A stretch of DNA of 37,311 bases from assembly GCA_034440135.1 (NCBI GenBank), contig JAWXBP010000198.1, forward strand, positions 1 to 37,311, given 5' to 3'. Positions 1 through 37,311 of this stretch are shown here, piece by piece. The notes below the pieces were generated by a model. It made no database searches. It was given only the letters and a program-made list of their open reading frames with translations, and was not told where the DNA came from. This stretch comes from Planctomycetia bacterium (GTDB taxonomy: Bacteria > Planctomycetota > Planctomycetia > Pirellulales > JALHLM01). The translations under genes and the position numbers were made by a program. Position 1 is the stretch's first letter; the number at the start of each line of letters is the position of its first letter.

Positions 1-1556
1 ATTACATCGCCGTCAGTCGGCGCTGGCTGGCGGACTACCACCTCGACGAAGAAGTCGTCGTCGGTCGCAGTCACTACGACGTATTTCCCAATATTCCGGA
101 ACGCTGGCGGGCTATTCACGCGCGCGCGTTGGCCGGTCAGGTTGAGCGCTGCGACAGCGACGTGTGGCGACCAGCGGGCTGGGACGAGGATCAACACTTA
201 CGGTGGGAAGTGCGTCCCTGGTACGACGCGGAAGACCGCGTCGGTGGCATCTTGATGTTCAACGAGGACGTCACGGCGCTCAAACGCATCGAGGGATCGC
301 TCCAGACAGCTCTCGAAAAGGCCGAACGGGCCAACCGCACGAAGAGCGAATTCCTCGCGAACATGAGTCACGAGATTCGCACCCCGATGACGGCGATCCT
401 GGGCTACTCCGACCTGCTATTGGACGACCTCGACCTGGCGCAGGACGAAACTCGCCGCTCCGACGCGCTGCGTACGATTCGTCGCAATGGCGAGCATCTG
501 CTGAGCATCATCAACGAGATTCTCGATCTCTCCAAGATCGAAGTCGGGATGATGAAAGTCGAGTCGATCAATTGCTCGCCGCAACAGCTTGTCGACGACC
601 TGCTGTTGATGATGCGCCCTCGCGCCGCGGCGAAGGGGATTGCGCTCGCAGCGTCGTTCGAGGGGCTGTTGCCGCGGCACATTCAATCCGACCCCACGCG
701 GCTGCGGCAGATTCTGGTGAACCTGGTGGGCAACGCCGTCAAATTCACGTCCGCAGGATCGGTGGAACTCGTCACGCGATTCCGGGCAGAGCCCAAGCCG
801 CGTCTGGAATTTGACGTGATCGATACCGGTCCGGGCATTCCGCAGGATCAAATCGAACAACTGTTCTGCCCGTTTACGCAGGGGGACGCCTCGACGACGC
901 GCAAGTATGGAGGCACCGGGCTTGGACTGGCGATCAGCAAGCGGCTCGCCGAATTGCTGGACGGCGACGTCGAAGTCGTCGAATCCGTCGTCGATCACGG
1001 TTCGCGCTTCCGGTTAACGGTGTCGCACGGCGTATCTGCCGATACGCCGCTCGTGGCGCCGACTTTGTTGGAGGATCAAGAGGGCGCGAGCGCACCGCGG
1101 CGCTCGACGGCCGTCGCGCCGCTAGCAGGGTGCAGAGTGCTGTTGGCCGAAGACGGCGTGGACAATCAACGACTGATCAGCCACCTGCTGCGCCGCGCCG
1201 CGGCCAGCGTGGAAGTTGTGGAGAACGGCCAAACGGCCCTGGAAGCGATGCGCATCGAGCAGCGCGAAGGGCGTCGCATCGACATCGTGCTGATGGACAT
1301 GCAGATGCCGATCCTGGACGGTTACGAGGCGACGAAGCAACTCCGCGCCGAGGGCTACACCGGCGCGATTATTGCGCTGACGGCGCACGCCATGGCGGAC
1401 GATCGCGGCAAGTGCCTCGCGGCGGGCTGCAGCGAGTATCTCACCAAACCGGTAGATCGCCGCAAGCTGGTAGCGATGTTGTTGCAGTTCTACCAGCAGC
1501 CCATTCTGGAACCCGAGGACGCGCAACTGCGGTTTGCGACGACGGCGTCCGGCTGA
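1..1556 (+). CDS. Hybrid sensor histidine kinase / response regulator, 5' truncated
   Basis: The reading frame is open from the left edge (first full codon at base 3), so the true start lies outside the window. The visible part begins with the second half of a PAS domain, including WEVRPWYDAEDRVGG and a closing MFNEDVTALKR. A HisKA dimerisation domain follows with the phospho-acceptor His in MSHEIRTPM (codon 369-371). Next is an HATPase_c domain with N-box LVNLVGNAVKF, G1 box DTGPGIP and G2 box GGTGLGLAISKRL. The C-terminal receiver (about 1129-1500) has the phospho-acceptor Asp in LMDMQMP (codon 1296-1298) and a conserved Lys in YLTKPVD. The family autophosphorylates on His and passes phosphate to its receiver; a separate HPt protein would normally complete the relay, and none is seen here. 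The signal is unknown because the sensor N-terminus is missing. The stop is one base from the stop of the convergent dehydrogenase gene, leaving no room for a terminator between them. Confidence 0.95.
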   Translation, partial: YIAVSRRWLADYHLDEEVVVGRSHYDVFPNIPERWRAIHARALAGQVERCDSDVWRPAGWDEDQHLRWEVRPWYDAEDRVGGILMFNEDVTALKRIEGSLQTALEKAERANRTKSEFLANMSHEIRTPMTAILGYSDLLLDDLDLAQDETRRSDALRTIRRNGEHLLSIINEILDLSKIEVGMMKVESINCSPQQLVDDLLLMMRPRAAAKGIALAASFEGLLPRHIQSDPTRLRQILVNLVGNAVKFTSAGSVELVTRFRAEPKPRLEFDVIDTGPGIPQDQIEQLFCPFTQGDASTTRKYGGTGLGLAISKRLAELLDGDVEVVESVVDHGSRFRLTVSHGVSADTPLVAPTLLEDQEGASAPRRSTAVAPLAGCRVLLAEDGVDNQRLISHLLRRAAASVEVVENGQTALEAMRIEQREGRRIDIVLMDMQMPILDGYEATKQLRAEGYTGAIIALTAHAMADDRGKCLAAGCSEYLTKPVDRRKLVAMLLQFYQQPILEPEDAQLRFATTASG

Positions 1557-1557
1557 G

Positions 1558-4500
1558 TCACTTCAAGCTCAATAGAAACGCCACCAGATCGTCCAGTTCC
1601 TCGTCGGACAACAGTTCGTCGAAGCCTTGCGGCATGATCGAAGTCTTGCTCGGCACGCGCTCTTCGACTTCCGCGTGCGGCACTCGCAATAGCTCGCGCT
1701 GGGCAGTGCGCAGGTGCATCGCGTCCGCGGTCTCGCGCTCCAGCAATCCGCTGTGCGTCAACCCCGCGGACGTGGTGACGGTGAACAGCGTATCGTAGCC
1801 GCGCGCGAGCGTAAGACTCGGATACAAGATGGACTCGCCCAAGTCGCGCCGCGTGCGAATTCTCCCGATCTGCGTCAGATCTGGGCCGATCTGCCCTCCG
1901 CGCGTCGCCACGCGATGGCAGGCGGCGCAGCCCGCCTTGGTTCCGAAGAAATGGTCGCGACCGCGCGCGACATCGCCGTGCTCATTGCGCATCTCGTACT
2001 GAGCGAGTCTCGCCTGTTGATCGGCGGAGACAACTTCGCGCGCCGCCAGGAGCGCCGCCGCGGACTCGCGCACGTCCGCCGGAAAGTTTGCGAAAGCGCC
2101 ACGTAGCTCGGCGTAACCGACGAGCGATGTTCCCGGATGAGCGGTTAACGCGGCGCTGACCGCATGACCGACAGCGCTGGAATCGCTTGCCCGAAACGCG
2201 GTCAGCAAGGTCGCCAGCTCCAACGGTTGCGCATCAACCAGTGCCGCCGCCAATTCCATCAACTGCGCTTCACTGGCCTGCGCGCGGGCGATCGAAATCG
2301 TGAACGTTTCGCGTTCGCCTTCTTCGAGCGAGGAGCGCCACGCCGAGATCAGCGTGTTCCAATTTCGGTCCGAGAGTTCTTGCCCCAACCCTGCGAGTCC
2401 CGCGATCGCCATGGCCTGGTGCGGATGGGCATCGACCGTGGTGCGTAGCGCCGCCAATAGGCGCAGATCGCGAGCTGTCGCGGCGGCGCGAAGGAACTCC
2501 GACCGCAGTTCGCCAGACGAGCCATTGCAGCCAATGCTCAGCGCAGCGATCCACGATTCCGGCAGGGGCGATAGCTCGCTCGTGGTGATCGCCCGCAGCA
2601 GCAGTCGTCGCACTTCCGTCGAGGAATCGCCGGAAGTTAGCGACTCAGCAATCACTTCTTGCGTGCGGGGATCATTCGCGAACGAGCGCAGCGCTCCGAG
2701 CAGCCACTCGCCGCGTCCTTGATCGAACGGTTGCGCCAGCCAGCGACGCCAGAATGCGGGCATTTCTTCGGTCCACTGCGGCCGCTGAGCAATGACTTCC
2801 ATCGCGGTCTGCACGGTTTGCGGATCCGACGACCCAAGCAGCGCCAAAACGTCGTCGCGCACCACGGCCTGTGGAGCGATTTGATCGAGCGCCAGGAGCG
2901 CCGCGCGACTCGCCGCAGGTTGCGGATGCCGCACGCCGGACGCGAGCGCCGGCACATCGGCGATTTCCATCAGGGCAAAAATGGCTGAGTGTTCCTCGGC
3001 CCGATCCATGGCCCCCGCGATGGCGTCCAGCAATTGCGGCGTGGCATCGGAACTGCTGCAGCGTCCCAGAGCTTCGGCAGCAACTCGTCGGACGGACGGG
3101 TTTTCATCCGTCAGTAACGCCAGCAAAGATCCAGCGGCCGCCGCATCGCGCGATTCGCCGACGCCACGCGCCGCGGCTTGGCGGAGTTCCGCGCTGGATG
3201 CAATGAGTTGTGACCTCACTGCGGCGAGCGACTCGGTCGTGTCGATGCGATGGAGCGCCCAGAGCGCCAAGATCGCGGCCTCGTCGTCCTGCCCGTGCAT
3301 TGCCGTCGACAGAGGCGCGATCGCCGCTGAGCCGTGTTCCACGAGCAGCGATTGCGCTTGTTCGCGAACGGCGAGGCGTTCGTCGCTCAGTAGCGCGGAA
3401 AGCGCTTCGTTCGACAGGGACTTCCAATCCAGACCAAGTCCTCGCGGATCTTGTACGGCGGCCGCGCCGGATCGGCGAATACGGTAGATGCCGCCGGCGA
3501 TTTCCGGCTTGGCGACTTGCGACGTGGGACAGCCGTAGCGGAACCAGCCGCCGGTGTCGATGACAAGCAAACTTCCATCGGCGTCTTCCAGCACGTCCGT
3601 GGGATGGAAATCGATATGTTCCGTGCTCAAGAAATCGTGGCGCTCTGCGACGAACGTGGCGCCTTCGGGCATGACGCGCGTAAAGTTGACTTTGTGGGTG
3701 TTAAACTCACACACGAAATAACCGTTGGCGTACTCATCGCCGAGGGAACGGCCGCGATAGCGCGTCATCCCTGACACGGCGATGTGCCCATAGTCGAGCA
3801 CCGGACGTAACAATTCGCCGGTGCGGCGGAACTCCGCCAGGCATTGCGGCTGGTCGTCGCGCGGATACACTCCGCCGTGCAACCAATGCACGAGGCAATC
3901 ACCGCGGGTCTGATAGAACAAGTTCACCGTGCCGAGCACATCGCCGGTGCGCGTGAAGTCGATCTCCACGGGGTTATCCATGCCGCCGCCGCTGTGCGTG
4001 CGCAGGTCGGAGCCATCGAGTTTACAGGAGAAAATGCGGGCCGCTTCGCCCTTGGAAATCAATTGGCCTGCCGCGTCGTGGACTTCGTGCCCGTGCCTTC
4101 CATCGCACCACCAGAGGCGGCCTTCCGGTCCCATAAAACAACCGTGAATGTCGGCCGCGTTCCCGATGTAACCGAACTTGCCCACCAATTGCGTGCGCTC
4201 TTCGGCGACCCCGTCGTCATCACGATCGCGCAGCCGCCAGATATAAGGCGCGCTGGCGACGTACAGCGAGTCGCCGTGCCAAACGCCGCCGTTCGGAAAG
4301 GTCATGCGATCGGCGAACACGGTCGAGCGATCAAAGCGGCCGTCGCCGTCCGTGTCCTCTAACCGCCGGATGCCGTTGGGGAGTTGCGCGTCCAACTCCT
4401 TGTCATCCAGGTTCACGCCAGCGGCGTCGCTGACGTAGAGTCGCCCTCGGTCGTCGAAGCAGGCCATCAGCGGATGCTGGACGAGTGGTTGCCCAGCGAC

Positions 4501-4650
4501 CAATTCCGCTGTGAACCCCTCCGGCAGCGTCATTTCGATGGGCGTAGCGGCAACTACAGAGGACGCGAAAGCCCCTGCCAACGCCACTGCGCTCCACAGC
4601 GCAATTCGAACGCAATTTGTCAGCTTCTTGGACACGGCTGCGGCCTTCAT
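1558..4650 (-). CDS. Secreted PVC-type dehydrogenase with HEAT repeats and cytochrome c haem-binding domain
   Basis: 1030 aa. An N-terminal signal peptide (hydrophobic stretch at about residues 14-34, ending SSVVAA) sends it out of the cytoplasm. Residues about 40-390 match the planctomycete 'membrane-bound dehydrogenase' beta-propeller domain (LPEGFTAELVAGQPLVQHPLMACFDDRGRLYV is its typical opening; DTDGDGRFDRSTVFAD is a typical blade). Residues about 410-800 are HEAT-like alpha repeats. The C-terminus holds a c-type haem site CAACH (Cys908, Cys911, His912) with a likely distal Met ligand in SIMPQGF (about Met1006). Such proteins are abundant in planctomycetes and are thought to oxidise sugars or other small substrates outside the cytoplasm; the substrate cannot be read here. 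The start is supported by GAGGAG about 9 bases upstream. It is divergent from the porin gene, with 200 bp between the starts. Confidence 0.93.
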   Translation of the reverse strand: MKAAAVSKKLTNCVRIALWSAVALAGAFASSVVAATPIEMTLPEGFTAELVAGQPLVQHPLMACFDDRGRLYVSDAAGVNLDDKELDAQLPNGIRRLEDTDGDGRFDRSTVFADRMTFPNGGVWHGDSLYVASAPYIWRLRDRDDDGVAEERTQLVGKFGYIGNAADIHGCFMGPEGRLWWCDGRHGHEVHDAAGQLISKGEAARIFSCKLDGSDLRTHSGGGMDNPVEIDFTRTGDVLGTVNLFYQTRGDCLVHWLHGGVYPRDDQPQCLAEFRRTGELLRPVLDYGHIAVSGMTRYRGRSLGDEYANGYFVCEFNTHKVNFTRVMPEGATFVAERHDFLSTEHIDFHPTDVLEDADGSLLVIDTGGWFRYGCPTSQVAKPEIAGGIYRIRRSGAAAVQDPRGLGLDWKSLSNEALSALLSDERLAVREQAQSLLVEHGSAAIAPLSTAMHGQDDEAAILALWALHRIDTTESLAAVRSQLIASSAELRQAAARGVGESRDAAAAGSLLALLTDENPSVRRVAAEALGRCSSSDATPQLLDAIAGAMDRAEEHSAIFALMEIADVPALASGVRHPQPAASRAALLALDQIAPQAVVRDDVLALLGSSDPQTVQTAMEVIAQRPQWTEEMPAFWRRWLAQPFDQGRGEWLLGALRSFANDPRTQEVIAESLTSGDSSTEVRRLLLRAITTSELSPLPESWIAALSIGCNGSSGELRSEFLRAAATARDLRLLAALRTTVDAHPHQAMAIAGLAGLGQELSDRNWNTLISAWRSSLEEGERETFTISIARAQASEAQLMELAAALVDAQPLELATLLTAFRASDSSAVGHAVSAALTAHPGTSLVGYAELRGAFANFPADVRESAAALLAAREVVSADQQARLAQYEMRNEHGDVARGRDHFFGTKAGCAACHRVATRGGQIGPDLTQIGRIRTRRDLGESILYPSLTLARGYDTLFTVTTSAGLTHSGLLERETADAMHLRTAQRELLRVPHAEVEERVPSKTSIMPQGFDELLSDEELDDLVAFLLSLK

Positions 4651-4699
4651 TCCGTCGGACTCCTCGTGATGCCGTCAAGGTCGACGTAGTCGCGCGACT

Positions 4700-4728
4700 T
4701 GTGCGCCAACCACGCCCCAGGGCGCACA
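4700..4728. promoter_or_regulatory. 8-bp inverted repeat in the divergent promoter region
   Basis: TGTGCGCC at 4700-4707 and GGCGCACA at 4721-4728 are perfect inverted repeats separated by 13 bases. They lie in the 200-bp gap between the start codons of the dehydrogenase (4650, minus) and porin (4851, plus) genes. The site could be an operator for a dimeric regulator or a hairpin in the leader of the dehydrogenase mRNA. No convincing -35/-10 pair was found beside it. Confidence 0.35.
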
Positions 4729-4850
4729 GTTTACCAGCTTGGCGTGCTAGATGACACGCTTTTAATGAACGCAGCCGCACGCCTGCACCGTGGCGTTGCC
4801 GATCAGAATAGCGGACGAATCAATCGAACCGATTGCAGGGCGGAGTCCGA

Positions 4851-6335
4851 ATGTACCTACGAATTGCATTGATCGCACCTGCGCTGCTCGTACTGGCAGG
4901 GACGGCGCCGTTGGCGTCGGCGCAACAGCCAATCACCTTTGAGCAGTACGACACCCTCTGCCGGCGGCTGGCTTCGGTGGAGCAAGAGCTTGCCGAGACG
5001 CAGGCGATGATCAGCGTGGAGCGGTTGCCCGCCGCGTATCCCGCTTCGCTCCAAACGCCGGCGCCGGCCGCGGCCGCCCCGCCGGTGGAGTTGGAATCCC
5101 TTGCCGCGTCGGTCAAGAAACTCCAGGATGACGCGAAAACGATTAAGTATCCGAACGTGACCGTGAACGGCGTGTTTCAGGCCGACACCGGCGCCTTTGA
5201 TCAAGACGCGGCGAGCCTCGCGTCTGTCGGCGATCTCCAGGACGGCGCCGATTTCCGCCGCGTTCGGCTCAATGGAAAAGGCGCCATCGCCAACAACATG
5301 AACTACATGGTCCAAATGGACTTCGGGTTCTTCGGACGGCCGACCTTTACCGACGTCTGGGTGGAGACGACGCACTTGCCCTACCTGGGTACGGTCCGCG
5401 TCGGCCAGTGGAAGCAGCCCTTCAGCTTGGAAGTCGTCAGCAGCTTCCGCTACACAACCTTCATGGAACGGTCGCTGTTGTTCCAGCCCTTCACGCCTTT
5501 CCGGCACCTGGGCATTGGCTTCTACAACCACAACGAAGCGCAAAGCGCCACCTGGGCGGCGAGCGTGTTCCGTTCCGGACAGGATCAGTTCGGCGGCGAC
5601 ATTGGCGACAACGGCGGCGTATCGATGGCCGCGCGGGCGACGTATCTTCCGTGGTACGACGAGCCATCAGGCGGACGTTACTACTTGCACGTCGGCGGCG
5701 GCTACTTTCTTCAGGATCCCGACAACGACGTTACACGCTTTGCGACGATTCCGGAATTCTTTGTGGGCGAAGTCGCGCCGGGCGCGGTGGGCACCAGCCA
5801 GGTCGCCGTGCCGGGTGCAGCGAACGGTACGCACTTCTTTGTCGACACCGGCAACATTCCCACGACAATCAGTAATCGTTTCGGGGCGGAATGCCTGTGG
5901 GTGCATGGGCCGCTCTCATGGCAAACGGAGGCGATGTTCGCCTCGGTCGATCGCATCAACGGCTCGAACGTGACTTTTCCCGGTGCGTACTCGCAAGTCG
6001 GGTACTTCCTAACCGGTGAGCATCGTCCGTATGACCGCACCATCGGCGCGGTCGATCGCGTGAAGCCGTTTGAGGATTTTTTCCGCGTGCGCACAAACCG
6101 CGGCATCTGCACGGGGCTTGGCGCCTGGGAAGTGGCGGCGCGTTGGTCGTGGATCGATCTCAACGATGACACGGTTCAAGGGGGCCAATTGACCGACCTC
6201 ACGGCCGGGATCAATTGGTACATGAACGCCTACGCCAAGGTCCAGTTGAACTACATCCACGCGTTCCTGGACAATCCCACGTTCGGCGACAGCGAAACGG
6301 GGATCTACGCGGCCCGGATGCAGATGGATTTTTAG
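4851..6335 (+). CDS. OprP/OprO-like phosphate-selective porin family protein
   Basis: 494 aa from ATG 4851, chosen because GGAG lies about 6 bases upstream and the signal peptide (about residues 1-25, ending LASAQ) starts there; an in-frame TTG at 4833 would add six residues without benefit. A short periplasmic helical segment (ASVEQELAETQAM, then an Ala/Pro-rich stretch and ESLAASVKKLQDD) precedes a barrel of alternating strands. The barrel includes KGAIANNMNYMVQMDFGFFG, the segment VRVGQWKQPFSLE and a final strand ending in Phe (AARMQMDF), as expected for outer-membrane barrels. The GQWKQPFSLE and later 'ARWSWIDLND' segments are typical of the porin O/P family. The role is inferred as passive uptake of anions or small solutes across the outer membrane; phosphate specificity is not established. 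Confidence 0.85.
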   Translation: MYLRIALIAPALLVLAGTAPLASAQQPITFEQYDTLCRRLASVEQELAETQAMISVERLPAAYPASLQTPAPAAAAPPVELESLAASVKKLQDDAKTIKYPNVTVNGVFQADTGAFDQDAASLASVGDLQDGADFRRVRLNGKGAIANNMNYMVQMDFGFFGRPTFTDVWVETTHLPYLGTVRVGQWKQPFSLEVVSSFRYTTFMERSLLFQPFTPFRHLGIGFYNHNEAQSATWAASVFRSGQDQFGGDIGDNGGVSMAARATYLPWYDEPSGGRYYLHVGGGYFLQDPDNDVTRFATIPEFFVGEVAPGAVGTSQVAVPGAANGTHFFVDTGNIPTTISNRFGAECLWVHGPLSWQTEAMFASVDRINGSNVTFPGAYSQVGYFLTGEHRPYDRTIGAVDRVKPFEDFFRVRTNRGICTGLGAWEVAARWSWIDLNDDTVQGGQLTDLTAGINWYMNAYAKVQLNYIHAFLDNPTFGDSETGIYAARMQMDF

Positions 6336-6363
6336 TCGCAGCGGCGGTGCATCGCCAAGCCGT

Positions 6364-7776
6364 TTAGGCCTCGCCGACCGGCACCAGGTCCGGCACGACG
6401 AGATACCCGCTGTCGATGCTCGGTTGCATCCGAGTGTTGAAAGTATTCGATTTCAACGGCCGGCTCAGGGCCAGAATGCTGTTGCGCGAAAGGATGCCCA
6501 CCGGTTGATCCTGATGCAAGACCACGGCCACCGGACGCGGATCGCGTGAGAAGAAATCCATCACCGTGCTGAACCGCGTGGCCTCGTCGAACGTGGCGAC
6601 GTTGCGCTCCAGGATGTCGGCCACGAGCGTCGCGTCGTCCGGCCCAGGCGCATGTCCATGGCCGAGCCGCTCGGCTTGTACGACGCCGAGCAGTTTGCCA
6701 CGACCATCCACCGCAGGCAGTTCGGCGAGATGCGCGTTTTCCAATAGCAGCTTCGCCTGGCGTGCGGTGTCGTCGGCGTTCAGCAGGAACGCGCACGGCG
6801 TCATGATGTGTCGCGCGGTCGTGGTTTCCAGCAACTTGCCGGGCTGTGCCAACGTGCTCCACGAACGGGTCTCGTCGTCGAATTGTCCGTAACGGGCGAC
6901 AAAATTTCTGCCAGAAGCTTTCGCGCCGCGCAACGCGGTTTCCAGGCGCTCGAAGGTCTTGCCAGGTTCGTCGGCGGCTGAAGCGACGCCGCAACTGATC
7001 GTCACGTGAACCGGCTCGCCGCCGCATTTGAAGGTCGTGGCCGCGACCGTCTGGCGGAGCTTTTCGGCGAATGTCGCCGCTTCCGGTTCGCTCTTTTGAC
7101 GCAACAGGAAGACGAAGCGATTCTCGCCGCAACGGGCGATCGGCACGGCGTCGGTGGCGACTTCTACGAGCTTGCGGGCAATCTCGCGCAATAAATCTTC
7201 GGCTGACTTTCGACCAGACCGTCGTGCGAAGCGGCCAAAGGCATCGACGTCGGCCACCACGCAGGCCGCCCCAGCGCGGCGGCTGCCGGACATGGAGGAG
7301 GAGGAAAGCAAGCGATTAAACGCCGCGGCGCTCAACACGCCGGTCTCCGGGTCGAGACGGCCTTGTCCGCGCGAACGGCGGCGATGCTCCAAGAGTCGCG
7401 CCCCCGCACGCAAGCGGGCGAGCGCTTCGCCGTAGACTAATGGCTTGGCGAGAAAATCGTCGGCGCCCGCTTCCAGGACTTCCGTCATTTCCAGCGCCGC
7501 GAGCGGCGCGGAGAGCCAGAAGATAATCGGACTGCGATGTGGCAGCGTGCCCTTGAGCGCGCGGCAGGTATCGAGTTGTTCAGTCGTGGTCCGCGAGGCG
7601 TCGAGCAGCACGAACTCGGGCTCGACCGCTTCGCAGAGAGCTTGCCCCCCCTCCTTCCCTTCCGCTTGCCAGACCTCGTATTCGAAGGCCGACAGGAACT
7701 GGGAAATGTGCCGCAACATGGGGCGGTCGCCGGATACTACCAGCGCCCGCAACGGCCTAGGCTCTTGCGAGTTCAT
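6364..7776 (-). CDS. Receiver-like + degenerate GGDEF + CBS-pair signalling protein
   Basis: 470 aa. Residues about 10-128 form a receiver fold with a likely phospho-acceptor Asp59 (VLLDAS) and Lys111 (FLAKPL), though the usual N-terminal acidic pair is reduced to SGD. Residues about 140-300 form a GGDEF-type domain: DPETGVLSAAAFNRLL is its opening and the late SCGVAS and AKASGRNFV segments fit. The catalytic RxGGDEF loop, however, reads RCGENRF (215-221), so diguanylate cyclase activity is unlikely. Residues about 320-440 are two CBS motifs (ARHIMTPCAFLLNADDTARQA; VADILERNVATFDEATRF; PVGILSRNSI), which usually sense adenine nucleotides. No HTH is present. It stops 28 bases from the porin stop (convergent) and is divergent from the FHA/EAL gene across 429 bp. 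No strong Shine-Dalgarno precedes the ATG. Function is inferred to be regulatory, not enzymatic. Confidence 0.85.
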   Translation of the reverse strand: MNSQEPRPLRALVVSGDRPMLRHISQFLSAFEYEVWQAEGKEGGQALCEAVEPEFVLLDASRTTTEQLDTCRALKGTLPHRSPIIFWLSAPLAALEMTEVLEAGADDFLAKPLVYGEALARLRAGARLLEHRRRSRGQGRLDPETGVLSAAAFNRLLSSSSMSGSRRAGAACVVADVDAFGRFARRSGRKSAEDLLREIARKLVEVATDAVPIARCGENRFVFLLRQKSEPEAATFAEKLRQTVAATTFKCGGEPVHVTISCGVASAADEPGKTFERLETALRGAKASGRNFVARYGQFDDETRSWSTLAQPGKLLETTTARHIMTPCAFLLNADDTARQAKLLLENAHLAELPAVDGRGKLLGVVQAERLGHGHAPGPDDATLVADILERNVATFDEATRFSTVMDFFSRDPRPVAVVLHQDQPVGILSRNSILALSRPLKSNTFNTRMQPSIDSGYLVVPDLVPVGEA

Positions 7777-8205
7777 CGAAGGGTCAAACCCTGGATCGCG
7801 AGTCGTTCGTGGCGTCGCACAATGCGTCGCGACGGCGCGTCGCTGGGAAAAGTCTGAAAACGGCTCCGTAGAAAAACTCTACGCCAAGAAACGTCCCGAC
7901 GCTCGTTCCTATGCGCTGGCGGCCAGTTGAATTCCATTTCACAGGACAATGCCGCCTGACGGAGTTATGTCAACATTGGCGATGCTGCGGAATGCGCGAG
8001 GGAGTCCGGTCGCAGTGGTTGATCGGCGGGCGATGCTGCACTCCGTACATGTCAACAATCTCTCCCGCAGAAATGCCGCGCACGCCGCCCGGGAAACGGA
8101 TCAATGCTAGGCTTTCCTTGCGGACGTATTGCGACCAGGGGTGGCGATAGGTCCCGCGCACCAGAGTTGTTGAATGAGCGACGTTTCGTCCACTTCGAGT
8201 GAACT
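7777..8205. other. Divergent intergenic region without a gene
   Basis: This 429-bp gap separates the divergent GGDEF/CBS gene and FHA/EAL gene and must hold promoters for both. No convincing sigma-70 box pair, operator palindrome or RNA gene is visible. A short possible frame at 7911-8150 (79 codons, rich in Cys, Arg and Trp) has no ribosome site or recognisable motif and is not called. Confidence 0.5.
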
Positions 8206-9345
8206 ATGCGAACGCAGGTGATGACCAAGGACGCCGTCGGGGCGTGGCTGGAGTATCTGCCGATTGACGGCAGCGCGCCGGAAAAGACTCCGGTGGATAC
8301 GTTCCCCTTCACGATGGGCCGGAACGAGTCGTGCGAATTGCATATCGACTCCGGACGCGTGTCGCGCGAACACGCCGCGATCCGTCGTGAAGGCGCCGAC
8401 TATTATATTCGTGATCTCGGCAGCACGAATGGCACCTTCCTGAACGGCAAGCGGATCGACGAATCCAAGATCAACGATGGAGACATCGTGGTCATCGCCG
8501 ATACGGAATACACGTTCTTCACCGGCAGCGACGTCAACGGTCAGGTGACCGCGACCTGCGTCATGCAAGGCGCCGCGCCGGCGGCCAAGCCTGCGCGCGC
8601 CGAGAACGCCGGCGATACGCAACTCATCGGCGAGGTCCGCACGTGGCAAGAGATCGTGTCGTTGCGTGCGATCAACAATCTGTTCCATCCGATCGTCGAG
8701 GTCGCAACTGGCGATCTGTTCGGCTATCACGTCTTCGATCCGCGTTTCCCGGCGGGCCGGGTCACCGCGTTCGATTGCGAGTTGGCCCGCCGCGCCCGCA
8801 GCCTACAGCGTCTCACGGCGGCCGAAGAGACACATCAACTTTCACGGCCGGCGCGGCTGTTCCTGAACCTCGACGCCGCCGACATCGAAGCGCCGTGCCT
8901 GAAGGAACATCTGGAGCAATTGCTCGAAGCCTTGGCCAAGGGCTGGCAATTGGTCTTAGAGCTGCCGGAACGGGCAGTGGAAACCGCGGCCGATCTGACG
9001 GTCTTGCGATCCTGGCTTTCGGCGCGCCAGGTGGCGCTCGCGTATGAAGGCGTCGCCTCGGGTCGAGCGCGGATTGCCGAGCTCAAGGATCTGCCGCCTG
9101 ATTTTCTCAAGCTCGATCGCACGATGTTGCAAGGCGTGCATCGCGGCGCGGACCGATTGCGACAGGTGGAATTCGTCGTGCAAGCGGCGAGCGAGATCGG
9201 CGCCGAGGTCATCGCCACGGGCGTCGACAACGAACAAGACATGGAAAACTGCCGCGGCCTCGGCTGCGGCTATGCCCAGGGCTTTCTGATCGGCGCTCCG
9301 GCGCCGCTTTGCGAGCTGCGGGAACACGCCTTGAGCGGCGTTTAA
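8206..9345 (+). CDS. FHA domain fused to a degenerate EAL domain
   Basis: 379 aa. Residues about 32-108 are a forkhead-associated domain with the conserved phosphothreonine-binding residues in MGRN (Arg39), SREH (Ser53, His56) and GSTNGTFLNG (Asn75). A linker holds GDTQLIGEV (Thr138). Residues about 153-370 align with an EAL phosphodiesterase fold: LFHPIVEVATGDLFGYHVF replaces the usual ...GxEAL, LELPE stands for LELTE, and LKLDRTML for IKID. ATGVDNEQD stands for AEGVE. The EAL glutamate and the glutamate of AEGVE are therefore lost, so c-di-GMP hydrolysis is improbable, though binding or a scaffold role remains possible. It precedes the kinase/tubulin-like gene by 138 bases on the same strand, making it a candidate reader of that kinase's products. 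ATG 8206 is used; ATG 8221 is a possible alternative, as neither has a strong ribosome site. Confidence 0.88.
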   Translation: MRTQVMTKDAVGAWLEYLPIDGSAPEKTPVDTFPFTMGRNESCELHIDSGRVSREHAAIRREGADYYIRDLGSTNGTFLNGKRIDESKINDGDIVVIADTEYTFFTGSDVNGQVTATCVMQGAAPAAKPARAENAGDTQLIGEVRTWQEIVSLRAINNLFHPIVEVATGDLFGYHVFDPRFPAGRVTAFDCELARRARSLQRLTAAEETHQLSRPARLFLNLDAADIEAPCLKEHLEQLLEALAKGWQLVLELPERAVETAADLTVLRSWLSARQVALAYEGVASGRARIAELKDLPPDFLKLDRTMLQGVHRGADRLRQVEFVVQAASEIGAEVIATGVDNEQDMENCRGLGCGYAQGFLIGAPAPLCELREHALSGV

Positions 9346-9483
9346 TCGTCAAGTCAGCGCGGTGAATGAGAAGCAGACAGCAGCGAAACAACGTTCGGCA
9401 ACCTGTGACGACGCACGAATGCTCCGCAATAGTATGCGGCGCGCGCCGTCCGATTGAACCAGCACCACATCGCGACCGGGACC

Positions 9484-12400
9484 ATGCCTTCCCTACGTTC
9501 ATCTGAACCGATCGCCGGATACACCGTCAAAGAGCGCGTGGGCGCGGGCGGCTATGGCGAGGTCTGGACCGCCGAAGTGCCTGGCGGCCTGGTGAAGGCG
9601 ATCAAGTTCGTCTACGGATATCTCGACGACGACCGCGCGTCGCGGGAACTCAAGGCGCTGAACCGCATCAAGCAGGTGCGCCATCCGTTCTTGCTGTCGA
9701 TCGAGCGCATCGAAGTCGTCGACGGTCAGTTGATGATCGTCACCGAATTGGCCGAAATGAGCCTGAAGGATCGCTTCGAGCAGTGCCGCGCCGAGCGCCT
9801 GCCGGGCATTCCGCGCGAAGAGTTGCTCATCTATCTGGGTGACGCCGCGGACGCGCTCGACTTCATGCGCGTCAGCCATTCGCTGCAGCACCTCGACGTG
9901 AAGCCGGAAAACTTGCTGCTACTGGGCGGACGCGTCAAAGTCGCCGACTTCGGCCTCGTGAAGGACATCGGCGTCACCGAAGCTTCGTTGATGGGCGGCA
10001 TGACGCCGGTCTATGCTCCGCCCGAAGTGTTCGACGACCGCCCGGGCGAGTACAGCGATCAATACAGCCTGGCGATTGTCTATCAGGAAATGCTGACCGG
10101 CGTGCTGCCATTTCCTGGTAAGACGGCTGCGCAGTTGGCCACGCAGCACTTGCAGAGCCCGCCGAGGTTGGCGTCGCTACCGCCGCACGACCGCGCGGTG
10201 ATCGAGCGCGCGCTCTCGAAAGTCTCCAACCATCGTTTTCCCAGTTGCCGCGAGCTGATCGATTTGCTGATCGTGGCCCCCAAGGCCCGCGCCGCGGCCG
10301 TCGCTGCGACGCCGCTCGCTGAATCCGCGCCGGCCGACGAGCCAGGTATGGATTCGTCGACTTGCTCCCGCACGCAGTTGCCTGCGGCCAAATCGACGCC
10401 GCAAGTCACCGCGTCGCGTACGCAAATCGTGGGCGATACGTCGCTGCCGCAGATCGAGGACCGGGAATGGGACGAAATCGACCTCACGCCGGTAGAAGTA
10501 GAGAACCTTCCGCCGCTGGACGTTGCCACCGCTGAACAGGGCTTTCGTCCGACGTTGGTCGTCGGCATCGGCGGCGGCGCTGCGCATGTGTTCGCCCGAT
10601 TGCGGCGCCGGCTCTACGACCGCTTTGGCGACCTCCGCGCGCTGCCAGCGCTGCGTACGTTGTTGATCGATACCGATGTACGGGCCTTTGATGAGGCTGC
10701 CGACGCGGAGAAGGGCGTATCGCTTGAAGTCGCCGACACCTTCGCCATGCCGTTGCGGAAGCCGGAAGACTATCGCGCCGATTCCACCAAGCTGTTGCAA
10801 TGGCTGAGCCGACGCTGGCTCTACAATATTCCGCGCTCGCTCGAAACCGAGGGCCTGCGCCCCTTGGGTCGCCTGGCGTTTGTCGATCATGGCGCGAAAT
10901 TGCGTGAGCTGTTGCGTACGCAACTTACGCGGATTGCCGATCCCGCCGTCGCCGACGAATTCGCCGAACGCACCGGATGGAAGTGCCGCGATCCTCGGCC
11001 GCGGATCATCCTATTATCGTCGATCTCCGGCGGCACCGGCGGCGGTTGTGCGATCGACGTCATGTACATGCTGCGGGTGTTGATTCACGAGTTGCATCTG
11101 AGCGAAGACGGCCTTTGCTCCGTGTTCATGCATGCCACCGGTATGCGATCGCGCAACAAGGAATTGGCGGCCGCGAACGCCCGCGCGTTCCTGACGGAAC
11201 TTTCGCATTGCGGCCGCGGCCACTACCCGGGCGAGTTGGCGTTGAAGATTCCGGCGTTCCAAGGGCAAGCGGCGTTGCTGCCGCCAACGTATTTGGTGAA
11301 TCTAGGCGAACGGATCAACGAACAGGACTACGAGAACGCGACCGACGCCGTGGCGGAGTACCTGTACCAGGATGTCGCCACGCTGTCCGGCGCTTTGCTG
11401 GATCAATCCCGCATGGAGTCGGCTTCGAGCACGAGCTTGCGATCGCATCGCAATCGACTTCGGTCGTTTGGCGTGACGCAGATTGGCGCTGCGCAGGGGC
11501 CGTTGCCGAGCGTGCTCGCCGAAAAGCTGTGTTCGAGCCTGGTGCGCTATTGGCGCGGCGAGACCACGCCCACGCGCGAGGCGCGTGCGAATTCGTTGCT
11601 GGAATTTCGGCTGCCGGACGCGGAAAAGCCCGTCGCTGCCGAAGACACGCTCAGTAGCACATGCGCCGAGCATGCGAAACAGCACGAAGTGGAGTACGAT
11701 CAGCTTTGCGCAGCGGTGATTCAATCGATCGATCGTACCTTGGGTGGCGACCGCGCGGCCTACTGGCGCAACACCGTCGAGCGGCTAAACGCCTCGGAAA
11801 CCGGCGCCGCGTCGGAACCGCTGATGCGCATCCGGCGCGCTTATCAGGCGATCAATGCCGTGCTAGGCAACCGCAAATCGGCGGAGGCCGTCGACGAGAA
11901 CGCCGTCACGCTGACTCGCGCCGTCGAAGCGCAGATGTCGCAGTTCGCCACGCATCGCGGCCAGGCGCTGCAGCAGTGGCTCACCGGATTGGCTGAATCG
12001 CCTGGCGTGGGCGCTCGTGGCGCCGAGCAGGCGATCGACTGGTTCCATCGCCATCTGAGCGCCTGCGAACAGCGCGTCGTCGAACAAGTGCAGATGCTGC
12101 GTGCCCAGATGGAGCCGTGGGACCTGCTCATTCAGCAAACGCTCACGTCGCCGGCCGCGCAAGGTAAAACCAAAGCCGGCACGTTGCTCGACCAACCGAT
12201 GGTCCGATTGGGCGAATACTTCGAAATTCGCTTGCGCGAAGTGGGCCTCTCCGGCCTCCATCTGCTGGTGCGTCAGTTGCTCGCCCGAGTGACCTCGGCG
12301 CAAGATCAGCTCAAATCGTTGCGCAAAGATCTCAACGAGTTGTCGGCCGCCTTCGACGCCACGCCAGCCGCGGTAGACGCGGGCGCGTTGTCCGGCCCAA

Positions 12401-12993
12401 TGGCGGCCGTGCGCGTCGCCGCCAACGACTACATTCGTCATCGCTTGACGAAGCTCACCGAACAATTCGACGCCGATATCCGCGAGCGCTACCTGAACGC
12501 GGTGGGTGGAGTCCGGGCGTCGCTCGAAAAACGCGATTTGCGCCCACGCTTGCCCGGTATCTTGTTGGCCGAAGCGCGGCGGAGCGTATTGCGAGCGCTG
12601 TCGGAATTCGACGTGGCGAAGGTGTTGGTCGAAGCGTATCCCGAAGAAGCGGAGCTCGCCGAGCAACTGCAACAATGGTCCGCGCTCGCGACGCCTGGCG
12701 TGCTCGCCGTCGGCGGAGCGAAGCGACTGTTCCTGGCCGCACCGGCAGGCGAAGCCGCCAACCGTTTCGCATCAGCCATGCAACAAGCCGTGGGCGAAAT
12801 CGCCACCGTGGTGCCGAATCCATCCGGCGACCTGGTGCTGTTTTACGAGGCCGAACGCTTGCCCTTGGAACGCGTGGCAACGCTCCTCTCGCGCGGTTAT
12901 GGAGATTGCGGCGAAGTCGCCGAACGACTTTACACGCGCATCGACGTCGAATGGCCATCCCTCGACGCCAAACGCGTGCCAGCCGCGGTCTAG
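9484..12993 (+). CDS. Ser/Thr protein kinase fused to an FtsZ/tubulin-like GTPase domain
   Basis: 1169 aa from ATG 9484; an in-frame TTG at 9454 would add ten residues. Residues about 12-265 form a eukaryotic-type protein kinase: Gly-rich loop GAGGYG (20-25), ATP Lys41 in KAIKF, catalytic loop HLDVKPEN (Asp138, Lys140, Asn143), DFG at 155-157 and APPE at the end of the activation segment. Residue Leu replaces Arg in the HRD motif, so it is a non-RD kinase. A linker at about 270-350 has two SRTQ motifs. From about 355 the protein resembles the bacterial tubulin-like family: RPTLVVGIGGGAAHVFARL corresponds to the first FtsZ glycine loop, LLIDTDVRAF to the TDxxAL segment, and SISGGTGGGCAIDV (516-521 Gly-rich) to the GGGTGTG tubulin signature. 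A long, mostly helical C-terminus follows. No membrane segment is evident. The role is inferred: phosphorylation linked to assembly of a GTP-dependent polymer or membrane-associated ring. Confidence 0.9.
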   Translation: MPSLRSSEPIAGYTVKERVGAGGYGEVWTAEVPGGLVKAIKFVYGYLDDDRASRELKALNRIKQVRHPFLLSIERIEVVDGQLMIVTELAEMSLKDRFEQCRAERLPGIPREELLIYLGDAADALDFMRVSHSLQHLDVKPENLLLLGGRVKVADFGLVKDIGVTEASLMGGMTPVYAPPEVFDDRPGEYSDQYSLAIVYQEMLTGVLPFPGKTAAQLATQHLQSPPRLASLPPHDRAVIERALSKVSNHRFPSCRELIDLLIVAPKARAAAVAATPLAESAPADEPGMDSSTCSRTQLPAAKSTPQVTASRTQIVGDTSLPQIEDREWDEIDLTPVEVENLPPLDVATAEQGFRPTLVVGIGGGAAHVFARLRRRLYDRFGDLRALPALRTLLIDTDVRAFDEAADAEKGVSLEVADTFAMPLRKPEDYRADSTKLLQWLSRRWLYNIPRSLETEGLRPLGRLAFVDHGAKLRELLRTQLTRIADPAVADEFAERTGWKCRDPRPRIILLSSISGGTGGGCAIDVMYMLRVLIHELHLSEDGLCSVFMHATGMRSRNKELAAANARAFLTELSHCGRGHYPGELALKIPAFQGQAALLPPTYLVNLGERINEQDYENATDAVAEYLYQDVATLSGALLDQSRMESASSTSLRSHRNRLRSFGVTQIGAAQGPLPSVLAEKLCSSLVRYWRGETTPTREARANSLLEFRLPDAEKPVAAEDTLSSTCAEHAKQHEVEYDQLCAAVIQSIDRTLGGDRAAYWRNTVERLNASETGAASEPLMRIRRAYQAINAVLGNRKSAEAVDENAVTLTRAVEAQMSQFATHRGQALQQWLTGLAESPGVGARGAEQAIDWFHRHLSACEQRVVEQVQMLRAQMEPWDLLIQQTLTSPAAQGKTKAGTLLDQPMVRLGEYFEIRLREVGLSGLHLLVRQLLARVTSAQDQLKSLRKDLNELSAAFDATPAAVDAGALSGPMAAVRVAANDYIRHRLTKLTEQFDADIRERYLNAVGGVRASLEKRDLRPRLPGILLAEARRSVLRALSEFDVAKVLVEAYPEEAELAEQLQQWSALATPGVLAVGGAKRLFLAAPAGEAANRFASAMQQAVGEIATVVPNPSGDLVLFYEAERLPLERVATLLSRGYGDCGEVAERLYTRIDVEWPSLDAKRVPAAV

Positions 12994-13001
12994 CAAGAAT
13001 T

Positions 13002-13070
13002 CACCACGGAGTCACGGAGACACAGAGGGGAGGATGATGAATGACGGATTTCGAAATTCGTCATTCATCC
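13002..13070. repeat. Short repeats: CACGGAG tandem and near-perfect palindrome
   Basis: Bases 13002-13030 contain CACGGAG twice in tandem-like spacing followed by a degraded ACACAGAG copy. Immediately after, 13038-13067 is a 30-base near-palindrome, TGAATGACGGATTTC facing GAAATTCGTCATTCA with one mismatched base pair. Similar ATGACGAA/TCGTCATTC words recur at 27861-27962, so this looks like a dispersed intergenic repeat. It lies in the 163-bp gap downstream of the kinase/tubulin-like gene and could form a hairpin at the mRNA 3' end. Confidence 0.55.
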
Positions 13071-13156
13071 GCGTCGCGATTTGAATCGGAATTGCCTAAT
13101 CTCGTCATCGCCTCTTCTCGGAGCAACCGCTTCTCTTTTCTCATCTGCGTGTCGCC

Positions 13157-13435
13157 ATGCACATCGAACTTGAGGAACTCTCGGATCTGGAACGCGACCT
13201 CCTGAAGGCCGCGCGTAGTAACGGCGGGCAGCTCGCCTTGTTTGCCAAGGCCGATACCCGCGGACCGGCCGTCCGCACGAAATTGCGTGCATTTCACGAC
13301 CCGCACGACCGGGACATCGCCGGTCAGTACGTGCAGGCCCTGCACCATCTGGTGGAGTTGCAATTGCTCCGCTCGGAATCGCGCGAGCAGTTTCTCCTCA
13401 CCAACCACGGCTGGGAGCTGGGCAGAAAAGTCTGA
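13157..13435 (+). CDS. Small winged-helix-like hypothetical protein
   Basis: 92 aa, unrecognised. The sequence is acidic/helical at the start (ELSDLERDLLKAARSNGG). It ends in QALHHLVELQLLRSESREQFLLTNHGWELGRKV, which has the look of the recognition helix and wing of a winged helix-turn-helix (a helix ending in L-L-R, then a beta hairpin with LTNHGWEL). DNA binding is therefore possible but unproven; many such small proteins bind protein instead. It follows the kinase/tubulin-like gene on the same strand after a repeat-bearing 163-bp gap, so it may or may not be in that operon. No clear Shine-Dalgarno is seen. An overlapping minus-strand frame at 13061-13408 was rejected because it has no domain-like pattern. 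Confidence 0.6.
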   Translation: MHIELEELSDLERDLLKAARSNGGQLALFAKADTRGPAVRTKLRAFHDPHDRDIAGQYVQALHHLVELQLLRSESREQFLLTNHGWELGRKV

Positions 13436-13460
13436 ACAGGAAACGAAGAACTCAGTCCGC

Positions 13461-13500
13461 GGAACTCGGAACCATCGCGGTCAACGACGTTCCGAGTTCC
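13461..13500. terminator. 12-bp perfect hairpin between convergent genes
   Basis: GGAACTCGGAAC (13461-13472) and GTTCCGAGTTCC (13489-13500) are perfect inverted repeats with a 16-base loop. They lie between the plus-strand stop at 13435 and the minus-strand stop at 13522, the position expected of a bidirectional terminator. There is no clear U-tract on either strand, so it may only protect mRNA ends or be a repeat element. Confidence 0.5.
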
Positions 13501-13521
13501 TACTTCCGAATCTCGCGTTGC

Positions 13522-16500
13522 CTACTCGATGTACCGCCGAATCAGCAGGCCGTCCTCGACGTTCAGCGTCTCGCCACGTTGGAAGCCGACCGGAATCGTG
13601 CGGTCATAAAGATAGAACGCGCGATGCCGCTCAATCTCCCCGGTATCGGTCCCCAACTCCGCGCCCAACTGCCAACCATCCGGATATCGCGTTGGATCGA
13701 TCGGCACCGGCGTCACTTCGAAATACCCCACCGTCACCCAAACCGCATACACATTGGAACGCGTGGTCACGCTGTTGTAGATCTTCTGCATGCCGGCGTA
13801 ATAAAAATAAGGGTTGCGCTCGGGATCATTGTGGGGCAATGGAGTTGACAAAATAGGCGCGGCAAAGAGCGGCTCATTCGACGCCGACCCTCCTGGCCCA
13901 GAAGGTTGTTGTCGCATGATTGTGACATTGATCGGCTGATTCTTTACGTTCAACGTCATCAATCCGTCGGTGGGCACGAATGGAAAAGCGCCGGCCGGCC
14001 GGAAAGGATTCGCGAACACGGTCGGATGCGCGTTGGACATATGTCCAATATCCGCAGAGAATGAATACCCGCGTCGCGACTGCACGAAGTCCGCCCAACG
14101 ACTTCCGGTCGGTGCATAGCTAAAGACGCCGTCCATCAGAGCTTCGAAAACCGCCGGGTCATAGACGGTATTTAAGTTGATCTTACCTGGTTCGCGATAG
14201 CGCGAAACCTTGTTGTACGGCGGGTGAAAATAGTGGTTATTGCCGCCGCTGAATTCCGCAGGATCGAGCATGTCATAGGTGCCGGCGAACCGCGACGGCA
14301 CTTCGACGAAGTCGAACAACCGATATAGCTCTGGCGCCTTGCCGCGCGCTCGGCCCGGCGCGGGGCTCGCGGAATTGAAGAAGTTCAGCAAGTGCCGGAA
14401 ACTGTCGCGGAACGCCGCGTTCGGGCTGTTGTCGAGCGGATCGACGGTCGACGGAGCGTAGGGATCGAAGGACGCTTCTCGCGTCGCATGATCCATCAGC
14501 AATCCCGCCGGCGACGTACCCGGCACTAGTAACAGTTCCACCGGCGAAACGAACGGTCGGTTGTTCCAGGTCAGCCAGGGCTTTGCCGGGCGCGCAGGAT
14601 CGACGAACATGTCGCCGTCGTAGGTTGATTTGGGAGTCGATGGCGTGGACGTGGCAGGATTCGTCTCGGCGGCATTCGCTTGGAACACCGGCCCGTATTC
14701 CTCGTTCTGTGTGGAGAACCCGTTCAGATGACCAAACGTGCTCTTGGTCAACGGATTCGAGGTCCCCGTGGCGCCGTTCATTTCCGGCGCGCTATGGATT
14801 TCCGGCGTTCCCCACGACGACCACACGTTTCGCACGCCAGCGCGCTGATTCGCGCCGCGCATCAGTCCGCGACGGAAGCTGTCGAAATGCGCGGTGTCGG
14901 CCACGGGCGCTGTGCCTTCCGTTCCGGCGTTCGCGACTACTGGTTCGCCGCGGAACGAGCGCAGGTCCAGCGGCGCACGATCAATCGTCAAGTACGGATT
15001 GGTGAGTTGGTTCCACGGCCGGGTCGGATCGGCAAGCCGTTCCAGGTACAGCATCGATTTGCCTTCCGGAACGTAGTCGTTGCGTTCCAGTTGCGTCGCC
15101 CCGATCGGCACGTCTTCCGGCGCGGAGAAGAAATCGTCCGGATGAAACTGGTTCACGGACCGCGGCGCCATCGTGACGGGAGTCAACGTGCTGTAGCCGG
15201 CGTCAGGCTCTGACACGCTAAAGCGCGCCACGTTGTTGCCGACGACGCGCGGCTCGATCACCACGCCGATGACCGATTTCGCCGCTGTCGGCAATTCAAA
15301 AGTCGTTCCTCGGAACGGGCCAATCCGGCCGTCGGGAGAGGCGAGTTGCAAGTGGAACGGATAGGTGTTCTTCTTCCCGCCTGCGTCGTTGGCGGTCGAG
15401 CGTTCGCCGAAATAAGTGCGATAGTACGGCCCGTTGGTATTCGGTCGATTCTGATCGTCACACGGTCCCGCCGGAGCGACGAGCGCATAGCTGCCCGGCC
15501 GGATCACCTCCGGCGCCGGCAGATCGTTGTCACGATGAAACTTCGGCTGTCCCGTGTGAGGGGGCTCGATGACATTTGGGTTTGAACTCGACTCCACCGT
15601 GAAATAAGCGATCTTGCCGATGTCGCTATCAGCCAAAATCGGTCGATAGTGGACTCGATCCGGATCTTTGAACTCATCGGGATCATTGCCGGCGTCCAAT
15701 CTAGGTTTGTGCGTCACGACCCGCCACACCGGCGACATTCGACCGCCGCTATCAGGCTTCGAAAATGCGCCCAGGTCGATGCCGAAGTCGTTGGCGCCGA
15801 CGATGCCGTGAACCTCGGGTGCAGGCGCTTCGAAGTGCCCGCCAGGATTGAACAACTCGAACGCCACGGTCCCGCGCGGCCGCGCCATCTGGTCGTAGTG
15901 GGGATCGGCTGGGTTATCACTCCTCAGCCCGCCGACGCTTTCGTCCGCCGTGCGGCGTTCGTGCGTCGAGATAGTTTCGGTAATCAGCAGTTCCGGCCGC
16001 TCGCAGCCCCAGGCGATCTCGCGAATATTGGCGCCCTCGTCCGTGGTGAGGTCGCCGTCGACGTCCCACGGATTGTTATTTGGGTCCGGCACATCATCCG
16101 TGAACGGATCGAGATCAAACTCGAATCCTGTCATGATCGAATCTCGATCACGAAAATCCACGACGTTGACCACCCACTGGGCAATCCGACGAGCAACCTC
16201 CAACTTCGTGTTAGCGCCCGTCGTGTCGTTCCAACCATCAGTCGTGTAAAACTGGTTGTCCACCAGCAACATCATCAACACGTAGAGGTGCTTCGCGTAC
16301 TCCATGCGCGCGTTGAGTTCATCCGGGTCGTTGCCGCGCGGCGAACTCGCATCTGTATTTGAAGCGATGTTGACGCCGTCGTTGTCGGCGTCCAGCCAGG
16401 CGAACTTCGGCGGGCGATTGGGATTGGCGAACGAACGATCGGGGCCGACGACCGTCTCCAATAGCGTCTCGCTCGGCTCGTCGATCACGCCGTTGCCATT

Positions 16501-19047
16501 GTCGTCCCGCCCATTGCCGAACGGACTATTCAAGTCCATCTTGCGCCCGGCCAACACTTCGGGGGGCAATAGCTCACGCAGTGCGACGTTGACGTTCACT
16601 GATGCGCCCAAGCGTGCGACGAGCAAGTCTTGAATCGACTGATTCTGCACGCGCCGCACTTTGTACGGCGCCGCCACATTGGTCGGCGGCGCTGGTGGAA
16701 CGCTGCGCAATGCAACGTTGTCGATAACCACCATTGCGCCGGCCGCTGGCACGTCCCAGCTTTCTGTCGTGAACAGCGTATTGAAGCGCGGATTGTTGTA
16801 CATCGCCTCCTGAATCAGCGAGGTCAGCCGCGTGTTATTCATCTGTACGGCGGGGCTGGCCGAGCCGTTGGTCACATAATCCGCGTCGGCGTCATAACGT
16901 CGTAAGATGCGTTCCAACTCGTCAGGAGTGAACGCCGCGTCGATGGGCGAAATCGCCGGATAGGCGCCACTCCCCTGCATGACCCACTTGTTCGAGCGAT
17001 GCGACAAGTCCAGTTCATACGGGTCGTTGAACATTTCGCCGATCTCGCCGGCGCCATGCACGCCGCGCCCGGCGACGGAGGTTACGGAAGCCAAGTACGG
17101 ATTGCCGCGATAGTCGAGCACCAGCACGCCGTCGCCATCCAGATCCGGCGAGGAGCCAAAACCGTCGACCATCCAATTCGTCCGACTGGCCAACGGCGAG
17201 AAAGCGTCCACCGCGTAGTTTCGCGGCATCTGCATCTGGTCGAGATTCGTCGCCGTCAAACGCATGTTGTTGGCGAGCACGTTGTAAGCATCGGCAGCCC
17301 GAAACGTGTCGTCCGTGTAGCCGGGCCGCGGGATATTGTTGTTAGAAATCGCCGCGGCGCCCTGTGCCTCGCCGTAACGCCCTTCAAATCGCTGGCCGTT
17401 GACCAGTCGACCTTCCAGCAAAGTTAAGTACGAATCGACGCCATTGACTACCGGCAGAGCGCGACGCAGGTTCACTTCCGCCGGGCCATAGCCTTGCCCA
17501 AAAGAGAACTCGCCTGGCTGCAAGGCTCCGGCCGTTCCCGATGGAATCGGTCCATACAACGGCGTCGCACCGGTCCCGGACTGATAGGCGGCGAGGTCGA
17601 GATGATTCGGGTTGCCATGTGCGTTGAGGTTCAAGCGCCCGTCCATGTCGACGCACAACACGGCGAACATCGGCTTGAACCACCGACCGTCGGCCGATGG
17701 CTGGGCCGGCATGCCCATATCGACCCAGACGCTGTCCCGCTTGCCGTCGCCGTCGTTGTCGACATCCCACTCGGGGTTGTTCGCTGTGCCGTAGCCCCAG
17801 AGTGGGTGAAAACCAGGTCCCGTGTTCGTGTCGTTGCCAGGGAAGTTTGGGTGATCGAATGGAGTCGGCCGCATCATGGCTTTTCGCCACACGTGCGGCT
17901 CGGTTTGCATTTTGCTGATGACCGAAGCGGCATCCGTGTCGCTGCGAAAATCGAGCTTCTGCGGATTGCTCACCGGCAATTGCTGCGACCACCAGTTGAT
18001 CAAGTCCGGGCGATGGAACGACGGCAAACGCGTGATCATCATATTGGCCGTCGTGTCCCAGTAGTGCATGGCGAGATGCAGATTCTGGAAGTCGGCCGCG
18101 TCGTAGGCTTCATCCGCGCCACCGGGGCCCGCGGGATCATAGAGAAACTGCATCGTCGCGTCGGCGGAAGCGGCGTGGTAGCTGCCGTCTCGAGCACCGA
18201 AAATCGGGTTGGGCAGCAGCGCACGTGGCCACGAGGTGCCCGGATAAGCGCCCAACAAATCCCCGTCGGAATAGGTCAACAGAGGCCCCGGAAATCCAGC
18301 AGCGTTCGGTCGCACAGTGACAGCGCCGGACGGCGCCGCAAAATTCTCCATGCCAAAACCGGCGCCGTTGAACGGGCGGCCGTTGATGACAAAGCGGTCG
18401 CGTTGTTGCGGAAACTGGTTTCCACCGAACGAAGTGATCTGCAATTGGCCAATCAATGTCGTGGGATTAACCACGTTCGGCTCGTAGTCGACGATTCGCG
18501 CGCTCTTGCCGGCCAGCGGCCCGCTGGTCATTGTAATCACGCAGCCGCTGAAGTAGCCCGAGCGGTACAATCGCGCCGACATCGCGAACGGATCCTTCGG
18601 ATTGTTCGGCTGGTTGCCGGTGGGCACCGGTTGATTGAACTGCTGATCGAACTCCACATTGGCCAACTGAATGACGCCGCTCGTCGTAACATTCGTCACC
18701 GGCTGCGGAAAGTTGTCGGTGATCATGCCCGTCACTGCGTCGTTTCCGTACATGTCTTCCAGTAGGCTGTGCGTTTGCAATACCGAGAGCGGGTTTTGCG
18801 TGCCGCGGATGATTTGCAGCATTGCTTCGTGCAGCTGCGATTGCGGCGTGTTGTTGGTTCGATCGGCGCGGGCGGCGGCCACGGCGGTGCGGCGGCCTTG
18901 GGAGGCGATCAGCACGAAGCTGACCGTGATCAGCGTGAAGATCGCCAGCATGCTCAGCACCACCAGCAGCACCATGCCGCGGCGCCGCCGGGGAAACCAC
19001 GACCTCGCCTTGCGTACCGCCCGCCGCCTCAGTGTTTTGCGTGACAT
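13522..19047 (-). CDS. Giant GspK-like pseudopilus protein
   Basis: 1841 aa from ATG 19047, chosen because AAGGGA lies about 8 bases upstream and the prepilin-like leader begins there; a longer frame to 19167 adds 40 residues without a signal. The leader is strongly basic (RRRRG) and is followed by a membrane helix MVLLVVLSMLAIFTLITVSF (from residue 25) lacking the Glu+5 of other pilins, as is usual for GspK. Near the C-terminus (about residue 1597) GKINLNTVYDPAVFEALM is a GspK-type 'INLNT' motif, and TTRSNVYAVWVTVGYFEV is a hydrophobic strand near the end. Between these are several D-x-D-x-D-G calcium-loop-like motifs (DVDNDGDGKRDSVWVD, DLDGDGVL, DDNGNGVID, DADNDGVN). GspK proteins are normally about 300-400 aa, so this is several times larger. 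It is last in the pilin cluster, 169 bp after the GspI/PilV-like gene. It is inferred to act at the pseudopilus tip. Confidence 0.82.
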   Translation of the reverse strand: MSRKTLRRRAVRKARSWFPRRRRGMVLLVVLSMLAIFTLITVSFVLIASQGRRTAVAAARADRTNNTPQSQLHEAMLQIIRGTQNPLSVLQTHSLLEDMYGNDAVTGMITDNFPQPVTNVTTSGVIQLANVEFDQQFNQPVPTGNQPNNPKDPFAMSARLYRSGYFSGCVITMTSGPLAGKSARIVDYEPNVVNPTTLIGQLQITSFGGNQFPQQRDRFVINGRPFNGAGFGMENFAAPSGAVTVRPNAAGFPGPLLTYSDGDLLGAYPGTSWPRALLPNPIFGARDGSYHAASADATMQFLYDPAGPGGADEAYDAADFQNLHLAMHYWDTTANMMITRLPSFHRPDLINWWSQQLPVSNPQKLDFRSDTDAASVISKMQTEPHVWRKAMMRPTPFDHPNFPGNDTNTGPGFHPLWGYGTANNPEWDVDNDGDGKRDSVWVDMGMPAQPSADGRWFKPMFAVLCVDMDGRLNLNAHGNPNHLDLAAYQSGTGATPLYGPIPSGTAGALQPGEFSFGQGYGPAEVNLRRALPVVNGVDSYLTLLEGRLVNGQRFEGRYGEAQGAAAISNNNIPRPGYTDDTFRAADAYNVLANNMRLTATNLDQMQMPRNYAVDAFSPLASRTNWMVDGFGSSPDLDGDGVLVLDYRGNPYLASVTSVAGRGVHGAGEIGEMFNDPYELDLSHRSNKWVMQGSGAYPAISPIDAAFTPDELERILRRYDADADYVTNGSASPAVQMNNTRLTSLIQEAMYNNPRFNTLFTTESWDVPAAGAMVVIDNVALRSVPPAPPTNVAAPYKVRRVQNQSIQDLLVARLGASVNVNVALRELLPPEVLAGRKMDLNSPFGNGRDDNGNGVIDEPSETLLETVVGPDRSFANPNRPPKFAWLDADNDGVNIASNTDASSPRGNDPDELNARMEYAKHLYVLMMLLVDNQFYTTDGWNDTTGANTKLEVARRIAQWVVNVVDFRDRDSIMTGFEFDLDPFTDDVPDPNNNPWDVDGDLTTDEGANIREIAWGCERPELLITETISTHERRTADESVGGLRSDNPADPHYDQMARPRGTVAFELFNPGGHFEAPAPEVHGIVGANDFGIDLGAFSKPDSGGRMSPVWRVVTHKPRLDAGNDPDEFKDPDRVHYRPILADSDIGKIAYFTVESSSNPNVIEPPHTGQPKFHRDNDLPAPEVIRPGSYALVAPAGPCDDQNRPNTNGPYYRTYFGERSTANDAGGKKNTYPFHLQLASPDGRIGPFRGTTFELPTAAKSVIGVVIEPRVVGNNVARFSVSEPDAGYSTLTPVTMAPRSVNQFHPDDFFSAPEDVPIGATQLERNDYVPEGKSMLYLERLADPTRPWNQLTNPYLTIDRAPLDLRSFRGEPVVANAGTEGTAPVADTAHFDSFRRGLMRGANQRAGVRNVWSSWGTPEIHSAPEMNGATGTSNPLTKSTFGHLNGFSTQNEEYGPVFQANAAETNPATSTPSTPKSTYDGDMFVDPARPAKPWLTWNNRPFVSPVELLLVPGTSPAGLLMDHATREASFDPYAPSTVDPLDNSPNAAFRDSFRHLLNFFNSASPAPGRARGKAPELYRLFDFVEVPSRFAGTYDMLDPAEFSGGNNHYFHPPYNKVSRYREPGKINLNTVYDPAVFEALMDGVFSYAPTGSRWADFVQSRRGYSFSADIGHMSNAHPTVFANPFRPAGAFPFVPTDGLMTLNVKNQPINVTIMRQQPSGPGGSASNEPLFAAPILSTPLPHNDPERNPYFYYAGMQKIYNSVTTRSNVYAVWVTVGYFEVTPVPIDPTRYPDGWQLGAELGTDTGEIERHRAFYLYDRTIPVGFQRGETLNVEDGLLIRRYIE

Positions 19048-19216
19048 CGTCTCGGTCCCTTCTCGCGAATGCGTTGCCTCGAAGCAGTCGCGCGACTTGC
19101 CTTCGCGCTCAATCGGCCCGCGTGAGAAATCTCGGAGCTCGACAGGCAGCATTCGCAGCGACGGCATGGAAGGCCGCGGCCGAATACCTGGCTGACGACT
19201 TTGGTTTCTCGTTCTC

Positions 19217-20659
19217 TCAGTTGCCTAACGAATCAATGCGTACCGTGCGTTCGTATACCGCGATGACGCCGTCGAAGATGGACGCCGATGTCGAATCTCC
19301 CTCGGGTCCACTCGCCAGCGCCACGAACCGGTTCATATCCCAATCAGCTCCATCAAGGGTGACGTCTCGGTGCGGATCTTCACCCGAGGGCGGATCGGTT
19401 ACGCCCGAGCCATCGTCCACCGAAACGATGCGATACCATTTGGCCACCACAGGAGGTTGCGTCGGCGGCGGCGGAGTTGTCGGCCACGTGGACGTGTCCA
19501 ACTTGCCGGTCACCAACAACCACTGGTTCGGTCGAAGGTCGCGGAGGTACTTGGGATCAGGATGAGACAAGTGCGCGCTGCCACCCCCGACGCCAGAACC
19601 GCCAAAGGTAATGGCCACGGTCCGCTCGGCCGGCGCTTCGGTGTCGTCCGCCGGCAGCAGTGAGATCGGCCGCTTGTAGAACACCACGACGGAAACATCG
19701 AACGTCCGAACCTTCCCAGACTTGTAACCAACCGACGAGTCGTAGACTTCATTGAACGCCGGGCTTGCCATGACGAGCCATGAGTAGTCGCCCACTGAAG
19801 TGGCGTTCAATCTCGCTTGTACTTCCTGCCGTTCGAATTGCTCCGAATTGGCAGCACTGTTAATCGTGTACTGTTGTGTCGGCCGAGCGTCCTGATCATC
19901 TGCGACGACATAGGATAGATCGTCATGTCCCCGGAAGATGCGATCGGAGAGGGATGAATCCTTGTCACGTTGGAGGTTGCTGTTCGACAACGTAGTCGGG
20001 TTGATACGAAACAGGTTGTTTGCGGGATCGAATTCCGGATACGGCATCAAGTCCGTCAACGACAGTCGCGGCAATCGCGGCACGTTCGCTAGGCCTGCGT
20101 CCGAAGCATCCAATGCAACGTTGTACGGAAAGGTTGCCGGCGAAGGCACGCCGTTGCTTCCGCCAAAGACGTAGTCGCGATTTCTGGGCTCGGCCAGCAT
20201 CGCGGGGTCAATTACAAACGGCCCGGAGTAGATTCGCGACGCTTCTTGAGCGTTCAAATTCGAAATGTAATTTGGCCAGTAAACGTATTCCTGAGCGCTA
20301 TCGTCATACGCGACCCAGTTTGTCTCGCGCAGCATGTCGCGCAGTAGCACTTCGCGGAAGGCGATTTTGCCGAGGGTGGCGCCGCGGTCGAGTTTGCCGG
20401 CTTCCAGGACTTCGAAGCGGCCGATCGGGATCAACGCCGCGAGGCCCAGGATGCCGACCGTCAGCACGAACACGGAGACCAGCACTTCGAGCAAGCTGAT
20501 GCCGCGCCGTGTTCTCGTTCTGTCTGTAGCCGAGGTCTGTGACCTCGGTGTTGTGCGGCGCGAAGCGTGTAAGCGGCGCGTGGGCCCGGTGCGGCCGAGG
20601 TCACAGACCTCGGCTACCGAAGACGGATGTTGTGCGGTGGTGCGTCGGCTGGTTTGCAT
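19217..20659 (-). CDS. PilV/GspI-like pseudopilin with repeat-derived leader
   Basis: 480 aa. A prepilin cleavage motif RRG/ISLLEVLVSVFVLTVG with Glu at +5 is followed by GLAALIPIGRFEV, typical of PilV/GspI minor pseudopilins that are processed and methylated by a prepilin peptidase and assembled in the inner membrane. The remainder is a large, strand-rich periplasmic domain without an obvious enzyme motif. The start at 20659 lies only three bases after the upstream pseudopilin's stop and has a GGGAGG at 20670-20675, so translational coupling is likely. This start gives an unusually long leader of about 53 residues, and the leader's coding sequence contains an inverted pair of repeat units (20526-20617). 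No ATG, GTG or TTG in this frame lies between the repeat and the cleavage site, so the repeats must be translated. Confidence 0.85.
   Translation of the reverse strand: MQTSRRTTAQHPSSVAEVCDLGRTGPTRRLHASRRTTPRSQTSATDRTRTRRGISLLEVLVSVFVLTVGILGLAALIPIGRFEVLEAGKLDRGATLGKIAFREVLLRDMLRETNWVAYDDSAQEYVYWPNYISNLNAQEASRIYSGPFVIDPAMLAEPRNRDYVFGGSNGVPSPATFPYNVALDASDAGLANVPRLPRLSLTDLMPYPEFDPANNLFRINPTTLSNSNLQRDKDSSLSDRIFRGHDDLSYVVADDQDARPTQQYTINSAANSEQFERQEVQARLNATSVGDYSWLVMASPAFNEVYDSSVGYKSGKVRTFDVSVVVFYKRPISLLPADDTEAPAERTVAITFGGSGVGGGSAHLSHPDPKYLRDLRPNQWLLVTGKLDTSTWPTTPPPPTQPPVVAKWYRIVSVDDGSGVTDPPSGEDPHRDVTLDGADWDMNRFVALASGPEGDSTSASIFDGVIAVYERTVRIDSLGN
20526..20617. repeat. Inverted pair of 23-bp palindromic repeats inside a leader-peptide coding sequence
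   Basis: GTAGCCGAGGTCTGTGACC followed by TCGG (20526-20548) recurs as its reverse complement (CCGAGGTCACAGACCTCGG followed by CTAC, 20595-20617). Each unit is itself palindromic (CCGAGGTC.GACCTCGG), and 46 bases separate them. The pair resembles REP/BIME or MITE-type dispersed elements. It encodes parts of the prepilin leader (VAEVCDLG and PRSQTSATD) without breaking the frame. Confidence 0.8.
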
Positions 20660-20662
20660 CGC

Positions 20663-21982
20663 CTAATTGCCTCCCATCGACTGCCCCTGCCGGGCGAACG
20701 CGCGAGCGTCAGGAATCAACAACCGCGCGTCGACCTCTAGCGGCGGCGGACTATTGACTTGCACGTCGCCGTCAAACACCGCCGCGTTCGGGTTCGTGGC
20801 CACCGCGCCGGTTTGGCTCTTCACGCCGATCCACAGGTTTTCGAGATCGAACCAGTTCGGAATCACATCCGGCCCTTCGCCCGGCGGCACCGTGAGGCCG
20901 ACGGCTTCGCGGCGACCAACGAGGAATTGCACCGACGACGTCGGACGCGAACTGCTCCAGATGGTTGCATTGAGCGGCCCGCCCGCAGTCATGCCTTGAT
21001 GACACCAAACGCGATCGATCGAACCGTTCGGCGCGAACAAGAGAATCACGGGCGAAAGATCGTTGTTGTCGAGCGGCGCGAAGTACGAACCTTGATCGAC
21101 CCCGGAGACGCCGAGATCGACGACCGTGCCGACCGGCAACTGGTAGGAGATCGAGGCCGATTTGACCGGTTGGCGAATGATCTTGAATTGGTAGTCGCCC
21201 CTTCTCAATGCCGGTCGAAGGTGTGACATCCGCGCACTGTCGTAGCCGAGCGTCCAATTGATGTTGTTCGACACCTCGTACGAACTCGCGAGATTCGGCA
21301 ATGGCTCCGTTGGGATGGGTGACGGCAGTTGAAAATAGACCGTCTTCGTTGGATCCTCCGAATTGATTTGAGTCGTCTGATTCGCCGACGCCGGATCGTA
21401 GCCGCCATTGTCATTTGAATCCGCAAATGGCTCGCCATTGTCCCACTGCCCGTTGGGCGGCAGCGGCGGATCCGGCGGGTTCGAGGGAGGTGGAGTTGGA
21501 GGAACATCTAGATAGGGTTCGCCGGACCAAAGGCGGAAGCGTTCTTTCCGATTGTTCAACTCGACCAGATCGCCTGGGCGAACGAGTGTCAGCCAATAGT
21601 TGTCGGGAAGCCATTGGGCACCGAACGCACCGACTTCGTAATGCCCAATGCCAATGATTTGCCCAAAATCATTGATCCGCATCACGGTGCGAGTATCACT
21701 TCCCGACCACGGCGGCGGGACTTGGACCATGTGCAGCAGCATCGAGGCCTGTGGCTCCGCTTCCAGGCGTTCGAACGAGACACCCACCGGGCGGCCGGTG
21801 ACCATCGCGCGATTGCGGGCGGAGTTGATAAACGTGTTCACGCCGCGCGTACCTTCGCGCAACCGCCGCCCGCCCATCACCGGGCCCATCACCGGAATCA
21901 CCGCGGCCGTGATCGCGAGAATGATCCCAATCACGACCAACAACTCAATCAACGTCACGCCCCGCCGCCTCATGGAAGTCAC
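20663..21982 (-). CDS. GspH-like pseudopilin
   Basis: 439 aa. The leader RRRG is cut before VTLIELLVVIGIILAITAAVIPVMG, a prepilin-type helix with Glu at +5, followed by GTRGVNTFINSARNRAMVTGRPVGVSFE. That segment is the GspH-type hallmark, where N-terminal helix residues run into a sheet beginning with VGVSF. The C-terminal body is large and Pro-rich in the middle (PPTPPPSNPPDPPLPPN), unlike the roughly 150-aa bacterial GspH. GTG at 21982 is preferred because GGAGG (21990-21994) is 7 bases upstream and the codon overlaps the upstream gene's stop by one base; ATG 21973 is the alternative. It ends three bases before the next pseudopilin start, so the three genes form one translational unit. Confidence 0.83.
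   Translation of the reverse strand: MTSMRRRGVTLIELLVVIGIILAITAAVIPVMGPVMGGRRLREGTRGVNTFINSARNRAMVTGRPVGVSFERLEAEPQASMLLHMVQVPPPWSGSDTRTVMRINDFGQIIGIGHYEVGAFGAQWLPDNYWLTLVRPGDLVELNNRKERFRLWSGEPYLDVPPTPPPSNPPDPPLPPNGQWDNGEPFADSNDNGGYDPASANQTTQINSEDPTKTVYFQLPSPIPTEPLPNLASSYEVSNNINWTLGYDSARMSHLRPALRRGDYQFKIIRQPVKSASISYQLPVGTVVDLGVSGVDQGSYFAPLDNNDLSPVILLFAPNGSIDRVWCHQGMTAGGPLNATIWSSSRPTSSVQFLVGRREAVGLTVPPGEGPDVIPNWFDLENLWIGVKSQTGAVATNPNAAVFDGDVQVNSPPPLEVDARLLIPDARAFARQGQSMGGN
20670..20675 (-). promoter_or_regulatory. Ribosome-binding site fixing the PilV/GspI-like start
   Basis: GGGAGG read on the minus strand lies 10 bases before ATG 20659, within the last codons of the upstream pseudopilin gene. 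It is the evidence that the long repeat-containing leader is real. Confidence 0.6.
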
Positions 21983-23067
21983 TAGCGCACCTCCAAGGCG
22001 TGGTTGGTGATGTTGTCCAAGTGGTCGAGCCCATCGCCGTCTTCGTCGAACGGACTTCCCATCATCCGATCGAGCGGCTTCCCACTGCTGCCGTCGGCCT
22101 TGGCGTACGGATCATTGGGCAAGGGCGCCGTTGTCGAGTAATCGAACACGTCGGGAGTTGTTGCTCGCGTGATATCCTGTTTTCCATCCGACCCAGCGGA
22201 ATAGATCAGTGGCATCATTCGATAACCTCGCCACACATCATTCGCCATGGCCGCCGGCAATACAGATGAGCCCGGACTGTCCAACTTCAAGGGATCGAAT
22301 GGATCATGATCCTCGACCCAATTGCCGGTGTGTAAATCCGTGAGCGCGTCGTCGCCCGTGCCGCTCAGACCGGGCGGCAGGTCCTGGGGATCCGATTGCC
22401 AGTTGTACGGTGGACCAGGCAGGAATCCCGGCGCCCAACGCAAAAACCGAATCGGCCGTCGCCAGCCGTCCACGAATTCCGGCATGCCGTCTTGATCGGT
22501 GTCGGCGATGTCCGACGGATTGATCCGCTGCCCGGCCATCGCGTCGTCACTGCCCATCGAGACGATCATGTATAGGCACTCTGCGTCTTCGAACTCGTTC
22601 GTCGGTCGCCTCAGTTGCCCTCCAAGCGTGTTCGCGTTGAATCTACGAAGATACGATTCTGAAAGCGCAGGAAGCTCCGTGAGTTTGAAACGACTTACTT
22701 CCGCAGCAGAACCAGGTGGCGCTTGTGGGTCTAGCGTACTCGTGACATCGCTCCAACGATCGGGCAATTCCAATCGCATCAGTTCGCGCTGCGCCCTTAG
22801 TCTGTCGAACGCATACTCGCCAGGCGTCTGGCCGGAGAGATTAATTTGCTTCATCGGCAACCGGCGCGTCTGATAAGATTCCCACCGCGACATCAACTGC
22901 GTGTGCAGCTTCGAGATCACGGCTCGGGTGCGTTGTTCTCGGGCGGTTTCTTGGGCGGACATGAGGGCGCCCATGGCCATAGCGACGATGATGCCGATCA
23001 CGGTGACCGTGACCAGCAGCTCGACCAGCGTAAACCCACGCCGTGTTTGTCGCTCGTTGCCGTGCAT
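21982..23067 (-). CDS. GspG-like pseudopilin with calcium-loop motifs
   Basis: 361 aa from ATG 23067 (MHGNERQTRRG). The leader ends RRG and the helix is FTLVELLVTVTVIGIIVAMAMG with Glu at +5, as in major pseudopilins. A longer frame to 23136 runs into the intergenic repeat at 23108-23208 and was not used. The C-terminal part has GspG-like features: DGWRRPIRFLRW (compare DPWGxPY), YSAGSDGKQDI (compare GADGxxGG) and D-x-D-x-D-G loops DTDQDGMPEFVD and DEDGDGLDHLDN. It ends DNITNHALEVR, and a matching DNLTNF is near the end of the pseudopilin encoded just upstream, suggesting duplication. Calcium binding is inferred from the loops and from the known calcium site in GspG. The stop overlaps the next gene's GTG by one base. 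No strong ribosome site is seen. Confidence 0.83.
   Translation of the reverse strand: MHGNERQTRRGFTLVELLVTVTVIGIIVAMAMGALMSAQETAREQRTRAVISKLHTQLMSRWESYQTRRLPMKQINLSGQTPGEYAFDRLRAQRELMRLELPDRWSDVTSTLDPQAPPGSAAEVSRFKLTELPALSESYLRRFNANTLGGQLRRPTNEFEDAECLYMIVSMGSDDAMAGQRINPSDIADTDQDGMPEFVDGWRRPIRFLRWAPGFLPGPPYNWQSDPQDLPPGLSGTGDDALTDLHTGNWVEDHDPFDPLKLDSPGSSVLPAAMANDVWRGYRMMPLIYSAGSDGKQDITRATTPDVFDYSTTAPLPNDPYAKADGSSGKPLDRMMGSPFDEDGDGLDHLDNITNHALEVR
21990..21994 (-). promoter_or_regulatory. Ribosome-binding site favouring the GTG start of the GspH-like gene
   Basis: GGAGG on the minus strand sits 7 bases before GTG 21982 and 16 before ATG 21973, so it favours the GTG codon that overlaps the preceding stop. 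Confidence 0.5.
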
Positions 23068-23107
23068 AAAACAAAGTTCCAAAAGGCTTGCCCGCGAAAC
23101 GTTATCT

Positions 23108-23208
23108 GTTGTGGCATGGTCTCCCGACCATGTCACGGGTCCGACCGAAGGTCTCCCGTTCGGCCGTCACCGGTCCAACGTGGCACGGTCGGGAGACCGT
23201 GCCACAAC
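23108..23208. repeat. 101-bp MITE-like element, copy 1
   Basis: Arms GTTGTGGCATGGTCTCCC... (from 23108) and ...GGGAGACCGTGCCACAAC (to 23208) are inverted repeats of about 29 bp with three mismatches, around a core of about 43 bp. Each arm is also palindromic on its own (GGTCTCCCGACC). A second copy with matching ends and a partly similar core is at 24438-24540. It occupies most of the 147-bp gap upstream of the GspG-like gene and could fold into a long hairpin in the operon mRNA. Confidence 0.8.
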
Positions 23209-23214
23209 GAAGCT

Positions 23215-24213
23215 TTACGGCTTCTTTCCTTCCAAGTCCGCTTCGGCGAAGTTCGTCAGGTTATCGAGGTCGGTAATGTCGTAGTTGCTTGTGTCATTGC
23301 TGAAATTCGGGTTCATCTCTCCGCTCGGAAACAGGCGCGGCAACTGATTGCTCGGCGCACCAAAGAAACCGTCCAAGCCAGCGCAAATGATTTGAAACTT
23401 CTTGGGGTTCACCCACGAATTGACGGACTCGCTTGATCCGTAAGGTTTGCAAAAGCCCCAATCTGAAGTGGACCCCTTCGGATACTTGACCAAGTCAAGC
23501 GAGGAGTCGTCCCACTTCTTTGTGTAGCTCCGGGAGCTGAAATACACGTACGGAGGTCCGTTGCCCGCGCCAACATTGCCCGGCGGCACGTATTCGTACC
23601 AACCATCGCCGTCGCGATCGACCAGGCGTTCTTCATTGAAGTCATACAGGCCGTCGATACGCTTCGATTGCGCGGGGCCTTCAATGGGATTCGAGGCGTT
23701 CGCGCTAAATCCACGAAGCTTGGTTGAGTCCACATTTGGAGGAATGGAAAAACCGCCCAACCAAAACACAATTGCTTCCGCTGGATCAAGCCGATTTGCG
23801 CGGAATTTGTTCGGATCCGTGTTGGTCCATTGGCCTGCAGAGTTTCCGTACGGAGACTGAATTGCGAGATTGAGTTGTTTCCCGGCATAACGCGGAAATC
23901 GTTTCGCGAAATATCGCTTCACATCCGAATCGTAGTAGCGCTCAACCGAGTTCAAATCGTACGGCGGGCTCGGATCGCTGTTTGTCGGATCGAACAACGC
24001 AAAATCCGGCGGAAACGCATTTCCTGCCTCGCTCGCCAGGCGGCTCATCGCCATGTCGAGTTGATTGATTTCCGCGGTGATTTGCGCTTTCTGCGCTTTC
24101 GCGCGTGCGTTAAAGACCGCCGGGGTGATCAGTGCGACCAGGATGCCGATGATGACGATCACGGCCAGGAGTTCGACGAGCGTGAAGCCGCTACGGCTGC
24201 TGCGACGGTTCAT
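23215..24213 (-). CDS. Major GspG/PilA-type pseudopilin
   Basis: 332 aa from ATG 24213 (MNRRSSRSG), chosen because AGGTGG lies 4-5 bases upstream; a GTG at 24252 would add 13 residues. The prepilin motif is [40 protein letters not shown], the canonical type IV pilin/pseudopilin N-terminus with Glu at +5. The globular part has [14 protein letters not shown] and [10 protein letters not shown], like the calcium-loop and GADG elements of GspG, and it closes with DLDNLTNF. It is the pseudopilin gene nearest to pilC/gspF and the first in the pseudopilin series, as is usual for the main subunit. Both flanking gaps hold palindromic repeats (23108-23208; 24285-24540). It is larger than typical GspG (about 140 aa). 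Confidence 0.87.
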
Positions 24214-24284
24214 GTTTCCACCTAGGTCCTTGAGTTGGCGACCGAGTTCCACGCGGCCCGCTCAGTTGGTTCGTATCGTGTTGT

Positions 24285-24394
24285 CCCGAGGGAGGCGGCT
24301 CCGTCGCCGAAGGCAAGGCCCGCGGCTTCTCGTCCGCGAATGCACATGTCTCAAGCTCCTCCGCCGCCCGACGACGGAGCCGCCTCCCCCGAGG
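24285..24394. repeat. Inverted repeat of about 20 bp with 65-base spacer
   Basis: GAGGGAGGCGGCTCCGTCG (24288-24306) faces CGACGGAGCCGCCTCCC (24372-24388), giving a 17-bp perfect core with further matching bases outside. The spacer is not obviously coding. The element sits in the 386-bp gap between the PilC/GspF stop (24600) and the major pseudopilin start (24213), next to the 103-bp element at 24438. It looks like another dispersed palindromic family or a strong mRNA hairpin controlling the ratio of PilC to pseudopilin. Confidence 0.65.
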
Positions 24395-24437
24395 TTGTTC
24401 GTTTCTTCAATCCTTGTCGTGGCATGGTCGGGAGTTT

Positions 24438-24540
24438 GTTGTGGCATGGTCTCCCGACCGTGCCACCGTCTCGACCGCAGGTCTCCCAATTCCGGGCGTC
24501 ACCTGGTTGCCGTGGCACGGTCGGGAGACCGTGCCACAAC
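24438..24540. repeat. 103-bp MITE-like element, copy 2
   Basis: Arms GTTGTGGCATGGTCTCCC... and ...GGGAGACCGTGCCACAAC match copy 1 at 23108-23208, and the core shares the words CGACCG(A/C)AGGTCTCCC and CGTCACC. Fragments of the same arm flank it (GTGGCATGGTCGGGAG at 24419-24434, and CGTGCCACAACATTTCA from 24551), suggesting nested or partial insertions. No open frame or transposase is present, so any mobility would need to be in trans. Confidence 0.78.
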
Positions 24541-24599
24541 AAATTTGCTTCGTGCCACAACATTTCACCGACAGCATTTCACTGACAACATTTCATTTT

Positions 24600-25931
24600 C
24601 TACGCCAAGGTTTCAATCAGGCCGATCAGCGGCATGAACAACGCCACGACGATGAAGCCGACGGCGCCGCCCAAGACCACGATCAGCAAGGGTTCGATGA
24701 GCTTGGTCAAGCTTTCGGTCAACACGGCGACCATTTCGTCGTACGTGTCGGCAACTTTGTAGAGCATCGTATCGAGCTCGCCGGTTTCCTCGCCGACGTC
24801 CACCATGTTCACGACCAGGTCGTCGACGATTCGCTGATTCACCTTCATCAGGTAAAACAGCGGGCCGATGACCGGCACGAAGATAAACCACAGGATCAAC
24901 GTGATCGGATTGAACCGCGGCCGGGAGTGTTCCTTCATCGGCCGGGCGATCGATTCACCTTCGCGGATCGCGTCGTAAATCTTCCCGTACATATTCTCGA
25001 AGATGTAGTTGCCGGAGGTTTCCTTGGTGATGTTCAGGGCTTCCAAGATCGGTACGCCGCTGGAGACCAGCGTGCCCAACGTGCGGGTGGTTCGCGCGAC
25101 GATGTTCTTCTCGATGATCTGTCCGAACACCGGCATCTTGAGGATGAATTGATCCCACCCGGCGCGCCCGGCCTCGAATTTTCGCAGCAGCTTGATGCAG
25201 AGCCCGAACACGACCGGAAACAGCGGCAGCGTGTACCAGTAGTTACCGACGAAGGACGAGATCGCGACCAGCAACAGCGTGATCGGCGGCAGTTCGGCTT
25301 CGAAGTCGGTAAAGATCTTGATGAACGCCGGCACGATGAAATACATAATGCCGGTCACGATCGCCACGGCGACGGTGACGACCATCACCGGGTAGATCAT
25401 GGCGCCGACGACTTTCCGTTTCAGCGCTTGCGACTTCTCCTGGAACTCGGCCAGACGACGGAGAATGACTTCCAAGGCGCCGCCGGCCTCGCCGGCCTTG
25501 ATCATGTTCACATAGAGTCGATCGAAGGCCTTCGGGCACTTGGCCATGGCCTCCGACAGCGTGGCCCCGGCTTCGATTTCATCGCAGACGTCGATCAGCG
25601 CATTCTTGAGCGCGCCGCCTTTTTGCTGGCCTTCCAGAATGCGGAGGCTGCGCAGAATCGGCAGGCCGGCGTCTTGCAGAATGGACAATTGCCGCGTGAA
25701 CGTGGTCAACAGCTTGCCGCCCACGCCGCCCAGCGCGAACGACTTCTTGCGCCCGCCGTCCTTTTTCTTTTCGACCGTGCCTTTTCGGGCTTTCTTGACG
25801 GTGATCTTCGTGACGAAGTATCCCATCGCCCGGATTGTCTGCTGCGCCTCTTCTTCATTGGCGAGCTCGTCGGTGACGCCTTTGACTTCTTGCCCCTGGG
25901 CGTCCATCGCTTCGTACTGAAAGACGGGCAT
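24600..25931 (-). CDS. pilC: PilC/GspF inner-membrane platform protein
   Basis: 443 aa. Starts MPVFQYEAMDAQGQEVKGV, the standard PilC/GspF opening. Two repeats of the T2SSF domain follow: FTRQLSILQDAGLPILRSLRILEGQ with FDRLYVNMIKAGEAGGALEVILRRLAEF, then TRTLGTLVSSGVPILEALNITKETSGN with LVVNMVDVGEETGELDTMLYKVAD. The C-terminus has a strong membrane segment (IEPLLIVVLGGAVGFIVVALFMPLIGLIE). The second domain carries an extra hydrophobic stretch (NPITLILWFIFVPVIGPLFYL) between GESIARPMKEH and LVVNM that ordinary PilC/GspF proteins do not have. The family anchors the assembly ATPase and pulls pilin subunits into the fibre. AGGA about 7 bases before ATG 25931 supports the start. It is the only PilC in the window and serves two PilB-like ATPases. 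Confidence 0.94.
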   Translation of the reverse strand: MPVFQYEAMDAQGQEVKGVTDELANEEEAQQTIRAMGYFVTKITVKKARKGTVEKKKDGGRKKSFALGGVGGKLLTTFTRQLSILQDAGLPILRSLRILEGQQKGGALKNALIDVCDEIEAGATLSEAMAKCPKAFDRLYVNMIKAGEAGGALEVILRRLAEFQEKSQALKRKVVGAMIYPVMVVTVAVAIVTGIMYFIVPAFIKIFTDFEAELPPITLLLVAISSFVGNYWYTLPLFPVVFGLCIKLLRKFEAGRAGWDQFILKMPVFGQIIEKNIVARTTRTLGTLVSSGVPILEALNITKETSGNYIFENMYGKIYDAIREGESIARPMKEHSRPRFNPITLILWFIFVPVIGPLFYLMKVNQRIVDDLVVNMVDVGEETGELDTMLYKVADTYDEMVAVLTESLTKLIEPLLIVVLGGAVGFIVVALFMPLIGLIETLA

Positions 25932-25984
25932 GGCACTGTCCTAATGCTGCGTGGCTGCTGTGTGGATGTGAATGTTGTGTGTAT

Positions 25985-26062
25985 TCAAGTGATGAGTGCA
26001 GAGTGATGAGTGATGAGTTTTAGGAACGGATAATTCATCATTCTTCATTCCGCATTCATCAG
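25985..26062. repeat. GATGAGT direct repeats and facing TTCATCA words
   Basis: GATGAGT occurs at 25991, 26005 and 26012, and the opposite strand words TTCATCATTCTTCATTC and GCATTCATCAG follow at 26035-26062. The stretch can form a loose hairpin in the 136-bp gap between the PilB and PilC genes. It resembles the ATGACGAA-type repeats elsewhere in the window but is more degenerate. Confidence 0.4.
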
Positions 26063-26067
26063 TTCCC

Positions 26068-27789
26068 TTATCCGTCCACGACCGTTTCTCGAATCACTTC
26101 TTCCAACGTTGTCGTACCGAGGTAACATTTTTCCAGGCCGTTGTCGCGGAGGGTGATCATTCCGTAGCTGACGGCCGAGTTGCGCAATTCATCCGTCGAG
26201 GCGTTCTGCACGATCATGTCGCGCAACTCGTCGTTCATGATCATCAACTCGAACAACCCGACGCGTCCCTTGTAGCCGGTATTGTTGCAGCCTTCACAGC
26301 CGCGACCTTTGAAGAACTTCTTGCCCACGATGGCGTCGGGCGTGAGTCCCACGTCGAACAGCATTTCCGTCGTCGGCTGCTGTTCTTCCTTGCAGCGCTG
26401 GCAGACGCGCCGGACCAGCCGCTGGGCGAGGATCGCCTCGACCGTGGCGGTAATCAAGAACGGCTGTACGCCCATGTCTTTCATGCGCGTGATCGTGCTG
26501 GGGGCGTCGTTCGTGTGCAACGTGCTGAACACCATGTGGCCGGTGAGCGACGCCTGCACGGCGATCTCAGCGGTTTCCAAGTCGCGAATCTCGCCGACCA
26601 GGATGCGATCGGGATCCTGCCGGAGAATCGACCGCAGGCAGGCCGCGAAGCTGTTGCCGATCGAATGGTCGATCGGCACCTGGATGATGCCGTCGATGTC
26701 GTACTCGATCGGGTCTTCGGTCGTGATCAGCTTGTCTTCGATGTGATTCAATTCGCTGAGCGCGGAATACAGCGTCGTCGTTTTGCCGGAGCCCGTCGGC
26801 CCGGTGACGAGCACGATCCCGTTCGGCTTGCCGATCACCTTGCGGAAATCGGCCAGAATGTCCTGATCCATGCCGACCGCGTTCAGGTCGAGCTTCACTA
26901 CGCTGCGGTCGAGCACTCGCATGACGACGCTCTCGCCGAACATCGTCGGCAGCACCGCCACGCGCAAGTCGACGGGATGTCCGCCGACACTGAGCTCGAT
27001 GCGGCCGTCCTGCGGCAAGCGGCGCTCGGCGATATCGAGGTTCGCCATGACCTTGATGCGGGTCGTGATCGCGAAAGCCAGATGGCGCGGCGGCGGCACC
27101 ATTTCGTAGAGCACGCCATCGGCCTTGATGCGGATCTTGAATTCGTTCTCGAACGGTTCAAAGTGCAAATCGCTCGCGTGGTCCTTGATGGCCAACAACA
27201 GCACCATGTTGAGGAGCTTACGGACCGGCGCGCTATCGGCCAGCGCTTCGACGCTGGTCAGATCGATCGGACCTTCTCTGCCGATCAACTCCGCGGCGGC
27301 GGCCAGTTCCTCGTCGTTCTCCATCTGGTTGATCACGTTCTCGACGCTGTCGGTCGAGGCCGCGTAATACCGGTCGAGGGCGACCTTGATGTCCCGTTCG
27401 GTCGCCACGACCGAACGGATGTCATAGCCCAGGAAGTTGCGCAGCTCGTCGACGATCGACAACTTCTGCGGATCGCACATCGCCACGACCAACGTGCCGT
27501 CGCGGAAGCTGATCGGGCAGATGCGATACAGTTGCGCCATCGGCTCGGTGACGTAGCCCAGCACTTCGGGCGGGATCACGACGTCCGCCAGGCTGATGGC
27601 CTGCATATTCAACTGTTCGGCCAGCGCCTGCGCCACCTGGTCGTCGGTGATCAGGTTCATTTCCTCGGCGACCTTGCCCAACAACATGTCGGGCCGATTG
27701 GAGTGCTGCTCTTCGAGCAACAGTTCCAATTGGTCGTCGTTGATAAAACCCAAGTCGACGAAAATCTGTCCGATACGGCGAATGGCCAT
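26068..27789 (-). CDS. pilB: PilB/GspE-type assembly ATPase (copy 1)
   Basis: 573 aa. The N-terminal domain begins MAIRRIGQIFVDLGFINDDQLELLLEEQ (GspE/PilB N1 domain; residues about 1-140). The ATPase core has Walker A GPTGSGKTTTL (330-340), the Asp box TTEDPIEYDIDGIIQV, Walker B-like RILVGEIRD and the His box FSTLHTNDAPS. A zinc-binding tetracysteine sits in CQRCKEEQ and GCEGCNNTGYKGR. These are all hallmarks of extension ATPases that power pilin assembly at the inner-membrane base. It lies upstream of pilC and downstream of pilT in a same-strand series. The ATG lacks a clear ribosome-binding site. Confidence 0.95.
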   Translation of the reverse strand: MAIRRIGQIFVDLGFINDDQLELLLEEQHSNRPDMLLGKVAEEMNLITDDQVAQALAEQLNMQAISLADVVIPPEVLGYVTEPMAQLYRICPISFRDGTLVVAMCDPQKLSIVDELRNFLGYDIRSVVATERDIKVALDRYYAASTDSVENVINQMENDEELAAAAELIGREGPIDLTSVEALADSAPVRKLLNMVLLLAIKDHASDLHFEPFENEFKIRIKADGVLYEMVPPPRHLAFAITTRIKVMANLDIAERRLPQDGRIELSVGGHPVDLRVAVLPTMFGESVVMRVLDRSVVKLDLNAVGMDQDILADFRKVIGKPNGIVLVTGPTGSGKTTTLYSALSELNHIEDKLITTEDPIEYDIDGIIQVPIDHSIGNSFAACLRSILRQDPDRILVGEIRDLETAEIAVQASLTGHMVFSTLHTNDAPSTITRMKDMGVQPFLITATVEAILAQRLVRRVCQRCKEEQQPTTEMLFDVGLTPDAIVGKKFFKGRGCEGCNNTGYKGRVGLFELMIMNDELRDMIVQNASTDELRNSAVSYGMITLRDNGLEKCYLGTTTLEEVIRETVVDG

Positions 27790-27860
27790 GAGTGTCAGCG
27801 CTGAGGAGAATAGTCGTGAGTTTTGGTGTCAGTCGTGCGGCGTGAGTAGACGCTTGTTTT

Positions 27861-27962
27861 GAATGTCGAATTTCTAAATCCGAATGACGAATCAATGACG
27901 AATGCTTAAATGACTGAATGAAGGCAAATCACCGCTTCTTCGACATTCGGATTTCGTCATTC
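27861..27962. repeat. ATGACGAA/TCGACATTC palindromic repeats
   Basis: GAATGTCGAA and AAATCCGAATGACGAA at 27861-27891 face TTCGACATTCGGATTTCGTC at 27939-27962, which is complementary to a shuffled version of both left-hand words. A second ATGACGAAT lies at 27895-27903. The words also match the palindrome at 13038-13067. They fill the 178-bp gap between pilT and pilB copy 1 and probably form a hairpin in the transcript. Confidence 0.55.
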
Positions 27963-27967
27963 CTTTA

Positions 27968-29104
27968 CTACCCGTGCCCGCCGGCGCCTTCAGGTTTCGC
28001 TGGTCCGCCGCCTTCGCCGTCTTCGTCGAACAGGCCGCGTTCCGCTGAAGCGATGCGGGCCGCCAGCTCCGCGGGGTTGTTGGACTTCGCCAAACATTCT
28101 TCCTTGATGCATGTACCGTTTTTCCAGAGCGAGAAGAGCGCATCGTCCATCAGGATCATGCCTTGCTTGGCGCCGGTTTGGATGGCCGACGTGATGCGGA
28201 ACGTCTTGTTCTCACGGATCAAGTTGCCGATGGCCGGATTGACGACCAGCATCTCATACGCGGCGACGCGCCCGCCGCCGATCTTGGGCAGCAGGGCCTG
28301 CGACAAGATGCCGATGATCGACACGGAAAGCTGCGTGCGAATCTGGTCCTGCTGATTCGTGGGGAACACGTCGATGATGCGGTTCACGGTGCCCTGGGCG
28401 CCCGTCGTATGCAGCGTGCCGAACACGACGTGCCCCGTTTCGGCGGCGGTGATGGCCGCTTCGATCGTTTCCAAGTCGCGCATTTCGCCGACGAGGATCA
28501 CGTCCGGGTCCTGACGCAATGCCCGGCGAATCGCCTCGGCGAAGCTCGGCACGTCGACGCCCACCTCGCGCTGATTGACCGTCGATTTCTGATGGTAGTG
28601 GTAGAACTCGATCGGGTCTTCGATCGTGATGATGTGATGATCGAGGGTCTCATTGATGTAATTGATCATGCTCGCCAGCGAGGTGCTCTTTCCGGAGCCG
28701 GTCGGTCCGGTCACCAGAAACAGCCCGCGGGGACGCGTGATCAACTCCTTGCAAACCGACGGCAAACCCAGCTGCTCCATGGTGAGGAACTTGTTGGGAA
28801 TCTGCCGGAGCACCATGCCCACGTTGCCGCGCTGCTTGAAAATCGACACGCGGAACCGGGCCGCCGAGCCGAAAGCGAACCCAAAGTCCGCCCCGCCGAC
28901 TTCCTGAAGTTCCTGCTGGCATCGCTCTGGGGCGATGCTCTTCATCAGGCCGACGGTGTCATCGGGCGTGAGCACCTTGGTTTCCAGCTTCCGCATCCGC
29001 CCGTGCAAGCGGACGACCGGCGGTTGGCCGACGGAAATGTGCAGGTCGCTGGCCCCTTGGTTGACCACGGTCTGCAACAACTTGTCGATCAGCAGTGTGC
29101 CCAT
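27968..29104 (-). CDS. pilT: PilT-type pilus retraction ATPase
   Basis: 378 aa. Opens LIDKLLQTVVNQGASDLHISVGQPPVVRLHGRM, the PilT N-terminal domain. The core has Walker A GPTGSGKSTSLASMINYIN, the Asp box TIEDPIEFYHYHQKS, AIRRALRQDPDVILVGEMRDLETI and HVVFGTLHTTGAQGTVNRI, all typical of PilT rather than PilB; it also lacks the zinc tetracysteine. The family disassembles pilin fibres, giving retraction and twitching motility. The C-terminal tail is acidic and Gly-rich (FDEDGEGGGPAKPEGAGGHG), somewhat longer than usual. Its presence suggests the locus makes a retractable fibre or draws on one, not only a secretion pseudopilus. It is separated from the upstream pilB copy by 498 bp. Confidence 0.95.
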   Translation of the reverse strand: MGTLLIDKLLQTVVNQGASDLHISVGQPPVVRLHGRMRKLETKVLTPDDTVGLMKSIAPERCQQELQEVGGADFGFAFGSAARFRVSIFKQRGNVGMVLRQIPNKFLTMEQLGLPSVCKELITRPRGLFLVTGPTGSGKSTSLASMINYINETLDHHIITIEDPIEFYHYHQKSTVNQREVGVDVPSFAEAIRRALRQDPDVILVGEMRDLETIEAAITAAETGHVVFGTLHTTGAQGTVNRIIDVFPTNQQDQIRTQLSVSIIGILSQALLPKIGGGRVAAYEMLVVNPAIGNLIRENKTFRITSAIQTGAKQGMILMDDALFSLWKNGTCIKEECLAKSNNPAELAARIASAERGLFDEDGEGGGPAKPEGAGGHG

Positions 29105-29602
29105 ACGCGGTTCGCAACACCCTCTGGCAAAGAATGAACTGGCGTGGTCAGAACCCAGGGCGGCAAACTGGCCTCGGCCGCCGTGGGTACGTCGAAAAAG
29201 TTAGCGCGGCGTCGGAGCGCGCGCCGTCACCGGTTGGCGACAACACGTCCCCACGCTTCACTAGCAAGTCAAACTTGGAATTCCGGCTATGAGAGATATG
29301 AATGCCCGCCCTGGGGAAAGGTCCATCAGCACGCGCGACGCTTGCTCATCAGCGCGGCCTAAGAGGCCCGGACCACTTCCCGTGACGCCTTCATTATTCG
29401 CTGAGTCGAATCACTCCGACAACTTTTTGCTCAATCTGTCTCAAAATTCGGTTGGCAACTCGGCGAGGCCCCGCCGCATTTAGCGTGGCCTAGGCGGCTC
29501 ATCTCCTGGGCAACGCTTCCTATTTCATTTGCGAAGTGGACGGGCCGTCCGACGATCCATCGCAAGTCGCGATGGCTGCCACGCCAAGCTCAGGGGCGGG
29601 GC
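29105..29602. other. 498-bp gap upstream of pilT
   Basis: This gap between the second PilB-like gene (stop at 29603) and pilT is much longer than the others in the locus, so pilT may have its own promoter. No convincing sigma-70 pair, terminator, hairpin or small gene was found in it. Confidence 0.4.
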
Positions 29603-31327
29603 TTAGGCGACTCGATCACCCTCGGTCTTCTTCGAAACTCGTAGCACTTCTTCGATGCTGGTGATCCCTTTCATCGCTTTCAACATGCCGTCGCGGTAAA
29701 GGGTACTCATACCGGCCGCAACTGCCGCCTTACGAATGTTTTGTGACGATTCTCCCTTGAACGCCAGCTCCCGGATCTTGCCCGTCATGAGCATCATCTC
29801 GTAGATGCCCATGCGTCCCCGATAGCCCGATTTCTGACAGTTTCCGCAGCCCTTTCCCTTCATAAAGGTGGCCTTCGCGGCGGCCTCCGGTGAGATCCCC
29901 GCCGCTTCCAACTGAGCCTCGCTGGGCAGATACGGTTGCTTGCATTTCATGCAAATCACGCGCACCAAACGCTGGGCGAGAATGGCAATCACGCTGCTTG
30001 CGACCAGATATGCCGGCACGCCCATGTCGACCATGCGCGTAATAGCACTGGGCGCATCGTTCGTATGTAGTGTACTGAAGACCAAGTGTCCAGTCAAAGA
30101 TGCTTGAATGCCCATCTCCGCTGTCTCGCTGTCACGCATCTCGCCGACCAAGATGATATTGGGCGCCTGCCGCAGCATGGAACGGATGATCCGCGCGAAG
30201 TCGAGCCCGATGCTGTGGCGAACTTCGACCTGATTGATGCCCGGCAGGTAGTACTCGACCGGGTCCTCGGCGGTGATGATTTTCCGGTCCGGGCGGTTCA
30301 AGTCGTTGAGCGCGGCGTACAGCGTCGTGGTCTTTCCGGAACCAGTCGGCCCGGTGACGAGGATGATCCCGTTCGGGCGTCGAATCAGGTTTTGCATCAC
30401 CCGGAAGTCGGCCTCCGAGAGCCCCAGCTGCCGCAAACCGACTTTGATGCTGTCTTTATCCAGAATACGCATAACCACGGATTGACCGTGGTTAGTCGGC
30501 AGCACGCTGACGCGGAGATCGAGCTCTTTCTCGCCGACCGTCACCTTGATCCGCCCGTCCTGGGGGCGTCGCCGCTCGGCGATGTCCATCTTGGCGAGAA
30601 TCTTGAGACGTGACAGCACGGCGCCCAACAACCGTCTGGGGGGGCTATCGCGTTCGACCAGCACGCCGTCGATCCGGTAGCGGACCCGGATGCGATCCTC
30701 AAATGGCTCAATGTGGATGTCCGAAGCCCGCAGCTGGACGCCTTCGGTGATGATCAACTGCACCAAGCGGACGATTGGCGCGCTGGTTTCGTCAACGATT
30801 TCCTCGCCCCCCCGGGCGTCATCGACCGTTTCCGTGAAGTCGATGGCGGTGTCCGTGAACTCCTGAAGCATGGAGTCGGCCGACTCGCCTTCGGTCTGCC
30901 CGTAATTGCGATTGATGGCCTCCAGGATTTGCTCGCGCGGCGCCAGGGCGATCCGCACGTCGCGATTCAGGATAAATCGCAGCTTTTCCTGGGTATCGTA
31001 ATCGAGCGGATCGTCCACGATCACGGTCAGTGTGCCGTCGTTCTCGGCCAGCGGTAGGACGCAGTTTTCCCGCGCGACCGACTCCGGCAGCAACTCCACA
31101 ACTGACGGCGGAATCTTGACTTCCGCGAGATTGACGTATTCCAGCCCGTGCTCCTGGGCCAACGCACGGGCCACGTCGTTGCTATCGGCATAACCGAGCC
31201 GGATCAGAGCGTCGGCGATTTTGGTGCGCTGCTGCTTGGCGAGCTGCTCGGCCTCCGCCAATTGGTCCGGGCTGATGATCTTCAGACGGATCAGGATCTC
31301 GCGAAAATCGAGCTTCTTGGCAGCCAT
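29603..31327 (-). CDS. PilB/GspE-type assembly ATPase (copy 2)
   Basis: 574 aa. Same plan as the other PilB-like gene: N1 domain FREILIRLKIISPDQLAEAEQLAKQQ, ASDIHIEPFEDRIRVRYRIDGVL, Walker A GPTGSGKTTTLYAALND, AEDPVEYYLPGINQV, NIILVGEMRDSETAEMGIQASLTGHLVFSTLHTND, and the zinc cysteines CMKCKQPYLPS and GCGNCQKSGYRGR. The two ATPases are clearly paralogous but differ through most of their length, so this is not a recent duplication. It is first in the minus-strand series. Either the two act in different steps (pilus versus secretion), or one is specialised. An AAGGA lies well upstream of the ATG (about 14 bases), giving only weak support. Confidence 0.94.
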   Translation of the reverse strand: MAAKKLDFREILIRLKIISPDQLAEAEQLAKQQRTKIADALIRLGYADSNDVARALAQEHGLEYVNLAEVKIPPSVVELLPESVARENCVLPLAENDGTLTVIVDDPLDYDTQEKLRFILNRDVRIALAPREQILEAINRNYGQTEGESADSMLQEFTDTAIDFTETVDDARGGEEIVDETSAPIVRLVQLIITEGVQLRASDIHIEPFEDRIRVRYRIDGVLVERDSPPRRLLGAVLSRLKILAKMDIAERRRPQDGRIKVTVGEKELDLRVSVLPTNHGQSVVMRILDKDSIKVGLRQLGLSEADFRVMQNLIRRPNGIILVTGPTGSGKTTTLYAALNDLNRPDRKIITAEDPVEYYLPGINQVEVRHSIGLDFARIIRSMLRQAPNIILVGEMRDSETAEMGIQASLTGHLVFSTLHTNDAPSAITRMVDMGVPAYLVASSVIAILAQRLVRVICMKCKQPYLPSEAQLEAAGISPEAAAKATFMKGKGCGNCQKSGYRGRMGIYEMMLMTGKIRELAFKGESSQNIRKAAVAAGMSTLYRDGMLKAMKGITSIEEVLRVSKKTEGDRVA

Positions 31328-31763
31328 AGTCCGTAGCTGTCCTTCTTGCTAAGTGGAGCTAGCCAGCCCGCGATGCGGGAAGCGTTCTCCGGGTAAACAG
31401 AACGAGCCCAGCCCAATGCGGAATTCCACGTTGCGGCGCGACGGCCGCACCGCAGGCGCAAACCATGGCGCACACAGCACTTCGATATCGCACTGTGATT
31501 ACTACAGGCCGCTGCCCAACCGGTCGTGGAGAGGAGCGTTCCGAGGAGCGGCCCAAATGCCTCTTCCGTATTCCAATCGCCGAATTCGCTTCCGTGGCTC
31601 TCTGGCAACGGGGCCAGAAAATCGGCGATCGCCGCGCAACCGAACGACGCTAACTTCCGCAACAGTCCAGACTAATGATGGCTCAACGGCGTGTCAACCA
31701 AAGCCTGCCCAAAGCGCCATGATTGCCTGATTGATGAGACCTCATAACCTTGCGGCGGTTGAC
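31328..31763. other. Gap upstream of the ATPase series
   Basis: This region should hold the promoter of the pilus locus (transcribed leftward). A short hairpin CCCGCGATGCGGG (about 31369-31381) lies near the gene start. Overlapping short frames on both strands have Arg/Pro-rich, shadow-like sequence and are not called. No clear -35/-10 pair was found. Confidence 0.4.
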
Positions 31764-31801
31764 AAAAAAAGCCCTCCTCACCCGAAGCGGGGAGGAAGGC
31801 T
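31764..31801 (-). terminator. Intrinsic terminator of the Cys-rich protein gene
   Basis: Read on the minus strand, AGCCTTCCTCCCCGCTTCGG followed by GTGAGGAGGGCTTTTTTT gives a GC-rich stem (AGCC..TCCTC with GAGGA..GGCT and an inner CCC/GGG) followed directly by seven U residues. It lies 35 bases past the stop codon at 31836. This is the best intrinsic terminator in the window. Confidence 0.85.
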
Positions 31802-31835
31802 GTTTGATTGGGTCGTCTAAGAGCGCCGCTTTGAA

Positions 31836-32819
31836 CTAGCGGAACTTCGCGTCCGCGTCCAGAATCTGAGCTCGCAGCGACTCGCGCAGCCGGTCGAGTT
31901 CCGCCCGCAGTTCCTCGTTTTCCCTTTGCAGGTCGCGCTCCGGTTTGGGAGCGGATTTCCACGGTGAAGCCCCCACCGGGGACAACGACCATTCGAGGCC
32001 AGCCGTGCGGGCTTCGAGTCTCAGTTCCGTGGCGACTTCGCGCAATTGGTCGGCCCGGAAGTACATTTCGCAATCTTCCAGTTGATCGGCTGACTCGGCC
32101 ATCTGCCGGCTCACTCGACGCAACAACAGAATCAACTCCTCGGAAGGCGCCCCTTGGGCCGTTTGTGGCGAGGCGCCAGGCGTCCAAGTGACGGCTTCGG
32201 AGGTGGCTTCGCACGGGGCGGCGAGGCATTCGCCGGCGGCTTCCGAGGCACGGACTTCCGCCACGAAAGCATCCTTTGCGGTTAATTCCGTCGTGGTGTC
32301 GATCGGCTGATAAACCGTGCCCATCAACGTACCGAGACCCATGCGATCGCGAATCTCCAGCAGAATCTCGGCTGGTTCGCCGGGCTGGATTTCGTCCTGC
32401 GGTTCCGCAACGGCGGGGAGCCTGTCAAAACTCAATCGCCCCTGCTGGTCGCAGCCGAAGTTGCCGCATTCAGGCTGCCACGATAACGAACTGCCGGACG
32501 GCGCCCCTCCGCTCGTAACGTAAGGACATTCGGAATCCAAATAGGCGGTCAATTCCACGCCACTTTCGCTGCCAGGGATCACGGTCCAGTCTCCCCAGCA
32601 TCCCGACCAAAGGTTTTCGGATTGAGCATCGAGCCAGGTCAGAATCGAGTTGCAAGACTTGCAGCAGTTTGCGCAACAGCCGCCGTCGCACGAGGCCTTG
32701 TCACTTGGCATGGCAAACAATTCGGCCGGCGGCTCGTCGGCCAAGGTTTGGGAGGCTGAGCATAGCGACCATACGAGAGCCGCCAATCCGAGCGAGTGAA
32801 GTCCGTTCCGCTGTCGCAT
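31836..32819 (-). CDS. Secreted cysteine-rich protein with C-terminal coiled coil
   Basis: 327 aa from ATG 32819; AAGGA lies about 8 bases upstream. A signal peptide spans about residues 1-27 (LGLAALVWSLCSASQTLA). Just after it is a cysteine cluster CDGGCCANCCKSC (residues 44-56, six Cys), with further Cys in SGCWGDW, DSECPY and PECGNFGCDQ, suggesting metal binding or disulfides. The middle is acidic and has no recognised domain. The last 30 residues (LQRENEELRAELDRLRESLR) form a coiled coil with heptad Leu. It has a candidate promoter (TATAAT at 32896-32901) and a strong intrinsic terminator, so it is a separate transcription unit. I do not recognise the family; a planctomycete cell-envelope protein is the most likely guess. 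A longer frame to 32996 gives a leader without a signal peptide. Confidence 0.72.
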   Translation of the reverse strand: MRQRNGLHSLGLAALVWSLCSASQTLADEPPAELFAMPSDKASCDGGCCANCCKSCNSILTWLDAQSENLWSGCWGDWTVIPGSESGVELTAYLDSECPYVTSGGAPSGSSLSWQPECGNFGCDQQGRLSFDRLPAVAEPQDEIQPGEPAEILLEIRDRMGLGTLMGTVYQPIDTTTELTAKDAFVAEVRASEAAGECLAAPCEATSEAVTWTPGASPQTAQGAPSEELILLLRRVSRQMAESADQLEDCEMYFRADQLREVATELRLEARTAGLEWSLSPVGASPWKSAPKPERDLQRENEELRAELDRLRESLRAQILDADAKFR

Positions 32820-32895
32820 GGCGCAATCCTTTGTTCGAAAAACATTCCGAGATTCTGGCCGGGCCGCGAGAGCAGCCCGCCTCCGGAGCGGGCGG

Positions 32896-32925
32896 ATTAT
32901 AGGAGTGTCGCGCAATCGAACCCAA
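32896..32925 (-). promoter_or_regulatory. Candidate sigma-70 promoter of the Cys-rich protein gene
   Basis: On the minus strand TTGGGT (32920-32925) and a perfect TATAAT (32896-32901) are separated by 18 bases, placing transcription start near 32889 and a 5' leader of about 70 bases. A hairpin GCCCGC/GCGGGC with 7-base loop (32875-32893) would lie at the 5' end of the RNA. The -35 is weak, and the prediction is unverified. Confidence 0.45.
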
Positions 32926-33230
32926 GACCAATTCGTCCCCTCTATTGCCACCACTTCCGACTTGTCTTGCGATTTGTTAAACCGTTGCAAATTCACATCT
33001 TAGAGTTGACAAGCGACCATAAACTTCGATCTTGCAAAAGGATTGCGGACGACCCAAGGGTGAAACCGCCTCATGCGGGGGATGCCGGAAGTGCGATGAA
33101 GCGAAGTGGAAACCTCGATACCGGACAAACCTTGCAGTTGTTTCTTACGTAGTGGCTCGCGTACACTGGCAGTGGTCCGCGGCATTGTGCGGACTGCCCA
33201 ATTCAAATCGCGCCCGTATCTTTGCCGCCT
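32926..33230. other. 305-bp gap upstream of the small exported protein gene
   Basis: The region holds a TTGACA at 33006-33011 with no acceptable -10 at the right distance, and no hairpin or RNA gene that I can support. It probably carries the promoter for the plus-strand genes that follow. Confidence 0.35.
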
Positions 33231-33614
33231 ATGAATTACCGCTCCCCGAACAACTTGTGCGCCAAAGCCGCGGATGTTTCGCGACTGGTAGCGCATTGGT
33301 TGCAGGTGGCGGTATTGGTTTGGCTTGGCGCGACACTCGTCTTGACCAATCCAGGCGTCGTCTTGTTAGTCGCGGCGAACCCTTATGAAACGGACGCTCC
33401 GGAGGAATCCGAACGGACGTCCATCGACGAGTCTTGCGCATCTTCCACGACGCGCCGGACTTGCCCGCGCCAACTGATCTGCCGCCGCGTCTTGATTTCG
33501 TGCGTGGCAATCGCTCCATCGACGCCGCTACCGGCGGCGGGTTCGCAAAGGCGACACGATTCTCGTCCCATGCCCGACGCGCAACTCGGCGCCGGCGTGC
33601 CGTTGCGCTGTTGA
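33231..33614 (+). CDS. Doubtful small membrane or exported hypothetical protein
   Basis: 127 aa from ATG 33231. The N-terminus has a hydrophobic segment (WLQVAVLVWLGATLVLTNPGVVLLVAANP, about residues 23-51) that could be a signal or anchor, followed by a short acidic stretch (YETDAPEESERTSIDES) and a basic, Cys-containing tail. No domain is recognised, and no ribosome-binding site is visible. The C-terminal half could be out of frame noise, so the gene may be shorter than this or absent. It is included because the hydrophobic-plus-acidic pattern is more protein-like than its overlapping alternatives, and because it precedes the carbonic anhydrase gene by 172 bp on the same strand. Confidence 0.35.
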   Translation: MNYRSPNNLCAKAADVSRLVAHWLQVAVLVWLGATLVLTNPGVVLLVAANPYETDAPEESERTSIDESCASSTTRRTCPRQLICRRVLISCVAIAPSTPLPAAGSQRRHDSRPMPDAQLGAGVPLRC

Positions 33615-33786
33615 TCGAGCGACAAGCTTCTCTGGCCGATTCTCGCCGCGTCACGTCTCACTGAACGACGAACCGCGGCGCTTCGATTGCCAATTCGCGT
33701 AGCTTTCGTGTGGCCGCGGCCGTTGTCGCGCACCGCGCCAGGGTTCGCGAATCGGCTCACCCTCACATCCAACCAGCGGTGCAAGC

Positions 33787-34497
33787 ATGGAAAAGATCCT
33801 TCGCGGCGTCCACGAGTTTCAAACTCAGGACTTTCCGCCCCAGCGGGAATATTACGAAAAGCTCGCGGCCAAGCAGCAAAAGCCGATCGCGCTGTTCATC
33901 ACCTGTTCCGATAGCCGCGTGATTCCGCATCAAATCACGCGCACGGAGCCCGGCGACCTGTTTCAATTGCGCACGGCGGGCAACATCATTCCGCCGTACG
34001 GCGCCGTGGTCAGCGGCGAAAGCGCCACGGTGGAGTATTCGATCGCCGTGCTGGGCGTGAAGAACATCATCGTCTGCGGTCATTCGCAGTGCGGCGCCAT
34101 CAAGGCGCTGATCGAGGCCGAGAACCTGGATGAACTGCCGGCCGTGAAGAGTTGGTTCGCCCACGCGGAATCGACGCGCCGCATCGTGCGCCAAAAATAC
34201 GAACACCTCTCGTCGGCCGAGCGAGCCGTCGCCGCTACGGAGGAGAATGTGCTCGTCCAGATGAACAATCTGAGCACGCATCCTTACGTCGCGGCCCGAT
34301 TGGCAACCGGGGACCTGAACATCTATGGCTGGTACTACGACATCGCCACGGGCCAGATTCTGCAATACGATCAGCCGGAAGGCGAATTCCTGCCGTTCGA
34401 CGGCGAAGTGCGGGCCGCGGCTCCGTTGCCGCTGCGCGGTCGCATGACTGGCAATGGGTTGAGACTCGCCAAGGCGATGAACGGGTCGGGCGAATGA
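33787..34497 (+). CDS. Beta-class carbonic anhydrase
   Basis: 236 aa. Converts CO2 and bicarbonate in the cytoplasm. The zinc ligands of the beta class are visible: Cys40 and Asp42-Arg44 in ITCSDSRV, then His99 and Cys102 in CGHSQCGAI. The segment FQLRTAGNIIPPYG and the ending GDLNIYGWYYDIATGQI are also typical. Length is usual for the family. No signal peptide is present, so it is cytoplasmic. Its stop overlaps the start of the SulP transporter gene by four bases (ATGA), a strong sign of translational coupling. Together these likely form a bicarbonate uptake and interconversion unit, a pairing common for SulP transporters. The ribosome-binding site is weak. Confidence 0.95.
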   Translation: MEKILRGVHEFQTQDFPPQREYYEKLAAKQQKPIALFITCSDSRVIPHQITRTEPGDLFQLRTAGNIIPPYGAVVSGESATVEYSIAVLGVKNIIVCGHSQCGAIKALIEAENLDELPAVKSWFAHAESTRRIVRQKYEHLSSAERAVAATEENVLVQMNNLSTHPYVAARLATGDLNIYGWYYDIATGQILQYDQPEGEFLPFDGEVRAAAPLPLRGRMTGNGLRLAKAMNGSGE

Positions 34498-36488
34498 ACG
34501 GAAGATCGATGAAGGATTCGGAAACCAAGCCCGGGTTCGCACGCCATTGGCGCGACGACTTGTTGGCGTCCATCGTCGTGTTCCTCGTAGCGCTGCCATT
34601 GTGCATGGGCATCGCCATCGCCTCCGGCGCGCCCGTCGCTGCCGGGTTGGTCACGGGGATCATCGGCGGTCTGATCGTCGGCTCCCTCGCCGGAAGCCCG
34701 TTGCAGGTCTCCGGGCCGGCGGCGGGCTTGACGGTGATCGTCTACGAGTTGATCGCCAAACACGGCATTGAGACCTTGGGCGTAGTGGTGTTGTTCGCCG
34801 GGCTGATTCAACTTGCCGCCGGCGCTGCGCGGCTAGGGCAATGGTTTCGTGCTGTTTCGCCTGCGGTCATTCACGGCATGCTCTCGGGCATCGGCGTGTT
34901 GATCTTCGCCAGTCAATTCCACGTGATGGTGGATGACAAGCCGCGCGAGAACGGTGTGCGCAATGTCGCCACCATTCCTGAGGCGATCGCCAAAGGCTTG
35001 CCGCTGCCTGGGTTCGTGCCGCCGGAGATCCGCGCCGAGCGTAAGAATCTGCTGCGCGAGCTGGGAGACGTGCATGAGCGGCAATTCGAAATCGCCGCCT
35101 GGGTGGCGGAGCGCGTCTCGATCGCCGGCTCCGAAGAGGAGCATCAGCAGCAGGCCAAGTCGTTGGCGGAACTGGTGACTGCGCAAGAGGAAGTCCTTAA
35201 GCAACTGCATGGCGTAGAAGAGCGCATCGAAGAATTGAACGAGCATGATCCGGCGAAGGCAAATCGACCGGATCGTGAAGCCGCGCTCGCGGCCGCAGTC
35301 GTCGCCACCGAGGCCGCGCTCGCTGAATTGAAGTTGCCGCATACGGAGAAGGTAGAAGTTACCCAACGCACGGCCGTAGCGGCGATCGGCAACGTGGCGA
35401 ACAGCCTCAAGAGCCATGAGTGGGCGGCGAAAGTCGGCATTCTGACGATCTTAGTGATCGTCGCCTGGCAGGCGCTTGCGCGCGGGCGACTCAAGATGGT
35501 TCCCGCGCCGTTGTTGGCCGTTGTGGCCGCAACGGCCGTGGCGGCTTGGCTGAGCTTGCCGGTGCTGTATGTGGAAGTGCCGGAACGCTTGATGGACGGG
35601 CTGCACATCGTCAATTGGACGTCGCTGCGCGATTTGCCGGTGGGCTCGTTAGCGCTGAATGCATTGATGATCGCTGTGATTGCCAGCGCCGAGACTTTGC
35701 TCTGCGCCTCCGCGGTCGATCGCATGCACTCAGGCCCGCGCACCAAGTACGACCAAGAGTTGATGGCCCAAGGTATCGGCAACGTGTTCACCGGCATGGT
35801 TGGCGGGCTGCCGATGACGGGCGTGATCGTGCGCAGCGCGGCCAACGTGCAGGCCGGCGGCAAGTCGCGGCTGTCGACCATTTTGCATGGAGCGTGGCTG
35901 CTGATCTTCGTCGTCGCGCTCGGCTTTCTGTTGAAGCTGATCCCCACGGCGTGCCTAGCCGGCATTCTGGTCTATACCGGCTATAAGCTGATCAATCCGA
36001 AGAGCTTCATTACCTTGTGGAAGCAGGATCGCGGCGAAGCGATCGTCTACGCGATCACCGTGATCATGGTCGTCAGCACCGATCTGTTGATCGGCGTGGC
36101 GACCGGCATTGTACTGGCTGCGCTCAAGTTGGTACTCACCTTCTCGAACCTGCGCGCCAAGCTACAAGTGAACGCTGCGGAATCTCGTGCAATGCTTTCG
36201 CTGGCCGGAGCTGCGACGTTTATTCGGCTCCCGGTGCTGGTCGACGAGCTGGATCGCGTGCCGGCAGGCGTCGAGCTGCATGTCGACTTCCAGCGGCTCG
36301 ACTTTATCGATCACTCGTGCCTGGAAACCTTGATGAACTGGGCAAAGCAGCACGAGTCGAATGGGGGGCGACTGGTGATCGATTGGGACTCGCTGCACGC
36401 GCGCATCGGTCGCGATGCAGCGCATTTGGCGCCGTCGATGGAGTCGCGCCCTCTACCCAGGCCGCATGTGGGCGCGACGAAGGAATAG
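34494..36488 (+). CDS. SulP-family anion (probably bicarbonate) transporter with STAS domain and coiled-coil insert
   Basis: 664 aa from ATG 34494, which overlaps the carbonic anhydrase stop; ATG 34509 with GGAAG upstream is an alternative. The transport domain starts DDLLASIVVFLVALPLCMGIAIASGAPVAAGL and includes GSPLQVSGPAAGLTVIV and GLPMTGVIVRSAANVQAGGKSRLSTILHG, the SulP signatures. About 10-12 membrane helices are visible. A C-terminal STAS domain (about 560-640) has VELHVDFQRLDFIDHSCLETLMNW. Between ...TIPEAIAKG (about 168) and the next membrane helix (about 313) is a hydrophilic, helical insert of about 135 residues (ELGDVHERQFEIAAWVAERV, EEVLKQLHGVEERIEELNEH, AALAAAVVATEAALAEL) that typical SulP proteins do not have. 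Substrate is inferred from the adjoining carbonic anhydrase; sulfate or another anion is possible. Confidence 0.93.
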   Translation: MNGRSMKDSETKPGFARHWRDDLLASIVVFLVALPLCMGIAIASGAPVAAGLVTGIIGGLIVGSLAGSPLQVSGPAAGLTVIVYELIAKHGIETLGVVVLFAGLIQLAAGAARLGQWFRAVSPAVIHGMLSGIGVLIFASQFHVMVDDKPRENGVRNVATIPEAIAKGLPLPGFVPPEIRAERKNLLRELGDVHERQFEIAAWVAERVSIAGSEEEHQQQAKSLAELVTAQEEVLKQLHGVEERIEELNEHDPAKANRPDREAALAAAVVATEAALAELKLPHTEKVEVTQRTAVAAIGNVANSLKSHEWAAKVGILTILVIVAWQALARGRLKMVPAPLLAVVAATAVAAWLSLPVLYVEVPERLMDGLHIVNWTSLRDLPVGSLALNALMIAVIASAETLLCASAVDRMHSGPRTKYDQELMAQGIGNVFTGMVGGLPMTGVIVRSAANVQAGGKSRLSTILHGAWLLIFVVALGFLLKLIPTACLAGILVYTGYKLINPKSFITLWKQDRGEAIVYAITVIMVVSTDLLIGVATGIVLAALKLVLTFSNLRAKLQVNAAESRAMLSLAGAATFIRLPVLVDELDRVPAGVELHVDFQRLDFIDHSCLETLMNWAKQHESNGGRLVIDWDSLHARIGRDAAHLAPSMESRPLPRPHVGATKE

Positions 36489-36544
36489 CCAGGCGCAAGC
36501 TATGTGTTTTGTCAAAGTTTGAAGTCCGAGCTACTTGAAAGCGT

Positions 36545-36626
36545 GGGTGGCTGGGGTCGAGCGTACTCGCTTGCCCCCGGCGCGCTGGATCTGGGGGCGA
36601 ATGAGTACATTCGACCCCAGCCACCC
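36545..36626. repeat. 82-bp long-hairpin repeat downstream of the SulP gene
   Basis: GGGTGGCTGGGGTCGA at 36545-36560 pairs perfectly with TCGACCCCAGCCACCC at 36611-36626, and the pairing continues inward with a few mismatches through GTACTC and GCCCCC, leaving a loop of about 13 bases. The form (palindromic, no ORF) is that of a MITE/REP-type element. It lies 56 bases past the SulP stop in a 324-bp gap with no other gene, and could act as a 3' mRNA stabiliser or a terminator without a U-tract. Confidence 0.75.
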
Positions 36627-36812
36627 TGCCAACAGGCTGACGCCCCGCAGAGTTTGCCTGATCGGCATGACCGTTCCATCGCCGCGCGTCGGCCACTCTT
36701 TGCGACGGCTTTTGCCGTTGCGACCGTCGTGATCGCTTTGTCCTTGCGACGATAGAAGCCCATGGCGGTGCGCTCCCATTGCGTCGCCATGCTTCTGGCA
36801 AAGGATGGCGGT

Positions 36813-37311
36813 ATGAAGCGTCATGGATGGAAGCTGTTCGCGCTTTGCGGCATGTTGTCCTGGTCCGCCACGGCTTCGGCCGACGGCGTCATTCGCGACG
36901 GACTTGGAGCGCGGTCGACCGGACGCGGCGGCACGAACATCGCTTTCGCCGATACGGGCGTCATCATCTACGACAACCCAGGCGGCATGACGAACGTCGC
37001 CGGTTGCGGACTGGCCGAGGCTGGCTTCGATATCCTGCTGCCCAGTACCGTCTATGGCGACGCCGACAATCCGGGCGGCGTGGACGGCGCTGACAACCCG
37101 TTTCCCGCGGGGCAGGTCTCGATTATTCGCAAGTTCAATGGGGGGCGTCTGGCGCTCGGCGCCGGCTTCTTCGCGCCGGCCGGATTTGGTTCGGACTACT
37201 TGATGAACGGCCCGGCGCCTTTTTTCACGGGACCGCAACAGTACAAGTCGCTCGGCATGATGATGAAGCTATTGCCCGGCGCCGCGTATCAGGTGACCGA
37301 TCGCTTGAGCG
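36813..37311 (+). CDS. FadL/OMPP1-type outer membrane transport protein, 3' truncated
   Basis: At least 166 aa; the frame is open to the right edge. ATG 36813 has AAGGA about 7 bases upstream. A signal peptide (KLFALCGMLSWSATASA, about residues 7-23) is followed by DGLGARSTGRGGTNIAFADTGVIIYDNPGGMTN, which matches the FadL/OMPP1/TodX opening (small-residue-rich hatch with a conserved N-P-[AG]-G-[ML] motif). Strand-like stretches follow (GRLALGAGFFAPAGFG; LPGAAYQVTDRL). The family forms outer-membrane barrels that pass hydrophobic compounds inward through a lateral gate. The C-terminal barrel end is outside the window, so the length is unknown. Confidence 0.82.
   Translation, partial: MKRHGWKLFALCGMLSWSATASADGVIRDGLGARSTGRGGTNIAFADTGVIIYDNPGGMTNVAGCGLAEAGFDILLPSTVYGDADNPGGVDGADNPFPAGQVSIIRKFNGGRLALGAGFFAPAGFGSDYLMNGPAPFFTGPQQYKSLGMMMKLLPGAAYQVTDRLS

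Follow-up and report, generated by a model that had tools for sequence, protein, structure and literature searches.

A Hanks-Type Kinase Fused to a Tubulin-like Body in Pirellulales, and the Phosphothreonine Reader and ATPase Inherited with It

Results

The Fusion Gene and Its Conservation

The window analyzed here is the whole stretch of 37,311 nucleotides of contig JAWXBP010000198.1 from a Planctomycetia bacterium of the order Pirellulales. Its features are collected in Table 1. The central gene encodes a protein of 1169 amino acids and was found to run from an ATG codon to the stop codon at 12991-12993 without an internal stop. The initial annotation had read this gene as a single polypeptide that joins a Ser/Thr kinase to an FtsZ/tubulin-like domain; its coordinates are right, and both domains are found by Pfam. 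The kinase domain matches Pkinase (PF00069) with an E-value of 1.3e-25 and 90.8 bits (cut-off 31.7), and the tubulin part matches Tubulin_2 (PF13809) with an E-value of 7.1e-34 and 118 bits (cut-off 27), covering positions 1-355 of the 356 in the profile. The protein thus belongs to the FtsZl1/Tubulin_2 family, with a match above the curated cut-off over the whole profile. The canonical FtsZ/tubulin profile (PF00091) has no Pfam match in the fusion protein.

A full-length copy of the fusion, 96% identical, is present in another genome of the same genus, and further full-length relatives with approximately 34-43% identity occur in many families of the order. A strong match (E <= 1e-79) was found in about 61 of 147 sampled genomes of the order, and for most of these 61 the match covers both the kinase and the tubulin domains. 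In a second collection, a scan of genome contigs returned 121 relatives of the fusion, 80 of which were kept as related loci. The kinase and tubulin parts lie within one open reading frame at 77 of the 80 loci; at the remaining three, a contig end truncates the gene. A join created by misassembly or by a frameshift is ruled out by the same-genus copy and the 77 intact loci. Taken with the 61 genomes, these observations establish that the union of kinase and tubulin is real and old, and far more than a chance occurrence.

Table 1. Features of the Fusion Gene and Its Surroundings in the Window
Feature	Position	Strand	Remarks
Receiver + degenerate GGDEF + CBS protein, less conserved neighbor	6364..7776	-	28 of 81 loci, window included
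FHA + EAL domain partner	8206..9345	+	directly upstream of fusion; EAL residues degenerate (H175, E281)
T138-Q-L-I, interdomain linker of FHA-EAL protein	8617..8628	+	motif of the kinase-linker type
Kinase-tubulin fusion CDS	9484..12993 (stop included)	+	in-frame TTG at 9454 as alternative start
Hanks-type Ser/Thr kinase domain, aa 13-269	9520..10290	+	Pfam, alignment; pLDDT mostly 77-98
Disordered linker, aa 274-330	10303..10473	+	pLDDT < 50
T313-Q-I-V, linker motif, candidate phospho-acceptor/putative FHA ligand	10420..10431	+	
Tubulin_2/FtsZl1 nucleotide-binding domain with S7-H9, aa 358-687	10555..11544	+	Pfam, model
T1 glycine loop GIGGG, aa 361-365	10564..10578	+	G363 invariant
T4 tubulin signature SGGTGGG, aa 515-521	11026..11046	+	G516 and G521 invariant; T518 kept in 41 of 74
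Predicted helical insertion of ~385 aa, long coiled coil, between tubulin H9 and S8	11557..12717	+	models
Predicted small a/b C-terminal piece, aa 1079-1148, completing the tubulin C-terminal domain (S8-H10-S9-S10)	12718..12927	+	models
Pilus/type II secretion-like cluster	13522..31327	-	downstream of fusion

Kinase Domain and Linker

The kinase is of the Hanks type, and the catalytic Lys and Glu, the HxDxKxxN motif, and the DFG motif are all present. Residues K41, E55, D138, N143, D155, and G157 are invariant among 74 aligned sequences. The complete-looking kinase described in the initial annotation from K41, D138, and DFG at 155-157 is borne out, each residue being located where it was placed. 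The domain is homologous to the kinase domains of PknA, PknB, and StkP, bacterial Hanks kinases with which it shares the intact motifs. Unlike these proteins, the fusion has no PASTA match in Pfam, and its C-terminus is the tubulin body. The linker that follows the kinase is the sole long disordered stretch in the full-length model, in which the kinase and tubulin parts are confidently predicted.

Tubulin Body

The glycine loop and the tubulin signature reported in the initial annotation were recovered as VVGIGGGA at residues 359-366 and GGTGGG at residues 516-521. The structure prediction and structural search that it had suggested, with the lack of a tubulin fold named as counting against the claim, gave a predicted model with that fold. 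The AlphaFold2 model of residues 345-1169 has a pLDDT of 86.3 and a pTM of 0.82, and the top 50 Foldseek matches to it are all FtsZ, CetZ, TubZ, or tubulin. When aligned with CetZ (3zid) using VIA-align, the model gave a Z-score of 25.2 over 301 residues with an rmsd of 3.7; with TubZ, 291 of 303 residues were aligned. The structural match to CetZ and TubZ runs from model residue 9-10 to about residue 800 (801). The whole predicted fold thus aligns with those of CetZ, TubZ, FtsZ, and tubulin at about 9-14% sequence identity, and the fusion differs from all four by the insertion of about 385 residues between H9 and S8 and by the attached kinase.

Both domains of the tubulin superfamily fold are present in the predicted model. 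From the alignment ranges and the order of the elements, we infer that S1 to H9 correspond to residues 357-691 and S8-H10-S9-S10 to residues 1079-1127, with the helical insertion of about 385 residues between them. The modeled helices of the insertion span residues 810-836, 843-888, and 905-955. The model suggests that the tubulin C-terminal domain is present in the fusion but is split by the insertion.

The nucleotide-binding motifs are unevenly preserved across the family. In 33 of the 74 sequences, T518 of the T4 loop has given way to V, L, A, or other residues. The putative T7 acid at residue 640 (D or E; D640 in the window), which would be equivalent to the T7 Asp of FtsZ, is kept in 60 of the 74 sequences and lost in 14. 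Because of these two losses, part of the fusion family may not hydrolyze GTP. One reading of this pattern is that the tubulin part does not form dynamic polymers and that nucleotide sensing or dimerization through the coiled coil switches the kinase on and off. The replacement of T518 agrees with such a regulatory role, as does the better conservation of the kinase half of the fusion, and protofilament contacts could be obstructed by the 385-residue insertion that splits the C-terminal domain. The T1 and T4 glycines G363, G516, and G521 are invariant, however, and the window copy retains the full GGTGGG signature. We regard this reading as somewhat unlikely.

Neighboring Genes and Co-inheritance

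The surroundings of the fusion were surveyed at the 80 related loci and in the window, up to 10 kb away from the gene. The FHA-EAL gene is found near the fusion at 61 of the 80 related loci and in the window, usually adjacent to it or one to two genes away. A gene for a winged-helix AAA ATPase (AAA-A) is near the fusion at 43 of the 80; in the window genome, AAA-A lies on another contig than the fusion. The E-value limits for the 147 genomes sampled from the order were chosen once it had been seen how far AAA-A is separated from its general paralog. With these limits, AAA-A (E < 1e-155) was found in 53 genomes, every one of which also carries the fusion, and FHA-EAL (E < 1e-20) in 60 genomes, the fusion being present in 57 of them. 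Some genomes below the AAA-A limit (e.g., G367) also have the ATPase beside the fusion. In shuffles within families, the 53 co-occurrences observed for AAA-A compare with 37.3 expected (maximum 45), and the 57 for FHA-EAL with 40.5 (maximum 49). AAA-A and FHA-EAL are therefore co-inherited with the fusion and constitute a conserved module with it, while co-inheritance by itself does not prove a physical interaction.

The phosphothreonine pocket of the FHA domain (GR, SxxH, and STNGT..NG) is conserved in 60-61 of 61 sequences. The catalytic E/N/E/D/K set of the EAL domain looks intact in about 38-40 of the 61 relatives. The window copy lacks the residues expected of an active EAL domain, since H175 and E281 replace the motif E and an Asp. 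Both c-di-GMP-type neighbors in the window look catalytically degenerate, the GGDEF motif of the receiver protein being replaced by CGENRF.

No Pfam match at 1e-3 was obtained for the two members of the AAA partner family that were scanned. The nearest PDB sequences are AAA proteins of the spastin/Cdc48/Vps4 type, which match in the ATP-binding part only (E 6.6e-6); this match is too weak to assign a severing role. The general paralog AAA-B (e.g., G000:C277:19401-20690) is about 50% identical to AAA-A and occurs throughout the order irrespective of the fusion. No function was evident from the context of AAA-B, and the lone AAA-A locus of the window genome was no more informative.

Matches to models of defense systems raise the question of whether the fusion takes part in anti-phage defense or another conflict system. 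The kinase matches the PADLOC kinase models mad6 and PD-T4-6, and the AAA partner weakly matches IteA. These matches are generic to kinases or P-loop proteins, the PADLOC matches cover the kinase only, and the scores are far below the NCBIfam cut-offs (58.2 bits against 460 for MAD6 and 28.9 against 510 for IteA). Other defense genes do not recur near the fusion. Membership in the MADS or PD-T4-6 defense kinases was rejected, as the NCBIfam equivalog cut-off is missed and the kinase matches are only generic, and a role in defense is very improbable.

Downstream of the fusion lies a pilus/type II secretion-like cluster with two T2SSE ATPases that carry MshEN domains, a shorter, PilT-like T2SSE, a T2SSF protein, and several N-methyl pseudopilins. 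The cluster also contains an open reading frame of 1881 amino acids that matches no Pfam family and has a hydrophobic stretch close to the N-terminus. It does not recur at related loci and was rejected as part of the module. Rfam gave no match in the window.

A Shared Threonine Motif

The motif T[EQ][VIAL][FLVIM] occurs in the kinase linker of 16 of 65 nonredundant sequences, compared with 1.95 expected from shuffles. This motif was defined after the first set had been looked at, and no more than about one-fifth to one-third of the sequences contain it; in hold-out linkers from other genomes it was present in 6 of 22 (0.80 expected), and none of 500 shuffles exceeded 5. The same motif is found in the interdomain linker of 14 of 42 FHA-EAL proteins (1.13 expected). 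Control motifs with Ser or Ala, T[KR], and T[DN] fell within the range of the shuffles. The presence of the motif in the kinase linker is associated with its presence in the FHA-EAL linker across loci, with an odds ratio of 9.3 (p 0.0026) when relatedness is ignored. The window carries it in both proteins, as T313-QIV and T138-QLI. Two other candidates were discarded. A looser motif, T.[VIAL][FLVIM][DEG], was strong in the first set and did not replicate in the hold-out (3 of 22 against 1.1), and plain TQ or RTQ occurs in the linker at chance level (TQ, 14 against 16.6).

The shared motif, T-[EQ]-Φ-Φ, resembles the known FHA self-ligands of GarA, OdhI, and Bdellovibrio DgcB, in which positions +2 and +3 are hydrophobic (PMC6733907). 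As in those proteins, an FHA reader here carries a Thr motif within its own chain. DgcB likewise joins an FHA domain to a c-di-GMP domain, which is EAL here in place of GGDEF. The module differs from these three systems in that its kinase is joined to a tubulin and has the motif as well, and in that phosphorylation is predicted. At the level of sequence, the enrichment of the motif and the conservation of the FHA pocket support kinase-to-FHA signaling inside the module.

Discussion

Previously, Makarova and Koonin defined the FtsZl1 family and noted four planctomycete members with an additional N-terminal kinase domain (PMC2875224). Their alignment includes Blastopirellula marina DSM 3645, whose ortholog of the fusion is locus L120 in our collection. 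The kinase-FtsZl1 fusion was mentioned again in 2023 in a paper on the evolution of FtsZ and tubulin (PMC9871819). The fusion of a kinase to an FtsZ-like protein has thus been known since 2010 and is not a discovery of this work; the gene is a real, conserved, and already described Pirellulales member of FtsZl1/Tubulin_2. No functional study of it was found in the open-licence papers searched. What is new here is the co-inherited module, which the papers found do not describe, and the structural reading of a split C-terminal domain.

The family was described as having an N-terminal FtsZ-like domain, a long coiled coil, and a C-terminal domain, in which no tubulin C-terminal domain was detected (PMC2875224). 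The fusion has the same order of parts, with the modeled coiled-coil helices within residues 810-955 followed by the piece at 1079-1148, and its model suggests that the tubulin C-terminal domain, which had escaped detection, is present. The FtsZl1 form of the T4 loop, GGGTG(S/T)G, is also recognizable in the SGGTGGG of the window, where the first G is changed to S and the S/T position is occupied by G. The neighbors are different from those in PMC2875224, being FHA-EAL, AAA-A, and the receiver-GGDEF-CBS protein, with no vWA protein seen.

Among the recurrent neighbors at the 81 loci, the constituents of an FtsZl1-type operon (a vWA protein, a P-loop GTPase, or OmpA) are absent. Such an operon is common in FtsZl1 but not universal, and its absence is compatible with membership in the sequence family. 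The operon bears on the proposal that the fusion is a membrane remodeling machine, as was suggested for FtsZl1 in general in PMC2875224. The fusion belongs to the same family, and the nonfused Tubulin_2 genes of other planctomycetes seem to adjoin vWA-like proteins, with a DxSxS motif (the motif being the only criterion) at 3 of 5 loci. Against this proposal, a crude regular expression for the vWA-like MIDAS pattern matched none of the 656 genes within five genes of the fusion, and none of the three operon families recurs there. We consider membrane remodeling improbable.

The fusion is most likely a phospho-regulated tubulin-like scaffold. Our best explanation as a whole, which we advance tentatively and at somewhat less than even confidence, is that it acts inside a small module made up of the kinase, the tubulin body, the FHA-EAL reader, and the AAA ATPase. 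In the fusion, a Hanks kinase forms one chain with a whole tubulin-like GTPase body, predicted to have a long coiled-coil arm. The kinase would phosphorylate its own disordered linker on a Thr and probably also the linker of the neighboring FHA-EAL protein. The FHA domain would read the phosphothreonine and thereby tie a c-di-GMP-type EAL sensor or effector to the tubulin body. The latter may assemble or change shape with nucleotide, the coiled coil providing reach or contact with a partner, and the co-inherited ATPase may remodel or disassemble the complex. The phosphorylation sites, FHA docking, GTP binding, polymerization, the role of the ATPase, and the cell process served are all things that we infer. 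A more specific version, in which the three genes form a phospho-cytoskeletal module where self-phosphorylation recruits the c-di-GMP-type partner and controls a tubulin polymer that the ATPase takes apart, is rather unlikely.

The initial annotation attached special interest to tubulin-like proteins in planctomycetes, most of which lack canonical FtsZ. The absence of FtsZ was confirmed: a profile search with PF00091, which detected FtsZ in 13 of 14 control genomes, gave no match in the window genome or in any of the 147 sampled from the order. The link to the fusion is weaker than was implied. In the window's FtsZ-less genome, the fusion is the only tubulin-superfamily gene found, and it is tempting to view it as the missing FtsZ of planctomycetes, acting in cell division. 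However, FtsZ is missing from all 147 genomes and the fusion is present in only about 61, so the fusion cannot be a general replacement for FtsZ; about 86 genomes lack both. Our results argue against this view, which is mostly refuted as a general role and which we find scarcely credible.

The sole tubulin-superfamily gene found in an FtsZ-less planctomycete thus has a kinase built into it and is inherited together with a phosphothreonine reader and an ATPase. With concrete partners, a candidate phosphosite at T313, and a structural model, the function of a family that has been puzzling since 2010 becomes testable.

Shorter forms of the fusion, of about 790-1009 amino acids, were also observed (L080, L082, L117, G290:C12, G361:C1:2642302, G267:C1:1687097, and G281:C2). 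Those in family f93 are a second paralog in the same genome, with their own AAA-A and FHA-EAL genes nearby. The tubulin part of this planctomycete gene was found on a 3.3 kb contig (locus L045, JABMRB010000618.1) in a metagenome-assembled genome labeled Candidatus Nealsonbacteria, a placement that is probably a binning error.
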